From Pacificibacter marinus (GTDB lineage: Bacteria > Pseudomonadota > Alphaproteobacteria > Rhodobacterales > Rhodobacteraceae): a stretch of DNA of 64,000 nt. Positions 1 to 64,000 of this stretch are shown one piece after another. Under the pieces are notes generated by a model. It made no database searches and was not told the origin of the DNA. It saw nothing but the letters and a program-made list of their open reading frames with translations. The position numbers were made by a program, and so were the translations under genes. Where the stretch lies: positions 62,001 to 126,000 of the forward strand of contig NZ_JAHKPK010000022.1 of the NCBI RefSeq assembly GCF_018860665.1. Direction: 5' to 3'. Each line of letters opens with the position of its first letter. The stretch's first letter is position 1.

Positions 1-175
1 GACCCACATCCAGCATCACCAGATCGTAATGTTGATCTTTGATTCGCTCCATGCCGGCCGCACCACTGTCGCCTTCGAAAACATCGAAATCTTCTGTCAT
101 CACCAACTGCTCGCTCAGCGCTTCGCGCAGATCGTCGTCATCGTCCACCAGCAGAATTTTTTTGAGAGTGGCCAT
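1..175 (-). CDS. Response regulator receiver domain protein (partial, runs off left edge)
   Basis: Only the first 58 residues are in the window. They show a receiver domain: a hydrophobic first strand followed by an acidic pocket (Asp11-Asp13) and a phosphoacceptor Asp56 in the LVMLD strand. The start at 175 is preceded by a strong AGGAGGG ribosome binding site. The output domain is outside the window, so it could be a CheY-like single-domain protein or an OmpR-type DNA-binding regulator. It is divergent from ribA. Confidence 0.85.
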   Translation of the reverse strand, partial: MATLKKILLVDDDDDLREALSEQLVMTEDFDVFEGDSGAAGMERIKDQHYDLVMLDVG

Positions 176-272
176 TTTGAATGCCCTCCTTTGTTTATCT
201 CTGCTCATGATGTGATGTGGCTTCACGCTTTCGGCAAGATTTACAACAGCGCCCTCACGCAACCGTGTCATT

Positions 273-312
273 TTCACGGGGTATGTTTCACATTCACGCG
301 ATATGTTTCACT
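273..312. repeat. Two tandem 20-bp direct repeats upstream of ribA
   Basis: Units 273-292 and 293-312 match at 17 of 20 positions; both contain TTCACG followed by TATGTTTCAC. They sit 50 to 90 bp before the ribA start codon, in the divergent region shared with the response regulator gene. The period of 20 bp is close to two helical turns, so a regulator could bind both copies on one DNA face. No known regulator is recognised from the sequence. Confidence 0.6.
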
Positions 313-362
313 TTCTGAAAAAGCTCACTACACATAGCGCAGTGATATTTATGGAAATTAAC

Positions 363-1451
363 ATGAGCCTAGCCCCTAGCCTGCCCGAACTGATCGCCCG
401 CGCCCGCGCTGATTTGCGTATGGGGGTGCCGATTGTGTTGCGCTCGGCCACAGGTATGTCTTTGGCGATTGCGGCAGAACATCTATCCAAAGACAGGCTA
501 GAAACATTTAAATCCATCGGGCCTGTTGTACTGGCCATCACCGCGCGCAGGGCCACGACGCTTAAAGCGCCTGCCTATGACGGTGATATCGCGCGGCTGG
601 AATTGCCCGCAGATGCCAAAACATCGTGGATCGAAGCCATAGCAAACCCTGCGGATGATTTGGCCTCGCCACTGAAAGGGCCCTTTGTCAGTGCGCGCGA
701 GGGCTGCGCCGAACGTCACCGCGCTGCAATCAAGCTGGCCAAATCTGCGCAACTGCTGCCCGCTGTCTTACTTGTGAACACTGATAACGCAATGACCCTT
801 GCGGCACAGAATGGTTTGACCGTGGTTCCCGCAGAGGAGGCCTCTCCTTATATGTCACTGCTCGCGCCGCTGCAGGATGTGGTGCACGCCCGCGTGCCAC
901 TTGCGGCCCATAACGCCGGACGGGTGCATGTGTTTCGCCCCGATGATGGTGGCACAGAGCATTTTGCCATCGAAATTGGCAAACCCGACAGGAATGCGCC
1001 TGTTCTGGCCCGCCTGCATTCGGCCTGCTTTACTGGCGATATATTTGGCTCGCTCAAATGCGATTGCGGCCCACAGCTGCATGCTGCTTTGACACATATG
1101 GGTGAAATGGGCAGCGGCGTGTTGTTATACCTTAACCAAGAAGGGCGCGGCATCGGCCACGCCAACAAAATGCGCGCCTATTCGTTACAAGACCAAGGCT
1201 TTGATACGGTAGAAGCCAATCACCGTCTTGGGTTTGAGGACGACGAACGTGATTTCCGTATCGGGGCGGCTATCTTGAAAGAAATGGGATTCAGCGCGGT
1301 CAATTTGATGACGAACAACCCCGCCAAGATCGCCCGTATGCAAGATCAGGGCATCGAGGTCGTGTCTCGCGTGCCGTTGGAAGTTGGCAAAAACAGTCAC
1401 AACAGCGCTTATCTTGCGACCAAGGCGGAAAAATCAGGACACTTACTATAA
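363..1451 (+). CDS. ribA: GTP cyclohydrolase II
   Basis: Catalyses the first committed step of riboflavin synthesis, opening GTP to 2,5-diamino-6-ribosylamino-4-pyrimidinone phosphate. The C-terminal half (about residues 185-350) has the family signature: zinc ligands Cys222, Cys233 and Cys235 in a CFTGD...CDCG context, then NQEGRGIG and a VEANHRLGF segment. The roughly 160-residue N-terminal part is not catalytic GCHII sequence, giving 362 residues against about 200 for the E. coli enzyme; such long RibA proteins are usual in Rhodobacteraceae as far as I recall. An upstream in-frame start at 303 lies inside the repeat region and is less likely. The stop codon overlaps the next start by one base (TAATG). 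Confidence 0.9.
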   Translation: MSLAPSLPELIARARADLRMGVPIVLRSATGMSLAIAAEHLSKDRLETFKSIGPVVLAITARRATTLKAPAYDGDIARLELPADAKTSWIEAIANPADDLASPLKGPFVSAREGCAERHRAAIKLAKSAQLLPAVLLVNTDNAMTLAAQNGLTVVPAEEASPYMSLLAPLQDVVHARVPLAAHNAGRVHVFRPDDGGTEHFAIEIGKPDRNAPVLARLHSACFTGDIFGSLKCDCGPQLHAALTHMGEMGSGVLLYLNQEGRGIGHANKMRAYSLQDQGFDTVEANHRLGFEDDERDFRIGAAILKEMGFSAVNLMTNNPAKIARMQDQGIEVVSRVPLEVGKNSHNSAYLATKAEKSGHLL

Positions 1452-1972
1452 TGCGCCCTGTAAATGCGCCGATCTCAGCCAAAGACATTGTCGTCACCAA
1501 ATGGGGTGCACGCTTTATGGGGCGGCGTTTTCCCTGCTCTTTCGGCAAAGGCGGCACCACATCTGACAAACGCGAGGGCGATGGAGCCTCTCCACGTGGT
1601 GTGCATGCGATGCCAGGCGTGCTGTATCGCGCCGATCGAACGCCCTCAATCACGGGACCGATCAATGCTGAGATGATTCTGCCTCGTGATCTGTGGTGCG
1701 ATGCGCCCGATCACCCTGATTATAATCTATTGGTCAAAGCACCTTTTGGATCCAGTCACGAAAAACTGCGCCGCGGGGACCGTCTATATGACCTTGTGGT
1801 GATCACCGATTGGAACCGGCCAGACGCCACAGCACATAAAGGCTCAGCCATTTTTATGCACCGCTGGCGCAGACCCCGTTATCCGACTGAGGGCTGCGTG
1901 GCTTTTCGTGCCGATCATTTACGTTGGATCGTGGAACACCTGACACCCAGCACCCGTCTTATAATACGCTAG
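1451..1972 (+). CDS. L,D-transpeptidase (YkuD) family protein
   Basis: A 173-residue protein with the YkuD signature: His137 in the segment IFMHRW and Cys149 in PTEGCVAF, the expected catalytic His and Cys, with Gly preceding the Cys. These enzymes form or edit 3-3 peptidoglycan crosslinks or attach proteins to murein. No signal peptide is visible, which is odd for an enzyme acting in the periplasm; short forms like this are common in alphaproteobacteria but their role is unclear. Its start overlaps the ribA stop by one base, so the two genes are translationally coupled. Confidence 0.8.
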   Translation: MRPVNAPISAKDIVVTKWGARFMGRRFPCSFGKGGTTSDKREGDGASPRGVHAMPGVLYRADRTPSITGPINAEMILPRDLWCDAPDHPDYNLLVKAPFGSSHEKLRRGDRLYDLVVITDWNRPDATAHKGSAIFMHRWRRPRYPTEGCVAFRADHLRWIVEHLTPSTRLIIR

Positions 1973-1990
1973 ACTTATGGCCTAGCTGAT

Positions 1991-2668
1991 TTACGTGCCT
2001 TCGTGCGTCCGCTCGCCAAAGATCGCAGACCCAACACGTACATATGTCGCGCCATGTGCGATGGCCTGCTCGAAATCACCCGACATGCCCATCGATAGAC
2101 CGCCCAAGCCATTGCGTTTGGCGATATCGGCCAATAGCGCGAAATGCGCGGACGGGTCTTGATCAGAGGGCGGGATACACATCAGCCCCTCAATCGGCAG
2201 GCCCAATTCTTTACACATCTCTATAAAGGCGTCGGCCTCGTCGGGCAAAACGCCCGCTTTTTGCGGCTCTGCCCCAGTGTTGACCTGTATATAAAGACGC
2301 GGGCAAGATCCTGTCTCGTCTTTGATACGCGCAATTGTCTGCGCGATCTTAGGACGGTCCACTGTATGGATGACATCGAACAGACCCATCGCTTGTCGCA
2401 CCTTGTTCGATTGCATCGGTCCGATCAAATGCAACTCGACGCCCGCGTAGACTTCTTTGAACGCAGGCCACTTTCCAGCCGCCTCTTGAACGCGATTTTC
2501 GCCAAAGACTCGCTGCCCTTGCTGCAAAACCTGTTCGACTCGCGCATTCGGCTGAACCTTTGAAACTGCGATAAGCTGTGCCGTTTTGGGGTCTCTGCCC
2601 ACGCGAAGGGCCTCTTTTTCGACTCTATTTTGAATATCGCTCAGCCCCATGACGGCCTCCAAACCCAA
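1991..2668 (-). CDS. YggS family PLP homeostasis protein
   Basis: A 225-residue alanine-racemase-like single TIM barrel that binds pyridoxal phosphate and is thought to buffer PLP levels without catalysing a reaction. The PLP lysine is Lys37 in the AVSK motif; FGENRVQE, HLIGPMQSNK, VNTGAE and SMGMSGDFEQAI segments follow in family order, and the protein ends with VRVGSAIFGER. An internal Met at 2650 gives a closer match to typical N-termini and may be the true start. It is convergent with the preceding transpeptidase gene. Confidence 0.9.
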   Translation of the reverse strand: MGLEAVMGLSDIQNRVEKEALRVGRDPKTAQLIAVSKVQPNARVEQVLQQGQRVFGENRVQEAAGKWPAFKEVYAGVELHLIGPMQSNKVRQAMGLFDVIHTVDRPKIAQTIARIKDETGSCPRLYIQVNTGAEPQKAGVLPDEADAFIEMCKELGLPIEGLMCIPPSDQDPSAHFALLADIAKRNGLGGLSMGMSGDFEQAIAHGATYVRVGSAIFGERTHEGT

Positions 2669-2867
2669 TAAAACTTGATCATTAAGGGATGTTTAGGCCA
2701 GTGCAGGCTGGTGATGCAACCGGTGTGTGACCAAGTTGCATCATTTATTGCCAGAGCGCATCACACCGTCTCAGTTCACTTGACCCAAAGCCAGATAAGC
2801 CGCAAATGTCTCGTCATGTGCTGGACGACCTAGCATGAACAAATTTTTCAAATCCACGAGGGTAACA

Positions 2868-3944
2868 ATGAAAAAGATTCTTCTCTCCTCAGCTGCCATC
2901 GTCGCCTTCGCTGGCGCCGCATCAGCTGACGTTTCATTCTCCGGTTCAGCGACATTGGGCTACAACGACGATCACACTGACGGCGTTTACGCTGACGTTG
3001 ATCTCGACGTAACTATGTCACAAGAGTTGAACAACGGTTGGACAGCGACTGTAACTTACGGTTTTGAACTCGAAGAGTTCAGCTCAAACAACGACGATGA
3101 CTTCACTTCAGACGACAATCTCACTTTGTCTTTGTCTAACGGCACATACGCTTTGACATTCGGCGATACAGAGTACGCAGCTGCTGAATACTTCTCTGGC
3201 GTTTCTGAAATGGACGAAGACAACTTCTCCGCAGTTGACGGCGAAGACGTTCTTAAAGTTTCCGGTATGTTCGGCGGCATCGAAGGCGCAATCTCTACTG
3301 GCGTAGACACAGACACTGGCGAAACATTCCAGACTTCTGTCGGTGTTAAAGGCGAATTCGGCAACGTAAGCTTCTCTGCTGCATACCAAGAAGCAGTTAC
3401 AGCGGCTGAGTCTTCTGCAGACGCGATCGCTAACGGCGACTACACATACGAAGAGATCTTTGCTCTTGCTGTTGGTACATCATTCGCTGGTGCTGACGTA
3501 ACTGTTGCATACGCTGACTCAGAAGGTGAATCTTCAACAGGTATCGAAGTTTCATACCCAGTTGGCGACATCACTCTTGGCGCATTCTACGTGTCTGAAA
3601 CAGCTCTCGACGACAACTACGGTGTGTCCGTTGCATACGCTGCGAACGCAATCGAAGCAAAAGCTTACTACAAATCACTCAACGGTTCTGACGAGTACGG
3701 CCTCGGCGGTTCATACACAATGGACGAGCTGGTACTTACAGTTGGTTACGTTGACGGTGACAGCCTCACAGACGACGATTTCGGCGCTTACTTCATCGCT
3801 GAATACGACCTCGGTGGCGGCGCATCTGTTCTTGCTTCCTACGCTGACCAAACAAACGTTGGCGGCGGTGACGACATCGACACAGTTGTTGGCGGCTACG
3901 AGCTTCTCGACGGTACAACAGTTGCACTTTCTTTGAGCTTCTAA
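2868..3944 (+). CDS. Outer membrane porin
   Basis: A 358-residue protein with a signal peptide cleaved after Ala-Ser-Ala (about residue 20), followed by alternating amphipathic strands rich in Asp, Gly, Tyr and Ser, ending in the aromatic-rich strand VALSLSF with a C-terminal Phe typical of outer membrane barrels. The start at 2868 follows a GAGGG site; an in-frame ATG at 2835 would spoil the signal peptide. Codon choice is restricted (for example TTC, GAC and GTT preferred), unlike its neighbours, which suggests very high expression. A strong terminator follows. Function is general diffusion of small hydrophilic solutes. Confidence 0.9.
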   Translation: MKKILLSSAAIVAFAGAASADVSFSGSATLGYNDDHTDGVYADVDLDVTMSQELNNGWTATVTYGFELEEFSSNNDDDFTSDDNLTLSLSNGTYALTFGDTEYAAAEYFSGVSEMDEDNFSAVDGEDVLKVSGMFGGIEGAISTGVDTDTGETFQTSVGVKGEFGNVSFSAAYQEAVTAAESSADAIANGDYTYEEIFALAVGTSFAGADVTVAYADSEGESSTGIEVSYPVGDITLGAFYVSETALDDNYGVSVAYAANAIEAKAYYKSLNGSDEYGLGGSYTMDELVLTVGYVDGDSLTDDDFGAYFIAEYDLGGGASVLASYADQTNVGGGDDIDTVVGGYELLDGTTVALSLSF

Positions 3945-3967
3945 GTCACTAAGACTTTAGACTTTCT

Positions 3968-3999
3968 AGGGCCGCTCCTTCGGGGGCGGCCCTTTTCGT
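3968..3999 (+). terminator. Intrinsic terminator of the porin gene
   Basis: An 8-bp perfect stem (3968-3975 with 3986-3993) is extended by further pairs to a UUCG tetraloop closed by C-G at 3979-3982, and is followed by a run of T residues. It is one of the strongest terminators in the window, matching the inferred high expression of the porin. Confidence 0.92.
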
Positions 4000-4104
4000 T
4001 GTGCAGGTCTTTGCTTTGCACGCGCCTCGGCGCTGCCAAAGGTCTTGTTCATCCTGACATTGGGCGATACGGTTGCCGCGATTGATCGTTAGGGAAACCA
4101 CAGT

Positions 4105-4668
4105 ATGCTCCGCTTGAAAACCACCGCTCTGCTCGGCCTAGCAGCCGCTTTCACTTTGACCGGCTGCGGCAATGGCAGTCTTGGATCTGTTGGCAATAGC
4201 GTCGGGTCGATCGGATCAGGATCTTTGTCAGGCGGCGGGCGCACGACCCAAGTCGCGGGCGAAACCGTGGACACCCGCAAAACGGGCCAAGCTGTTGAGT
4301 TGGCCACTGGCGAAGTGATCGTGATCGAACAAGCCAATCGTCGCAAAGTTCTTGGTGGTGGACGTGGTTCACTGGAAGCTGGCGCGCAAGTCAACAAATA
4401 CATCTGGAACGCAGCCCTTGATGTGCTGTCCTTTCTGCCTGTGCAATCGGCTGATCCGTTCACTGGTGTGATCATCACCGGATACGGCACGCCCCCCGGC
4501 GGCGGACGCAGCTATCGCGCAGTGATTCACGTCACCGATCCCGCGCTTGATGCACGCACTTTGAACCTGTCCCTTTATACCCGCGGCGGCGCTGTGACCA
4601 ACGACACTGTTCACGCTGTCGAAGACGCAATTTTAACTCGCGCGCGCCAGTTGCGCAGCGGTAAGTAA
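4105..4668 (+). CDS. DUF3576 lipoprotein
   Basis: A 187-residue lipoprotein: the N-terminal hydrophobic segment ends in a lipobox with Cys21 (LTLTGC), followed by a Gly/Ser-rich linker to about residue 45 and then a compact domain with the RRKVLGGGRGSLEAGAQVNKY and WNAALDVLSFLP segments that I associate with DUF3576. Function is unknown. It lies directly upstream of leuS with its own terminator between them, an arrangement seen in related alphaproteobacteria. Confidence 0.8.
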   Translation: MLRLKTTALLGLAAAFTLTGCGNGSLGSVGNSVGSIGSGSLSGGGRTTQVAGETVDTRKTGQAVELATGEVIVIEQANRRKVLGGGRGSLEAGAQVNKYIWNAALDVLSFLPVQSADPFTGVIITGYGTPPGGGRSYRAVIHVTDPALDARTLNLSLYTRGGAVTNDTVHAVEDAILTRARQLRSGK

Positions 4669-4705
4669 CGCAAGCGCCACCGCGTTAAAACCATACCTTA
4701 AGATC

Positions 4706-4733
4706 ACGCCGAGCCGACGTGCTCGGCGTTTTG
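4706..4733 (+). terminator. Intrinsic terminator between the DUF3576 gene and leuS
   Basis: A 9-bp perfect stem (4706-4714 with 4721-4729) with a six-base loop is followed by four T residues. It places the end of the lipoprotein transcript and argues against a leuS start upstream of it. Confidence 0.85.
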
Positions 4734-4757
4734 ATGAAGACCCGAAGGATACGACAC

Positions 4758-7319
4758 ATGACCAGCTACACTCCTGCCGACCTTGAACCCAAATGGCAGA
4801 AAGCTTGGAACGAAGGCGAGGTCTTTCTTGCCAAACGTGATGAAAGCAAGCCCAAATATTACGTGCTTGAGATGTTCCCCTATCCTTCGGGCCGTATCCA
4901 CATCGGACACGTACGCAACTACACCATGGGCGATGTTGTGGCGCGGTATAAATCTTCAACTGGCCATAACGTCTTGCACCCTATGGGCTTTGACGCCTTT
5001 GGCATGCCCGCCGAAAATGCTGCGATGGCCTCTGGCGGACACCCGAAAACATGGACCTACGCCAATATCGACACCATGGTCGATCAAATGAAACCGCTCG
5101 GCCTGTCGATAGATTGGACGCGGATGTTTGCGACCTGTGATCCTGAATATTACGGTCAGCAGCAGTCTATGTTTATCGATATGCTCGACAAAGGCTTGGT
5201 GTACCGCAAAAACGCTGTGGTCAATTGGGATCCCATCGACATGACTGTGCTTGCCAACGAGCAGGTCGAAGATGGCCGCGGCTGGCGTTCTGGCGCTTTG
5301 GTGGAACGTCGCGAGTTAACGCAGTGGTTCTTTAAAATTTCCGACTATTCCGAAGACCTTTTGGAATCGATCGACCATTTGGACAATTGGCCCGACAAGG
5401 TCAAAACCATGCAAAAAAACTGGATTGGCAAATCTCGCGGATTGCAGTTTTCGTTCTCGTTGATCGACGGCCCTGCCAATCAAGATCGGATCGAGGTTTA
5501 CACCACACGTCCTGACACATTGAACGGCGCGTCTTTTGTTGGCATTTCTGCGGATCACCCGCTGGCCAAAGCGCTTGCTGACGAGAATCCCGAAATCGCG
5601 GCCTTCTGCGAAGAGTGCCGCAAAGGTGGCACCACGGCAGAAGCGATTGAAAAGGCTGAAAAGCTGGGATTGAACACTGGTCTGAAAGTGCGTCATCCTT
5701 TTGATACCGCTTGGGAATTACCAGTTTACATCGCCAATTTTATCTTGATGGATTACGGCACAGGCGCTGTCTTTGGTTGCCCTGCGCATGATCAGCGCGA
5801 CTTCGAATTCGCCACCAAATACGACCTGCCGATCGCACCTGTTTTTGAACCGATTGAGGGCGAGGCCAAAGCGAATGAGGCCTATGTGCCGCTCAAATCC
5901 GAAAAGGTTCGCTTTATCCGTGGCTTTAGCGGTGAAGAGGTTCAAACTGGCGACGAGGCTGTCGAGGCCGCTGTTGATTTTTGCGAATCAAACGGCGTTG
6001 GCACAGGCGTGACCAAATATCGCCTGCGCGATTGGGGCTTGTCGCGCCAACGCTACTGGGGCTGCCCGATCCCTGTTGTCCATTGTGATGCCTGTGGTGT
6101 TGTGCCCGAGAAAAAAGAAAACCTGCCGATTGAGCTGCCTGATGATGTGAGCTTTGACATCCCAGGCAACCCGCTGGATCGTCACCCGACATGGCGCAAC
6201 TGCGCTTGCCCAAATTGCGGCAAAGATGCGCTGCGCGAAACCGACACGATGGACACATTCGTCGACAGCTCTTGGTATTACGCACGCTTTACTGCGCCTC
6301 AGGCCACGACACCCACAATCGCGGAAGACGCCGATTACTGGATGAATGTCGATCAATACATCGGCGGCATCGAACACGCGATTTTGCATCTGCTCTATTC
6401 GCGGTTCTTTGCCCGCGCGATGAATGAAACAGGCCACCTGCCAGACAGCGCCCGCGAGCCGTTCAACGCATTGTTCACCCAAGGCATGGTCACCCATGCG
6501 ATCTATCAAAACGCAGAGCGCACTGATGAGCATGGCCGCGCGATTTTCCACTACCCAGAGGAAGTGGAAGAACGCGATGGCGAGACTGTTGTGGCAGCCA
6601 CAGGCGAAAAAATCACCGTGATTCCATCAGCTAAGATGTCGAAATCCAAGAACAATGTCGTCGATCCAGTTGAGATCATCAAACAATACGGCGCAGACAC
6701 GGCCCGTTGGTTTGTGCTGTCCGACAGCCCGCCCGAACGCGATGTGGAATGGACCGCCTCTGGAGCGGAAGCCTCTGCCAAGCACCTCACCCGTGTGCAC
6801 CGCTTGGCAGCTGAGCTTGGCGATCAACCTGAGCAAGGCACAGGCGACGAAGATCTGATTCGCACCGCACATAAAGCCATCGTCGAGGTGACTTTGGGCG
6901 TCGACAGTTTTGGGTTTAACGCGTCTATCGCCAAGCTGTATGGTTTCACCAATTTCATCGCCAAATCCAAAGCAGGTCGCGAGGCGAAACGCTTTGCGCT
7001 GAAAACATTGGCGCAATTGATGTCGCCAATGACGCCGCATTTGGCCGAGGAAATGTGGTCGCTTTTGGGGGGCGAAGGCCTGATCGTACACGCCCCTTGG
7101 CCCGTCGCGGATGAGGCCATGTTGGTGGAAGATTCCGTTACCATGCCAATCCAGATCAACGGCAAACGCCGCGCTGAAATCACAGTGCCCAAAGACATGT
7201 CGAAAGAAGCGGTTGAAAAGCTTGTCCTAAAGACCGACGTTGTTGTGCGGGCGCTCGATGGTGGGCAACCGAAAAAACTCATCGTGGTGCCAGGGCGTAT
7301 CGTCAATGTTGTTGTTTAA
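4758..7319 (+). CDS. leuS: Leucyl-tRNA synthetase
   Basis: Charges tRNA-Leu with leucine in the cytoplasm. The 853-residue protein has the class I signatures: HIGH at residues 48-51 within [15 protein letters not shown], and KMSKS at about 626-630, with the CP1 editing domain between ([15 protein letters not shown] segment) and a zinc-finger-like CPNC. The start at 4758 follows a GAAGGA site; an in-frame ATG at 4719 lies inside the preceding terminator hairpin and is rejected. It heads the leuS-lptE-holA operon; lptE starts within its last codons. Confidence 0.97.
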
Positions 7320-7791
7320 TCGCAGAACCTTTTTGCTTTCTGCCGTGGCCCTCGCGGGCTGCGGTTTTCAACCTGCTTATGGCCCAAATGGCACGGCTTC
7401 AAAACTACGCGGCAAGATTCGTGTCGAATCTTCAGACACGCGCGAAGGCTTTACGCTGGCACATGAGCTCGAAAGCATTTTTGCGCAGGCCACCGATGAA
7501 CAATATCTTTTGACCTTCTCAATCGACACAGACGAAGACGGACTTGGCATCACAACAGACCAAGAGATCACGCGTTATCACGTCACAGGCTCTGCCAAGT
7601 ACACATTGGTACGCACCAGCGACGGACAAACTGCTGCCTCTGGTGAGGTCCGCAGCTTTACCGCCTATTCTGCAACAGGATCAACGGTGTCATCTGTCTC
7701 CGCAACACGCGATGCCTATGACCGCTTGATGTCGATTTTGGCCGATCAAATCGCAGCACAAATTCATGCAAAAATGGCAGCAACAGCATGA
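7306..7791 (+). CDS. lptE: LPS assembly lipoprotein LptE
   Basis: A 161-residue lipoprotein that works as the plug partner of LptD in the outer membrane LPS translocon. It has a short basic N-terminus and a lipobox ending at Cys (VALAGC), followed immediately by GFQPAYGP, the hallmark LptE N-terminus. The start overlaps the leuS stop by 14 bp and the stop overlaps the holA start by 4 bp, so the three genes are coupled. Position between leuS and holA matches the conserved proteobacterial order. Confidence 0.9.
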
Positions 7792-8813
7792 AACTGTCCC
7801 CTCGCGAATCTGTTGGATATTTCGCGAAACCAGACCCTAACAAGGCTGGAGTATTATTTTTTGGCGCTGACGCCATGCGTATTGCGCTCAAACGCCAAGA
7901 CCTCATCAATGCATTGATCGGCCCGCAAGGCGAAGAAGAAATGCGCCTAACACGCATGTCAGCGGGCGAGCTGCGCAAAGACAAATCCATGCTCGCGGAC
8001 GCGATCAAAGCTCAAGGATTTTTCCCAGGTCCACGCGTGGCCTTTGTTGAGGATGTCACCGAACAGCTGGCCCCTGTGATCATCGAAGCGATGGCCGATT
8101 GGCAAAACGGTGATGCGCAGGTGGTGATCACAGCGGGCAATCTCAAAGCGACGTCCAAGCTGCGCAAGTTTTTCGAATCGCACCCCAATGCTTTTGCCGC
8201 CGCGATCTATGCCGATCCGCCATCCCGCGCCGAAATCGAAGAGACTTTGAAAAAGTCAGGCATCGGTACAATTTCCCCCGATGCGATGACCGATATCGAA
8301 GTGCTGTCGCGCAGCTTGGATCCCGGTGATTTTCGTCAAACGTTGGAAAAGCTCGCACTATATAAAATCGGCGATGCGACGGCTGTGACCTCTGACGATA
8401 TCATCAACTGCGCCCCTGCCACATCGGAGGCCGATGTTGACGATGTGCTTAATATCGTTGCCGAAGGGCGCACAGTTGAACTGGGCCCAATCATGCGCAA
8501 AATCGAAGGCCAAGGCATCGATCCTGTCGCCATCTCGATTTTTGCCATGCGCCATTTTCGTGCCCTGCACGCGGCAGCGTCTGATCCGGGTGGCGCGTCT
8601 GCAGGTATCGCGCGCGCGCGTCCACCGATTTTCGGACCGCGTCGTGACAAGATGACCCGTCAGGCAAGCAGTTGGGGCATGTATAAATTGGAAGTGGCCC
8701 TTGGGGTGCTGACCGATACAGATTTGACGCTGCGATCTGCGTCCAAAGCCCCCAATATGGCCGTGATGGAACGCGCGCTTATTCGCCTTGCGATGCTCGC
8801 ACAACGTCGCTAG
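7788..8813 (+). CDS. holA: DNA polymerase III delta subunit
   Basis: The 341-residue delta subunit of the clamp loader, which opens the beta clamp. The N-terminal domain carries the loader fold with YFAKPDPNKAGVLFFGADAMRI and later GPRVAFVEDV; the middle has the ALxxLDPGDFRQTLEKLALY segment and the C-terminal helices FAMRHFRALHAAA and WGMYKLEVALG. It overlaps lptE by 4 bp. Its 3' end overlaps the oppositely oriented flavoprotein gene by 35 bp. Confidence 0.9.
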   Translation: MKLSPRESVGYFAKPDPNKAGVLFFGADAMRIALKRQDLINALIGPQGEEEMRLTRMSAGELRKDKSMLADAIKAQGFFPGPRVAFVEDVTEQLAPVIIEAMADWQNGDAQVVITAGNLKATSKLRKFFESHPNAFAAAIYADPPSRAEIEETLKKSGIGTISPDAMTDIEVLSRSLDPGDFRQTLEKLALYKIGDATAVTSDDIINCAPATSEADVDDVLNIVAEGRTVELGPIMRKIEGQGIDPVAISIFAMRHFRALHAAASDPGGASAGIARARPPIFGPRRDKMTRQASSWGMYKLEVALGVLTDTDLTLRSASKAPNMAVMERALIRLAMLAQRR

Positions 8814-9978
8814 CAGCCTGCCCTGCAAGCTTGCCCGTGGCCAAACAAGCCGTTAGCAAATAGCCCCCCGTGGGCGCTTCCCAATCCAGCATTTCTCCGC
8901 AAGCAAATACGCCCTGCATATAGGCAAGCTCAAGTGTTTCACTGAGGCCATCAAACCGCAAACCGCCCGCCGTGGAAATGGCTTCATCCATCGGACGCAA
9001 CGTTGCGGCTGCAATCTTCAAACCTTTCAATACCGGTGCAAGATCGCTAGGCAGTGGGCGGGAAAATTCCATTACGAGCGCTATTTTTTCTGGCGTCAGA
9101 CGCAAGGATTTTCGCAAGAAATTCGCCACCGTTTCTTTTGATTTACGCCGATTTAGGGTCGATGTCACAATATCCAAAGGCATGTCGGGCAGCAGATCAA
9201 TATACAATTTATGTCCGTCGCGCACACCACGGGACACAGAATAGATCCCCCCGCCTTCCAGCCCGCGTTTAGAAATGACAAATTCACCACGTGATCGATA
9301 CGGCCCACAACACAAAGACACGCCTTTGACCGCGCGACCAAAATGCCGCGCCATATGCGGACTCCATGAGAAGGATAGCGCAGAATTCGCCGGCTTAAAC
9401 GGTGCGATCTGCGCAGGAAGCATGGACTCGGCCCATGCGCCATTCGAGCCTAATCTGGCCCAACTTGCCCCCCCCATAGCGAGCACTGTTGCTTTAGCTT
9501 GAATGCGACGTTCACCGTCAGGTGTCTCAAAAACCGCAGTCTTTTGATCAAACCCAATCAAACGCCACTGACGGCGCAGCCCCACACCGTAGCCATCAAG
9601 CCGTGCAAGCCATGCGCGCAACAACGGCGAGGCCTTCATCGTTTTGGGAAACACCCGCCCCGTTGATCCTATGAAAACAGATTGTCCAAGGGATTCTGCC
9701 CATGCTGAAACCTCAGTTGGACCAAAGGCATCCAACGCCATTTTCAAAGCAGGTGGACAAGGTGAAAATTGACTTAGGAAAACACCCATATCTTCGCTTT
9801 TCGTCAGATTTAGTCCCGACTTTCCAGCCATCAAAAACTTACGCGCGGGGGACGGCATGGCATCGACGATGATAACCTGAACGCCAGCCCGCCCCAGTTC
9901 TTCAGCGGCCATAAGCCCTGCCGGTCCAGCCCCGATGACAAGTGCTTCTACCGTCTCGATAGGTAGATTTTGGGTCAT
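8779..9978 (-). CDS. HI0933-type NAD(P)/FAD-dependent oxidoreductase (TIGR03862-like)
   Basis: A 399-residue flavoprotein with an N-terminal FAD-binding Rossmann motif (VIGAGPAGLMAAEELG), the SGLNLTKSED segment characteristic of the HI0933/YhiN group, a VLAMGGASWARLGSNGAW motif, and a C-terminal FACGEMLDWEAPTGGYLLTACLATG, the second FAD contact. Substrate unknown. The start overlaps the stop of the short enoyl-CoA hydratase remnant upstream by ATGA-type overlap, and the 3' end overlaps holA on the other strand. Confidence 0.88.
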   Translation of the reverse strand: MTQNLPIETVEALVIGAGPAGLMAAEELGRAGVQVIIVDAMPSPARKFLMAGKSGLNLTKSEDMGVFLSQFSPCPPALKMALDAFGPTEVSAWAESLGQSVFIGSTGRVFPKTMKASPLLRAWLARLDGYGVGLRRQWRLIGFDQKTAVFETPDGERRIQAKATVLAMGGASWARLGSNGAWAESMLPAQIAPFKPANSALSFSWSPHMARHFGRAVKGVSLCCGPYRSRGEFVISKRGLEGGGIYSVSRGVRDGHKLYIDLLPDMPLDIVTSTLNRRKSKETVANFLRKSLRLTPEKIALVMEFSRPLPSDLAPVLKGLKIAAATLRPMDEAISTAGGLRFDGLSETLELAYMQGVFACGEMLDWEAPTGGYLLTACLATGKLAGQAASDVVRASQGE

Positions 9979-10142
9979 TGGGAAATCAATCCTTTGATGC
10001 CTGGATTATGAGAGACCTTGGCGGTGTCACGCAGGTCAATCATGAACAGTGTTCTCAGCATACCTGCAGTCAAAGCATCGGCTTTTTCAGACCGGTTTAA
10101 GGTCACTATCCAAAAGTCGTCATCACGGGTCACATCAATCAT
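9975..10142 (-). pseudogene. Truncated enoyl-CoA hydratase/isomerase remnant
   Basis: A 55-codon open frame whose first 32 residues read like the N-terminus of an enoyl-CoA hydratase (IVTLNRSEKADALT followed by AGMLRTL), while the remainder no longer resembles the family and none of the oxyanion-hole or catalytic glutamate regions exist. Full proteins are about 250-260 residues. The stop codon overlaps the start of the flavoprotein gene, so the stub may still be translated as a coupling leader. Internal deletion of a once complete upstream gene is the simplest explanation. Confidence 0.6.
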
Positions 10143-10320
10143 TTTGTCAGTCCAATGCCTTTGCGCAAAGTATAAGGGATCGCCATTATTTTGCGGATAA
10201 ATCGATCATCTGATCCCTTTGCCGTTTTCCCGACTCTAATGCGCATTTGATGCGGCATCCAGCCTTGACCATCCCTTCGATTGCATGAGACTCTGGTGCA
10301 AAGTTTTGATTGGATAAGAT

Positions 10321-11835
10321 ATGAAATATCATACGTCGTTTCTGGTTGCGAGTACGGCTCTTTTTTCCGCAACGACAGCGTTTGCTGACGTCACACCACA
10401 AGAGGTTTGGGCGCAAGGTTTGTTGATGGCCAAAATTTCTGGCCAGACATGGACTGCAGCTGAGCTGAAAGACACGGGTGACACGCTGATTGCACATGAC
10501 GTGTCCATCACCATGCCTGGGCTTTCTGATATTATGTCCCTCAACGGCACCATTCCTCAAATCATCATGACGCAAATGAGCGGTGGCAAAGTCGAGATTA
10601 AGATCCCCGATGTTGTGACTTACAATATGTTCGTTGAAGGACGTCTCGATCTTGGGATGGAACCGATGGCCATCACAAGCACCATGGCCATGGACAACGT
10701 GATGATTGCGTCGGGCACCGCTGACGATTTGAGCTTTGATATTTTGACCGGATCGATCACATACGCCACCCAGAAGCAGGTCAAAGACGGAATTGCGCTC
10801 GTTCCTGAACAAATCATCACGCTGCTTGGCGTACAAGGCGTTGCAACCCAAACGACCTCTGGTGATGATGTATCATCATCATGGGATATGCAGGCCGATG
10901 CAGTCAGCATGATGTCTGATGGAACAACACCAGACATTACACTATACACGAGCTACAAAATCGCGCCTTTCAACCTGAATGCTAATTTCACCACCAGCGC
11001 CACCCCGCCAGATTCGCCCCTTGGGTTCCTCGAAACGCTGAATGGTACTGGCACTTATACAATGGGAAATACCGCGTTTGAGGTAACGACGGGCGGCGCT
11101 GAACAGATGATGCATATCGTCGGTGAAACCGAGGCCTCGACACTTGGCATGACCGTTACGGATGGGGCGTTGACCTATGCTGGCACAACGACCAATACCG
11201 AAGTTGTTCTGGATGGCTCTGCTATTCCTTTCCCACAGGTTGATTTCGGCATTGAAAGCACTGATTTCAGTTTAACTATGCCGTTCTTGGCCAGTGAAGA
11301 TGAAAAATCCTTTGGCCTGAAGCTCGCACTTGAAAACCTACGTCTGCCTGAGATCGCTTGGATGATCCTCGACCCCAGCGCGCAAATGGCGCATGACCCT
11401 GCCACGCTGAAACTTGATGTCAGTGGCGATATGATGCTGAACGTGGACCTGCTGAACCCGACTGAGATCATGACTAAAAGCGAGGACGGATTGCCGCTGT
11501 TTCCTACAAACCTGATGCTCAACGAGCTGTTTTTGTCTGTCGCGGGCGCCACATTGACAGGTACAGGCGATGCGCTATTTGTCGATCAAGGTGATTTTAA
11601 AGGTGCGGATTTGCCCTTTAAAACGGCGCAAGCAACGCTGTCATTGACCGGCGGCAACGCCTTGATCGACACATTGGCGCAAACTGGGCTCGTTCCACCA
11701 CAAATGAGCACCACTGCCAAAGTGATGCTCAGCATGTTCGCGCGCCCCGGCGAAGGCGAAGACTCGTTCATCACGGATGTCATATTGGACGAGGCAGGCA
11801 ACGTGACCGTCAACGGGCAACCCCTGCCATTTTAA
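10321..11835 (+). CDS. DUF2125 exported protein
   Basis: A 504-residue protein with a cleavable signal peptide (AxA site near residue 22: TTAFA then DVTPQEVW). The rest is an extended beta-rich sequence with repeated segments on the themes of DITLYTSYKI and GTGTYTMGN and few charged clusters, resembling the DUF2125 family of alphaproteobacterial periplasmic proteins. No catalytic motif is seen and the role is unknown. It is transcribed alone, with pmbA 57 bp downstream. Confidence 0.75.
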   Translation: MKYHTSFLVASTALFSATTAFADVTPQEVWAQGLLMAKISGQTWTAAELKDTGDTLIAHDVSITMPGLSDIMSLNGTIPQIIMTQMSGGKVEIKIPDVVTYNMFVEGRLDLGMEPMAITSTMAMDNVMIASGTADDLSFDILTGSITYATQKQVKDGIALVPEQIITLLGVQGVATQTTSGDDVSSSWDMQADAVSMMSDGTTPDITLYTSYKIAPFNLNANFTTSATPPDSPLGFLETLNGTGTYTMGNTAFEVTTGGAEQMMHIVGETEASTLGMTVTDGALTYAGTTTNTEVVLDGSAIPFPQVDFGIESTDFSLTMPFLASEDEKSFGLKLALENLRLPEIAWMILDPSAQMAHDPATLKLDVSGDMMLNVDLLNPTEIMTKSEDGLPLFPTNLMLNELFLSVAGATLTGTGDALFVDQGDFKGADLPFKTAQATLSLTGGNALIDTLAQTGLVPPQMSTTAKVMLSMFARPGEGEDSFITDVILDEAGNVTVNGQPLPF

Positions 11836-11892
11836 GGCCCTTTCGGATAGCGCGTCCCTCGCGCCATCCACCAAAGTTTACCCGAGGACGCC

Positions 11893-13239
11893 ATGCATAA
11901 AGACCTTTCACAGCTGACCGCTGCCCTTTTGAAAGCCGCAAAAGCCAACGGTGCGGATGCAGCCGATGCCATCGCCATCACTGGCACATCCGTGTCGATA
12001 GACGTGCGCGGCGGTGCGCTGGAACATGCCGAGCGCTCTGAAAGCGTGGACATCGGATTGCGGGTGCTGATCGGGCAAAAGCAAGCCTGTGTGTCGGCCT
12101 CTGATGTGCGTGATGCGACCATCCAAACCATCGCAGAGCGTGCTGTCGCTATGGCAAAGCTGTCGCCCGATGATCCCTATATTGGTCTCGCGGATGCAAG
12201 CCAGCTGGCCAATAATCGCGATTGCAGTGTGTTGGAAATGTTTGATCCAACGGATGAACCGCCAGCGGCCGAATTGGAAGAGGACGCACGCCGTACCGAA
12301 GCCATTGCTTTGGGCTGTGATGGTATTTCACAGGTGCAATCGGCCTCGGCCGCATATGGGCGTCGTCAAATTCACATTGCCATGAGCAACGGGTTTGAGG
12401 GCGGATATGAGCGCTCTGATCGCGCGCTCAGCTGTGTCGCGATTGCGGGCTCTGGATCTGATATGGAGCGCGATTACTTTGGCGACAGTCGGATATTTCA
12501 ATCGGATTTGATGAGCGCAGAAGAGATCGGACTGCGCGCGGCACAAAACACGCTGGCCCGCGTTGGGGCACGCAAGCCCAAAACCGGATCCTTTCCAGTG
12601 CTCTTTGATGAACGTGTGTCATCCACCTTGCTTGGTCACCTTTTGGCAGCGGTCAACGGGGGGGCCATCGCGCGCGGGTCAAGTTGGCTGCGTGATGGAT
12701 TGGGCGAACAGGTTTTGCCAAAAAATTTAAACGTCACCGAATTACCACATCGCAAACGCACCTCTGGGTCGCGGTTGTTTGATGCCGAAGGTCTGCCCAC
12801 AGCCGAGCGCGCCATCGTTGAAAACGGTGTCTTGATGGGCTGGACTATGGATTTGGCGACAGCGCGTCAACTTGGGCTGAGCAGCACCTCAAATGCCTCG
12901 CGCGGGGTCAGCTCCCCGCCCTCACCGTCACCGACAAATGTGTCTCTAACCCAAGGCGATCAGTCGCGCGATGCCTTGATCAAAGACATGGGCACGGGGC
13001 TTTTGGTCACCTCGATGATCGGCTCATCGATCAATCCGACGACTGGTGATTATTCACGTGGTGCGTCCGGATTTTGGGTCGAGAATGGCGAGATCACCTA
13101 TCCCGTCAATGAATGCACCATTGCGGGCAACCTGCGAGAAATGTTGAAAAGCATCATCCCAGCCAACGACGCACGTACGCATCTCAGCCGCGTTGTACCA
13201 TCCTTGTTGGTAGAAGGTATGACCATTGCAGGCGCATGA
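11893..13239 (+). CDS. pmbA: TldD/PmbA family metalloprotease subunit (TldE/PmbA)
   Basis: A 448-residue member of the TldD/TldE family, which forms a heterodimeric zinc protease that trims unfolded or modified peptides. The N-terminal part has DVRGGALEHAERSESVDIGLRVLIG; the C-terminal part has the SSWLRDGLGEQVLP, LSSTSNASRGVSSPPSPSPTN and VEGMTIAG segments. The HExxxH zinc site of TldD is absent, which places it on the TldE (PmbA) side. The next gene begins inside its last codons. Confidence 0.9.
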   Translation: MHKDLSQLTAALLKAAKANGADAADAIAITGTSVSIDVRGGALEHAERSESVDIGLRVLIGQKQACVSASDVRDATIQTIAERAVAMAKLSPDDPYIGLADASQLANNRDCSVLEMFDPTDEPPAAELEEDARRTEAIALGCDGISQVQSASAAYGRRQIHIAMSNGFEGGYERSDRALSCVAIAGSGSDMERDYFGDSRIFQSDLMSAEEIGLRAAQNTLARVGARKPKTGSFPVLFDERVSSTLLGHLLAAVNGGAIARGSSWLRDGLGEQVLPKNLNVTELPHRKRTSGSRLFDAEGLPTAERAIVENGVLMGWTMDLATARQLGLSSTSNASRGVSSPPSPSPTNVSLTQGDQSRDALIKDMGTGLLVTSMIGSSINPTTGDYSRGASGFWVENGEITYPVNECTIAGNLREMLKSIIPANDARTHLSRVVPSLLVEGMTIAGA

Positions 13240-14011
13240 TGATCTTACCCTTTTGATCGAAGCAGCCAAGGCCGCAGGCGATATCGCATGCCCCTTTTGG
13301 CGCAAGCACCCAAAATCATGGGACAAAGAAGACGGCGCAGGCCCCGTGACCGAAGCAGATTTGGCAGTCGATCGCATGCTGCACGCCAAGCTGTTGGGCA
13401 CACGGCCTGATTATGGCTGGCTGTCTGAAGAAACCCACGACACGGATGCTAGATTGTCAAAAGATCGCGTGTTCATAGTCGATCCGATTGATGGCACCCG
13501 CAGCTTTATCGAAGGCGATCACAATTGGGCACATTCCTTAGCTGTGGTTGAACAGGGCCAAGTGATTGCGGCGGTGGTTTATTTGCCGATACGCAAACGT
13601 CTGTATGCAGCACGGACAGGCCATGGGGCCACTTTGAACGGAATGCCCTTGCACGTCAGCCAGCACCAAGACCTTACGAACACGCGTCTGTTGACAACAG
13701 GTCGCAATCTTTTGCCCGAGTATTGGCTTGATGGTTGCCCAGACTTTGCCCGCAAGTTTCGATCGTCGTTGGCCTACCGCATGTCGCTTGTTGGCGAAGG
13801 TCGTTATGACGCGATGCTGGCCTTGCGCAACACTTGGGAATGGGATGTCGCCGCAGGCACGCTGATCGCGACGGAAGCTGGCGCGAAAGTGACAGACCGC
13901 CATGGCAAAGCGCCAGAATTCAATAATCTAACGCCTGCCTTTGACGGGTTTATTGCAGCCAATCCGATTTTGACTGACCGCATTTTGGAACGACTTGCGC
14001 CCGCAGTATAG
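13226..14011 (+). CDS. Inositol monophosphatase / CysQ-like phosphatase
   Basis: A 261-residue Mg-dependent phosphatase with family motifs in order: GPVTEADLAVD, EE in WLSEETHD, the metal site DPIDGTRSFIEG and the distal WEWDVAAGTLIATEAG. Candidate substrates are inositol phosphates, 3'-phosphoadenosine phosphates or histidinol phosphate; sequence alone does not decide. No in-frame ATG fits: a TGA lies just upstream, so translation must start at the TTG at 13226, which has a GAAGG site eight bases before it, inside the end of pmbA. Confidence 0.88.
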   Translation: MQAHDDLTLLIEAAKAAGDIACPFWRKHPKSWDKEDGAGPVTEADLAVDRMLHAKLLGTRPDYGWLSEETHDTDARLSKDRVFIVDPIDGTRSFIEGDHNWAHSLAVVEQGQVIAAVVYLPIRKRLYAARTGHGATLNGMPLHVSQHQDLTNTRLLTTGRNLLPEYWLDGCPDFARKFRSSLAYRMSLVGEGRYDAMLALRNTWEWDVAAGTLIATEAGAKVTDRHGKAPEFNNLTPAFDGFIAANPILTDRILERLAPAV

Positions 14012-14024
14012 ACCTTATGAAGCC

Positions 14025-15257
14025 CTACGTCTTATCGGAACCGAAGTCTTTCATATCCTGCGCAACAGCATCCAACATCGACGTGGTAATATCGGGGTCG
14101 GCGGCATGAACGCGCGACCAGTTGGGAATAAACGGCGTCTCCATCGGATTGTCCAAAAACACCTGACCCGCGTGCATGATGTTTGACGCGAACAGCTCAA
14201 CCGTTTTTTCTTCGACGTGGCGATCGACATGCAATCCGTTCATTTGCGCGTCGTTAAAATAGGTCTCTATCAAATCAAGAGCATCGCGGAAATACGTGGC
14301 TTTGATGGAACGGAAAATCTCTTCGGAAAACACCGTGCCGTCTGCGGCCAACTTGCGATACAGCGCCTTGCAAATATCGACAGACATCCGCGACAAGCCC
14401 TGAGAGGCGTCTTCTTCGGATAGCACTTGGTGCTTGTGATCATAGCGATCTGAAATCTCAACCTGACAGACAGAACGCGGTGACAGGTTGCGCCAAGCCT
14501 CTGACAGCAGTCCAATTTCCAGCCCCCAATCCGAGGGAATACGCATATCTGGCAAAATAGATGTGCGCATCGCGAACTCGCCCGCCAGAGGATAACGGAA
14601 GTCGGAAATGAAATCCAAATACTCGCGTGGCCCCAAGACTTTCGCCATGGCGCTCAAGATCGGCGTGACCAAAAGGCGCGACACGCGCCCGTTCAATTTG
14701 CCTTCTGCCACACGCGGGTAAAAGCCTTTCGACATCTGATAGGGAAAGCGAGGATTGGTTACAGGGTACACCAATCTCGCTAACATATCGGCACTATAGG
14801 TCAACACATCACAGTCGTGCACCGCCACCACGGCACTGTCGGCTTGAGCAATCGTGTAGCCCATACAAAACCAAACATTTCGTCCTTTGCCAGGTTCACT
14901 TGGTGACAGTTTGAGGTTTTGAAGTTTCTCATCCACAGCACTCAACCGTGGCCCGTCGTTCCACAATACAACATGGTCTGCTTTGAGCTTGGAAAAGAAT
15001 TTCAGCGCATAACGGTATTGTTCCTCGTTGGCGCGATCCAGACCAATGACAATGCGGTGGATAAAGTTGACCTTGTTCAACTCATCAATGATATCGGGCA
15101 GCGCTTCGCCCTCAAGCTCGGAAAACAGCGACGGCAGAATCAGAGTGATTTTGCGCGAGGCGGCAAAGGCTTCAAGTTCGCTGACCAATGCCTCGGGTTG
15201 ATGAACGCGAAGATTGTGCAGCGTGGCGACATGCCCACCTTGGTGAAAATCTGCCAT
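14025..15257 (-). CDS. Glycosyltransferase, glucosyl/mannosyl-3-phosphoglycerate synthase-like
   Basis: A 410-residue family-2-like transferase (GT81 style). It has an SLFSELEGEALPDI start, an IHRIVIGLD strand, KGRNVWFCMGY and the metal-binding Asp-x-Asp in AVHDCDVLTY; later it has the LAGEFAMR and IPSDWGLEIGLLSEAW acceptor-domain motifs. Such enzymes join NDP-glucose or NDP-mannose to 3-phosphoglycerate. The adjacent upstream gene encodes a HAD phosphatase of the matching type, so the pair probably makes glucosylglycerate or mannosylglycerate, compatible solutes in marine bacteria. The four-base spacing and AGAGGA site indicate one operon. Confidence 0.8.
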   Translation of the reverse strand: MADFHQGGHVATLHNLRVHQPEALVSELEAFAASRKITLILPSLFSELEGEALPDIIDELNKVNFIHRIVIGLDRANEEQYRYALKFFSKLKADHVVLWNDGPRLSAVDEKLQNLKLSPSEPGKGRNVWFCMGYTIAQADSAVVAVHDCDVLTYSADMLARLVYPVTNPRFPYQMSKGFYPRVAEGKLNGRVSRLLVTPILSAMAKVLGPREYLDFISDFRYPLAGEFAMRTSILPDMRIPSDWGLEIGLLSEAWRNLSPRSVCQVEISDRYDHKHQVLSEEDASQGLSRMSVDICKALYRKLAADGTVFSEEIFRSIKATYFRDALDLIETYFNDAQMNGLHVDRHVEEKTVELFASNIMHAGQVFLDNPMETPFIPNWSRVHAADPDITTSMLDAVAQDMKDFGSDKT

Positions 15258-15260
15258 ACT

Positions 15261-16067
15261 CTATTCCTCTTCTACATATAACTGTTTGAGGCGCGCTTGC
15301 ACCTCAATATTCCAGCCCTTGGGGCCAGACTGTGTTGTTCTGACAATCGACGCCTCGGCTGTATCACTTTGCCGAGGGATACCTGCACCATGCGTGTTGT
15401 TGATGATAACACCGAAGTCAGCCTCAACAATCATTTCGACATCATTGGGCGCATCGCCCAACGCCATTGTGAACGGCTTCGGGTTAAAACCATCCAAAAT
15501 TTTGGACATCCAGTCAGCCTTGGTCGCGCCAAACGATAGGGTCAAATAGCGACCACCTTGGCGCGCAAAAATGCCCTTTTTAGCCAATTTTGTCTCGAAA
15601 TCTTGCAATTCATCTTGCGTACCAGACCAAAGGCCCGGTTCTGAAAACTGGCGTTGTCGCGCGCTTCTCGCTTGCGCCAAAGGAAGCCCCGTTTTCTCAG
15701 CACACTCTGCATCGCTCCAATCGGAAAACCCTTCATACTGCACACGTAACGCGGGCGGCAGATCAGACAAAGCCGTTAAAATTTGTGTGTGTTGTGCTGC
15801 GTTTTGATCTGGTTCCTTAAAGGCAGGCAGCAACCCTGCGCCGTTTTCAACGATAGCAGGACAGTGTTCAAACCCCAACTCTTTGCGCAGAACAACAAGT
15901 TCATAAGCCGTTTTAGAACTGGCCAAAACAAGCGGCACGCCAAGTGTTTTCATCATTTCAAGCGCGGGTATAGCCGGAGACCAACTGTAACTATCGTGAT
16001 CAAGCAAAGTGCCATCAAGGTCGGTGAAGACGATCAATTTCGTCGCTGTATTTGGTGTCATAGACAT
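15261..16067 (-). CDS. HAD-IIB phosphatase, mannosyl/glucosyl-3-phosphoglycerate phosphatase-like
   Basis: A 268-residue HAD phosphatase: motif I FTDLDGTLLD near the N-terminus, motif II LVLASSKT, and motif IV ALGDAPNDVEMIVEADFGVII. The IIB cap lies between (ALPENGAGL-like and GRYLTLSFG segments). It would remove phosphate from the product of the neighbouring transferase. The start at 16067 is chosen because upstream in-frame sequence (to 16136) is basic and unlike the family; the next Met at 16061 is also possible. Confidence 0.8.
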   Translation of the reverse strand: MSMTPNTATKLIVFTDLDGTLLDHDSYSWSPAIPALEMMKTLGVPLVLASSKTAYELVVLRKELGFEHCPAIVENGAGLLPAFKEPDQNAAQHTQILTALSDLPPALRVQYEGFSDWSDAECAEKTGLPLAQARSARQRQFSEPGLWSGTQDELQDFETKLAKKGIFARQGGRYLTLSFGATKADWMSKILDGFNPKPFTMALGDAPNDVEMIVEADFGVIINNTHGAGIPRQSDTAEASIVRTTQSGPKGWNIEVQARLKQLYVEEE

Positions 16068-16227
16068 GCCTAATAATGAGCCAAACCGCAGACAAAGAAC
16101 AACAGTTAGCGCCCGTTTTTTTGGCAACAAAACCATATCGCCTAATTTTTAATCATTCACATCGCACATCTTGACCATGGACGGCATTAGACTAGGGTGC
16201 GGCTTAGATCCTCAAACGGAGAGAAAA

Positions 16228-16473
16228 ATGACACAACGCTTGCATTTGGTCTTTGGTGGCGAATTGGTTGACCCATCGACAACGACTTTCCGAAACGTAG
16301 ACGACATTCATGTGGTCGGCATTTTTCCAGACTACCCTGCCGCACATTCTGCGTGGAAGGCCGAAGCTCAGCGCACTGTAGACAACGCGCATATGCGGTA
16401 TTTCATTGCGGATCTAAGCAGTCTGCGTGACGTAGACGCCACAGCTCCCGCAGCTCAAGATCCCGACACGTAA
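16228..16473 (+). CDS. DUF4170 small protein
   Basis: An 81-residue soluble protein (RLHLVFGGELVDPSTTTFRN, VGIFPDYPAAHSAWKAEAQ, MRYFIADL) that matches my recollection of DUF4170, a family regularly found next to Kdo transferase genes in alphaproteobacteria. Function unknown. The start at 16228 follows a GGAGAGA site; a longer frame from 16171 lacks one. It precedes waaA by 12 bp and probably shares its transcript. Confidence 0.8.
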   Translation: MTQRLHLVFGGELVDPSTTTFRNVDDIHVVGIFPDYPAAHSAWKAEAQRTVDNAHMRYFIADLSSLRDVDATAPAAQDPDT

Positions 16474-16485
16474 GGCTTAGGCCGC

Positions 16486-17772
16486 ATGGCCAGATCCCTA
16501 TCTCTCATCGCATATTCGGCGTTTTCGTCTCGATCCGAGGCGTCCACTGTTCATCTGCTTGACCAACTGGTCCAATCGCGCGCTATCACCGATGACGTGC
16601 GCAACCAGCGACTTGCGCGAAATCTGCCAGAACGCCCCAAGGGACGGCTTATTTGGATGACGGCAGGAACCGAACGCGCAATTCCCGCCTGCCTTGAACT
16701 GTTTCGCCGGTTACGTGAAAACGAACCCGATTTGCATGGACTTTTGACCATCACTTTTAAAGCGCCCCTGCCTGACAAATTGCCTGAAGGGCTGTTGATG
16801 ACACAGGCTCCCGACGAACGCCTGTCTATTATCTGTCGGTTTTTTGCCCATTGGGAACCCGATTGTTTGATTTGGGTTGGCGGTGGGTTTCGCCCAGCCT
16901 TGATCGAGAAAGCCCGCCTGCGCGGCGTTCCGTCGATATCCATCGATGCACCAAATAGCCAAAATGTACTCGCGATCCCTCAAATTATTCCTGGGCTTCG
17001 CAATGCCACATTGGGGTTATTCGAACATGTATTCGCAGCCAACGCGAACCAGTCGATTTCGTGGCGCCGCGCAGGCCTCAGTACCGATAACATCGAAATT
17101 CTTGGTTATATGGAAGAAGGTGCAACCGTGCCTCAGTTCGATGAAACCGAATTGGAAACGCTATCAGCCGAGATCGGCACCCGCCCAGTTTGGTTCGCAG
17201 CAAATATTGCCACCGGTGAAATCAACGACGTCATGCGCGCCCACAAGGCAGCGCTGCGGCGCGCCCACCGATTGCTGTTAATCGTCTCAACTCAAGATCC
17301 CAATATGATTCCCCTGATCGAAACCCATTGCGCCGACCAAGGGTTAAACGCCGCATCACGCGCCGACCACGCAAAAATTTCAGAGCCCGTTCAGGTGCTG
17401 ATCGTAATTGCTGGCGAAGAGGACGGTCTGTGGTATCGCCTCGCGCCCGTGTCGTTTTTGGGTCAGTCCATCGTCAATGCAGGCGGAACCGACCCCTACG
17501 CCGCAGCGGTATTTGGCTCGGCAATCGTTCATGGGCCGAATGTGTCCAATCATACCAACGGATATGCACGGTTTCGCGCCGCCAAGGCCACGCGCGTGAT
17601 AAAATGTGGCACCAGTTTAGGCGATGCAATCAACGAACTATTGGCCCCTGACAGTGCCGCATTAATGGCCAGCGCTGCGTGGGATGTGTGCTCAACAGGG
17701 GCGGAAATGACAGATCGAGTGGCGGCTTTGACCCAAGACATTTTGGATATGCGCGAAGAGATGATGGCATGA
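16486..17772 (+). CDS. waaA: 3-deoxy-D-manno-octulosonic acid transferase (Kdo transferase)
   Basis: A 428-residue GT30-type glycosyltransferase that adds Kdo from CMP-Kdo to lipid A precursor at the inner membrane. The C-terminal domain has the diagnostic IVNAGGTDPYAAAVFGSAIVHGPNVSNH region; the N-terminal domain has IWMTAGTERAIPACLELFRRL, in place of the more common WxHxxSVGE. It lacks the usual N-terminal membrane anchor, which is seen in several Rhodobacteraceae copies as I recall. It overlaps lpxK by 4 bp and follows DUF4170. Confidence 0.82.
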   Translation: MARSLSLIAYSAFSSRSEASTVHLLDQLVQSRAITDDVRNQRLARNLPERPKGRLIWMTAGTERAIPACLELFRRLRENEPDLHGLLTITFKAPLPDKLPEGLLMTQAPDERLSIICRFFAHWEPDCLIWVGGGFRPALIEKARLRGVPSISIDAPNSQNVLAIPQIIPGLRNATLGLFEHVFAANANQSISWRRAGLSTDNIEILGYMEEGATVPQFDETELETLSAEIGTRPVWFAANIATGEINDVMRAHKAALRRAHRLLLIVSTQDPNMIPLIETHCADQGLNAASRADHAKISEPVQVLIVIAGEEDGLWYRLAPVSFLGQSIVNAGGTDPYAAAVFGSAIVHGPNVSNHTNGYARFRAAKATRVIKCGTSLGDAINELLAPDSAALMASAAWDVCSTGAEMTDRVAALTQDILDMREEMMA

Positions 17773-18761
17773 CCCCTCCGTCGTTTTGGTCCAATACGCC
17801 CAAGCGGCCCGGCTGGCAATCAAAGCTGCTGTCCCCTTTGGCGCAGGTCTATGCCAACGCCACGGCGCGGCGCGTGGCGCAATCCGGTTACAAAGCCTCT
17901 GTCCCTGTGATTTGCATCGGCAATATCAACGCAGGCGGCACCGGCAAAACCCCCACCGTGATCGCACTGGTGCAAAAACTGCAAGCGATGGGCAAAACCG
18001 TTCACGTGGTGTCGCGTGGCTATGGCGGCAAATTCGCAGGCCCCGTGCGCGTTGTGGAACGTGAGCACTCTGCAGATGATGTCGGGGATGAGCCGTTATT
18101 GATCGCGGCTTTTGCGCCAGTTTGGGTGTCTAAAGATCGCGCGCTTGGTGTGAAAGCTGCTGAAGCGGGTGGCGCGGATGTTATTTTGTTAGATGACGGC
18201 ATGCAAAATCCGTCCGTTATCAAAGACGCCACCTTTGTTGTGGTCGATGCCCATCGTGGTTTTGGTAATGGACGGGTGATGCCTGCAGGGCCACTGCGAG
18301 AACCTGTTGATGTGGGTCTAAAGCGTGGGGATATCGTCATTTCCATCGGCGATGCAGCAGCACAATCGCGATTTGATACGACTTGGGGTGGTCATATTTC
18401 ACTGCCACAAGTTCGCGCCCAGCTTGCGCCACTTGAGACAGGCATGGACTGGAACGGTCTGCGCGCATTGGCCTTTGCCGGCATTGGTCATCCCGAAAAG
18501 TTCTTTGCGACTCTGGAGGGATTGGGGGCAACATTGATCCGCAAAGAGGCTTTGCGCGATCATCAGCCCCTACCCCTCACCTTGATGAAACGGCTTGAAA
18601 TTGAGGCCGCAACATTGGATGCACAACTGGTTACAACGGAAAAAGACGCGGTGCGTTTGCCCCACGCCTTTCAAATGAAGGTGCTTACCTTACCTGTGCG
18701 CATGACCATCCAAGATGAGACCCCGATCGACGCTGTCTTGACGCAGATCGGGATCACCTAA
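17769..18761 (+). CDS. lpxK: Tetraacyldisaccharide 4'-kinase
   Basis: A 330-residue kinase that phosphorylates the 4' position of the lipid A disaccharide. It shows PVICIGNINAGGTGKTPTV, the P-loop at residues about 48-62, then VHVVSRGYGG, DVGDEPLLIA, ILLDDGMQNPSV and the C-terminal VTTEKDAVRLP. The start overlaps the waaA stop by 4 bp. The gene ends 3 bp from the convergent dsbA-like gene. Confidence 0.95.
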   Translation: MTPPSFWSNTPKRPGWQSKLLSPLAQVYANATARRVAQSGYKASVPVICIGNINAGGTGKTPTVIALVQKLQAMGKTVHVVSRGYGGKFAGPVRVVEREHSADDVGDEPLLIAAFAPVWVSKDRALGVKAAEAGGADVILLDDGMQNPSVIKDATFVVVDAHRGFGNGRVMPAGPLREPVDVGLKRGDIVISIGDAAAQSRFDTTWGGHISLPQVRAQLAPLETGMDWNGLRALAFAGIGHPEKFFATLEGLGATLIRKEALRDHQPLPLTLMKRLEIEAATLDAQLVTTEKDAVRLPHAFQMKVLTLPVRMTIQDETPIDAVLTQIGIT

Positions 18762-18764
18762 ACC

Positions 18765-19436
18765 TTAGCCGTTCAAAATATTGTCAAGTTTTTCGGACAG
18801 ATCCGCATAGGACATGTTCGAATTCTTTTCGCCATTGATGATCAAAGTTGGCGTGCCTGATACGTCGTATTCAGCCACCTCTGCTTCAAACTTAGCGACC
18901 ATAGCCTGCGCCATAGCGCCGTCGTTCATGCAAGCATCCAAGTCGGCGTCTGACAGGCCAGCTTTTTTACCGATGGTGCGCAGGTTTTCAACGATTTCCA
19001 TCGCATCCTGACCACCACCAATCCATTCACTTTGCTGTTCATACAACATGGCATTGATACCGAAGTACCGAAGATCACCACCACAGCGCGCAACCATCGC
19101 AGCCCACAAACCGTATTTGTCGAAATACACTTCGCGATACACAAATTTCACTTTGCCCGTGTCGATGTAGTTTTCTTTGAGCTGCTTGAACACAGTCGTG
19201 TGGAAATTTGCGCAATGCGGGCAGGTGTAGGACGCGTATTCAATCAATTCGATTGGTGCATTTTCATCGCCCATGACCAAATCTTTAACCATCGACATAT
19301 CGATGTCTGCCGTATCTTGTGCGATGGCAGGTGTCACAAGGAAATCCGTCACCGGTGCAGGTGAGGTATATAGGTAGGCGCCGCCAACGCCCAAAGCAGC
19401 CAAGGCTGTGGTCATCAAGAAATTACGTCTGTTCAT
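18765..19436 (-). CDS. DsbA-family thiol:disulfide oxidoreductase
   Basis: A 223-residue exported thioredoxin-fold protein. The N-terminus MNRRNFLMTTALAALG resembles a twin-arginine signal, with cleavage probably near AIAQ (residue 40). The active site is CPHC in YASYTCPHCANFH; the cis-Pro loop is VSGTPTLIING. It would introduce disulfides into periplasmic proteins. Its start overlaps the stop of the DUF721 gene by 4 bp, so both are in one operon. Confidence 0.9.
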   Translation of the reverse strand: MNRRNFLMTTALAALGVGGAYLYTSPAPVTDFLVTPAIAQDTADIDMSMVKDLVMGDENAPIELIEYASYTCPHCANFHTTVFKQLKENYIDTGKVKFVYREVYFDKYGLWAAMVARCGGDLRYFGINAMLYEQQSEWIGGGQDAMEIVENLRTIGKKAGLSDADLDACMNDGAMAQAMVAKFEAEVAEYDVSGTPTLIINGEKNSNMSYADLSEKLDNILNG

Positions 19437-20002
19437 GGGTCTACCTTTTTCATTGTATTGTCGGCACGGTGCAGAAAGCTGCTGGCCAGTTTTTCAAGCG
19501 CTCGGCGCAGGTGTTCATCTTGTGCCCCGCAGGACAGTTCTTGCGCCTCGGCCAAAACCTCTGGGCTTGGCTGACTGGGCGGCTTTTCTTTGGCGTGTTC
19601 GAATTGCACACGTCCTTCGGCAAAACCGGTGGGCGCGGTTTGCGTGATATGGATGCGGCTGATCGCGCTATATCCATAAACCGCGTTGACGCGATTTTGG
19701 ATTTTGGGCAGCTCGGCTTGCAACATCGGCGCATAAGACCCAGTGGTCAAAAGCACCAGCGTCGCACCAAACCCGCCTTTGGCGTAACTCACCTTAATCG
19801 GACGCGCCATAGCGGCGGTTTGTTCACCAACGATTTCAGTCCAATGCGTCAAAAGACGCATTTCCGAAAACCCACGCGTTTCCGTTGCCTTGCGAATCCG
19901 TGATTGCAAAAGACCCGATGTCATTTCGAATCCCTTTTTGCGTCGCTTAATGCCAGCGGCGGCAATCGGGGGCGTTTTCTTTGTGACTTTTGCTTTGCGC
20001 AT
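19433..20002 (-). CDS. DUF721 (DciA-like) protein
   Basis: A 189-residue protein with a basic N-terminus and the DUF721 core: RGFSEMRLLTHWTEIVGEQTAAMARPIKVSY then GATLVLLTTGSYAPMLQAELPKIQNRVNAVYGY. DciA proteins with this domain help load the replicative helicase; alphaproteobacterial members are less studied, so the link is inference. It is divergent from mutY and overlaps the dsbA-like gene by 4 bp. Confidence 0.8.
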   Translation of the reverse strand: MRKAKVTKKTPPIAAAGIKRRKKGFEMTSGLLQSRIRKATETRGFSEMRLLTHWTEIVGEQTAAMARPIKVSYAKGGFGATLVLLTTGSYAPMLQAELPKIQNRVNAVYGYSAISRIHITQTAPTGFAEGRVQFEHAKEKPPSQPSPEVLAEAQELSCGAQDEHLRRALEKLASSFLHRADNTMKKVDP

Positions 20003-20094
20003 CTGGCGTATCCTATCTCAAGCCCTATTCTAACTTGAGGTCCCCGCGATACCAGACAAAACCCGATGACAGCCGCTAAAGATTACGTGACGGA

Positions 20095-21156
20095 GTGAAA
20101 CACATTATGAAACACGGGGAATTAGCTCAGTCTTTGCTGGCTTGGTATGATGAAAACGCTCGCGATTTGCCATGGCGCGTCAGTCCCAGCAAGCGCGCGG
20201 CAGGCATTAACCCTGATCCCTACCGAATCTGGCTGTCAGAAATCATGCTGCAGCAAACCACAGTAGCCGCGGTGAAAGCCTATTTCGAACGCTTCACCCA
20301 CCTCTGGCCGACAGTGCAAGACCTTGCCGCCGCCCCTGATGATCAGGTGATGGGGGAATGGGCAGGCCTTGGATATTACGCCCGTGCGCGCAATTTGCTC
20401 AAAGGGGCGCGAGCTGTAGTGGCAGATCATGGCGGCATTTTCCCTCAAGACCGCACATCGCTTTTGGCATTGCCGGGCATCGGGCCTTATACAGCATCCG
20501 CCGTCGCCTCGATTGCATTTGATTTGCCGGAAACCGTGGTGGACGGAAACGTCGAAAGAGTGATGTCGCGCTTGCATGACATACATGAGCCCTTACCGCT
20601 GTCAAAACCACAGCTGACCGAGTTAGCGACACGCACCACACCGCAAAAACGTGCCGGCGATTACGCGCAAGCGATCATGGATTTGGGCGCGACGATCTGC
20701 ACGCCGAAATCCCCTAAATGCGACATTTGCCCATGGGCCACACCCTGTTTGGCGCGCAAAAATGGCACGGCCGCCGCGTTGCCGAAGAAAGTGCCGAAAC
20801 CTGTGAAACCCACGCGCAAAGGCTTTGCCTATGTCGCGCAAACGACCTCTGGCGCTTGGGTGATGGAACGGCGTGCGGACAAGGGATTACTTGGCGGAAT
20901 GCTTGGCTGGCCAGGGTCACCTTGGGACGAGGCCGCGCAGGACATCCCGCCTTTTGCTGCCGATTGGACTGAAGTAGGCGAGATCAAACACACCTTTACC
21001 CATTTCCATTTGTTCTTGCGCGTGATGATCTCTCGATCTGTTGCGAACACACCCGAGGCACTGCTGACTTTGGGGGCAAATGAATTTCAACCTTCGGATT
21101 TGCCAACGGTTATGCGAAAGGTGTTTGATGTGGCGCAACCTCATTTTAGCCAATGA
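20095..21156 (+). CDS. mutY: A/G-specific adenine glycosylase
   Basis: Removes adenine mispaired with 8-oxoguanine. The HhH-GPD domain shows SEIMLQQTTV with the catalytic Glu, LPGIGPYTASAVASIAF, and VDGNVERVMSRLHD with the catalytic Asp; a four-cysteine iron-sulfur motif follows (C-x6-C-x2-C-x5-C in CTPKSPKCDICPWATPC), then a NUDIX-like 8-oxoG recognition domain to residue 353. The start is either GTG 20095 or ATG 20107; the ATG has GGAG 11 bases upstream. Confidence 0.95.
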   Translation: MKHIMKHGELAQSLLAWYDENARDLPWRVSPSKRAAGINPDPYRIWLSEIMLQQTTVAAVKAYFERFTHLWPTVQDLAAAPDDQVMGEWAGLGYYARARNLLKGARAVVADHGGIFPQDRTSLLALPGIGPYTASAVASIAFDLPETVVDGNVERVMSRLHDIHEPLPLSKPQLTELATRTTPQKRAGDYAQAIMDLGATICTPKSPKCDICPWATPCLARKNGTAAALPKKVPKPVKPTRKGFAYVAQTTSGAWVMERRADKGLLGGMLGWPGSPWDEAAQDIPPFAADWTEVGEIKHTFTHFHLFLRVMISRSVANTPEALLTLGANEFQPSDLPTVMRKVFDVAQPHFSQ

Positions 21157-21199
21157 TCTATAGCCTGTGCTAAGACGCAAACTCTAAGGACCAAACCCG

Positions 21200-22339
21200 A
21201 TGAACATGTCCTCCATCAGCACCCGCAACGCATTACCCTTTTGGCTGTCATTAGGGGTCATCCCCTTGCTTTTACTTGGTGCGACTTATGGCGGCTGGAC
21301 CACGTTTTTGGTACCTGTTTACGCGTGGTATTTGTTTTCAATCTTAGACCGCCTTTTGGGTATGAACACCGAGAACCCTGACCCAGAGACAGACCCATCA
21401 GAGCTGGCTTTGTATAGATTGATCACGATGATCTGGTTCCCTATCCAGTTCGTAATGATCTATGGGCTGATCTACTTTGTAACCCATACTGATCATCTGA
21501 CGATGGTTGAGGTGATCGTGTTGTTCTTTAGCCTTGGCGTCTCATCCGGCACCATCGGCATCGTTTATGCACATGAGCTTTTGCATCAACGCAATCGGGT
21601 TGAGCGCTGGTTGGGGGATTTACTTCTGGCTTCCGTGCTTTATTCGCATTTTCGCACCGAGCATCTTTTGGTGCACCACAAACATGTAGGAACACGCCGG
21701 GATGCTGTGACCGCTTTATACAATGAGGGCTTTCATCACTTCTTTTGGCGTGTGTTACGCGAAGGGCCTGTGTCTGCCTGGGAGGCTGAAAAAGCGCTGT
21801 TAGCACGCCGCGGCCTGTCTGCGTTTCATCCTCGCAACCCGCATTTTCGCTATTGGAGCTTGCAACTCAGTGCTTTGCTTTTGGCGGTATTACTGGGCGG
21901 CACTATGGGGTTTTGCCTGTTCATCTGGCAGGCCTTCATCGCCATTTGGCAGCTTGAGTTGACAAATTACGTTGAACATTATGGGCTGACCCGTCGTCAT
22001 TTGGGCGAGGGTAAATACGAACATGTCAAACCCCACCACAGTTGGAACGCCGCGCAAATGGCAACCAACTGGCTGCTGATCAACCTGCAACGTCATTCGG
22101 ATCATCACTATAAGCCCGACAGGCGCTTTCCGTTGTTGCAAAACTATTCCGAAAAGGATGCACCACAATTGCCCTATGGCTATCCGGTGATGACTTTTGC
22201 GGCCATGGTTCCGCCGTGGTGGCGGCGCATCATGAACCCGCGCGTAAAAGCGTGGCGCAAACAATACTATCCTGACATGGCGACGTTTGAAGATTGGGAA
22301 CCGTATAAGCACGGCACCAATCCTTTGCCACGTCTGTAA
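21200..22339 (+). CDS. alkB: AlkB-type alkane 1-monooxygenase
   Basis: An integral membrane diiron hydroxylase that converts medium-chain alkanes to 1-alkanols. The 379-residue protein has about six hydrophobic segments and the expected histidine boxes: HELLHQ, HLLVHHKHVGT, and LQRHSDHH, plus the AlkB-type NYVEHYGL segment. No rubredoxin gene is adjacent, so the electron donor must be encoded elsewhere. Presence suits a marine hydrocarbon-exposed lifestyle. The gene stands alone, followed by the structured region before ccrM. Confidence 0.93.
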   Translation: MNMSSISTRNALPFWLSLGVIPLLLLGATYGGWTTFLVPVYAWYLFSILDRLLGMNTENPDPETDPSELALYRLITMIWFPIQFVMIYGLIYFVTHTDHLTMVEVIVLFFSLGVSSGTIGIVYAHELLHQRNRVERWLGDLLLASVLYSHFRTEHLLVHHKHVGTRRDAVTALYNEGFHHFFWRVLREGPVSAWEAEKALLARRGLSAFHPRNPHFRYWSLQLSALLLAVLLGGTMGFCLFIWQAFIAIWQLELTNYVEHYGLTRRHLGEGKYEHVKPHHSWNAAQMATNWLLINLQRHSDHHYKPDRRFPLLQNYSEKDAPQLPYGYPVMTFAAMVPPWWRRIMNPRVKAWRKQYYPDMATFEDWEPYKHGTNPLPRL

Positions 22340-22371
22340 TTAACGGGTTCAATCACCGCATCATAGGACAC

Positions 22372-22399
22372 AAAAAAAGCCCCGCCATAAAGACGGGGC
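22372..22399 (-). terminator. Intrinsic terminator on the minus strand
   Basis: Read on the minus strand, a GC-rich hairpin (six perfect pairs, 22379-22384 with 22394-22399) is followed by seven T residues (22372-22378). It ends transcription coming from the ccrM side, through the structured region. Confidence 0.88.
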
Positions 22400-22560
22400 A
22401 AGGGGATGCCGTGGAAGTCAGACCACTGGCATCAGGCGGTAAACTGTGATGCACGCGCATCTCTATAGGCCGCCCAAAGATCTGGGCGGCAGAATGTTGG
22501 TCCTTTGCCTGTGGTTATGCAGACAAAGGACGCTCTTGATGTTGGTGGAAAAGATTTTGA
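22372..22560 (-). ncRNA. Candidate structured small RNA or ccrM 3' UTR
   Basis: Between alkB and ccrM there is no open frame, but five hairpins follow one another on the minus strand: 22500-22531 (8 bp plus 3 after a mismatch), 22469-22490 (8 bp perfect, six-base loop), 22448-22461 (5 bp, tetraloop), 22405-22433 (10 pairs, one bulge) and the terminator. The dense pairing ending at a U-tract suggests an RNA product, either independently transcribed or processed from the ccrM mRNA. I do not recognise a known family; it is not tRNA, tmRNA, SRP or RNase P RNA. Confidence 0.45.
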
Positions 22561-22564
22561 GAGA

Positions 22565-23722
<1,158 letters not shown>

Positions 23723-23735
23723 TTATGTACCGCCT

Positions 23736-23779
23736 AAGATGAGTCATAGGTGATTCGAGGTCAATTTCTTTATTGAATC
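23736..23779 (-). promoter_or_regulatory. Putative ccrM promoter with three GANTC sites
   Basis: GANTC sites lie at 23741-23745, 23752-23756 and 23775-23779. On the minus strand a TTGACC hexamer (23759-23764) is followed 17 bp later by a weak CATCTT (23736-23741), so two of the sites fall mainly in the spacer of a plausible promoter. In Caulobacter, methylation of GANTC sites in the ccrM leader affects its transcription; a similar feedback here is inference. Confidence 0.5.
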
Positions 23780-23800
23780 AATGTGTTAGAAAAATGCTTG

Positions 23801-24412
23801 CTACAACATATTGTGTATAGGCTTGAACGAACATCTATGGTGTGGGGTCACCCCAAATTTGGCCAAGCCTTCCATATGCAATTTGGTGCCGTAACCTGCG
23901 TTCTTTTCCCATCCATAACCGGGGTACTGTTGCGCCAAATCCACCATCAACCTATCGCGCCATGTTTTCGCCACAATTGAGGCTGCAGAAATCGACAAAG
24001 AGCGCGCATCGCCTTTGACGATTGCTTCGGCATTCACCCCAAAGGCAGCGGGAATTTTATTGCCATCGACAAGCACGTAATCAGCGTGGATTTTTAGCCC
24101 TGCCACCGCGCGTTCCATCGCCCGCAAAGAGGCTTGCAAAATATTAATCTCATCGATTTCTTCCACCGAACAAGACGCGATAGAGACATCGGCAACGGCA
24201 AGGATTTGATCATACAAAGCCTCGCGCCGTTTCGCGGTCAGTTTTTTGGAATCGTTCATCCCGTCGGGGATATTGTCAGGATCAAGCCAAACGGCGGCGG
24301 CCACAACAGGACCGGCCAGTGGGCCGCGGCCGACCTCGTCGACGCCCGCGACACGCGAATAACCGCGCTTTGTGGCGGCGGTCTCGAATGAAAAATCTGG
24401 TGTATATGTCAT
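23801..24412 (-). CDS. rnhB: Ribonuclease HII
   Basis: Cleaves RNA in RNA-DNA hybrids and at single ribonucleotides. The 203-residue protein has the catalytic DEVGRGPLAGPVVAAAV (first Asp and Glu), DSKKL, VDGN and the SISAASIVAKTWRDRLM segment with KNAGYGTKLH near the C-terminus. The start at 24412 (MTYTPDFSFE) gives the normal length; upstream in-frame residues are unlike the family. Upstream of ccrM in the same direction but separated by 135 bp that hold the ccrM promoter. Confidence 0.93.
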   Translation of the reverse strand: MTYTPDFSFETAATKRGYSRVAGVDEVGRGPLAGPVVAAAVWLDPDNIPDGMNDSKKLTAKRREALYDQILAVADVSIASCSVEEIDEINILQASLRAMERAVAGLKIHADYVLVDGNKIPAAFGVNAEAIVKGDARSLSISAASIVAKTWRDRLMVDLAQQYPGYGWEKNAGYGTKLHMEGLAKFGVTPHHRCSFKPIHNML

Positions 24413-24554
24413 GAGACTTTGAAAGCCTATGGCAGGCCCAAGAGCAAGACCCATTCGCGGATACCTTCCCCCGACAAACTGCAATCGTCAGGGAAAGGCA
24501 CCAATTTTGATATGCTAAAGCTGTGTCACCTTCGCAAAAAAATCAAAACGGCCT

Positions 24555-24818
24555 TTAACGCTTTTCTTTAGCGCTTTTCAAAATATCCATTTGCAGCTCT
24601 TTGCTGATTTTGAGCGGACGTGCAAAACCTTCTTCGACGATGATCACTTTGCGGTTCACACCTTCGATTTTGAAATCCATTGGTTTTTGGCAAAACATTT
24701 GGCCATATCCCAAAATCAACACTGCGGGCGCCTCGCAGGGGGGAACCTCTACAGCAGAAGAGACAGCAGGTTGAAGGGTGACAACAGCTGCAAGAGCAGC
24801 CAATATTTTAAATTTCAT
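24555..24818 (-). CDS. Small exported protein of unknown function
   Basis: An 87-residue protein with a signal peptide (cleavage near SSAVE, residue 22) and a mature part with two cysteines (PPCEAP and MFCQKP) that could form a disulfide in the periplasm. A GAGGAAA ribosome binding site precedes the start, supporting that it is real. I do not recognise the family. Confidence 0.65.
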   Translation of the reverse strand: MKFKILAALAAVVTLQPAVSSAVEVPPCEAPAVLILGYGQMFCQKPMDFKIEGVNRKVIIVEEGFARPLKISKELQMDILKSAKEKR

Positions 24819-25108
24819 TTTATTTCCTCATAAAGACTAAGCCACCATCCCGAGAGAGCAGCATAATTAAACTATAGTAATCAGAACGTCGTATGGTGAG
24901 AGCAACAGCATAAGTGGTCAATGACCAAATGGTAAAAAAAATCTGTTGCGTCCAAAAGACTACCTATCGCACATCGGCTCTACGGGTACCGCAGTGCATA
25001 TTCAGCTATTTGGTGGGACTCACCGGGAAAAGGACGGGTGGAACGACAATCCACCCGCCAAGGTAACGCGGCACATGGGGACATGAAACACGCGTATTCT
25101 ATGTCAGA
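24819..25108. other. Intergenic stretch without a recognised gene
   Basis: About 290 bases between two leftward genes. It should hold the promoter of the 87-residue gene; I see no convincing open frame, tRNA or terminator in it. Confidence 0.5.
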
Positions 25109-25633
25109 TCAGCGCAAAGCGTGGCTGCCATTGCCACCGCTTGAACGGGTAACACGGTAACCAAAGTTGTTCAGACAACCCACATCATAAGCATCAGTGC
25201 GGCCACGCTTTGTACTCACCTTAGTCTCGCAGGCGCGCGGCAAAGCCACAGCAGAGCGACGTTCACGCATTACGCAGTTTTCCAAGGCAACCGATTGAAC
25301 GCGCTTACGTTTGTCACGCACAGAGACGACACAAGCGTTTGGAATTTCAAAAGTATCCTTGCGGGCGGCACGGCGATCATGATCATTATGCCTGCCGTGC
25401 CCGTCGACAATGACTTTGCGTGTGACTGTAGGGGTATTCGATTTCGATCCAGAGTTTTCAATGGCCTTGCCAATAACAAACAAGGTGACCAAGCCACCAA
25501 TGGCACGGGCGACATCGGCATCACCAGCGCGGGCTGGCGTCGCATAAGCTGCGGTGACAGCCATCGAAAGCGCCACAAGACCTGCGGCAAATTTAGGGGT
25601 GCGTCGTTTGTATGTTCTGTTCGGCATCTTCAT
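25109..25633 (-). CDS. Exported basic protein with C-terminal cysteine-rich domain, unknown function
   Basis: A 174-residue protein with a long basic-start signal peptide (cleavage near ARAGD, residue 37), a short hydrophobic segment (GGLVTLFVIGKAI), a His/Arg-rich linker and a C-terminal domain with four cysteines spaced around LENCVM, PRACET and VGCLNNFGYRV. A GGAAGGA site precedes the start. Similar uncharacterised proteins occur in Rhodobacteraceae as far as I recall; no enzymatic motif is seen. Confidence 0.65.
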   Translation of the reverse strand: MKMPNRTYKRRTPKFAAGLVALSMAVTAAYATPARAGDADVARAIGGLVTLFVIGKAIENSGSKSNTPTVTRKVIVDGHGRHNDHDRRAARKDTFEIPNACVVSVRDKRKRVQSVALENCVMRERRSAVALPRACETKVSTKRGRTDAYDVGCLNNFGYRVTRSSGGNGSHALR

Positions 25634-25823
25634 GTTGTGTCCTTCCTGCTATGAGCCCGTTAAGGGATCTGCGCCGTCGCTTGGGTGACTGGCGGGGTGT
25701 CGATGAAACAGGAATGGGGCCATTGGTCTTTGCCGCTCAATATCAGTGAAATGTTATATGCTATCAACACGTGCTGGCGGCTTTGATATTGAATAACAAT
25801 CGCCAATTGGGCAGGGTTCGCAC

Positions 25824-26126
25824 ATGACACACACATTTATTCCCCCCCGCCTCATTGCAGCAGCCCTTGCCTTGGCTGTACTGCCCATGAGCGCCAATGC
25901 TGCCTGTTATGCCGAATATAAAGCAAAGCGGGACAACCCGTTGAAACTGCATTACGGTATCGCCGAAGTGCTTGACGCCCAGTGCAACGCGTCAGCCGCA
26001 CAGGCTGCTCTCGCGCCACGCCTTGCGGCAGATGGTTGGGTTTTGTTGTCGGTCGTTGGCTTTGTCGATGAGGCCGCATTGCAAGGGAAAAAAGAAAGTG
26101 CTGGATCCTATTTCCTCCGTTACTGA
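25824..26126 (+). CDS. Small exported protein of unknown function
   Basis: A 100-residue protein with a signal peptide ending at ANAAC (residue 27) and a mature part YAEYKAKRDNPLKLHYGIAEV with a second cysteine in LDAQC. No catalytic motif is visible. The next gene starts inside its last codons, so the two are probably translated together, which may link this exported protein with the membrane-bound regulator. Confidence 0.65.
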   Translation: MTHTFIPPRLIAAALALAVLPMSANAACYAEYKAKRDNPLKLHYGIAEVLDAQCNASAAQAALAPRLAADGWVLLSVVGFVDEAALQGKKESAGSYFLRY

Positions 26127-26799
26127 CGGGTCTAAATCTGGGCGCGTGCTGTCGTTTGGCGTCATCGCGATTGTATTGATTTTACTCATCGCAGCAGGGC
26201 TGTTGTTCGCCAACCTGCCTGACGCCAACGCGTTCAATGCGCGGGTTGAAGCGATCTTTGTCGAAAACGACAACCTGACCTCACATGCAGAAATCAAACT
26301 GCTGGAAATCCTTGCCCAATCTGGCACAGCCTTCTCCGATACCTTGACCAGTTACCGTGTGGTGATTTTCGTGTTGATGCTCTTCGCTACAGCTTTGCTT
26401 GTGGCCTCTTTGGTTTTTTTGCTGACCATTTTGGGCCTCAACAAACGCATGCTAGAAATCGACAAGCAGGGTATTCAAATTTCATCGTTGATGATTTCAC
26501 GCGCTGAGAACACCGTCTATTTGAACAATATGGAATTCAAGCTGACAGGTGCTGCGATCGAAACGCTCTGTGTGCTGGCCGAAGCGCGTATGGATGACGA
26601 CGTGCTCAGTGGTGCCGAAATCGAAAGCGTCGTGTCGGGGCGAGATGCATCTGACTGTGACGAGGCTGCGGGGGCCACACGGATCAAACGCCTGCGCGAT
26701 ACTTTGGGCAATCAAATGATGAGCGAACTTTTGGTCAAGAACATCGCACGCAAAGGCTATATGCTGTCAGTGCCGCAAGATGTGATCAAGATGGTTTAA
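26098..26799 (+). CDS. Membrane-anchored winged-helix protein
   Basis: A 233-residue protein with two transmembrane segments (about residues 15-37 and 83-110) enclosing a short periplasmic loop, and a cytoplasmic C-terminal domain (about 140-230) that reads like an OmpR/PhoB-type winged helix: NNMEFKLTGAAIETLCVLAEAR, a recognition-helix region with ATRIKRLRDTLGNQM and the wing KNIARKGYMLS. It starts at GTG 26098, overlapping the preceding gene by 29 bp; the long frame to 25972 lacks a ribosome site. The layout suggests a one-component membrane-bound regulator, though the domain order (membrane first) is the reverse of ToxR. Confidence 0.6.
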   Translation: MLDPISSVTDGSKSGRVLSFGVIAIVLILLIAAGLLFANLPDANAFNARVEAIFVENDNLTSHAEIKLLEILAQSGTAFSDTLTSYRVVIFVLMLFATALLVASLVFLLTILGLNKRMLEIDKQGIQISSLMISRAENTVYLNNMEFKLTGAAIETLCVLAEARMDDDVLSGAEIESVVSGRDASDCDEAAGATRIKRLRDTLGNQMMSELLVKNIARKGYMLSVPQDVIKMV

Positions 26800-26803
26800 G
26801 GTC

Positions 26804-27400
26804 TCAGCCAACAAATCCTCGCCCCTGAATGCCGAAAATATCGCTTAACATCCACGCGAACAGTTGGCCGTGAACCCCTTCCCTGACTCTAAATGGGGAT
26901 AAGAAACGAAAAATGGCCAATTCGTTCAACGATCGGGATGAATTGCTTCGCTGCCCTAGGGGGTTTCTCGACGAGAAAAAAATCACCGAAAACGAGACAT
27001 GTTGCACCGCTGCGAACAGTCGATCAATGTCCGCATTCCATGAAACCATACCGTTGTCCTGCAATCGCTTTACCCGAATGCAAAAGTTGCAATTTGCCTT
27101 GCCATCCATCTGCGCCACCCCTTTTTCGCTATATGAAGCGACTATGGCAGCGCGGCCGACGATCAAACGCACAATCTCTTCATCTCTCAGGTCATCATGC
27201 AGTTTGGCTTGTAGATCGCGACAAATCTCGTCTTCCAAAGTCTGTTGCAGTGGATAAGGCAAATCACTTCCGCGCCGTGCGACAACGAATTGATCGGTCG
27301 GGGATTTCAGCAGGCCTTCTTCCCCTCGAGACACCTGCTGATCAGATGTCTTAGCCCCGTAAAGCTGTTCCACAATTTGATTGGCAAAGAAGAGTTTCAA
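26804..27400 (-). CDS. Doubtful hypothetical protein
   Basis: A 198-codon open frame that begins at TTG with no clear ribosome binding site. Its middle (residues 50-125) has protein-like composition with an amphipathic helix LQQTLEDEICRDLQAKLHDDLRDEEIVRLIVG, but the C-terminal third is Ser/Arg/Phe-rich and unlike a folded domain. The opposite-strand frames are Ser/Arg/Cys-rich and look like shadows. It may be a decayed cargo gene next to the integrase remnant. No family recognised. Confidence 0.3.
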   Translation of the reverse strand: MKLFFANQIVEQLYGAKTSDQQVSRGEEGLLKSPTDQFVVARRGSDLPYPLQQTLEDEICRDLQAKLHDDLRDEEIVRLIVGRAAIVASYSEKGVAQMDGKANCNFCIRVKRLQDNGMVSWNADIDRLFAAVQHVSFSVIFFSSRNPLGQRSNSSRSLNELAIFRFLSPFRVREGVHGQLFAWMLSDIFGIQGRGFVG

Positions 27401-27432
27401 GATGGCTTAGAAACGGTATTCGGGCGAGGATA

Positions 27433-27729
27433 ACCACAATTCACGAGAAGTCCCACATCATCAAGGCGGGCCAATGGTTTGCTGCCAAAGCCAGCGTAAC
27501 AGGCATTCCGGATCGTTCGGTATGTGGGCTACGGAAAAGCCGAGCGAGAGCACTCACCGAAGCAGGAGGACCTTTTGCACAAATCGGCGCCCGGACTGGG
27601 CATGAAAGCCTGTCAGAGATTGAGCACTACATCTGTAACTTCACCAAGCGAAAGGTACTCAGCAGCACGAAAAAGGCACAAAAGGTTCCAACTCAACTGA
27701 CCAAAGCTCCGAAATTCAATAGAATATAG
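27433..27729 (+). pseudogene. Tyrosine integrase C-terminal remnant
   Basis: The frame ending at TAG 27727 has no start codon near and matches only the C-terminal end of a phage-type integrase: DRSVCGLRKSRARALTEAG (the His-x-x-Arg region with the His changed to Cys), FAQIGARTGHESLSEIEHYI (the Gly-His and the catalytic Tyr). The N-terminal two thirds, including the first catalytic Arg, are missing. It lies 26 bp from the tRNA-Arg 3' fragment and points toward it, so it is the leftover of an earlier element that used the same tRNA. Confidence 0.75.
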
Positions 27730-27754
27730 GAAGAACAGATGCTTAAAAAGGTGC

Positions 27755-27801
27755 TGGTGACCCCGGCAGGATTCGAACCTGCAACCTGCCCCTTAGGAGG
27801 G
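27755..27801 (-). repeat. attL: displaced 3' half of tRNA-Arg(CCT)
   Basis: This segment, read on the minus strand, is the 3' half of tRNA-Arg from the anticodon loop through the T arm to CCA. Positions 27783-27801 are identical (19 bp) to 43718-43736 in the intact gene. The T stem differs from the intact gene by four bases that compensate in pairs, so both versions fold. The 5' half is missing, so it is not a functional tRNA. It marks the left end of the integrated element. Confidence 0.9.
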
Positions 27802-27872
27802 ATGACTTCATATTCTGATTACTCCTTATTTTTCAATTAACTATAACCTGTACAGGACGGTAAGTGTACTGA

Positions 27873-28910
27873 TTATGTACGAAAATGAGCCCGTACAGAC
27901 GCCTCACTATCTTCATCGTGAGCATAAATCCTCAACGGCAACGCCACATCAGACCATCTCCCCGCCTTGGCCGCAGTAACAGGATCGACCCCTTGGCGAA
28001 CAACCAGTTCCGTGTAGTATCCGTGTCGACCAGCAGCATGCGCTGACAGGAAGGGGATCTTCGCTTGCTTGCAAATTGTTCTCCAACGGCAGGCATAGCC
28101 TGTGGAGGTCTTGTATCCGAACACACGCGCTTCGAAGAATTGTCCGGTCTGACGATTTCTTGGTCGCTTAGGCGTCAACGCTCGCAACTCTTCCATCATT
28201 TCCGGAGAAACCGTGACCTGACACTGATCGTGCCCTTTCTGCGCTTTAAGCTTAACTTTCGGCTCATGTGGATCCAAGTCGTCTGGGACAAGAGAAATCG
28301 CCTGATCAATGCGCGCCGCCGTCTCGAACATGAAGCGGAGCATAGCTGCATTGTAAGGATCAGCGTGGCGACAGAAAGCCTCAACCCATTCTCGGTCTGA
28401 AGGCTGCCGCTTTATCCGACCTACCTTTCCTCGGCGCCGATCTTGATCATGACGTTCCTTCGTTTTGTACCGTAGCACTTTAATCATTGGTGTGCCGTGC
28501 TTGTGGTGAGAGTAATTAATGACGGCGCGTGCTGGCGTGACAACCTCGCGCCACCATGTATCGGTGCCCGCATTAGGTTTGAGCTTCGGGCCAAGGCTTA
28601 GCAGCAAGGCACCGGTAATGGTCCCAAGGGGCATTTTCCCGATCTCCTCCGCAATTGGGATCAGCTGTCTCGCGGTTTTTTGCGTCACAGGGTATGACAA
28701 GATCGCATCATTAAAAGTTCGTGCGTGCGACTCGCCGAAAAGGTGGCGATTGATCTGCGCCTCGGTTTCCGCAGCTATCCAGTCCCACGCGCCGCTCTCT
28801 GTAGAAGCGCGTGTACTTCTCCGGTATGGGCCAGCGATTGGGCGGCTGTTGTACTCGATCCAGCCTTTCGCCCAGTAAATTTCCCCTCTTTTGTATGTGC
28901 TGAGTGGCAT
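27873..28910 (-). CDS. int: Tyrosine recombinase (island integrase)
   Basis: A 345-residue phage-type integrase. Catalytic residues are recognisable in order: Arg in FMFETAARIDQAISL, His-x-x-Arg in LSAHAAGRHGYYTEL, then a Gly-Arg-Trp segment (AKAGRWSDVALPLRIY) holding the Trp and the final Tyr. It lies 71 bp from the left attachment site and reads toward it, the usual layout. A GGAGGG ribosome site precedes the start, which lies inside the 3' part of the excisionase-like gene. It would insert and excise the element at tRNA-Arg. Confidence 0.85.
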   Translation of the reverse strand: MPLSTYKRGEIYWAKGWIEYNSRPIAGPYRRSTRASTESGAWDWIAAETEAQINRHLFGESHARTFNDAILSYPVTQKTARQLIPIAEEIGKMPLGTITGALLLSLGPKLKPNAGTDTWWREVVTPARAVINYSHHKHGTPMIKVLRYKTKERHDQDRRRGKVGRIKRQPSDREWVEAFCRHADPYNAAMLRFMFETAARIDQAISLVPDDLDPHEPKVKLKAQKGHDQCQVTVSPEMMEELRALTPKRPRNRQTGQFFEARVFGYKTSTGYACRWRTICKQAKIPFLSAHAAGRHGYYTELVVRQGVDPVTAAKAGRWSDVALPLRIYAHDEDSEASVRAHFRT

Positions 28911-29161
28911 TTTCTACCCTCCCTCAATATTTCGTCGATCTGTTCGGGCGTAATGATCATCGCGTTGCCGATCCGAAAGCACGCGCCCAGTTTATTGGCC
29001 TTTTCTCGAAGGGTGCGCTCAGCAATGGATACCTGACGATGCTCCATTAACCAGCTGACCCATTCCGCCGGCGATTTTCCGTTGTCCAGAATTGCAGAGC
29101 CACAACGACCTCTGTTACTTGGGTTCGCCGGATAGCTATTTTGATGCATTCTATCACCCAT
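28775..29161 (-). CDS. Excisionase-like small HTH protein (copy 2)
   Basis: A 128-residue protein whose core (AEWVSWLMEHRQVSIAERTLREKANKLG then CFRIGNAMIITPEQIDEIL) aligns residue by residue with the protein of the adjacent upstream gene. The pattern, a helix-turn-helix followed by a short wing and Pro-Glu-His/Gln-helix, resembles excisionase or AlpA-type regulators. Its last 45 codons overlap the integrase start region in another frame; that tail may be spurious. The start at 29161 overlaps the preceding stop by 8 bp and follows AAAGG. Confidence 0.6.
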   Translation of the reverse strand: MGDRMHQNSYPANPSNRGRCGSAILDNGKSPAEWVSWLMEHRQVSIAERTLREKANKLGACFRIGNAMIITPEQIDEILREGRKCHSAHTKEGKFTGRKAGSSTTAAQSLAHTGEVHALLQRAARGTG

Positions 29162-29390
29162 GAGCCCAAACCTTTGTTGCTCGGCCACCCTTGCGCGTCT
29201 GCGCCCCTTCGACAGACAAGATCGTCTCCACATGCTCGGGCGAAAGAAGCATCGCGCGACCCAAGGCATAGTAGTGTCCACACGCACGCGCCTTGGCGCG
29301 CAATGCACGGGCTGAAATATCTGCGCCCTGTGAGCGCAACCTCTCGCACCAAATCTCTGGCGTTACTGCGTTCTCAAATGTATTGTTCAT
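29154..29390 (-). CDS. Excisionase-like small HTH protein (copy 1)
   Basis: A 78-residue protein, PEIWCERLRSQGADISARALRAKARACGHYYALGRAMLLSPEHVETIL, paralogous to the next gene. It is the first gene of a leftward xis-xis-int operon. The predicted role is binding near the attachment sites to direct excision, or acting as a regulator of int. It is divergent from the XRE regulator gene at 29528. Confidence 0.6.
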   Translation of the reverse strand: MNNTFENAVTPEIWCERLRSQGADISARALRAKARACGHYYALGRAMLLSPEHVETILSVEGAQTRKGGRATKVWAHG

Positions 29391-29527
29391 CTGCGCCTCC
29401 AGACTGCTTTCCTTAGCTAAATATGGGCGTCCAAAGTTGGTTAAGTAAATGATTTTATTTATGTTTCCTCATATTTAGGGAAAGCGGCCAAATCTGGCAG
29501 GTTGTCGATCAGATGAAGGAGCACTCA

Positions 29528-30229
29528 ATGCCATTCAGGTTCAAACCCGACCCAGAACAAGACAATTTAGTGATTCGTTCGACAATGTCTGCTCAGCAAA
29601 AGGGCTGGACTAGACGCAAGCAAATCGAACGCTCGCAAGCTGGTCAACAAACCGAAACTGAAGAAGCCCGAACCGCCGAGAGGCGCTACCGTCGGCGTGA
29701 AATGAGCCTTAGCCAAGGTCTTCGAAAGTATCGCGGACAGCGGGATCTGACCCAAGATCAAATGGCCGATGAACTAGGCTGCTCGATCCGAACCTATCGC
29801 AGATACGAGAGCGGGGAGCATGACATACCCAGCTCGCTTCTTTTGCAAATCCTAGCGCGCGGCGATGTAGACATACATGATCTGTTAAACGTCCGCCAAG
29901 ATCCAGTCTGGCCCGAAACACGCGACATGGTCATCGATCGCTACAACGAGGCGATGGCGTTGCTGTCAGAGCAAGATCTGTATTTGCCCGTTGATGCTGA
30001 ACGACCAGCTCGAAACATTGCGGGGGAAGTCGCAGAGCTTGGCGAAGCTAAGACAACCTCAGTTCTTACGCGGGTAAAAGAAGAATGGCGCAATCTGAAC
30101 CAGTGGTATCAGGACGGCGGCTGGGGTTGGGACGGCGTCGAAGATCACTGGAGTGAGGAACAAGAGGAGGAGCGTCGAGCGAAACGGCGAGCCCGTGATG
30201 CAAAAAAGAAGTATCCGGGTAGCGGTTAA
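29528..30229 (+). CDS. XRE-family transcriptional regulator
   Basis: A 233-residue protein with an N-terminal basic region, a central XRE helix-turn-helix (about residues 60-115: LSQGLRKYRGQRDLTQDQMADELGCSIRTYRRYESGEHDIPSSLLLQIL) and a long acidic/basic C-terminal tail ending EEERRAKRRARDAKKKY. The start at 29528 follows AAGGAG. Being divergent from the xis-int operon, it probably controls element excision. No other domain recognised. Confidence 0.7.
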   Translation: MPFRFKPDPEQDNLVIRSTMSAQQKGWTRRKQIERSQAGQQTETEEARTAERRYRRREMSLSQGLRKYRGQRDLTQDQMADELGCSIRTYRRYESGEHDIPSSLLLQILARGDVDIHDLLNVRQDPVWPETRDMVIDRYNEAMALLSEQDLYLPVDAERPARNIAGEVAELGEAKTTSVLTRVKEEWRNLNQWYQDGGWGWDGVEDHWSEEQEEERRAKRRARDAKKKYPGSG

Positions 30230-30535
30230 CGCGGTCTTAAGTCTCCTGCTAAGTAGCACAAAGACCTGTCGCGATGTCCTAGATTTGATGGAGTAAATAT
30301 GTTGATTGTGATTGACTGACCTTCTCCCCAAGTTCCCTCCAGCTTTGCGCGGTGTCCTTGGGGCGCAAGTCAACGCGAACGGCCCTAAGCCGCCGTCCAC
30401 CTAGAGAGCTAGTTGCTGCAGAGCGGCTCGTCGAACCGGACGTTCGTGCATCGCGCAGCATTTTTCGGCTCAAAACGTTGACCCGTGGGGCCAAATCGTG
30501 GGTAGTCGCGTCGACCTTACTGATGGGTCAAGATC
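30230..30535. other. Non-coding stretch between the XRE and HipB-like genes
   Basis: About 300 bases with only Arg/Ser-rich shadow frames on both strands. In particular there is no HipA toxin sequence following the HipB-like gene on the minus strand. I see no clear terminator. Confidence 0.5.
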
Positions 30536-30760
30536 CTAGTAAAATTGACTTTTTCGCACCACGAGCTCGAGTTCGTTCGCCTCTAGCAAGGATAGTACTG
30601 TTTCTAACCGTACACCCTGATCACCATTTTCTACTTTTGAAACCGTTGCCTGCCGAAGGTCAGCGCGTTCCGCGATTTCAGCCTGAGTAGAGGCGGAAGC
30701 CTTTCTAGCTTCGGCGAGCAGAGCACCCAAGCGTTGCGGGCTAGAAATCAGGCTGGTCAT
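30536..30760 (-). CDS. HipB-like HTH regulator without a HipA partner
   Basis: A 74-residue XRE protein: LGALLAEARKASASTQAEIAERADLRQATVSKVENGDQGVRLETVLSLLEANELELVV. The match is to HipB/Y4mF-type antitoxins, including the C-terminal strand that normally dimerises. No toxin gene is adjacent on either side. It faces hsdR across a short intergenic region with a perfect inverted repeat, so it is more likely a controller of the restriction operon than a functional antitoxin; this is inference. Confidence 0.75.
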   Translation of the reverse strand: MTSLISSPQRLGALLAEARKASASTQAEIAERADLRQATVSKVENGDQGVRLETVLSLLEANELELVVRKSQFY

Positions 30761-30795
30761 CGCACGTCCATTGTAGAAAAGATTACACTAGCTAG

Positions 30796-30815
30796 TATAC
30801 GCTTTTGCGTATAAT
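30796..30815 (+). promoter_or_regulatory. Putative hsdR promoter with overlapping operator
   Basis: A perfect 7-bp inverted repeat TATACGC...GCGTATA with a four-base spacer (30796-30813) overlaps a consensus TATAAT at 30810-30815, placed about 50 bp before hsdR. A second 10-bp palindrome ACTAGCTAGT (30787-30796) abuts it. The position would let a bound repressor block hsdR transcription. The likely ligand is the adjacent HipB-like protein. Confidence 0.55.
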
Positions 30816-30863
30816 TGTACAGCATCAGAACCTTCGCTCTGTACAACATCGCAAAGGGAATTT

Positions 30864-33236
30864 TTGGAGTATTTGAAGCAAATGTCGCTGCCCCCTGGAG
30901 AGAAGAAGAATCTCAGTGAGTCCGATATCTGTGACCTCTATATTACTCCAGCACTGAAACGCGCTGGCTGGGATCAGTTGACCCAGATAAGGCGAGAAGT
31001 GACTTTGACGCCGGGGCCAATCATCGTCCGCGGGAACATGTCTTCCCGCAACAAGAAGAAAAAGAAATTTGCCGATTATGTCCTATCTTGGGAGCCGTCT
31101 CTTCCAGTGGCTGTATTGGAGGCCAAAGACAACAACCATTCTGTAGGACACGGGATGCAGCAGGCGCTTGGCTACGCCGAGATCATGCAGATTCCAACGG
31201 CTTTCAGTTCAAATGGCGATGGTTTCGAACAACACAACAAGCACCCAAGTGCCGGCGAAGAAATTGAAACATCTCTTTCTTTGACTGCGTTCCCAGACCC
31301 CCAAACCCTTTGGGCACGTTACAAATCATTCCGTGGCATTGAAGGTGGTGAGCAAACCTTGCTGATGGAGCCATACCATGATGACGGGTCAGGCAAAGAG
31401 CCGAGGTATTATCAGGCCGAAGCGATCAACCGCACCATTGAAGCTGTCGCGAAGGGCAAGAATCGAGTGCTATTGGTCATGGCGACCGGAACCGGCAAGA
31501 CCTACACGACCTTTCAGATCATTTGGCGGCTTTGGAAGGCTGGTGCTGCAAAGCGCATCTTGTTTTTGGCTGATCGTAACATTCTTGTTGATCAGACACT
31601 TGTGAATGACTTTAAGCCCTTTGGTTCTGTGATGACCAAAATTGGAAGTCGGAGGATTGATCCGTCTTATGAAATACACTTGGGTCTATACCAGTCACTT
31701 ACGGGCCGTGAGGAAGGTGACAAGACGTTCAAGACCGTTTCTCCAGACTTCTTTGATTTAATCGTCGTAGATGAGTGTCATCGCGGAAGTGCATCTGAAA
31801 ACTCGGAGTGGCGTGAAATCCTAGAGTATTTCGAGGGTGCCATACAGATTGGTTTGACGGCGACGCCAAAGGAAACCAAGGATGTCTCAAGCAGCACCTA
31901 TTTCGGCGAACCAGCCTACACCTATAGTCTAAAACAAGGGATCGAAGACGGGTTTCTAGCGCCTTACAAAGTAGTTAAAATCGATATCGATAAAGATGTC
32001 GAAGGTTGGACCCCGCCGCTTGGCGCCATCGATGATCTCGGTAACCCGCTTGAAGACCGACAGTACAACCAGAAAGACATGGATCGACTTCTGGTGCTGA
32101 ACCAACGCACCAAGCTGGTTGCAGCGCGGGTGATACAGCTCCTCAACGCGACTGACCCTTTCAGCAAGACCATCATCTTTTGCGAAGACATCGACCACGC
32201 TGAGCGGATGCGCAAGGCAATCGTAAACGCTGCCGGCCAGATCGCGATTGATAATCCGCAATATGTAAGGCGTATCACCGGCGATACTAAGGAGGATGGC
32301 AAAGCCGCTTTGGACAACTTCATCGACCCGGAAAGCAAGTTTCCCGTCATTGCTACAACATCCGAAATGCTTACCACCGGCGTAGATGCGAAGACCTGCA
32401 AGCTGATAGTCCTCGATAAAACGATCACATCCATGACCACCTTTAAGCAAATTATTGGGCGAGGAACTCGCGTCGATGAGGAGCATGGCAAGTGGTACTT
32501 CACCATCATGGATTTCAAAAAAGCAACAGAGCTCTTTAACGACCCGGATTTTGACGGGGAAGCGGTCGTAATCTACGAGCCAGGCGATAATGATCCACCC
32601 GAACCTCCTGATCCCCCAATTGATCCGGAAGACGATCATTTGGAACCGCCAGATAGTACTGGCATAACCAAGCTGGTCGTCAGCGGCGTCGAAGTGGAGA
32701 TCATTGCGGAACGAGTCAGCTTCATTGGTCCCGACGGTGCCTTGATCACGGAATCTTACAAGGAATTTGCGCGGAAACAGATTTTGACGGAGTTTTCGTC
32801 CTTGGACGACTTCATCCGCAAGTGGAACGACGCTGACAAGAAGGCCGCGATCATCCAAGAGCTGGAGGAGCATGGCATCTTGTTGGAGAACTTGGCCGAA
32901 GAGGTCGGTAAGGATTTCGGCGATTTCGATCTGCTCTGCCACATCGCATACGACCAGCCGCCCCTCACACGCGCGGAGCGTGCCAAAAACGTCAAGAAGC
33001 GCAACTACTTCACAAAATACGGCGACGAGGTCCGCAAGGTTCTGTGGGCGCTTCTGGACAAGTATGCAGACGAAGGGGTGAGCACAATCGAAGACGCCCG
33101 CGTCTTGCGTCTTGACCCCTTCGATGAGATTGGAACACCGGTCGAGATCATCCGCGATGTGTTCGGCGGCAAAGAACAATACGAACAAGCCGTTAGAGAG
33201 CTTGAGCAACAGATATACAGACAGGCGGACGGATAA
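30864..33236 (+). CDS. hsdR: Type I restriction enzyme R subunit (EcoEI-like)
   Basis: The motor and nuclease subunit. The N-terminal PD-(D/E)xK nuclease is visible as FADYVLSW...LPVAVLEAKDNN (Asp, then Glu-Ala-Lys). The helicase has Walker A VMATGTGKTYTTF near residue 205, DECH with HRGSASENSEW, TATPKE, and the RecA2 motif QIIGRGTRVD. The C-terminal domain matches the EcoEI R family, and 790 residues is normal for that shorter type. The start is TTG 30864 with AAAGGG before it; ATG 30882 is possible. First gene of a five-gene operon; hsdM begins on the next base. Confidence 0.93.
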   Translation: MEYLKQMSLPPGEKKNLSESDICDLYITPALKRAGWDQLTQIRREVTLTPGPIIVRGNMSSRNKKKKKFADYVLSWEPSLPVAVLEAKDNNHSVGHGMQQALGYAEIMQIPTAFSSNGDGFEQHNKHPSAGEEIETSLSLTAFPDPQTLWARYKSFRGIEGGEQTLLMEPYHDDGSGKEPRYYQAEAINRTIEAVAKGKNRVLLVMATGTGKTYTTFQIIWRLWKAGAAKRILFLADRNILVDQTLVNDFKPFGSVMTKIGSRRIDPSYEIHLGLYQSLTGREEGDKTFKTVSPDFFDLIVVDECHRGSASENSEWREILEYFEGAIQIGLTATPKETKDVSSSTYFGEPAYTYSLKQGIEDGFLAPYKVVKIDIDKDVEGWTPPLGAIDDLGNPLEDRQYNQKDMDRLLVLNQRTKLVAARVIQLLNATDPFSKTIIFCEDIDHAERMRKAIVNAAGQIAIDNPQYVRRITGDTKEDGKAALDNFIDPESKFPVIATTSEMLTTGVDAKTCKLIVLDKTITSMTTFKQIIGRGTRVDEEHGKWYFTIMDFKKATELFNDPDFDGEAVVIYEPGDNDPPEPPDPPIDPEDDHLEPPDSTGITKLVVSGVEVEIIAERVSFIGPDGALITESYKEFARKQILTEFSSLDDFIRKWNDADKKAAIIQELEEHGILLENLAEEVGKDFGDFDLLCHIAYDQPPLTRAERAKNVKKRNYFTKYGDEVRKVLWALLDKYADEGVSTIEDARVLRLDPFDEIGTPVEIIRDVFGGKEQYEQAVRELEQQIYRQADG

Positions 33237-34715
33237 ATGGGTGATCTTACCAGCATCATTAAGGCGATACAGGACATCATGCGCAAAGACGTGGGTGTCG
33301 ATGGTGATGCGCAGCGCATCGGCCAGATGGTGTGGATGTTCTTCCTAAAGATTCTCGATGACCGCGAACAGGAACTTGAACTCATCGATGACGACTTTGT
33401 GTCGGCTCTTCCCGACAATCTGCGCTGGCGCAATTGGGCGGGCGAACGCGAAGGCCTGACCGGCGAAGGCCTGTTTGACTTTGTGCAAGATACGCTTTTT
33501 CCAAAGCTGAAGGCTCCTGTGAAGACGCAAGGCCCGCAGCGAGAACAGGCGTTAATCATCCAGCGCGTCTTCGAGAACGCATACAACTACATGAAATCCG
33601 GCACGTTGCTGCGGCAGGTCATTAACAAGATCAACGAGGTCGATTTCAACAACCGCGAAGACTGGCACACTTTTGGCGGCATTTATGAGCAAATCCTGCG
33701 CGACCTGCAAAGTGCGGGCAATGCTGGCGAATTCTATACACCCCGCGCAGTGACCCGCTTCATCGTGAACCGCGTTGACCCTAAGTTGGATGAAACCGTC
33801 TTCGACCCTGCCTGCGGGACGGGCGGTTTTCTGACTTGCGCAATCGATCATAAAAAAGAGCATTACGCCAAGACCAGCAAGGACCGCCAGCAGCTCGCAA
33901 AGACCATCAAGGGGGTCGAGAAAAAGCCGCTGCCTTACATGCTCTGCATGACCAACATGATCCTGCATGGGATTGACAGCCCCTCGAACATCCGCCTCGA
34001 TAACACGTTGGCCAAACCCTACCGCGACTATGGCGACAAGGACCGCGTACACTGTATCATCACCAACCCGCCCTTTGGTGGGATCGAGGAAGACGGGATC
34101 GAGCAGAACTTCCCCGCAGGCCTGCGCACCCGCGAAACAGCTGATCTGTTCATCGCGGTCATCATCAAGCTGCTCAAGAAACACGGCCGCGCCGCTGTCG
34201 TCCTGCCTGATGGCTTTCTGTTTGGCGAAGGCACGAAGACACGGCTGAAAGAGTCACTTTTGACCGAGTGCAATCTGCACACCATCGTCCGCCTGCCCAA
34301 CGGCGTGTTCAACCCCTACACGGGCATCAAGACCAACATCTTGTTCTTCACCAAGGGTGAACCGACGACGGATGTCTGGTTCTACGAACACCCCTATCCA
34401 GAAGGTGTGAAAAACTACAACAAATCCAAGCCCATGCAGTTCGCGGAGTTCCAGCCCGAGATCGACTGGTGGGGTGATGAGGCCGATGGGTTCAAGGCCC
34501 GCAAGGAGACCAATCAGGCGTGGAAACGCAGCGTGGAATACTTCGAACAGCGTGGTTTCAATCTCGACGACAAGAACCCGTTTGAGGCTGCGAAGAAAAA
34601 CTTGGACCCTGACGATCTGTTGGAGGACTACCGGATCGCGCAGGACGACATTCAAAAGCTGCGTGATCAGTTGAAGTCCATCTTGTCGGATGCGCTAAAT
34701 GGGGGCCGCCCGTGA
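33237..34715 (+). CDS. hsdM: Type I restriction-modification M subunit
   Basis: The N6-adenine methyltransferase subunit. The N-terminal HsdM domain (about residues 5-130) is followed by the MTase: AGEFYTPRAVTRFIV, the SAM site VFDPACGTGGFLTCA and the catalytic NPPF in CIITNPPFGGIEEDGIEQ. It starts directly after the hsdR stop and overlaps hsdS by 4 bp (GTGA). Forms the M2S methylase with HsdS, and R2M2S with HsdR for restriction. Confidence 0.95.
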   Translation: MGDLTSIIKAIQDIMRKDVGVDGDAQRIGQMVWMFFLKILDDREQELELIDDDFVSALPDNLRWRNWAGEREGLTGEGLFDFVQDTLFPKLKAPVKTQGPQREQALIIQRVFENAYNYMKSGTLLRQVINKINEVDFNNREDWHTFGGIYEQILRDLQSAGNAGEFYTPRAVTRFIVNRVDPKLDETVFDPACGTGGFLTCAIDHKKEHYAKTSKDRQQLAKTIKGVEKKPLPYMLCMTNMILHGIDSPSNIRLDNTLAKPYRDYGDKDRVHCIITNPPFGGIEEDGIEQNFPAGLRTRETADLFIAVIIKLLKKHGRAAVVLPDGFLFGEGTKTRLKESLLTECNLHTIVRLPNGVFNPYTGIKTNILFFTKGEPTTDVWFYEHPYPEGVKNYNKSKPMQFAEFQPEIDWWGDEADGFKARKETNQAWKRSVEYFEQRGFNLDDKNPFEAAKKNLDPDDLLEDYRIAQDDIQKLRDQLKSILSDALNGGRP

Positions 34716-36466
34716 CAGATGTGAACCAGCTGATCACCGACCATCTGGATATCTGGACGGCGGCGACCGAAAAGAAATCCAGTGCAGGACGAGGCAATGG
34801 AGGCAGTGTCAGCCTTCATGGGATCAAGAAGCTGCGGGAATTAATCCTGGAGCTAGCAGTGCGGGGCAAGTTGGTTCCGCAAGATGATACCGATGTTCCT
34901 GCGGATGGATTGCTTGACCAACTGCATCTTCAACAGGCCCAGATGTTTGCCAAGGGCATCATCAAGAAACCCAAGCCGGTTGCCAAGATCGCCGCATCAG
35001 AACTTCCTTTTGAACTTCCGCGCGGCTGGACATGGTGCCGCGTATCTCAGCTTGGCCACGATTGGGGGCAGAAGGTTCCCGAAAGCCAGTTTACCTACAT
35101 CGACGTTGGTTCCATCAATAAAGAGCTGGGGCTGGTTTCTGAGCCAACGGTTCTTGAGGCGAGCAAAGCGCCATCACGGGCGCGCAAGTTGGTTCGGAAT
35201 GGGACCGTCGTCTATTCCACGGTTCGCCCATATTTGCTGAATATTGCGGTCATCACGGAGACCTTTGAACCTGAGCCGATTGCGAGCACCGCCTTTGCTA
35301 TCGTGCATCCATTCGACGGAGTCTCGGCCTCTTACCTATATCGCTATTTCCGCTCACCAACCTTCATCTCCTATGTTGAAGGGTGCCAAACTGGTATCGC
35401 GTATCCGGCCATTAACGATAAACAGTTCTTCTCTGGCTTGGTGCCGCTTCCACCTACCGAAGAACAACACCGCATCGTAGCCAAGGTGGATGAACTGATG
35501 GCGCTGTGTGATGCGTTGGAGCGGCAGGCCGAGGACAGCCTTAAGGCGCATCAAACCCTCGTCGACACCTGCCTCGCCACCCTCACCAACAGCCAAACCC
35601 CCGAAGACCTCACCCAAAACTGGATCCGCATCGAAGCCCACTTCGACACGCTGTTTACGACAGAGGAGAGCTTGGCGGAACTGGACAAAACAGTTCTTCA
35701 GCTTGGCATGATGGGTCTTCTAGTAAAGCAAGACCTATCAATAAGTAGTATAAGTTTACTTGAAACTGCTAGGAAAACGCGTGCGGCTCTTGTCGCCAGA
35801 AAAGAAGCAAAAGCCTTTAAGGCTAAGGCAACTAGTGAAGTTTTGGACTGGCCGTTTATTCTACCAAGTAGCTGGTCTTGGCTAAGACTCGGGGAAGCTG
35901 CCGTTCTAATCACAAAGGGCTCATCTCCAAAATGGCAAGGTGTTTCCTACACTGATGATCCAAGTGAGGTCATGTTTGTGACTAGTGAAAATGTAGGCCG
36001 TTTCGAAATGCTTCTCGACAACCCGAAATTTGTTGAGAGAAAGTTCAATACAGTTGAGCCTCGTTCTATTTTGAAGGCCGGTGATTACCTAATGAACATT
36101 GTCGGTGCGTCCATAGGTAGAACGGCTATTTACCCTGGTCCTGATGGTGCGAACATTAATCAAGCAGTTTGCTTGATACGAGTTCTTCCAGGGCTTTTTG
36201 ATTCTCGATTTTTGATAGCGTTCTTCAATAGCGAATTTTGTCGCGGCTATATGTTTGACAAACAAGTTGATAACGCACGCGCAAACTTGAGCATGGGAAA
36301 TATCTCACAGTTTCTGATCCCAGTTCCACCCATCGAAGAACAAGTGGCCATAGCTGAAAAGCTTGAACTTCTTTCTGGCTTAAGTTCCAATTTATCGAGA
36401 CGACTTCAAGCTCGCGCAGTGCTTTCAAAGTCACTGGCCGATACCCTTACCTCCAAAATTCATTGA
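34712..36466 (+). CDS. hsdS: Type I restriction-modification specificity subunit
   Basis: A 584-residue protein with two target recognition domains: TRD1 from about residue 100 (LPFELPRGWTWCRVSQLG) to 245 and TRD2 from about 380 (WPFILPSSWSWLRLGEAA) to 510, each followed by a conserved PPxEEQ spacer helix. It starts at GTG 34712, overlapping hsdM. From about 35,725 the base composition becomes clearly AT-richer and codon use shifts, exactly where TRD2 begins, which suggests a replaced TRD and a new half-site specificity. Confidence 0.92.
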   Translation: MTDVNQLITDHLDIWTAATEKKSSAGRGNGGSVSLHGIKKLRELILELAVRGKLVPQDDTDVPADGLLDQLHLQQAQMFAKGIIKKPKPVAKIAASELPFELPRGWTWCRVSQLGHDWGQKVPESQFTYIDVGSINKELGLVSEPTVLEASKAPSRARKLVRNGTVVYSTVRPYLLNIAVITETFEPEPIASTAFAIVHPFDGVSASYLYRYFRSPTFISYVEGCQTGIAYPAINDKQFFSGLVPLPPTEEQHRIVAKVDELMALCDALERQAEDSLKAHQTLVDTCLATLTNSQTPEDLTQNWIRIEAHFDTLFTTEESLAELDKTVLQLGMMGLLVKQDLSISSISLLETARKTRAALVARKEAKAFKAKATSEVLDWPFILPSSWSWLRLGEAAVLITKGSSPKWQGVSYTDDPSEVMFVTSENVGRFEMLLDNPKFVERKFNTVEPRSILKAGDYLMNIVGASIGRTAIYPGPDGANINQAVCLIRVLPGLFDSRFLIAFFNSEFCRGYMFDKQVDNARANLSMGNISQFLIPVPPIEEQVAIAEKLELLSGLSSNLSRRLQARAVLSKSLADTLTSKIH

Positions 36467-36557
36467 GAAAACATGCATTTAAGTTCTGTCTTATGCCACG
36501 AACGTACGAAACTTGTGAAAGTTCTCTCAACCTCTCGTCTTTGCGCGAGGTTTGCTG

Positions 36558-37319
36558 ATGCCCTGGCCTGATTTCACCGAACTGACTTTTGGCTTCGCTT
36601 TCCTACGCGAGCTGGAACAAAACTATGTGCTTGACGGCAAGTTCCCCAAAGCCCCCGACTTTATCAGCCAAGGCGCAGAGGCGACGAAGGGCTATGATGT
36701 CGAGGTCACCCTTGACGGATCAACACCCGTCTTCTTCCAGCTGAAGCGCTCCTATGTCCTGGAGCGCAAAAGCGCACGGGAGATAAAGGATGGGCTTTAC
36801 GCGGATCCTAAGGTCTATCGCATGAATCTGCACAAGAATGGCAAGTACCGCCAACACAAGGCGCTGCAGGGGCTCGAAGCGCTCGGCAACGCCGTCTTCT
36901 ACGTGACCAGCCAGATACACACCCCCAAGGAATTCTCAGACGCCTACAGCGCCGGAACGGTTGTGTCCCAGGCCTCGGCCATGTTCGCGCCCAATGAGAT
37001 CATTTTGCCGGACGACACGAAGGATCATCACGTCAGCTTCAAGCCGAATGATAGTTTTGGCTACGTGTATTCCAAAGAACCGCACCCGTTTGAACGAAAG
37101 TTTCAGAGCCTTGATAGCTGGCTTCCGGTCGTTGGGCAGCGCGCGCAGAGTGCGATTGAGAACCGGCAACTGCTTGAAAAGACTGTTGAGTTCTTGAAGA
37201 AGAAACGAAGGCCTCGCGATCCGGTTCTGCAGATGATCCGCGACCAACCGCTCGAAGCCCAAGCCGCGATCCTCGCCTATTTTATCCTCGACGCCCAACT
37301 GACCTTCGTGAAGACATAA
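36558..37319 (+). CDS. Nuclease-like protein with Q-x-K motif, unknown family
   Basis: A 253-residue protein with no family I can name. Residues 45-63 read GYDVEVTL...VFFQLKRS: an Asp (47) on one strand followed 14 residues later by Gln61-x-Lys63, the variant active-site pattern of Mrr-like and other PD-(D/E)xK nucleases; an N-terminal helix offers Glu18/Glu20. The C-terminal half is helical and basic (RRPRDPVLQMIRDQPLEAQAAIL). It starts at ATG 36558 with GAGG seven bases upstream, 91 bp after hsdS and 9 bp before the OLD-like gene. A defence nuclease acting with the next gene is inferred. Confidence 0.6.
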   Translation: MPWPDFTELTFGFAFLRELEQNYVLDGKFPKAPDFISQGAEATKGYDVEVTLDGSTPVFFQLKRSYVLERKSAREIKDGLYADPKVYRMNLHKNGKYRQHKALQGLEALGNAVFYVTSQIHTPKEFSDAYSAGTVVSQASAMFAPNEIILPDDTKDHHVSFKPNDSFGYVYSKEPHPFERKFQSLDSWLPVVGQRAQSAIENRQLLEKTVEFLKKKRRPRDPVLQMIRDQPLEAQAAILAYFILDAQLTFVKT

Positions 37320-37328
37320 GGGAAATCT

Positions 37329-39176
37329 ATGCGCCTAAAATCTGTCTGGATCAGCGAATATAAGAACCTTCGCGACTTCACGCTCACCTTTGACGGCGAC
37401 AGTTTCCTCGACATCTTCGTCGGCAAGAACGGCACGGGTAAGTCCAACTTCTTCGAGGCGCTGGTGGAAATCTTCAACTTCGTCTTCGCCTCGACGAAGC
37501 GGCGCAGCGAGATCAGTTTCGACTTCGATCTGTTCTACGAGATCGATGGCGATGATGTGCGCGTACGTCGTGAGGGTGGCCAGTTGCAGGTCAACGGAGC
37601 GAACCGTTCGAAAATCGCGGACGCGCTGACACCCGACAACGTGATCATCTACTATTCCGGTCACAGCGACAAAATCACGTCTACCGTAGATCAGTACGCT
37701 CGCGCCTACGCACGTCGGAACCGCAAGTGGACAGGCGAGGAAGCGCGGGAGTTCATCAGCATCGGGGCTGAGTACAAGGAGATGCTCCTTTCGATCTTGT
37801 TGATGCAGCCTGACGAATGCGCGGCCCGTCGCTATATCTGCCAGAAGCTGGGGATCGAAGTCACGTCTGAAACCGTCAGGCTTCGGCTGTCGCCGCCCAA
37901 GTTTAACCACAGCCATGTCGAAGTTGGCGATGTGGCTTCGTTCCTATGGGGGGCAGAGGGCCAATCACTCGTATTCGTTGAAAGGCTGCTCAACTGTGTC
38001 CGGGGCGAGTTCACACGAGACTCGATTTATGACCATGGGCAAGATCGGTATACTATCCGTATTAATATTGAGCTCTTCCGTGAAGAGTTTGCCGACGCGT
38101 CCTCGTCTGACCTTTTTCGCCAATTCGACAATCTGAAAACACTTGGCATGTTCGAGGGCTTGTCCATTCCGATCGGCTTGGGCGACGGCAGGCCGATCCT
38201 TGTCGGCGATTTTAGCGATGGTCAGTTTCAATCCACCTACATTTTCGCCATTACCGAATTTTTTAAAGACCGTAACTGCATCACGCTCCTCGATGAACCA
38301 GACTCTTTTCTGCATCCTGAATGGCAGTTTTGCTTTCTCAATCAGGTTGAAGACATCGCCGCGACCGAAGCCGCGCAGACCAATCACGTTCTACTCAGCA
38401 GTCACAGTGCTTCGACGATCGTCGAGGCCAATGAACCGCAGATACGCCTTTTCGAGATTGCGGATGGCAACGTCACGGCGGTGCAGCGTGATAAAGCGGC
38501 AGTAGTTCAGTCACTCTCGGCTGGGCTAATTACGTTTAGTGAGCGTGAGGCGCGCCTCAACATTTACCACAATCTCAAGAACACCAATGGGCCAGTACTC
38601 ATGGTTGAGGGAGTAACGGACGAAATCATCTTCGAAACGGCTTGGCGCAAGTTGTATGGAGCAGAGGTGAACCGGCCCTTTGAGATATTGAGCGCGTTTT
38701 CTTGCACAACACTTGGCCGTTTGATGCGAAGCGACGAATTCTACCAAGACAATCAGGGGCGCACAATTTTTGCGTTGTATGATTGGGATGAAGCTTACAA
38801 CGAATGGAACATGAACCACAGTCAAGTAGTTCAAAACAATGTTTCGCGTTGTTTGACCAGAAAGCGGAATGGAGTGGACGGCTACAACCTGATGTTGCCA
38901 GTTTCCGAGGAACATAGCTGTTACGGACAAGTTGTGAACGCAGCCACCGGGGAGCATTATAAAAGCAAGTCAAGTTTTCCAATGGAGCTGCTTTTTCGTG
39001 ACGCGCCTGGAGTAGGCGCACATTTTGAAATCGATCCGACGCGCCCCGGCAATTTTCAGCGCTTCAAGGGTGACAAGGCAACCTTTGCTAAGGAAATAGT
39101 TCCCGCTCTACCGCCTGCTGCGTTTGAGCCCGCCAGACCCGTTTTTGATTTTATCCTGCATACTATCGGCCAATAG
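37329..39176 (+). CDS. OLD-like ATPase with TOPRIM domain
   Basis: A 615-residue ABC-type ATPase: Walker A GKNGTGKSNFFEAL near residue 35, the signature-like region GDFSDGQFQSTY, Walker B ITLLDEPDSFLHPEW and an H-loop LLSSHSASTIVEAN. After about residue 420 a TOPRIM-like domain follows: VLMVEGVTDEIIFETAW (conserved Glu and Asp) and FALYDWDEAYNEW (Asp-x-Asp). OLD-family proteins are nucleases in phage defence (P2 Old, GajA of Gabija, PARIS-related). Here the partner gene is the Q-x-K protein rather than a UvrD helicase. Operon with hsdRMS. Confidence 0.75.
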   Translation: MRLKSVWISEYKNLRDFTLTFDGDSFLDIFVGKNGTGKSNFFEALVEIFNFVFASTKRRSEISFDFDLFYEIDGDDVRVRREGGQLQVNGANRSKIADALTPDNVIIYYSGHSDKITSTVDQYARAYARRNRKWTGEEAREFISIGAEYKEMLLSILLMQPDECAARRYICQKLGIEVTSETVRLRLSPPKFNHSHVEVGDVASFLWGAEGQSLVFVERLLNCVRGEFTRDSIYDHGQDRYTIRINIELFREEFADASSSDLFRQFDNLKTLGMFEGLSIPIGLGDGRPILVGDFSDGQFQSTYIFAITEFFKDRNCITLLDEPDSFLHPEWQFCFLNQVEDIAATEAAQTNHVLLSSHSASTIVEANEPQIRLFEIADGNVTAVQRDKAAVVQSLSAGLITFSEREARLNIYHNLKNTNGPVLMVEGVTDEIIFETAWRKLYGAEVNRPFEILSAFSCTTLGRLMRSDEFYQDNQGRTIFALYDWDEAYNEWNMNHSQVVQNNVSRCLTRKRNGVDGYNLMLPVSEEHSCYGQVVNAATGEHYKSKSSFPMELLFRDAPGVGAHFEIDPTRPGNFQRFKGDKATFAKEIVPALPPAAFEPARPVFDFILHTIGQ

Positions 39177-39769
39177 CATCCAAATCAGCGGCCAGGTAAA
39201 TATCCTACAACTTCCGCTTCGGTCCGTCTGTGTCAATGCTCGCGCACCTGCAGCGAACGTCTCCTAACCGCCCATTCTGTTGAAAAACTCTGTGCTGCAT
39301 CTGCAAATTTTGAAAAAGTGGGAAATCGTTCCCCGACGATCTCATTGCAGCCCTGTGGCGCCGTTGAGCTTTGGGTAAATCAGAATTTTGTTCTGCCCGA
39401 TTTAGGATCAACGCGCTGTATGGGAGTTTATCAACAGAATACGCCGATTCTGTTGATAAAATTGATGCTTACGCAGAAAGTGGGGCGTGAGAGACCATGC
39501 ACTCGCTTTACAGATCAGGCGTGGCAAATTTGCTTTGGCCTTGGCTAGATTTGGTGATTTCGGACGTTGTATTCGTTGTTTGCATTGCATTACCCACATC
39601 CGCCGGAAAACTCCCCAATCGCTCTCTCGATACTTGACGTCTCGCTCGGTCATGGGGATTTTTCCGGCTCGCGACGAGACCAAGGCGACCACCGCGGCTA
39701 CACACCCTTCCAGTAGGTATTTATCGACTGACTGTTCAAAGTGAAAATATCTCGCATATCAATGCAATA
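39177..39769. other. Non-coding stretch with an inverted-repeat element
   Basis: About 590 bases between the defence operon and the mobilization region. The only open frames are short and lack ribosome sites. It holds the MITE-like element and a 14-bp inverted repeat described separately. It may also contain the origin of transfer, which I could not locate with confidence. Confidence 0.5.
39274..39440. repeat. MITE-like element with 17-bp terminal inverted repeats
   Basis: The ends 39274-39290 and 39424-39440 are inverted repeats matching at 16 of 17 positions (ATTCTGTTGAxAAACTC). The 167-bp unit has no gene. A further copy of the same end, ATTCTGTTGATAAA, lies at 39447-39460 next to the right end and makes a perfect 14-bp palindromic arm with 39427-39440. 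This suggests a miniature element or the leftover ends of an insertion sequence. Confidence 0.5.
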
Positions 39770-40123
39770 TTAGATTTTACTATCATCTAGGTCACGTGCA
39801 AAAATCAGACAGGCTTGTCTCAGCACTGCGTTTTCTGCACGCAACCTATGATTCGCTAGCTCAAGCTCTGCCTTCCCCATCACGGCACCACTCTCGGGGG
39901 CCGTTTGAAGCGCTGCATCGATATTTTCCTCCTGACCACTGTCCCTGATCCATTCCAGCAGCGTCTTCGGCGCACATCCGACGTGCGTGGAGACCGCCTT
40001 TATAGCCGCCCAACGTGACAGGTGATCCTTACGAATATCGATTACCATCTGCACTGCCCGCTCCCGTGTTTGGACAGGGTAACGGCTTCGTGGCGGTCTT
40101 TTCTGCTCAGTTTCCTGCGACAT
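39770..40123 (-). CDS. IS3-family OrfA-like protein without OrfB
   Basis: A 117-residue protein with an N-terminal helix-turn-helix (YPVQTRERAVQMVIDIR...CAPKTLLEWI) and a C-terminal leucine-zipper-like coiled coil (ELANHRLRAENAVLRQACLIFARDLDD), the structure of IS3 OrfA. The OrfB catalytic subunit with the DDE motif is absent downstream, so it cannot transpose alone. It begins 17 bp after mobA in the same direction and may be an expressed last gene of the mobilization operon. Confidence 0.65.
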   Translation of the reverse strand: MSQETEQKRPPRSRYPVQTRERAVQMVIDIRKDHLSRWAAIKAVSTHVGCAPKTLLEWIRDSGQEENIDAALQTAPESGAVMGKAELELANHRLRAENAVLRQACLIFARDLDDSKI

Positions 40124-40140
40124 TTCCTATCATTTCCTTG

Positions 40141-41718
40141 TTAATGCTCCGGCCCATTCGTGCCATTTACGTTCACTTGAAGATGAAGCCTGTTTTCTTC
40201 GGCGTTTCGGGCTTGACCTGGCCGCGCGGCCTGCACCCTGCCTCGAAGGCGTCCTGCAAGGTCGACAACGAGGCGCTCAATTTGTTCTGCAAGTCGGCGA
40301 GCGCCTTCTCTTGCTCGAGCTGCCGCTGCATGCACGCGGAGACGGTCTTCTCCAATTCTTCTACGCAGGCGAGCAACTCGTTCTCGAGTGGTGTTAGGGT
40401 CATCGGGGATCACTCCATTTTCAAACAAGTTCGGTTCGTACCGGTGCCGATTGGGCACCTTGCGGGCACCAGCCCCAGCGGCATGACGATCACTTGCCCC
40501 AAGCCCCCTACGCCACGGGTAATCCGGCTGCCTGTCAGCTGCTCTGGGATCAGCTGCGTCGATGGTTCTGGTGGCCGTGTTGTCGCGGTTTTCGCGCCTA
40601 GAAATGCGGTGGCGGCTGTCGTTACTCCTGCTAAGGTCACTCCGAATAAGACTAGAACAACCATCCTTTTGGTCACGATCTTGCTGTGCCTTTGGCGCTG
40701 TTGTTCCAGCTCCCGATTTAAGGTTTCGATCTTCGTCTTGCGGAGTTCGACCTCTGCCTTCAACTGCTGGGTCGTGTCGCGAGAGAAGCTTTTCAGGCCT
40801 TCCAAATCGTTCGAGATTGTACGTGCGGCGCTTTGCGCAGTCTTCCGTAACGCGCCGTTCGAGCTCTCCAATTGGGATTGCAGCGAGTCGAGCTGAGCCT
40901 CTAGCATCTGATCCATGCTCTGTCGGATGCGGGGGTTGAGTTGTGTCTGCGGTCCAGTCGACATTGAAGTATGCTCCTTTCAAGCGCCATCTATTTTTAG
41001 GCAAGTCCGGGTCTGCGACGGTAACGTAAATCTCCCCGGCTCGCGGGATCTCGAAACCGATGCCTTTGAGTGCTCTGAGTAACGTCTTGCGGTCGTGGAT
41101 CACCCCGAACTCGACTTGGGTCTCGACCCATTCATTCACCTCTGCTCGCGTCTGAGCCCGCTCGGGCGCTTCAGTGACAGTTTTCACAGCGCGCGCCCGT
41201 GCGGGGTCCATCGGGTCCGCCCATCCGTGACGGCGATTATGCAGGTCCATGAACGCCATGTATGATTTCTCGTGGCCTGGTGGGGCGACGTTCAACGACT
41301 TTCCGGTAAGGAGATCCATACGAGGCATAAGGAAGTGCAGCTCGACACGCCCTGCATGAAGGTGACGGACCCAGAGCATCCGACACCGATCATGTTGCAG
41401 TCCGGGGCAGGCGAAGGCTTCGAAATCCTCCATGAGCTGGCGCTGCTTTGCTTCGGACGGGGCATCCTCGGCAGCAAAGCTCAGCACGCCGGACTTATAC
41501 TTCCAGCGATGTGGAACCGCGTCCACGAGATCGATCATGCGCTCCGGATGACCCTTCAGAACCTCAGGCATGATCGAACGGCGGGTGCGTTTGACCTTGT
41601 CCGCAGCATCCCGTTTGGGCTGACGGTGCTGGTCGTAGTCCACGACGACCTCGTCAATGAGGTAGTTCACGGCTGGCGCGGCTTTGCCCTGACCATGGTT
41701 GAAGAACTTGACCATCAT
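40141..41718 (-). CDS. mobA: MobA-type relaxase
   Basis: A 525-residue relaxase that would nick the origin of transfer and pilot the strand. The N-terminal 250 residues carry the nuclease: VKFFNHGQGKAAPAVNYLI, the histidine region WVRHLHAGRVELHFLMPRMDL, and AFMDLHNRRHGWADP. The C-terminal half is Arg/Asp-rich with low complexity and encodes two other proteins in another frame. The start overlaps the mobC stop by ATGA. Most similar in layout to ColE1-type MbeA. Confidence 0.82.
   Translation of the reverse strand: MMVKFFNHGQGKAAPAVNYLIDEVVVDYDQHRQPKRDAADKVKRTRRSIMPEVLKGHPERMIDLVDAVPHRWKYKSGVLSFAAEDAPSEAKQRQLMEDFEAFACPGLQHDRCRMLWVRHLHAGRVELHFLMPRMDLLTGKSLNVAPPGHEKSYMAFMDLHNRRHGWADPMDPARARAVKTVTEAPERAQTRAEVNEWVETQVEFGVIHDRKTLLRALKGIGFEIPRAGEIYVTVADPDLPKNRWRLKGAYFNVDWTADTTQPPHPTEHGSDARGSARLAAIPIGELERRVTEDCAKRRTYNLERFGRPEKLLSRHDPAVEGRGRTPQDEDRNLKSGAGTTAPKAQQDRDQKDGCSSLIRSDLSRSNDSRHRISRRENRDNTATRTIDAADPRAADRQPDYPWRRGLGASDRHAAGAGARKVPNRHRYEPNLFENGVIPDDPNTTRERVARLRRRIGEDRLRVHAAAARAREGARRLAEQIERLVVDLAGRLRGRVQAARPGQARNAEENRLHLQVNVNGTNGPEH
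40173..40403 (-). CDS. MbeD/MobD-like mobilization protein nested in mobA
   Basis: A 76-residue protein lying entirely inside mobA in another frame: MTLTPLENELLACVEELEKTVSACMQRQLEQEKALADLQNKL, a coiled coil as in MbeD/MobD of ColE1 relatives. A GGAG site nine bases upstream supports translation. Function in ColE1 plasmids is accessory to transfer and entry exclusion; here it is inferred by position. Confidence 0.6.
   Translation of the reverse strand: MTLTPLENELLACVEELEKTVSACMQRQLEQEKALADLQNKLSASLSTLQDAFEAGCRPRGQVKPETPKKTGFIFK
40410..40964 (-). CDS. MbeB/MobB-like coiled-coil membrane protein nested in mobA
   Basis: A 184-residue protein encoded within mobA in another frame. It has a long N-terminal coiled coil (about residues 15-90), one transmembrane segment (MVVLVLFGVTLAGVTTAATAFLG, about 100-122) and a short tail. 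This is the layout of MbeB/MobB, which links the relaxosome to the membrane. An AAAGGAG site nine bases before the start makes it a genuine gene rather than a shadow. Confidence 0.65.
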   Translation of the reverse strand: MSTGPQTQLNPRIRQSMDQMLEAQLDSLQSQLESSNGALRKTAQSAARTISNDLEGLKSFSRDTTQQLKAEVELRKTKIETLNRELEQQRQRHSKIVTKRMVVLVLFGVTLAGVTTAATAFLGAKTATTRPPEPSTQLIPEQLTGSRITRGVGGLGQVIVMPLGLVPARCPIGTGTNRTCLKME

Positions 41719-42158
41719 CGCCAGCTCCAATGCCTGTGCGCCAACTTACCCAGATTTCGATCAATGCCGACCAACAGGCTCAAAATTGCTAGTCGGTCGA
41801 GATAACCACTCTCAACCTCGGAATCCCGAAGCATGCGCGTGACTTCATCCATGTCAGCCTCAATGCGGGCCACAGCACGCATCAGTTCTGGCGGCGCGAT
41901 CGGTACGCTGGTTCGGTGGCCCGATGTCACCAGCCCCAGAGCTTCTCTAAGCAACTCCGCCAACGGGCGGCGGGCCTGTCGGGTGATGTCATCCAACGCT
42001 TCTTTCTCAAGCTGTGAAACTCGAAAGGTAATCGATTTGGAAAGATGATCTGTGTACTTGGCGACTGAAACTGCTCGGGGGTTCGAAGGGGGCGCAGCCC
42101 CCTCGCCTGTTCCCGCGTCGTAAGACGTGGGTGAACTTGTTTTCCGTCTCGTGACCAT
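41715..42158 (-). CDS. mobC: MobC-like relaxosome accessory protein
   Basis: A 147-residue protein with a Pro/Ser-rich start and a ribbon-helix-helix-like region (SKSITFRVSQLEKEALDDITRQARRPLAELLREALG) followed by helices. Such proteins open the origin of transfer for the relaxase. A strong AAGGAGGG site precedes the start. Its stop overlaps the mobA start; repC ends 14 bp upstream, so repC-mobC-mobA may be one transcript. Confidence 0.7.
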   Translation of the reverse strand: MVTRRKTSSPTSYDAGTGEGAAPPSNPRAVSVAKYTDHLSKSITFRVSQLEKEALDDITRQARRPLAELLREALGLVTSGHRTSVPIAPPELMRAVARIEADMDEVTRMLRDSEVESGYLDRLAILSLLVGIDRNLGKLAHRHWSWR

Positions 42159-42172
42159 AATTCTACCCTCCT

Positions 42173-43387
42173 TCAGCTTTTGGGGAAACCATGCTCAGTT
42201 TCTTTTAATAGCCGCCCTTGGCGGCTGCGGTGCGGTGGCTCGCCTGCCTTATGGGAGGCGATCTCACCACCACCCCGTGGCGCTAATCCAGATGCGTCGT
42301 TCGTGCCGTCATTGGTGCTCATTTGACGTCGAAGCCCTTGAAGTTCTCCAATCAATCCACGCAGTGCGGATCCGCGCTCGGCAGTGTCTCGCCCCAAGCC
42401 AAAGAACGCGCGGCGCATATCATCGACATGGTGTAAACTGCCATTTCTCTCGGCATTCCGGTCCACTAGCAGAAGGCAGATCGCCGTATTCTGCTGTCCG
42501 ATACAGTTGACCTGCTTCTGCCAAAGACCCGCCGGAATTTCCTTCACCTCAGCCCAAGCCTTCGCTGCCTCTGGGATGCTCCGCCAATCCGGCGGCCCGC
42601 CAGGGGGCGCATATTGCATCACCGCATCCTGAAGACCCTTGCTGGCAAGAACGTAGAACTGTGCCGGAGACAGCTGTGGTTCTGGCTGATCCTCGCTACT
42701 TCTTTTTAATTTTGTTTTTTTACATTCCCTGTGTGCGACAAACGTGTCGCTCCGGTCGGACATTTCCACTGCCACGGGTTCTTCATCAAATGTGTCGATC
42801 AGGGCCTCCAGAGCCTCAGCAACCTCCTTTAACCGGTCATAGCGCCAGATACGGGAGGGGCGACGAGACGGCAGGATTACTTCCGCCGCAGCAGCAGCCG
42901 AAGAGTCTCCAGCAATACCGACCCGTTCCAGTAGTTTGGGAATGTGTAGGCGCAGGCGTTTGGCTTCATCCTTCTCAAAGCAGGCCTTTCTTGCAGCTAA
43001 TTCGATCTCGCGCGCTCTTTCCACAAGCGGGGCGAGGTTGATGCCGTAGGCATACCGGATGAATTTTTCAGACCTGACACCGTAGCGCCGACAACGTGCG
43101 GCGCTCGATTTGATGATTAGTCCTAAGTCCACAAGAAGCGTCTCGGCTCTCGCTATCTGTCGAGGGTCCGTGTCAAGCTGCGAGGCGGTTTCCGCGACAG
43201 ATGGCCATATTGCGCAAATTCTATCAGCGGCATAGTCTTGATCCTGAGTCTTAGAGATCGCAAAGCGCAGATATTTGAGAGCTGCGTGGGTTAGGCCGAA
43301 ATGCTTCGCAGCTTTGACCAGATAGCTATAGAGCTCCCATCGTGTCATTCCGTCAGGTAGTCCGCGATGCTTTAACACATGTGTCAT
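42173..43387 (-). CDS. repC: RepC-like replication initiator
   Basis: A 404-residue homologue of the initiator of repABC plasmids. The N-terminal winged-helix domain has TRWELYSYLVKAAKHFGLTHAALKYLRF, ARAETLLVDLGLI and the family segment IRYAYGINLAPLVERAREIE; the C-terminal RP-C domain covers about 250-350. No repA or repB is nearby. The origin of repABC plasmids lies within repC, so the element may replicate after excision. The second ATG, 43387, is favoured because GGGAG is well spaced from it. Confidence 0.82.
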   Translation of the reverse strand: MTHVLKHRGLPDGMTRWELYSYLVKAAKHFGLTHAALKYLRFAISKTQDQDYAADRICAIWPSVAETASQLDTDPRQIARAETLLVDLGLIIKSSAARCRRYGVRSEKFIRYAYGINLAPLVERAREIELAARKACFEKDEAKRLRLHIPKLLERVGIAGDSSAAAAAEVILPSRRPSRIWRYDRLKEVAEALEALIDTFDEEPVAVEMSDRSDTFVAHRECKKTKLKRSSEDQPEPQLSPAQFYVLASKGLQDAVMQYAPPGGPPDWRSIPEAAKAWAEVKEIPAGLWQKQVNCIGQQNTAICLLLVDRNAERNGSLHHVDDMRRAFFGLGRDTAERGSALRGLIGELQGLRRQMSTNDGTNDASGLAPRGGGEIASHKAGEPPHRSRQGRLLKETEHGFPKS

Positions 43388-43427
43388 TGGCATCTCCCAA
43401 GACGGAAGCCATTGGGCAGAATTTTCG

Positions 43428-43457
43428 TTGTGACAGGAGCGTTCAATGCGCTATACT
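43428..43457 (+). promoter_or_regulatory. Promoter of the putative repC antisense RNA
   Basis: A GTGACA hexamer (43430-43435) is followed after 16 bp by TATACT (43452-43457), a good sigma70-type promoter on the strand opposite repC. The 10-bp sequence GCAGAATTTT occurs at 43416 and 43465, flanking it. Confidence 0.6.
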
Positions 43458-43463
43458 TATCTA

Positions 43464-43527
43464 AGCAGAATTTTGCGCCTGCTATGAAATGTGCCTCGGA
43501 TTCGGTTGCCGCCGAACCGAGGTTTTT
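43464..43527 (+). ncRNA. Putative countertranscribed RNA antisense to the repC leader
   Basis: Transcription from the promoter above would give an RNA of about 60 nt ending at the terminator hairpin at 43494-43527. repABC plasmids encode a ctRNA of about 55-60 nt at this exact position, between repB and repC on the opposite strand, which blocks repC expression and sets copy number. The match in place, orientation and size is strong, though no expression data are available. Confidence 0.6.
43494..43527 (+). terminator. Terminator of the repC antisense RNA
   Basis: A two-part stem (CCTCGG with CCGAGG, then TTCGG with CCGAA after one unpaired base) is followed by five T residues on the plus strand. 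In the antisense direction it is also a stable hairpin in the repC mRNA leader. Confidence 0.8.
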
Positions 43528-43689
43528 CTTTGGCAACACCCCAGATGGACTGAACCAATCTCGACGCCGGTGTACGGGTTTTGTACAGGCGAGTCGTGAT
43601 CCTGCGCCGAAAATCGACGTAAAATCCCGCACGAAGCTGCAAGAAGCACGCACACAACGCTCGCAAGTCATTGATATTAAGTTTAAATT

Positions 43690-43766
43690 TGGTGACCCCG
43701 ACTGGATTCGAACCAGTAACCTGCCCCTTAGGAGGGGGCTGCTCTATCCAGTTGAGCCACGGGACC
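43690..43766 (-). tRNA. tRNA-Arg (CCT anticodon), right end of the element
   Basis: The 77-nt minus-strand sequence folds as a complete tRNA with encoded CCA (43690-43692): acceptor GGTCCCG with CGGGGTC using two wobble pairs, a D stem GCTC/GAGC, anticodon stem GCCCC/GGGGC with loop CTCCTAA, and T stem ACTGG/CCAGT. The 3' half comes from the integrated element, the 5' half from the chromosome, so the gene is a hybrid. Its anticodon-loop region is the 19-bp crossover core. Confidence 0.97.
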
Positions 43767-44038
43767 ACGCGGTTTTGTTTTACCTGCGTTGACGCCAAAG
43801 GCAAGCCTATCGCATCTGGATATTATGAGCAGGCGTATATCATTGCTGGGATTAGGTAAGGGGGAGCGAATTTGGCCCACCACTCCCCCTCTAAATCCGA
43901 GACCGCACTGAGAGTTAGAGAGCTTGCAGGACGATTCGGATGTTCTTTTTGGCCGAAACCATGGGTTCAAAGCCTGTTAGCGATAACATAGCGACATTGC
44001 TGCGCGTGGACAAGGGCGATTTTCCCTGTATGGTCATG

Positions 44039-44053
44039 ACTACAAAATGTAGT
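44039..44053. promoter_or_regulatory. Inverted repeat before the LacI-type regulator gene
   Basis: ACTACA and TGTAGT form perfect 6-bp arms around a three-base centre, 16 bp before the start codon. Size and place fit an operator for an autoregulated LacI-family protein; the direct evidence is only the symmetry. Confidence 0.4.
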
Positions 44054-44068
44054 GAAGGCCCGCACACA

Positions 44069-45118
44069 ATGACACAACGCCCTATCAGACCAACTCCCAA
44101 ACGCCCTTTGACCTTAAGAGACGTCTCAGAGGCCTCTGGAGTGTCTGAAATGACTGTAAGCCGCGTTTTACGCAATCGTGGTGATGTGTCTGAAGCGACC
44201 CGCGAAAAAGTGTTGGCCGCCGCGCGCGAGCTTGGCTATGTGCCCAACAAAATCGCGGGATCCTTGGCCTCATCACGCGTCAATTTGGTGGCAGTGATCA
44301 TCCCGTCTTTATCCAACATGGTCTTTCCAGAGGTCATGACGGGTATTTCAGAAATTTTGGACGACACCGAACTTCAACCCGTGGTTGGTGTCACACATTA
44401 CAAACCTGAACGCGAAGAAGCCGTGTTGTATGAAATGCTGTCATGGCGTCCGTCTGGCGTAATTATCGCGGGGCTTGAGCATACAGAAGCCGCCAAAGCG
44501 ATGCTTGGAGCCGCAGGCATTCCCATCGTTGAAATTATGGACACAGACGGCGACGCTGTTGATGCGGCTGTTGGGATTTCGCACCGCCGTGCGGGTCGCA
44601 AAATGGCGCAGGCGATTATGGATGCAGGATATAAAAAGATCGGCTTTCTTGGCACAAAGATGCCGCTGGATCACCGTGCACGCAAACGCTTTGAAGGCTT
44701 TACAGAAGCACTTGCCAAGGCGGGCTTAGAAGTGGCTGATCAAGAATTTTACTCTGGTGGGTCCGCGCTGGCCAAGGGCCGCGAGATGACCGAAACCATC
44801 TTGAACCGCACGCCTGACCTCGACTTTCTGTATTACTCAAACGACATGATCGGTGCCGGCGGCCTGCTGTATTGTCTCGACAACAACATCGACGTGCCGG
44901 GCCAGATCGGCCTTGCAGGATTTAATGGCATCGAATTCCTAGATGGTCTGCCCCGCCAGCTTGCCACAATGGATGCTTGTCGTGTTGAAATTGGTCGCGC
45001 AGCCGCGCAAATCATCGCCGAACGTGCTGCGAATCCCGAAGCCGCAGGAAAAGAATTGATCACTTTAGAGCCTTCGTTAGACTTTGGAGACACACTCAAG
45101 CGGGTCAAAAAGCAATAA
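44069..45118 (+). CDS. LacI-family transcriptional regulator
   Basis: A 349-residue repressor with an N-terminal helix-turn-helix (LTLRDVSEASGVSEMTVSRVLRNRGDVSEATREKVLAAARELGYVPNKIAGSLAS) and a periplasmic-binding-protein-like sensor domain (VNLVAVIIPSLSNMVFPEVMTGI onward). The sensor resembles gluconate/GntR-type members, but the ligand cannot be told. The start at 44069 is the first giving the standard N-terminus; GAAGG lies 10 bases before. It is the first backbone gene after the island. Confidence 0.88.
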   Translation: MTQRPIRPTPKRPLTLRDVSEASGVSEMTVSRVLRNRGDVSEATREKVLAAARELGYVPNKIAGSLASSRVNLVAVIIPSLSNMVFPEVMTGISEILDDTELQPVVGVTHYKPEREEAVLYEMLSWRPSGVIIAGLEHTEAAKAMLGAAGIPIVEIMDTDGDAVDAAVGISHRRAGRKMAQAIMDAGYKKIGFLGTKMPLDHRARKRFEGFTEALAKAGLEVADQEFYSGGSALAKGREMTETILNRTPDLDFLYYSNDMIGAGGLLYCLDNNIDVPGQIGLAGFNGIEFLDGLPRQLATMDACRVEIGRAAAQIIAERAANPEAAGKELITLEPSLDFGDTLKRVKKQ

Positions 45119-45290
45119 AGTTTAAAGATAAAGCGGTACACATCACTTTGGCGCGCCCTATTTTGGTGTACCAACTGGAAATGCGTCGCCAAACCTCGTA
45201 TGTATCCCTCCAAATGTTTGGGCGTTTGCCCATTCTACACCATTGGACCTTTGGTTCTGTCGGTCTCACGCGAATACGAAAGTTAGCAAT

Positions 45291-47135
45291 ATGCCTCATT
45301 ATAAATCTCGCCGCTCCACCCATGGCCGTAATATGGCAGGGGCTCGTGGCCTTTGGCGTGCAACAGGTATGAAAGACGGCGATTTTGGCAAGCCGATCAT
45401 CGCTGTTGTGAACTCATTCACCCAGTTCGTGCCCGGTCACGTGCACCTGAAAGATCTCGGTCAAATGGTGGCCCGCGAAATCGAAGAGGCTGGCGGGGTT
45501 GCCAAGGAATTCAACACAATCGCTGTGGATGATGGCATCGCCATGGGCCACGACGGAATGCTCTATTCCCTGCCTTCACGCGAATTGATCGCAGACTCTG
45601 TCGAATACATGGTCAACGCGCATTGTGCGGATGCGATGGTGTGTATTTCCAACTGCGATAAAATCACCCCCGGCATGATGATGGCCGCGATGCGCCTGAA
45701 CATTCCGGTGATCTTTGTCTCCGGTGGCCCTATGGAAGCTGGTAAAGTGACCATCGATGACCTTGAAGTCAAAGTCGACTTGGTGGATGCCATGGTTGCC
45801 GCCGCAGATGACAAATACACCGATGCGCAAGTTCAAGACATCGAAGAAAACGCCTGCCCGACCTGTGGGTCTTGTTCTGGTATGTTTACAGCGAACTCAA
45901 TGAACTGTCTGGCCGAAGCTTTGGGTCTGGCTCTTCCCGGAAACGGTTCCACTTTGGCGACACATATCGATCGTAAGCGACTATTTTTGGAAGCAGGTCG
46001 CAAGATCGTCGAAATCACCAAAGCCCATTACGAAGACGAAAAGCCCGGCCTGTTGCCGCGTGACATTGCAAATTTCGAAGCTTTCGAAAACGCCATGTCT
46101 TTGGACATCGCGATGGGCGGATCGACCAACACAGTTTTGCACCTTTTGGCGATTGCGCATGAGGGCGGCGTAAATTTCACCATGGCCGACATGGATCGCC
46201 TGTCACGCAAAGTACCGTGCCTGTGTAAAGTTGCGCCAAACACGATCAACGTACACATGGAAGACATCCACCGCGCGGGCGGCATTTTCGGCATTTTGGG
46301 CGAATTGCACCGTGGCGGTTTGCTGCACGGCGATGTGCCAACTATCCACTCTGATTCAATGGCGCAGGCGATTGCCAAATGGGACATCAAAGTCGCCAAC
46401 ACGCCTGAGACCAACTCGTTCTATCGCGCGGCCCCCGGCGGCGTGCGCACCACGCAGGCCTTCTCGACTGACAACCGCTATAAAGAGCTGGATGACGACC
46501 GCCAGAATGGTGTTGTGCGCTCAGTTGAACACGCGTTTTCCAAAGACGGCGGCTTGGCTGTTTTGTTCGGTAACTTGGCTGAAAACGGCTGTATCGTGAA
46601 AACGGCGGGTGTGGATGACAGCAACCTTGTATTTAACGGCAAAGCGCATGTGTTTGACAGCCAAGACGATGCGGTTCAGGGCATTTTGACTCGCAAAGTG
46701 GAATCCGGCGATGTGGTTGTGATCCGCTTTGAGGGCCCGCAAGGCGGGCCGGGCATGCAAGAGATGCTCTACCCGACGTCATATTTGAAATCCAAAGGCT
46801 TGGGCAAAAAATGTGCTTTGCTCACTGATGGTCGTTTCTCTGGCGGTACCTCTGGCCTATCGATTGGCCACGTTTCCCCTGAAGCGGCGGAAGGCGGCTT
46901 GATCGGCTTAGTACAGAATGGCGATCCGATCGAGATCGACATCCCGAACCGCAAGATCCATTTGGCGATCTCTGACGCGGAAATCGCGAAACGCCGCGAA
47001 GCTGCTGGTCCATTGCCATGGGCCCCTGCTAAAGACCGTCCGCGCTTTGTCTCAACTGCGCTCAAGGCCTATGCCGCCTTTGCCTCATCAGCGGCCACAG
47101 GGGCTGTTCGCATTTTGCCGGACAATAAAAAGTAA
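45291..47135 (+). CDS. ilvD: Dihydroxy-acid dehydratase
   Basis: An iron-sulfur dehydratase in valine, leucine and isoleucine synthesis. The 614-residue protein shows cluster-ligand segments [14 protein letters not shown] and [19 protein letters not shown], the [14 protein letters not shown] segment, [11 protein letters not shown] and the C-terminal [24 protein letters not shown]. Length fits the long IlvD type with an extra region relative to Edd-like forms. The ATG at 45291 gives the classic start; its ribosome site is weak. Confidence 0.95.
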
Positions 47136-47158
47136 GCGACATCACAACCAAGATCACG

Positions 47159-47188
47159 ACGCCGCTCCATATGGGGCGGCGTTTTTTT
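47159..47188 (+). terminator. Intrinsic terminator of ilvD
   Basis: A 7-bp perfect stem (47159-47165 with 47176-47182) extended by wobble and GC pairs to an ATAT loop, then seven T residues. Confidence 0.92.
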
Positions 47189-47233
47189 ATGGCCTGTGCA
47201 TGACGGATGGCATAGCAAGCAGTCAAACTTGAC

Positions 47234-47249
47234 TTGACCCATACGTCAA
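47234..47249. promoter_or_regulatory. Inverted repeat before the GntR-type gene
   Basis: TTGAC and GTCAA are perfect 5-bp arms around six bases, 26 bp before the start codon. It may be an operator, or its left arm may be a promoter hexamer. Confidence 0.35.
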
Positions 47250-47275
47250 CTAACATGCCGCCTAAAGGACGAACG

Positions 47276-47974
47276 ATGCCCGACCAGACCCTTGCGCTTG
47301 ATATCGACTCACTCGAAGGCCCTTTGGGACAACGTGTCTACACGGCGCTACGCAATAAAATTTTAGACATGACATTCGAGCCAGGCATGGTTCTGCGCAA
47401 AGGTGCATTATGCGAACATCTTGGGGTGTCGCGCTCTCCTGTTGCCGAAGCTTTGGGGCGATTGTCATCGGATGGTCTGGTCGACATCATTCCACAATCT
47501 GCCACGCGCGTCTCACAGTTCTCAGTCTCTGAACTACGCGAGGAAAGCTTTCTGCGTGAAGCAGTTGAGGTGGCAGCCGTGGCCAAGGTCGCTAAAGAGC
47601 GCACAGAAGAGCAGCTTACTCGACTTACACGAAACCTGCGCCTACAGAGCCTGCTTGTGGATGACCGTGACTATCAGGGCTTTTTTGAAGCCGATGTGGA
47701 TTTTCATCATATGATTTTGGAATTCACAGGATATCCCAAAGTCGTTCTTGCCGCAGGTCAGATGTCGTTACAATTGCGGCGCGCACGCATGTTATTGTTG
47801 CCCGAGCAAGGCCGCCCCGCAGAAGCGGTGGCAGAACATCACGCAATTCTGGATGCTATCAAAGTGCAAGATCCAAATGCCGCCCGTGCAGCCATGTCAG
47901 CCCACCTGCAACAATTGATCGAACGCATCGTACCGTTGGAACGTCAGCACCCCACATATTTTCGTCATATGTAA
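47276..47974 (+). CDS. GntR-family (FadR-type) transcriptional regulator
   Basis: A 232-residue regulator: winged helix at about residues 15-75 (LRNKILDMTFEPGMVLRKGALCEHLGVSRSPVAEALGRLSSDGLVDIIP) and an FCD ligand domain with the expected metal-site pattern (Asp/His in FFEADVDFHHMI and HHAILDAI). The ligand is probably a small carboxylic acid, not identifiable here. The start at 47276 follows AAAGGA. Confidence 0.9.
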   Translation: MPDQTLALDIDSLEGPLGQRVYTALRNKILDMTFEPGMVLRKGALCEHLGVSRSPVAEALGRLSSDGLVDIIPQSATRVSQFSVSELREESFLREAVEVAAVAKVAKERTEEQLTRLTRNLRLQSLLVDDRDYQGFFEADVDFHHMILEFTGYPKVVLAAGQMSLQLRRARMLLLPEQGRPAEAVAEHHAILDAIKVQDPNAARAAMSAHLQQLIERIVPLERQHPTYFRHM

Positions 47975-48071
47975 ATGACACCCTATTACAAAATAGGTTG
48001 CAATGTCCCTGCTGCAACCACAACTCTGGACAACCCATTCTGATAAGACTTTGAAATATCAGGGCACAAAC

Positions 48072-48100
48072 AAAAAGAGCGCCCAAGGGGCGCTCTTTTG
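48072..48100. terminator. Bidirectional terminator between the GntR gene and tRNA-Lys
   Basis: A 12-bp near-perfect stem (48073-48084 with 48087-48098) has an A run on one side and a T run on the other, so it works for the rightward GntR transcript and the leftward tRNA transcript. Confidence 0.88.
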
Positions 48101-48120
48101 AACCACACTAAAAGAAGAAG

Positions 48121-48196
48121 TGGTGAGCCCTGATGGGTTCGAACCATCGACCTACTGATTAAAAGTCAGTTGCTCTACCGGCTGAGCTAAGGGCCC
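48121..48196 (-). tRNA. tRNA-Lys (TTT anticodon)
   Basis: A 76-nt minus-strand sequence with encoded CCA (48121-48123). It folds with acceptor GGGCCCT paired to AGGGCTC, D stem GCTC/GAGC, anticodon loop CTTTTAA and a T loop TTCGAAC. It is intact and ends just before the bidirectional terminator. Confidence 0.98.
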
Positions 48197-48299
48197 ACTT
48201 CTTAGTGGTGGGGCGGATTTACCGTTGCACACCGGTAGCGTCAAGCACAAAACTGAGAATATCTTTTAAAAGATGTCATCAAGGGTTATATGCCCCAAC

Positions 48300-49148
48300 A
48301 TGAACACCGATCAAAACACCACCCGCGCCGACGATACCACGCTTTCTTTCCTTAAAATGCATGGTCTTGGCAATGATTTCGTCATTATCGACTCGCGAGG
48401 ACGCGAAGCGCAGATAACGCCTGCCTTGGCGAAAGCGATCGGAGATCGGAACTGCGGTGTCGGATTTGACCAGCTGGCAGAGATTCGCGACTCGGATGCT
48501 GCTGACATTGATTTGGATTTTTGGAACAGCGATGGATCACGCGCAGGCGCATGTGGCAATGCCACGCGCTGTGTCGGGCGGTTGCTGATTGATGAGACTG
48601 GCAAAGACACGGTGACCATTCGCACCGAACGCGGTATTTTACAGGCCGTGCGCGCGGGCGATGAGGTCTCTGTAAACATGGGTCATCCTTTACTGAGCTG
48701 GGATCAGGTGCCGCTGTCGCATGATGTTGACATCGCACACCTTCCGCTTGCGGGCGATCCCGTTGCTATCGGCATGGGCAACCCTCATGCTGTGTTCTTT
48801 GTGGAGAATGCCGAAACTGTCGATGTGAATAGCCTTGGGCCAACTGTTGAGCATGATCCGCTGTTTCCTGAGCGCACCAACGTGGAATTCGCCGAAATAC
48901 GCAGTCGCGATGAAATTCGGATGCGAGTGTGGGAACGTGGTGCGGGCATTACTATGGCTTGCGGCTCTGGCGCTTGTGCGACTGTCGTGGCCTCTGCCAC
49001 GCGCGGCCTGACAGAACGCAAGGTACGTATGGAGATGGACGGCGGCTGGATCACACTGGACTGGCGCGACGATGGCGTTTGGATGACGGGGCCAACAACC
49101 TTGGTGTTTTCAGGCAGCTTTAGCACCGCCTTTTTGGAGCAAATCTAA
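48300..49148 (+). CDS. dapF: Diaminopimelate epimerase
   Basis: Converts LL- to meso-diaminopimelate for lysine and peptidoglycan synthesis without a cofactor. The two catalytic cysteines are in [14 protein letters not shown] and [13 protein letters not shown], with the N-terminal [13 protein letters not shown]. Start choice is uncertain: ATG 48300 is used, but ATG 48273 is in frame. Its stop overlaps the mtaB start by one base. Confidence 0.95.
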
Positions 49149-50410
49149 TGACTGCCAATCCACCGATTTTTGCCACGCTTGGCTGTCGCCTGAATGCTTA
49201 TGAAACCGAAGCGATGAAAGAACTTGCCGCAAAAGCAGGCCTGCAAGATGCCGTGGTGGTCAACACCTGTGCTGTCACAGCAGAGGCTGTGCGCAAAGCT
49301 CGCCAAGAGATTCGCAAGCTACGTCGTGAAAACCCAAAGGCAAAGATCATTGTCACGGGCTGTGCGGCACAAACCGAACCGGCCACGTTTTCCAGCATGG
49401 ATGAGGTCGATGTAGTGGTCGGCAACACCGAAAAAATGCAGGCGGAGACATGGAATGCCATGGGGCCTGATTTCATTGGCCAGACAGAGCGCGTTCAGGT
49501 CGATGATATTATGTCCGTGACGGAGACCGCAGGGCATTTGATCGACGGGTTTGGCACGCGGTCCCGCGCCTATGTGCAAGTGCAAAACGGTTGTGATCAT
49601 CGCTGCACGTTTTGCATTATCCCCTATGGTCGCGGCAATTCGCGCTCGGTCCCTGCGGGCGTGGTGGTCGATCAGATCAAGCGGCTTGTGGACAAGGGCT
49701 ATAACGAAGTCGTTTTGACGGGCGTTGATTTGACCTCATGGGGGGCTGATTTGCCCGCCTTGCCGCGTCTTGGCGATTTGGTCATGCGGATTTTGAAACT
49801 CATCCCCGATTTGCCGCGTCTGCGCATCAGTTCAATTGATTCTATCGAGGCGGATGATGCGCTAATGGAAGCCATCGCAACCGAGCCGCGCCTGATGCCT
49901 CATCTGCATTTGTCACTGCAACATGGTGATGATTTGATCCTCAAACGGATGGCGCGGCGGCATTTGCGCGATGATGCGATTAAATTCTGTGAGGACGCGA
50001 AAAAATTGCGCCCTGACATGACCTTTGGCGCGGATATCATCGCGGGCTTTCCGACCGAAACAGATGCGCATTTCGAGAACTCCCTGAAACTGGTCAGTGA
50101 TTGCGATCTGACATGGCTGCACGTCTTCCCATATTCCAAACGCGAAGGAACGCCCGCCGCCAAAATCCCCAGCCAAGTGAATGGCAATGTGATCAAGGCC
50201 CGTGCAGCACAGTTGCGCGCCGCAGGGGATTCTCAAGTGCAGAGGCATTTGACCGCGCAAGTTGGCCGGACCCATCATATTTTAATGGAAAACCCGAACA
50301 TGGGCCGCACTGAGCAATTTACCGAAGTGCATTTTGACACGGCCCAAACTGAAGGATCATTGATCACCACAACGATCCTTGGTCTCAATGGCACGCAATT
50401 GATCGCATGA
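49148..50410 (+). CDS. mtaB: tRNA t6A37 methylthiotransferase MtaB
   Basis: A 420-residue radical SAM enzyme that adds a methylthio group to t6A37 of tRNAs. The N-terminal UPF0004 domain carries cluster cysteines (GCRLNAYETEAM, VNTCAV, VTGCAAQ); the radical SAM motif C-x3-C-x2-C is in GCDHRCTFCIIP. VLTGVDLTSWG and LHLSLQHGDD follow. It overlaps dapF by one base and the GST gene by 4 bp, forming a dapF-mtaB-gst operon. Confidence 0.93.
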   Translation: MTANPPIFATLGCRLNAYETEAMKELAAKAGLQDAVVVNTCAVTAEAVRKARQEIRKLRRENPKAKIIVTGCAAQTEPATFSSMDEVDVVVGNTEKMQAETWNAMGPDFIGQTERVQVDDIMSVTETAGHLIDGFGTRSRAYVQVQNGCDHRCTFCIIPYGRGNSRSVPAGVVVDQIKRLVDKGYNEVVLTGVDLTSWGADLPALPRLGDLVMRILKLIPDLPRLRISSIDSIEADDALMEAIATEPRLMPHLHLSLQHGDDLILKRMARRHLRDDAIKFCEDAKKLRPDMTFGADIIAGFPTETDAHFENSLKLVSDCDLTWLHVFPYSKREGTPAAKIPSQVNGNVIKARAAQLRAAGDSQVQRHLTAQVGRTHHILMENPNMGRTEQFTEVHFDTAQTEGSLITTTILGLNGTQLIA

Positions 50411-51072
50411 CGACCACACTTACTCACCCGATTCTCTATAACTTTCGCCGCTGCCCCTATGCGATGCGTGCGCGCTTGGCACTGTTGAGCGCCGGGACCA
50501 CGGTAGAAGTGCGTGAAATTGTATTGCGCGATAAGCCCGCTCATATGTTGGAACTGTCGCCCAAAGGGACTGTGCCTGTGTTGTGGCTTGGCGGAACAGA
50601 TGTTGTTGACGAAAGCCGAGATATTATGGACTGGGCCTTGGAGCAGCACGATCCCGAAGGTCTGTTGGATATGCCCGCTGAGGGTGCAAATTGGATTTCA
50701 ACCATTGAAGGTCCATTCAAGACCGCACTTGATCGCTACAAATACGCGACGCGGTATGAAGGCGTTAATCGAGAGGTTGAGCGCGCAAATGCAGAAGCGA
50801 TTCTGATGACTGTCGATACACAGCTACGCCAAACTGATTGGCTGTTTTCAGATCGACCCTGTCTGGCCGACCTAGCAACCATCACGTTTGTGCGCCAGTT
50901 CGCAAATGTGGACCGCGCTTGGTTTGATTCGCAGGATTGGGTTGGCGTCAAAGGATGGCTGGAACGGTTTTTAGCCTCAAGCCGTTTTGCAGATATAATG
51001 CAAAAATACCCGCTGTGGTCTGAGGGTACACCAAGCGGGTATTTTCCAGATTTCAAACAACCAGTAAGCTAG
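50407..51072 (+). CDS. Glutathione S-transferase-like protein
   Basis: A 221-residue protein with an N-terminal thioredoxin-fold domain (ILYNFRRCPYAMRARLALLSAG, with CPYA at the position of the catalytic site, then SPKGTVPVLWL and the glutathione contact VVDESRDIMDWA) and an all-helical C-terminal domain. Substrate unknown. It overlaps mtaB by 4 bp. Confidence 0.88.
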   Translation: MTTTLTHPILYNFRRCPYAMRARLALLSAGTTVEVREIVLRDKPAHMLELSPKGTVPVLWLGGTDVVDESRDIMDWALEQHDPEGLLDMPAEGANWISTIEGPFKTALDRYKYATRYEGVNREVERANAEAILMTVDTQLRQTDWLFSDRPCLADLATITFVRQFANVDRAWFDSQDWVGVKGWLERFLASSRFADIMQKYPLWSEGTPSGYFPDFKQPVS

Positions 51073-51740
51073 AAAGAATAGCTAACACCAAGATTGAGCG
51101 CATTGGTGATAATCTTGGTTTCAAGCGACCCGCCATTATCCAAATCGATATTATTCATAGAAAACGTGCCTTGGTACTCGGCAAAAGCACCCCAATGGTC
51201 ATTTAAAGCGTAGCTGACACCGGCCGTCGCCCGCATGGCGGGACCCGTCACTTGATACCCAAACGTATGTGACCCGCCTGTGGCTTCAATATCGACATGT
51301 GGCATAGCAAAGCCAAGACCACCCCCAACATACGGGGTCAGCTTTTCCCCCCACTGAGCTGGCCAGCGGCGCATCAGGTTGACGGTAAAGATATTGAGGC
51401 CGTCGGTAAGCTCGAACCGATCATAGCCATTTTTCGCACGCGTTTCATCGTCCGCATAAACTTTGCTGTGAGTGAACTCTGCCCCCCAGCCCCAGTTGTT
51501 TGAATTCCAATGTGTAGCACGCACCCCGTAATAGGGCGGTGCTTCAAAACTTTTGCCCTCGAAGCCAGCCGTAAATTCGTCCGTCCATGTCGCCTCAGGA
51601 TCATCACCCGTGATGACTGAGTGAGGTGAGGTCTGATAGCCCCCATAAAAAGAAAGTTCTGTCTCGGCATGCGCAGACAGCGGGACAGCTGTAAGGGCGG
51701 CTGAGAAAAGCACGGCTAAAGGTGTTCGAAACATGAGCAT
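51069..51740 (-). CDS. Outer membrane beta-barrel protein (lipid A oxidase-like)
   Basis: A 223-residue protein with a signal peptide (cleavage after SAHA, residue 25) and eight or so amphipathic strands: ELSFYGGYQTSPHS, YYGVRATHW, WGWGAEFTHSKVY, FTVNLMRRW, LTPYVGGGLGFAMPHV and a final LNLGVSYSF with C-terminal Phe. It resembles LpxQ-type proteins annotated as lipid A oxidase in related genomes, but I see no sure catalytic residues. It is convergent with the GST gene, overlapping by 4 bp. Confidence 0.75.
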   Translation of the reverse strand: MLMFRTPLAVLFSAALTAVPLSAHAETELSFYGGYQTSPHSVITGDDPEATWTDEFTAGFEGKSFEAPPYYGVRATHWNSNNWGWGAEFTHSKVYADDETRAKNGYDRFELTDGLNIFTVNLMRRWPAQWGEKLTPYVGGGLGFAMPHVDIEATGGSHTFGYQVTGPAMRATAGVSYALNDHWGAFAEYQGTFSMNNIDLDNGGSLETKIITNALNLGVSYSF

Positions 51741-51994
51741 GTCCAGATATTAAGAGAAATTGCAAAACAAAGTGCGCCTTGTTGTTAAACGAGTCAACCG
51801 CGCTTTGACAACAGAGCTTTGGCAGTCTGAGGACCTCAAACTGTGTTCCCGCGACAACGCGCCCCACTTGCGACGTAATGCACGCTGGACGTGGCGCGAT
51901 GACGGGGCTAAAAGCGCCTCAGCAGGGCAACGGGAAACCGTGGCCTTCTTATGCATTGGCCGGAAGACCGGCTTGAGACAATGGAGAATTGCTC

Positions 51995-52558
51995 GTGTCC
52001 CACGCAGACGAACACGAAGGCAACCGTCGCGATTTCTTGTACTACGCCACAGCTGGTGCTGGTGCAGTCGCGACAGGAGCCGCAGTATGGCCGCTGGTCA
52101 ACCAAATGAACCCCTCAGCGGATGTTAAGGCTTTGGCCTCTATTCGCGTCGACATTAGCGATATCGAAGTTGGCACACAGCTGACTGTGAAATGGCGCGG
52201 CAAGCCCGTTTTCATTCGTCGCCGCACCGAAGACGAAATCGCCGCGGCGCGCGCCGTTGATCTTTCCGTGTTGATTGATGGCAACGCTGAAAATGACAAC
52301 ATCGCGGCAGGATCAGATGCATCTGATGCAAACCGTACGCTGGACGAAAACGGCGAATGGTTGGTGATGATGGGCGTTTGTACGCACCTTGGCTGCGTGC
52401 CTTTGGGCGATGGCGCTGGCGACTTTGGTGGTTGGTTCTGCCCTTGTCACGGCTCTCACTACGATACAGCTGGCCGCATCCGCAAAGGCCCAGCTCCACG
52501 CAACCTGCCTGTTCCAGTAGCTGCCTTTGATGGCGACACTGAAATTGTATTGGGCTGA
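51995..52558 (+). CDS. petA: Ubiquinol-cytochrome c reductase iron-sulfur (Rieske) subunit
   Basis: The Rieske protein of the cytochrome bc1 complex, which passes electrons from ubiquinol to cytochrome c1. It has a twin-arginine-like N-terminus ([21 protein letters not shown]) serving as a membrane anchor, and the two cluster boxes CTHLGC and CPCHGSH. The GTG at 51995 follows GGAG and gives 187 residues, the typical length. First gene of petABC. Confidence 0.95.
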
Positions 52559-52569
52559 GGGAGAAACTG

Positions 52570-53895
52570 ATGTCTGGTATTCCGCACGACCACTACGAAC
52601 CTAAAACAGGTATCGAAAAGTGGGTTAATAGCCGCCTGCCAATTATTGGCCTTGTCCATGCGACATTAACGGCGCCGACTCCGAAAAATCTCAACTGGAT
52701 GTGGATCTGGGGCATTGTCCTAGCCTTCTGTCTGGTTTTGCAAATCGTCACCGGTATCGTTCTGGTGATGCATTACACCCCACACGTTGATCTGGCCTTT
52801 GCCTCTGTTGAGCACATCATGCGCGACGTGAACGGCGGCCACATGTTGCGTTACTTGCACGCAAACGGCGCGTCTTTGTTCTTTATCGCTGTGTACCTGC
52901 ACATTTTTCGCGGTCTCTACTATGGCTCATACAAAGCCCCACGCGAGATCACATGGATCATCGGCATGCTCATCTATCTCTTGATGATGGCGACTGGTTT
53001 CTTGGGCTACGTTTTGCCTTGGGGTCAGATGTCCTTCTGGGGCGCGACTGTGATCACCGGCCTGTTCGGTGCGATCCCATTCGTTGGTGACGCCTTGCAA
53101 ACATGGCTTTTGGGCGGACCTGCTGTGGACAACGCCACGCTGAACCGCTTCTTCTCATTGCACTACTTGCTGCCCTTCGTGATTGCTGGCCTTGTGATTG
53201 TTCACATCTGGGCGTTCCACCACACTGGCAACAACAACCCAACTGGTGTTGAAGTGCGTCGTGGTTCTGTCAAAGAAGCGAAAAAAGACACATTGCCGTT
53301 CTGGCCATACTTCGTAATCAAAGATCTCTTTGCTCTGGGCGTCGTTTTGGTGGCTTTCTTTGCTGTTGTTGGCTTTATGCCAAACTACCTCGGTCACCCT
53401 GACAACTACATCCCGGCGAACCCTCTCGCGACACCGTCGCACATTGTTCCTGAATGGTACTACTTGCCGTTCTACGCGATTCTGCGTGCCTTCACGGCTG
53501 ATGTTTGGGCGGTACAATTCACGTCCTTCATCACAGCGGGCATCGTTGACGCGAAATTCTTTGGTGTTCTGGCGATGTTCGGTGCGATCTTTGTTATGGC
53601 CTTGGCACCATGGCTCGACACATCCTCTGTACGGTCAGGCAAATACCGCCCGATGTTCAAATGGTGGTTCGCTTTGCTCTGCGTCGACTTCATGGTTCTA
53701 ATGTGGGTTGGTGCACGTGACACTGAATTCCCACATGATTGGATTTCCTTGATCGGCGCGACATACTGGTTCGCCTACTTCTTGGTGATCTTGCCACTTC
53801 TCGGCGTGTTCGAGAAACCATTGCCACTGCCTGCGACCATCGAAGATGACTTCGTGGCTCACTATCCTGGCGCTGCCAAAGACTCGGCAGAGTGA
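52570..53895 (+). CDS. petB: Cytochrome b of the bc1 complex
   Basis: A 441-residue membrane protein with eight predicted transmembrane helices and two heme ligands pairs in [22 protein letters not shown] and [22 protein letters not shown]; the quinol-oxidation-site PEWY motif is in [15 protein letters not shown]. It starts 12 bp after petA. The 3' end overlaps a possible GTG start of petC. Confidence 0.97.
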
Positions 53896-53912
53896 GAAAG
53901 GACTTAGGAACT

Positions 53913-54704
53913 ATGTTTAAGAAACTTACTCTCTCCGCTTTTACTGCACTGGCGCTTAGCGCTGGTGCGGCGATGGCTGCAGGCGACGAAGGTCACGTAC
54001 ATGACGTGGACTTCAGCTTCGAAGGCCCGTTTGGCACATATGATCAGAACCAACTTCAACGTGGTCTTCAGATCTACACCGAAGTCTGTTCTGCCTGTCA
54101 CGGTTTACAACACGTGCCTATTCGCACACTCAGCGATGAAGGCGGTCCACACCTGCCAGAAGATCAAGTGCGCGCCTACGCCTCTCAGTTCGATATCTAT
54201 GATGCTGATCTTGACGATGACCGCGCACGTATACCCGCAGACTTCTTTCCCAGCTCATCTTTGTCAAACGCGCCTGACTTATCTTTGATGGCAAAAGCAC
54301 GCGCTGGCTTTCATGGCCCGATGGGCACAGGCATCAGCCAGTTCGTCAACGGCATCGGTGGCCCCGAGTACATCGCATCCATTCTCACCGGCTACACCGG
54401 TGAAGAAAAGGAACAAGCTGGCACAACCTTCTATGAAAACACTGCCTTCCCAGGTGGATGGATCGCTATGGCGCCACCACTTTACGGTGAAGACGTTGAA
54501 TTCGCTGACGGTCACTCCAACGAGCTGCACCACGAAGCCGAAGATGTTGCGTCGTTCTTGATGTGGACAGCCGAGCCCAAAATGATGGCCCGCAAACAAG
54601 CTGGTTTTGTCGCTGTGACATTCCTCTTCTTGCTGACTGTTTTGCTCTACCTCACAAACAAAAAATTGTGGGCACCGCACAAAGGCAAAAAATTCGACCT
54701 GTAA
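53913..54704 (+). CDS. petC: Cytochrome c1 of the bc1 complex
   Basis: A 263-residue periplasmic heme protein anchored by a C-terminal helix ([22 protein letters not shown]). A signal peptide ends near AMAA; heme binds at CSACH ([11 protein letters not shown]), and the Met ligand lies in the later part of the sequence. The start at 53913 (MFKKL) gives a normal signal peptide; the GTG at 53892 is less likely. A terminator follows, ending the petABC operon. Confidence 0.95.
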
Positions 54705-54724
54705 ACTCAGGCTGATATCAAAAG

Positions 54725-54754
54725 AAAAGGCGCTCCATTTGGGGCGCCTTTTTT
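54725..54754. terminator. Terminator between petC and thiQ
   Basis: A hairpin with a 7-bp perfect stem (54727-54733 with 54744-54750) is flanked by A residues on the left and T residues on the right, so it may work in both directions for the convergent pet and thi operons. Confidence 0.85.
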
Positions 54755-54757
54755 CAT

Positions 54758-55453
54758 TCACTCTCCGACATAGCTAGTAAACCCAGCAGGCGGATCATTT
54801 AAAAAATCATCCAACGCCCTTGGTAAGTGACAAATACCGTCCTCCACCCACAGAACATCTTCGGCGAACCGTTCCACATCTTTGATGTCATGACTAACCA
54901 TCATCACAGTCGCACCAATCCGCGCACCGACAGCCTGCGCCAGATCAGCCATCTCTATCCGCATCGCTGGCCCCAGCGCCGAAAACGGCTCATCCAAAAG
55001 CACCAGCTGCTTTTGTTGCACCAACAATCGCGCCAATGCGACGCGGCTTTGCTGTCCCCCTGACAGAGCAGCAGGTAAGCGATCTTCCATCCCAGAAAGA
55101 CCCACAGCAATCAAAGCATCCAATACGCGCTGCTTATCCGCCGCATTCAGTCGTAGGTTTGGATTGACCCCAAGCCCGACGTTTTGCAGTGCGGTCATAT
55201 GCGGAAACAGATTATTGTCTTGAAAGACGTTAGACACAGGTCGCTGATTTGGCTGTAAATTAGAAATGCTGCGCCCATTCCAAACGATATCGCCTTGCGT
55301 GACAGTGACATAGCCGCCAATGGCTGCCAACAAGGTGCTTTTGCCCGCACCAGACGGGCCCAAAACAGCGACACGCCTACCCGCCTTAACCCTGAAATCC
55401 GCCTTTAGCGTAAAACCATCTTGCGCAATCATTGCGCCTTCAAGACTTAGCAT
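54758..55453 (-). CDS. thiQ: Thiamine ABC transporter ATP-binding protein
   Basis: A 231-residue ATPase: Walker A LGPSGAGKSTLL, Q-loop VFQDNNLFPHMTALQNVGLG, signature LSGGQQSRVALARLL, Walker B LVLLDEPFSALG and H-loop MVSHDIKDVERFA. The short length and the VSNVFQDNNLFPHMT pattern match ThiQ. The start at 55453 lies inside the end of thiP (14-bp overlap); upstream frame residues are not family-like. Confidence 0.9.
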   Translation of the reverse strand: MLSLEGAMIAQDGFTLKADFRVKAGRRVAVLGPSGAGKSTLLAAIGGYVTVTQGDIVWNGRSISNLQPNQRPVSNVFQDNNLFPHMTALQNVGLGVNPNLRLNAADKQRVLDALIAVGLSGMEDRLPAALSGGQQSRVALARLLVQQKQLVLLDEPFSALGPAMRIEMADLAQAVGARIGATVMMVSHDIKDVERFAEDVLWVEDGICHLPRALDDFLNDPPAGFTSYVGE

Positions 55454-56990
55454 GACCACGCCCTCCTCGATCAAACAGATAAAACAGCGCAAGACTTAAA
55501 AACAGCAACAACAGCGCAGCCCCCATCGCTTGCTCCATCCGGTAGGCGCTCATCAATCGATAAATCTGCAACGGCAAAGTGGCTCCATCAGGACGCGCAA
55601 ATAGCGTTACAACACCCAAATCGCCCATAGACAGCGCCGCCGCCAGTCCCGCAGAGAATCCCAACGGCGCACGAATACGAGGCAATATAACCAAACGCAC
55701 CCGCGCCCATCCAGTCATCCCTAGGCTGTCAGACAGCGGCCCGAATCGATCTTCGCAAGCCCGCACAGCCGGTCCAATAGAGCGCAACACAAACGGCAAC
55801 GACATCACGGCATTGACCAAAGCTGTGATCAGCAGCGCGATCCGCGCAGGGTCCACAAATGGAAACACCATAATGAACAGCCCCGTCCCCATCACCAATG
55901 GCGATGCCGCGACGCTTAACATGCCCAAGCCTTCCAGCCAGCGCCAGCGCAAGGCCACAAGCGCCAAGGATACAGCAAAGACAATCGTCAAGCCAGCCGA
56001 CCCCAATGCCGTCACCAATGACCGTAACGCAGCCGACCACACTGAGACAGGCAACGTCAAAACATAAGGCACGCCCTGCATAAAAATAACCAACAACGGC
56101 ACGGCCAAAAACAGCGTCGCGAATGTGATCCAAGCGCAATCAATGATCTTCGTCGTCAAGCGCTGCGAGCCAAACCGCTGAAGCCTACGATCTTGTCCGC
56201 CCATAACAGCTTGCGGAACAGCCAACCAAAGCGATGCCAATGCAGCCACCCCGCATATCGCAAATTGCACGCCAGCCAAAAGAGCGGCTTTGCCGATATC
56301 GAAATCGAACTTGAAAGCTTGATAAATGGCCAATTCCACCGTCGTCGCCTTTGGTCCACCACCAAAGGTCAAAGCGACAGCAAAACTGGTGGTGCAAATC
56401 AGGAAAATGATGACCAAAAGCCCGGGCACAAGATAGCGCAACATAGGCCATTCGATATGCCAAAACACATCGCGCCAAGAAAAATCAAGCGAGGCGGCAA
56501 GACGAAACTGCTCTGCAGGAACAGAGCCCCATCCATGAATCAAGAGGCGCGTGGCCAGAGGCAAATTGAAAAATACATGTGCCAGTAGGACGCCATGGAA
56601 TCCATAGATCGAAATCGGCTCTAATCCAGCCAAACTCAGACCATAAGCAACAACCCCATTGCGACCAAAAACAGCCGTCAGGCCTAGAATCGCAACGATA
56701 ACGGGAAGAATAAACGGAGCGCCCAACAACGTGATCAGCGCACGTCGCCCCCAAAACGAGCGCCGAGCCAAAGCCCTAGCAACTGGAATGGCCAAGGCGA
56801 CGGATAAAACAGCCGACCCAAAAGCCTGCACAACAGTAAAGCGCACGGCAGCCACGTCAAAGGGATCAAGCCCACCAATTGTATCTGCCCGAAAGGCAAC
56901 GGCCACCAAGGTGCCGAGGCTGAAAAACGTCACCAATCCAGCGACAATCAGCCCCGGCCAAGGACCTATTGCGAGAACGCGGTGCGCCAT
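55440..56990 (-). CDS. thiP: Thiamine ABC transporter permease
   Basis: A 516-residue permease with two fused permease halves and about twelve transmembrane segments. Two EAA-type loops are visible: EQFRLAASLDFSWRDVFWHIEWPML in the first half and DSLGMTGWARVRLVILPRIRAPLGF in the second. It lies between thiB (25-bp overlap) and thiQ. Confidence 0.92.
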   Translation of the reverse strand: MAHRVLAIGPWPGLIVAGLVTFFSLGTLVAVAFRADTIGGLDPFDVAAVRFTVVQAFGSAVLSVALAIPVARALARRSFWGRRALITLLGAPFILPVIVAILGLTAVFGRNGVVAYGLSLAGLEPISIYGFHGVLLAHVFFNLPLATRLLIHGWGSVPAEQFRLAASLDFSWRDVFWHIEWPMLRYLVPGLLVIIFLICTTSFAVALTFGGGPKATTVELAIYQAFKFDFDIGKAALLAGVQFAICGVAALASLWLAVPQAVMGGQDRRLQRFGSQRLTTKIIDCAWITFATLFLAVPLLVIFMQGVPYVLTLPVSVWSAALRSLVTALGSAGLTIVFAVSLALVALRWRWLEGLGMLSVAASPLVMGTGLFIMVFPFVDPARIALLITALVNAVMSLPFVLRSIGPAVRACEDRFGPLSDSLGMTGWARVRLVILPRIRAPLGFSAGLAAALSMGDLGVVTLFARPDGATLPLQIYRLMSAYRMEQAMGAALLLLFLSLALFYLFDRGGRGHAKS

Positions 56991-57940
56991 TCGGCGATTG
57001 CCTCGTCTCGCAATGCAGCGGCTTCATCTTCATTTAAGAAGATCGCTTTTTCAGGATAGTTGAGTTGAGAGAAGGCCTCAGGCCACTGCTCTTTCGGCAA
57101 AGCCGCAGGGTAAGACCAGTTGGCAGTTGGAATAAGTTTTTGGAATTTTTCATCCATGATAAACGCCATGAATTGATCCGCCAGCTCAGGCTGATCTGTG
57201 GTTTTCAACTTGGCGGCCAATTCGACCATGAAATAGTGACCTTCATCAAACAACGCCGCAGACTTGGTTTGATCTTCTTCGGCGATGATGTGGTAGGCAG
57301 GCGATGTCGTGTAGGACAACACCATATCAACTTCGCCGTCTGTAAACATGCCGTAAGCTTCAGACCAACCTTTGGTGACAGTAGTCACTTTCGGCGCAAG
57401 CTTGGCCCATTCAGCTTCGGCATCATCACCGAAAACCTGTTTACCCCAAAGAATCAGCGCTAGGCCCGAAATGGATGTCCGCGGATCTTGAATCGCAATT
57501 TTCCAATCCTCATCGCTGTTTACAAGCTCAACAAAGCTGGTGGGCGGATTGGTGATTTTTGTGTTGTCGTACACAAATGCGGTGTAGCCCCAGTTGAACG
57601 GCAAGAACGTGTCATCCACCCAATCAAGCGGCAAAGTCAGCGCAGATGTATCAACGTTATGGGGCACAAATAGACCCGATTCGCGGGCTTTTTTGGTCAC
57701 ATCAGAGTTAAAGCCAATGGCGATGTCTGCATTCGTGCGTTCCCCTTCAAGCAAAAGTCGGGGCAATAGGTCGCCCGTCACATATTCGATTTCGCACTCA
57801 CAAGTTTCTTCAAACGCGGCCTTGATCGCTGGACCGGGGCCCCATTCAGAGCCAAAGTAATCAGGTGCGTAAATTGTAAGAGGATCAGCAAAAGCAGAGG
57901 TGGCCAAAAGGCTGGCCGCAAGTGTCAGGCTATGGTTCAT
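56966..57940 (-). CDS. thiB: Thiamine-binding periplasmic protein
   Basis: A 324-residue solute-binding protein with a signal peptide ending near AFA (residue 18), then LTIYAPDYFGSEWGPGPAIKAAFEETCECEIEYV and the NWGYTAFVYDNTKITNPPTSFVELVN region typical of ThiB. It captures thiamine or its phosphates and delivers them to ThiPQ. It lies just downstream of the TPP riboswitch. ATG 57940 gives the best signal peptide. Confidence 0.93.
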   Translation of the reverse strand: MNHSLTLAASLLATSAFADPLTIYAPDYFGSEWGPGPAIKAAFEETCECEIEYVTGDLLPRLLLEGERTNADIAIGFNSDVTKKARESGLFVPHNVDTSALTLPLDWVDDTFLPFNWGYTAFVYDNTKITNPPTSFVELVNSDEDWKIAIQDPRTSISGLALILWGKQVFGDDAEAEWAKLAPKVTTVTKGWSEAYGMFTDGEVDMVLSYTTSPAYHIIAEEDQTKSAALFDEGHYFMVELAAKLKTTDQPELADQFMAFIMDEKFQKLIPTANWSYPAALPKEQWPEAFSQLNYPEKAIFLNEDEAAALRDEAIAEWRTAFSQ

Positions 57941-57994
57941 AGCTCGCTCCATTCAAAAATGGGCGAAGAAAAAGGTCGCGTCTTGATGATGCGA

Positions 57995-58080
57995 ATACCT
58001 TCCCTCCGCCGGTGTTAGCCGGTTCAGGTTCTACGGGTCCGCAAAGCGCATCTCAGCCACATGTGGTGGCACCCCGAGGT
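57995..58080 (-). promoter_or_regulatory. TPP riboswitch (THI box)
   Basis: The minus-strand sequence has the conserved blocks in order: a pairing start near TCGGGGTGCC, CTGAGAT, then ACCCGTAGAACCTGA and CGGxTAACACCGGCG followed by GGAGGGA. These form the two helical arms that bind thiamine pyrophosphate. It lies 55 bp before thiB, so it represses thiBPQ when TPP is plentiful. Confidence 0.96.
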
Positions 58081-58186
58081 AAGGCGCAATTTAGCGTCAA
58101 AACCACAAAGCGCAAGCTCAAGACACTTAGCCCCCTTTTCGCCAAGCCAAACACCCGTTAAACCAAGGGCGATCTAGGAGCACAGC

Positions 58187-59290
58187 ATGAGCATCAATAC
58201 ATTCGGCCATCTCTTTCGTTTCACCACTTGGGGTGAAAGCCACGGACCTGCGCTTGGCGCAACTGTTGACGGCTGCCCTCCGGGCATTGATCTGACAGAA
58301 GAGATGTTGCAAGTCTGGCTCGACAAACGCAAACCCGGCACGTCGAAATACACAACCCAGCGTCGCGAACCTGATCAGGTGGAAATTTTATCAGGTGTGT
58401 TTGATGGCAAAACAACAGGCACGCCCATTCAATTGATGATCCGCAACACGGATCAACGCTCAAAAGACTATGGTGATATTTCTGAAAAATTCCGTCCCGG
58501 TCATGCAGACATCACCTATTTCCAAAAATACGGCATTCGCGATTATCGTGGTGGTGGCCGCTCTTCAGCGCGCGAAACGGCAGCACGCGTAGCGGCTGGC
58601 GGTGTGGCGCGTGCTGCTTTGGCGCAATTGATCCCAGACCTAGAGATCAAAGGGTATATGACCCAAATCGGGCCAAACGGCATCATTGGCGCACGCGATA
58701 TGGCAGAAATCGACAACAATCCCTTTTGGGTGCCCAGTGCCGTGACAGCTAAAAACTGGGCAGCATATCTCGACGACATCCGCAAATCGGGCTCGTCCGT
58801 AGGCGCAGTGATTGAAGTGGTTGCCAAAGGGGCACCTGCGGGCCTTGGCGCACCGATTTATGCCAAGATCGACACTGATTTGGCATCCGCTATGATGTCT
58901 ATCAACGCTGTTAAAGGCGTTGAAATTGGCGAAGGTATGAATGCCGCACGCCTGACCGGCGAAGAGAACGCCGATGAAATTCGCATGGGCAATGATGGCC
59001 CGCGCTACATGTCCAATCATGCTGGCGGGATTTTGGGCGGGATTTCCACAGGACAGGATCTGGTTGTGCGCTTTGCGGTAAAACCTACGAGTTCGATCCT
59101 AACCTCGCGCAAAACCATTACCAAAGCGGGCGAAGACACCGATTTGATCACAAAAGGTCGCCACGACCCTTGCGTCGGTATCCGCGCTGTTCCAGTCGGC
59201 GAGGCGATGATGGCCTGCGTGATTTTGGATCACCTGCTTTTGCATCGCGGTCAAAACGGTGAAACGCCTTTGGGCGTTTTCGGCGAATAG
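58187..59290 (+). CDS. aroC: Chorismate synthase
   Basis: Last enzyme of the shikimate pathway, making chorismate from EPSP with reduced FMN. The 367-residue protein has [58 protein letters not shown] and [22 protein letters not shown], all family signatures. A TAGGAG site precedes the start. Divergent from the thi operon. Confidence 0.97.
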
Positions 59291-59291
59291 A

Positions 59292-60158
59292 TTACGCCTT
59301 AGACAGTTGAACGGCCAAGATACCCACCATGATGGTAACAACACCCACGAGATCCCAGCCGTTTACCTGTTCACCAAGCACAAGGGCCGCAATCGCCACT
59401 CCGAAAAACGGGTTTAGAAAGTGAAATGCGGCCCCTTTGATTGTGCCAATGCGTTCAACCAGCTTAAACCACAACCATGTCGCAAACAGGCCCGGCACAA
59501 AAGTGATGTAGAGCATTGCCCCCACGAGTTGGGTCGACATGGTGATCTCATATGTGTCGATAAATGGGGATATAATCCCAAGCACAAAACTGCCAACCAA
59601 GCTTTGTAGACCCACCACCATCAAAACATTTGCCCCAGCGCCGACAGAGTGCAAAGAAAGCGTGGCAATGGCCAGCGCAACGGTGCCGAAGATACACATC
59701 AAGATGCCAACCATATCGCTGCCTGCCGACAAGCGCGTCCCCATAATCAATAGCACGCCCAAAAAGCCGATGCCTAGACCAAGTAAAGCAATGGGTTTGG
59801 GAAGTGTTCGCAAAAATAGAATCGAGAGCAGCGCCACCACCAAAGGCATCGAGGATGCCAAGACCGAGGCCAATGACGCCTCAACCGATCTCATCGCCAA
59901 AAAATACAATCCAAGGTAAGCAGAATTCTGGCACACACCAAAGATGATAATCGCGCGCCATTGCTGCCCCGTAAACGTCCATGATTGACCAAGCACACGC
60001 GCTAAGCCGACACCGACCACTCCGGACATGAAAAATCGCAAAGACAGCGACGCCAACGCAGGCGCATCGGCAACGATGATCCGTCCTGAGGTGAAGGCCG
60101 ATGACCACATCAAAATGAAAGCAACCCCCATCAAGGTCGTTTTAAAATCTGCTTTCAC
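59292..60158 (-). CDS. EamA/DMT-family transporter
   Basis: A 288-residue membrane protein with ten predicted helices in two EamA repeats (residues about 5-140 and 150-285). Segments such as ILMWSSAFTSGRIIV and FVPGLFATWLWF fit drug/metabolite exporters. Substrate unknown; amino acid or metabolite export is common. The start is the GTG at 60158 with AGGTGGG before it; ATG 60200 gives an odd N-terminus. Confidence 0.88.
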   Translation of the reverse strand: MKADFKTTLMGVAFILMWSSAFTSGRIIVADAPALASLSLRFFMSGVVGVGLARVLGQSWTFTGQQWRAIIIFGVCQNSAYLGLYFLAMRSVEASLASVLASSMPLVVALLSILFLRTLPKPIALLGLGIGFLGVLLIMGTRLSAGSDMVGILMCIFGTVALAIATLSLHSVGAGANVLMVVGLQSLVGSFVLGIISPFIDTYEITMSTQLVGAMLYITFVPGLFATWLWFKLVERIGTIKGAAFHFLNPFFGVAIAALVLGEQVNGWDLVGVVTIMVGILAVQLSKA

Positions 60159-60178
60159 TTTATGCCCACCTAGAAATG

Positions 60179-60208
60179 CAAAAGGGCCGCGCAAATGCAC
60201 GACCCTTT
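60179..60208 (-). terminator. Terminator of the HU gene
   Basis: On the minus strand a GGGxCGxGC-type hairpin (60181-60208) is followed by TTTT, 20 bp after the HU stop codon. Confidence 0.7.
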
Positions 60209-60228
60209 AAAAATACTGCGTACAAGCC

Positions 60229-60516
60229 TTAGCCGTTCACGCTGTCTTTAAGCGCTTTGGCAATGGTCATTTTCACGACTTTGTCTGCGTCTTTTTTCAT
60301 TTGATCACCCGTTTGTGGGTTGCGCACCATGCGCTCTGGGCGTTCACGGCAGTAGATTTTGCCAACACCTGGAAGTGTCACGGCACCGCCAGCAGAAACT
60401 TCGCGGGTGATGATTGCAACAACGGCATCAAGAGCAGCACCAGCTGTTTTTTTGTCTGCGGCCAGCTCTTCTGCCAAAGCGGCAATAAGCTGTGTTTTTG
60501 TCATTGGTTTCGACAT
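60229..60516 (-). CDS. HU-family DNA-binding protein
   Basis: A 95-residue histone-like protein: MTKTQLIAALAEELAADKKTAGAALDAVVAIITREV, then GGAVTLPGVGKIYCRERPERMVRNPQTGD, the arm that contacts DNA, and a C-terminal helix. HU bends and compacts DNA. A GAGGAGA ribosome site precedes it, and a perfect 6-bp hairpin lies in the leader. It is a single-gene transcript with its own terminator. Confidence 0.93.
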   Translation of the reverse strand: MSKPMTKTQLIAALAEELAADKKTAGAALDAVVAIITREVSAGGAVTLPGVGKIYCRERPERMVRNPQTGDQMKKDADKVVKMTIAKALKDSVNG

Positions 60517-60534
60517 GTCTGTATCTCCTCGTGT

Positions 60535-60552
60535 CCCCCTTGGATTAGGGGG
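60535..60552 (-). promoter_or_regulatory. Hairpin in the HU gene leader
   Basis: CCCCCT and AGGGGG form a perfect 6-bp stem with a six-base loop, ending ten bases before the ribosome binding site. It has no T run, so it is not a terminator; a role in mRNA stability or translation control is possible. Confidence 0.4.
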
Positions 60553-60645
60553 TATCGGGCATTTCTAAGCGAATATAGTAGGCGCACACAACGGTTAGTG
60601 TATAAAACACGTCACTTTTCGCCCCTTTTACAGCGATTTTCCGCC

Positions 60646-62130
60646 TTATAAGAAGGCCGTTTCTTCAAATGAGCGCAGTTTTCGACTGTGAATGCGCTCA
60701 ATGGGCATGTCTCTCAAAATTTCCATCGCGCGAATACCGATCAACAAATGTCGAGAAACTTGGCTTCTATAAAACTCAGACGCCATGCCTGGCAGCTTCA
60801 ATTCGCCATGCAAGGGCTTGTCGGACACACATAAAAGCGTCCCATATGGGACCCTAAAGCGAAAGCCATTGGCAGCAATCGTAGCGCTTTCCATATCAAG
60901 CCCTACAGCGCGTGATTGCGACAGCCGCTGAACCGGGCCAGATTGATCGCGCAATTCCCAATTGCGGTTGTCGATCGTCGCAACTGTCCCTGTTCGCATG
61001 ATGCGTTTCAATTCATAGCCTTCAAGCTGGGTGACTTGAGCAACCGCATTTTCAAGTGAGGTTTGAATTTCTGCCAATGCAGGAATAGGAACCCACACTG
61101 GGAGATCCGCATCCAACACATGGTCTTCGCGCAGGTAAGCGTGTGCCAAAACAAAATCACCCAATCGCTGCGAATTTCGCAGGCCTGCACAATGCCCCAC
61201 CATGATCCAAGCGTGAGGGCGCAACACCGCAATATGATCGGTTGCGGTTTTAGCATTTGACGGTCCAACACCGATGTTCACCAAAGTCACACCAGACCCA
61301 TCTGCACGCTTAAGATGATAGGTCGGCATCTGCGGCATCTTGGTGATCGGATCAATCGGAGTGTTAGGGTCAGTGATCTCAACATTCCCCGTACTCACGA
61401 AACTCGTATAGCCGCTACTTGGGTCTGCAAGCTGCTCACGCGCATAGGCCTCGAATTCAGAGACATAGAACTGGTAGTTTGTGAACAGAACATGGTTTTG
61501 AAAATGGCTGGCATCCGTTGCCGTGTAGTGCGACAGTCGCGCGAGAGAATAGTCAATGCGCTGCGCTGTAAACGGCGCCAATGGCTCTGATCCGTCTTCG
61601 TACTGAAAGGCATAGCCGTTGACGATGTTATCGTGGGTTGTCGCCAAATCAGGCACATCAAACACATCACGCAAGGGGTAATCCATCACGCCCTCTTGCG
61701 GCACCGTTACGCTGTCATCATTTGCGACAGCAAAGTGCACTGGCAACGGCGTTTGCGACGGTCCGATTTCAACCTGAACGCCGTGATTTTCAATCAGTTG
61801 TTGAAGCTGGAATGTCAGGTAATTACGGAACAGGTCAGGGCGTGTGACAGTTGTCGAATATATCCCAGGCTTGGAAACATGACCAAAAGACAGACGACTG
61901 TCCTGCGACGCATAAGACCGCACAGTGATTCTAATTTCAGGGTAATAGGCACGAAATTTTGCGACAGGCTTAGCGCCTTCAGCGACTCGAGAAAAACGTT
62001 CCGTTAAAAACTGAGTGGCTTCGGTATATAGCTCTTCGAGCCTTTGAACGGCTGCTTTGGCATCTGAAAACAATTCAGACTCACGCCTTGGTGGCGTTTC
62101 AAGTTTCAGTCCTGCGTTCGACATCACCAC
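60646..62130 (-). CDS. amn: AMP nucleosidase
   Basis: Hydrolyses AMP to adenine and ribose 5-phosphate. The 494-residue protein has an N-terminal AMP nucleosidase domain (RRESELFSDAKAAVQRLEELY, PEIRITVRSY) and a C-terminal phosphorylase-like domain with VNIGVGPSNAKTATDHIAVLRPHAWIMVGHCAGLR, and GLDMESATIAANGFRFRVPYGTLLCVSDKPLHGELK. ATG 62124 is a possible alternative start. Monocistronic by spacing. Confidence 0.93.
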   Translation of the reverse strand: MVMSNAGLKLETPPRRESELFSDAKAAVQRLEELYTEATQFLTERFSRVAEGAKPVAKFRAYYPEIRITVRSYASQDSRLSFGHVSKPGIYSTTVTRPDLFRNYLTFQLQQLIENHGVQVEIGPSQTPLPVHFAVANDDSVTVPQEGVMDYPLRDVFDVPDLATTHDNIVNGYAFQYEDGSEPLAPFTAQRIDYSLARLSHYTATDASHFQNHVLFTNYQFYVSEFEAYAREQLADPSSGYTSFVSTGNVEITDPNTPIDPITKMPQMPTYHLKRADGSGVTLVNIGVGPSNAKTATDHIAVLRPHAWIMVGHCAGLRNSQRLGDFVLAHAYLREDHVLDADLPVWVPIPALAEIQTSLENAVAQVTQLEGYELKRIMRTGTVATIDNRNWELRDQSGPVQRLSQSRAVGLDMESATIAANGFRFRVPYGTLLCVSDKPLHGELKLPGMASEFYRSQVSRHLLIGIRAMEILRDMPIERIHSRKLRSFEETAFL

Positions 62131-62260
62131 AACAACTCCGTTCTAAACTCATTGGTCCAATCAGGTCTTGAATATCGACCTTTGGTTGCACAATTGTCAC
62201 CAACTCTTAGGATGACGCAAGCCCAGCACGCGGTGATTTTTACAAACGGGACATCAATTC

Positions 62261-63121
62261 ATGTCAGCTCATCTTTTTTCCTATGGTTACGGATATTCCG
62301 CGACAGCACTCGGCGCGCTACTTTTGCCCGCGAACTGGACCATCACAGGCACAATACGGAACGCAGAACAGGCCCCAACCCTGCGTGAAACAGGGGTAAA
62401 TATTCGCGTGACGCCAGATGACGACATTTCTGATGATATCAAAAACGCCACACATCTGCTTATATCAGCCGCGCCAACAAGTGACGGCGATCCCTTTTTG
62501 CTCAATCACCTGCAAGACCTGAAAACCGCTCAAAATTTAGAATGGGTTGGCTATCTGTCAACAACAGGCGTTTACGGCGATCGTGACGGCGGATGGGTTG
62601 ATGAAACATCTCCCTTAACACCTGCCACAGCGCGCGGAAAAGCGCGCGTCGCAGCAGAGTCACAGTGGATTAAGGTCTCACAAGACCTAGGGTTAAACCT
62701 CAAAATTTTCCGACTTGCGGGGATTTATGGCCCAGGTCGCGGCCCTTTTGCCAAAGTTCGCAATGGGACTGCACGACGAATTATCAAACCGAACCAAGTC
62801 TTTTCACGCATTCATGTCGACGACATCGCACAAGTGCTTTTGGCCTCGATACATCGGCCTAAATCCAGCCAAATATTTAATGTTTGCGACAATCTGGCGG
62901 CGCCGCCCGAAGATGTTATTGGCTATGCTGCCGAACTACTTGGGTTGCCATTACCGCCAGCTCAAGATTTTGAGACAGCTGACATGACGCCCATGGCCCG
63001 CAGCTTTTATGCCGAAAGCAAAAAGGTCAAAAACGACCGGATCAAATCGGAACTTGGGGTCGAGCTGATCTACCCAGACTACATGACGGGGCTCAATGCG
63101 CTGCTGGCGTCCGAAAGTTAA
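62261..63121 (+). CDS. SDR-type NAD(P)-dependent epimerase-like protein
   Basis: A 286-residue Rossmann protein of the extended atypical SDR (YeeZ-like) group: GYGYSATALG is the nucleotide-binding loop, LLISAAPTSDGDP follows, and YLSTTGVYGDRDGGWVDE holds a Ser/Thr and Tyr (the Lys of the classic YxxxK is displaced). FRLAGIYGPGR and SRIHVDDIAQVLLA are family segments. Substrate unknown; it is often annotated as a cell-wall or sugar epimerase. It ends 2 bp from dxs on the opposite strand. Confidence 0.83.
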   Translation: MSAHLFSYGYGYSATALGALLLPANWTITGTIRNAEQAPTLRETGVNIRVTPDDDISDDIKNATHLLISAAPTSDGDPFLLNHLQDLKTAQNLEWVGYLSTTGVYGDRDGGWVDETSPLTPATARGKARVAAESQWIKVSQDLGLNLKIFRLAGIYGPGRGPFAKVRNGTARRIIKPNQVFSRIHVDDIAQVLLASIHRPKSSQIFNVCDNLAAPPEDVIGYAAELLGLPLPPAQDFETADMTPMARSFYAESKKVKNDRIKSELGVELIYPDYMTGLNALLASES

Positions 63122-63122
63122 C

Positions 63123-64000
63123 TCACGCGCGTTTTGATGCGATGTCGGTGACACCCAAAACATGAAGAACTTTGGCTTCTATATCTTCGGCGTTCAAGCC
63201 AGCAGTCGCATACATATCGGCAGGGCTAGACTGATCAATAAAGGTATCCGGCAAAACCATAGACCTAAACTTAAGTCCTAGATCGAACACACCCTCATTG
63301 GCCAAGAAGTCGGCGACATGTGACCCAAATCCACCGATAGCGCCCTCTTCGATCGTGATCAGAGCTTCATGTTTTTCAGCCAAGTCACGTATAAGATCAT
63401 GATCCAAAGGCTTGGCAAATCGTGCGTCAGCGATTGTCGGCGTGATGCCCTTTTGTGCCAAGCTTTCACAAGCTTTTTTGACCGCATCAAGACGCGTACC
63501 AAACGACAAAATGGCGACCCGCGCACCAAATTGCACAATACGGCCCTTGCCGATTTCAAGCGGCGTACCGCGCTCTGGCATGTCAACACCAACGCCTTCG
63601 CCGCGCGGGTATCTGAACGCAATAGGCCCATCGTCATGCGCCGCAGCAGTCGCAACCATATGGACCAGCTCAGCCTCGTCAGCCGCTGCCATTACAACAA
63701 AGCCCGGCAAGTTGGCCAAGAACGCGATGTCAAACGACCCCGCATGAGTGGCGCCATCAGCGCCAACCAAGCCAGCGCGATCAATCGCAAAGCGCACAGG
63801 CAGACGCTGAATGGCTACATCGTGTACCACTTGGTCATATCCGCGCTGCAAAAAAGTCGAATACATCGTACAAAATGGCTTCATGCCGCCAGCTGCTAAA
63901 CCCGCAGCGAAAGTCACACCATGCTGTTCAGCGATACCAACATCAAAACACCGCGACCCATAGCGCTCCGCGAACAAATTAAGCCCCGTGCCATCAGGCA
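63123..64000 (-). CDS. dxs: 1-deoxy-D-xylulose-5-phosphate synthase (partial, 3' part)
   Basis: The C-terminal 292 residues of the first enzyme of the MEP isoprenoid pathway. The sequence runs off the right edge in frame ([35 protein letters not shown]). The transketolase pyrimidine domain shows the catalytic Glu in [22 protein letters not shown] and the C-terminal [12 protein letters not shown]. The frame could appear to start at a TTG at 63977, but the upstream residues are typical Dxs. Confidence 0.95.

What the first reader, a model, noticed from the sequence alone, without database searches (positions are those of the whole stretch)
36558..39176. Nuclease-like plus OLD-like gene pair inside a type I restriction operon
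Downstream of hsdRMS, in the same direction with gaps of 91 and 9 bp, are a 253-residue protein with an Asp...Gln-x-Lys motif and a 615-residue ATPase with a TOPRIM-like C-terminus. OLD-family proteins work in phage defence with different partners (UvrD-like GajB in Gabija; others alone), but I know of no described system that pairs an OLD-like protein with a separate Q-x-K protein within a type I restriction operon. The two may form a second layer that acts when restriction fails or is blocked. This is the strongest candidate for an undescribed system here.
Basis: partly seen in the sequence, partly recalled or inferred. Interest (0 to 1): 0.72.

Follow-up and report, generated by a model that had tools for sequence, protein, structure and literature searches.

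The report
Backup nuclease genes behind a restriction operon
Marine bacteria of the Roseobacter group carry, directly behind a type I restriction system, a conserved pair of genes for a small DNA-cutter-like protein and an ATPase with a second nuclease-like domain, probably a fallback defence against phages; this is a new arrangement of a known kind, and the small gene looks like a later insertion.

Summary
In detail: EcoAI-like hsdR-hsdM-hsdS is followed on the same strand by a 253-residue protein (Glu8/Asp47/Gln61-x-Lys63) and a 615-residue OLD-type ABC ATPase with a TOPRIM-like C-terminus. The pair is conserved: nine distinct loci, the other eight Roseobacter-group or the same family, have both genes in this order behind hsdS, and 5 of 5 genomes with a full-length ATPase match (of 390 searched in the order) have the small gene beside it. 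The small protein has no Pfam, PADLOC, NCBIfam or PHROG match; its model weakly resembles PD-(D/E)XK nucleases. It is not tied to the ATPase: relatives stand alone on plasmids, in two rhizobial genomes and in two phage contigs, and ATPase alleles (42-97% identical to the window's) change beside a nearly constant small gene. The gap behind hsdS holds a relic of the ATPase gene's start, so the small gene was inserted into an older hsdS-ATPase junction. Distant ATPase relatives form Septu-type PtuA-PtuB pairs at the same place in other type I operons. All sits on a 16-kb island in tRNA-Arg. Best reading: an RM-linked fallback module (compare PrrC, PARIS, Septu) with an added, autonomous nuclease. 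The exact combination was not found in ten literature searches; the theme is known. No activity was tested.

The parts
30864..33236 (+). hsdR, EcoAI/FtnUII-type restriction subunit
   Evidence: NCBIfam NF046051, 1119.7 bits (cut-off 550); PADLOC REase_I
33237..34715 (+). hsdM, N6-adenine methyltransferase
   Evidence: Pfam N6_Mtase 1.3e-74, HsdM_N
34712..36466 (+). hsdS, specificity subunit; variable between loci (37-64% identical to the window's over the aligned part)
   Evidence: PADLOC Specificity_I 1.5e-163; identities
36473..36571 (+). relic of the ATPase gene's 5' end, now a 32-codon open frame that starts 6 nt behind the hsdS stop and ends inside the start of the small gene
   Evidence: ATG-anchored, 25 of 45 bases match the functional ATPase start; 0 of 1118 other ATGs in the window reach that; shuffle p 0.004; a frame of 23-34 codons is open here in 9 of 9 loci
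36558..37319 (+). small QxK protein (253 aa), PD-(D/E)XK-like, no known family; invariant E8, D47, Q61, K63
37329..39176 (+). OLD-type ABC ATPase (1-400) with TOPRIM-like C-terminus (about 420-615)
27783..27801 (.). attachment-site copy, 19-bp exact direct repeat of part of tRNA-Arg
   Evidence: the only exact direct repeat of 19 bases in the window
27873..28910 (-). tyrosine integrase of the island
   Evidence: Pfam Phage_integrase 1.7e-9
43690..43766 (-). tRNA-Arg (CCT), insertion site; holds the second 19-bp repeat at 43718-43736

Best explanation
A mobile type I restriction-modification operon carries a fallback module. The OLD-type ATPase-TOPRIM protein assembles through its ABC heads, senses infection (a phage anti-restriction protein, altered DNA ends or nucleotide levels; the trigger is not known) and then cleaves nucleic acid through its TOPRIM centre, stopping the phage or the cell when HsdRMS has been blocked or bypassed. 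The small QxK protein is a PD-(D/E)XK-type nuclease that works largely on its own and was added later, by insertion between hsdS and the ATPase. Its translation may be coupled to the operon through the relic reading frame that ends in its start. Shown here: order, conservation, motifs, the insertion relic, independent change of the ATPase, stand-alone occurrence of the small gene, the island. Inferred: nuclease activities, trigger, cooperation with HsdRMS, coupling.
For: Nine distinct loci with small gene plus ATPase directly behind hsdS; 5 of 5 order-level genomes with a full-length ATPase match have the small gene next to it. ATPase head: PtuA/AriA/GajA/OLD relatives by profile and fold; TOPRIM residues invariant in 8 of 8. 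Distant relatives of the ATPase lie directly behind hsdS, with hsdM nearby, in 6 of 6 plasmid records found by two searches (regions) and in L022 (ATPase in two frames), L023, L044 and L058; 8 of 8 neighbouring partner genes tested are Septu PtuB (PADLOC best E 1e-106 to 1e-60). Small protein: invariant E-D-QxK; resemblance to I-Ssp6803I, a SPARDA chain, PvuII, SwaI, HincII. ATPase alleles change independently: L027 vs L031 98% (dS 0.14) while their small proteins are 76% (dS 1.76); window vs L027 small 94% but ATPase 52%. Relic of the ATPase start. RM guardians in type I operons (PrrC) and PARIS are in print (PMC12707154, passages), as are OLD-ABC plus nuclease pairs as backup effectors beside BREX (PMC12839542, passages).
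Confidence: 0.5

Rival explanations
1. Obligate two-component machine: the small protein and the ATPase form one complex, as in Gabija or Septu, in which the ATPase senses and the small protein is the main DNA-cutting effector or its substrate-recognition subunit.
For: Adjacency with a 1-12 bp gap in 9 of 9 loci; no full-length ATPase without the small gene among 390 order-level genomes; distant ATPase relatives have a PtuB gene as neighbour (8 of 8 tested).
Against: Small protein without this ATPase on plasmids, in two rhizobial genomes and two phage contigs. Small protein 91-94% constant beside ATPases of 42-52% identity, and a 98% identical ATPase beside small proteins 76% identical. The ATPase already has a nuclease-like domain, and the small gene came later.
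Confidence: 0.25
2. The small protein is an extra subunit or substitute nuclease of the type I enzyme (for example for end processing after HsdR translocation), and the ATPase is a separate defence gene.
For: Same operon, right behind hsdS; a restriction-endonuclease-like motif.
Against: HsdR has its own N-terminal HSDR_N region (PF04313 E=0.00015, 22.2 bits, just under the 25.1-bit cut-off). Relatives of the small gene occur without hsd genes in the fetched flanks of four contigs, and none is annotated in the five fetched plasmid regions. 7 of 9 close hsdM relatives lack it.
Confidence: 0.1
3. The pair is a toxin with its control element (toxin-antitoxin-like), one protein keeping the other silent, with no direct tie to phage DNA.
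For: Pfam AAA_21 is described as putative AbiEii toxin; in PARIS, sensing by AriA leads to release of AriB (PMC12707154, passages).
Against: The small protein has nuclease-type invariant residues and stands alone elsewhere, which does not fit an antitoxin; different ATPases occur beside it.
Confidence: 0.08
4. Neutral passengers: the two genes travel with the island and contribute little.
For: Mobile island; a decayed copy of the locus in G453.
Against: dN/dS about 0.05-0.13 for the small gene and about 0.07-0.09 for the five close ATPase alleles; active residues invariant.
Confidence: 0.07

Closest known systems
PARIS (AriA + AriB, including fused AriAB; OLD class 4)
   Different: No DUF4435 match up to E=1 (that AriB is DUF4435 is recalled); best PADLOC match is PtuA; sits behind hsdS; has an extra QxK protein
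Type I-embedded guardians: PrrC in EcoprrI (type IC); RloA/RloB in Campylobacter type I loci (recalled; one listing seen)
   Same: An accessory nuclease gene inside a type I RM operon; proposed fallback when restriction is blocked
   Different: PrrC is a tRNA anticodon nuclease of another family; here a TOPRIM-like domain and a second, separate nuclease-like protein
Septu pairs (PtuA + PtuB) built into type I operons (L008, L022, L023, L044, L045, L046, L047, L058 here)
   Same: ATPase head (PtuA1 1.6e-50) directly behind hsdS
   Different: There the partner is PtuB (8 of 8 tested) and the ATPase, where intact, is about 530-560 aa; here the ATPase is 615 aa with a TOPRIM-like end, and a QxK gene lies before it
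Gabija (GajA + GajB) and class 1-3 OLD proteins
   Same: One polypeptide with ABC head and TOPRIM-like domain; fold matches to GajA, TsOLD and retron-Eco8
   Different: No UvrD-like helicase or stand-alone setting; neighbour is a QxK protein
OLD-ABC plus alternative nucleases beside BREX (PMC12839542, passages)
   Same: An OLD ATPase with PD-(D/E)XK, HNH or TOPRIM nucleases read as backup effectors of an RM-like system
   Different: There the PD-(D/E)XK protein takes the place of TOPRIM and the host system is BREX; here both are present and the host system is type I RM

Membership tests
OLD-type ABC ATPase-TOPRIM | ABC head with Walker A/B, signature and His switch of the OLD/PtuA/AriA kind | tested here: met
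OLD-type ABC ATPase-TOPRIM | C-terminal TOPRIM with Glu and DxD | tested here: inconclusive
   E427, D485, D487 invariant; order strand-helix-strand-helix-strand in the model fits; PF20469 E=0.097, best member 0.057; profile-profile E=0.021 in register, 20 shuffles 0.16-0.77
PARIS | AriB (DUF4435) TOPRIM subunit or fusion | tested here: not met
   no DUF4435 match at E up to 1; the fused AriAB model is matched, best over residues 274-443 only
Gabija | GajB UvrD-like helicase next to GajA | tested here: not met
   the adjacent gene upstream has no family match; no same-strand ORF of 90 aa or more starts within 0.8 kb downstream
Septu | PtuB next to PtuA | tested here: not met
   the small protein has no PADLOC or Pfam match, while the same search finds PtuB in 8 of 8 related operons; no same-strand ORF of 90 aa or more starts within 0.8 kb behind the ATPase
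PrrC | anticodon nuclease domain fused to the ABC ATPase | tested here: not met
   no such family among the Pfam matches at E up to 1
PD-(D/E)XK nuclease superfamily (small protein) | conserved E ... D ... (D/E/Q)-x-K active-site set | tested here: met
   E8, D47, Q61, K63 in 12 of 12; the definition of the set is recalled
PD-(D/E)XK nuclease superfamily (small protein) | core fold | tested here: inconclusive
PD-(D/E)XK nuclease superfamily (small protein) | metal-dependent nuclease activity | not testable with these tools
   needs purified protein
Type I RM (EcoAI-like, IB) | HsdR, HsdM, HsdS in one operon | tested here: met

The most novel reading that the evidence does not exclude
A five-gene, multi-layer defence operon in which HsdS (what is modified) and an OLD-TOPRIM ATPase (what is sensed) are both exchangeable cassettes around a constant QxK nuclease that also travels as phage cargo; HsdRMS, the ATPase and the QxK nuclease form successive barriers, and translation of the nuclease is coupled to the operon by the relic of the ATPase gene it displaced.
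Probability: 0.3. Interest if true: 0.65.

Novelty: new variant of a known kind. Interest (0 to 1): 0.45.

Why it matters
It adds a new sequence family of putative nucleases, found both in phage contigs and in a restriction operon. It also gives a clear case of how type I operons collect fallback defences: a place behind hsdS that holds different accessory genes in related operons, an insertion with its scar, and ATPase alleles that change as hsdS does. Because nearly the same small gene sits beside three ATPase types, these loci are natural test material for what each ATPase senses.

Tried and rejected
Hairpin over the ribosome-binding site of the small gene: looked plausible by eye, but 4 of 4 folded sequences (of 9 loci) were no more stable than shuffles (z -0.2 to -1.0); dropped. 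Conserved leader peptide: pN/pS 0.82 over 7 loci, so the frame is kept but not the peptide. Own promoter or terminator between hsdS and the small gene: none on the + strand there; counts in the region were not clearly above chance (promoters 6 found, 6.7 expected; terminators 15 found, 10.3 expected, sd 3.3). Solved-structure search by sequence for the small protein: only chance hits such as gasdermin and antibody chains. Pfam for 12 members one by one: two single chance matches, E 0.13 and 0.16. Comparison with Cap4 nuclease (PF14130): no member in 115 genomes or the controls, so no comparison was made. Viral-contig scans: none confirmed with the ATPase or with the L002/L033 type of small protein. 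Phage records: no small-protein match, one ATPase-head match. Viral fold library: nothing at E up to 0.001. First TOPRIM profile test: one of its nine OLD proteins (L063) was taken from the wrong strand by my script; repeated with 8 of 9 (L067 dropped because no motif was found in it). The frame-shifted Phyllobacterium copy (L003) was left out of the alignments and H4 was not fetched. I-Ssp6803I active-site residues could not be checked: the paper is not held.

Full report
What is there. The window is part of a genome (G000:C1:62001-126000) whose closest named loci are Roseobacter-group bacteria, so most likely of that group. hsdR, hsdM and hsdS (30864-36466) form a tight operon of the EcoAI type.

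Conservation of the pair. A genome scan with the small protein gave 9 loci. Seven, from bacteria that I place in the Roseobacter group by name, have small gene plus ATPase right behind hsdS. hsdR-M-S is complete in 7 of the 9; L025 starts in hsdS and L031 in hsdM at a contig edge. From the ATPase side, 5 of 390 order-level genomes have a full-length match and all 5 have the small gene next door; two more (G834, G568) match over the head only. In 398 phylum-level genomes the only full-length matches at E up to 1e-20 are G000 and G583. The small protein was found in 1 of 385 class-level genomes, the window's own, so the system is rare.

Not a strict pair. Relatives of the small gene lie in 6 plasmid records (five fetched), two rhizobial genomes (L032, L033) and two phage contigs, where it sits among or beside genes that look like tail genes by eye (L024; L041). 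None of these four contigs has a match to the ATPase or the hsd genes in the fetched flanks, and none of the 6 plasmid records is among the 5 that match the ATPase at E up to 1e-5. Conversely, of 198 family genomes 9 have a close hsdM; 2 have the pair, and 7 lack it in the fetched stretches, 6 of them with other genes behind hsdS and one (G432) broken.

Change of ATPase alleles. Against the window, hsdR and hsdM are 91-99% identical in five loci; in L027 they are 77% and 74%, and hsdM of L031 is 77%; hsdS is 37-64%; the small protein is 91-97% (76% in L031); the ATPase is 93-97% in five, 52% in L027 and L031, and 42% in L030 (identities over aligned residues). L027 and L031 share an ATPase that is 98% identical (dS 0.14) beside small proteins 76% identical (dS 1.76). 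Between the window and L027 the first 47 ATPase codons are near-identical (dS 0.13), then identity falls: probably a recombination joint inside the ATPase gene. So the small protein does not co-vary with its ATPase.

A relic shows the order of events. Behind the hsdS stop (6 bases behind it in 8 of 9 loci; in L031 the called hsdS frame runs 10 bases into it) there is a decayed copy of the ATPase start. In distant relatives the ATPase itself begins there, overlapping hsdS in L007, L008, L044, L046 and L048 and 15-22 bp behind it in L045 and L047. Anchored at its ATG, 25 of 45 bases match the window's own ATPase start; none of 1118 other ATGs in the window does as well, and the same holds in 7 of 9 loci (34 of 45 in L031). 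In L026 three and in L030 four of 1118 ATGs reach the observed value; L030's own ATPase is diverged, and its relic matches the window ATPase at 26 of 45. Shuffles agree in 8 of 9 (p 0.001-0.012; L030 p 0.93 against its own ATPase). The loci are related, so this counts as one event. The relic is now an open frame of 23-34 codons in 9 of 9 loci that ends inside the small gene's start. Its peptide is not conserved (pN/pS 0.82 over 7 loci), but the 27-base shortening in L026 keeps the frame. Inference: a cassette with the small gene entered an hsdS-ATPase junction, and the leftover start may couple translation.

Related operons. In 6 of 6 plasmid records with distant ATPase relatives the ATPase lies directly behind hsdS with an hsdM-type gene nearby, and the same in L022, L023, L044 and L058 (in L022 the ATPase is in two frames). 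Eight of these ten neighbours were tested and all eight are Septu PtuB (PADLOC; in Pfam only L023, L044 and L045 show weak HNH matches); L007 (unannotated gene) and L048 were not tested. So a PtuA-type ATPase behind hsdS is an old and widespread arrangement; the window's lineage has a TOPRIM-like end and the QxK gene instead of PtuB.

Island. A 19-bp exact repeat, the only direct one of that length in the window, occurs at 27783-27801 and within tRNA-Arg (43718-43736), with an integrase just inside and a RepC-like gene and a weak relaxase match (below cut-off) at the other end: a 16-kb integrated element.

Comparison with print. PMC12839542 (passages) describes OLD-ABC ATPases with TOPRIM, HNH, PD-(D/E)XK or PIN nucleases as backup effectors beside BREX and cites earlier work on ABC-ATPase RM-like systems (not seen here). 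PMC12707154 (passages) calls PrrC and PARIS RM guardians and places prrC inside a type IC locus. PMC10568477 (passages) gives OLD classes 1-4. Ten searches brought up no paper that, by its listing, describes this five-gene arrangement; most subscription papers and all preprints are not covered.

Verdict. A real, conserved, rare arrangement: a restriction-linked fallback module with an OLD-TOPRIM-like ATPase and an added QxK nuclease-like protein. New variant of a known kind. The insertion scar and the change of ATPase alleles beside a constant small gene are the most informative new observations.

Noticed in passing
27783-43736: 16-kb element in tRNA-Arg with integrase, HTH gene, the RM operon with its accessory genes, a possible RHH gene (weak match), a RepC-like gene and a relaxase match below cut-off: an integrated plasmid-like or mobilisable element.
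   Followed up: partly
L024 8001-8753; L041 5980-6879: Lone relatives of the small protein in phage contigs, among or beside genes that look like tail genes by eye, on the opposite strand, like accessory (moron) genes.
   Followed up: partly
L008, L022, L023, L044, L045, L046, L047, L058: Type I operons with a PtuA-like ATPase behind hsdS followed by PtuB (8 of 8 tested): Septu pairs built into type I systems in Alpha- and Gammaproteobacteria.
   Followed up: partly
L051 4583-5860; L052 2378-3553: Close hsdRMS relatives carry a different gene (about 390-425 aa, not searched) behind hsdS, as if this place were a slot for changing accessory genes.
   Followed up: no
L025, L026, L028, L042: Behind the operon these four loci share a 344-aa integrase-like gene, three of them (L025, L026, L042) also a 141-aa repressor-like gene; before it L026, L028 and L042 share a small toxin-antitoxin-like gene pair (all by eye): another mobile element with the same operon.
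   Followed up: no
G000:C44:81695-81889 (L060): The same genome has a further OLD-like TOPRIM protein elsewhere.
   Followed up: no
L021 (G453): A decayed copy of the operon: partial hsdR and hsdM frames and a fragment of the ATPase C-terminus.
   Followed up: no
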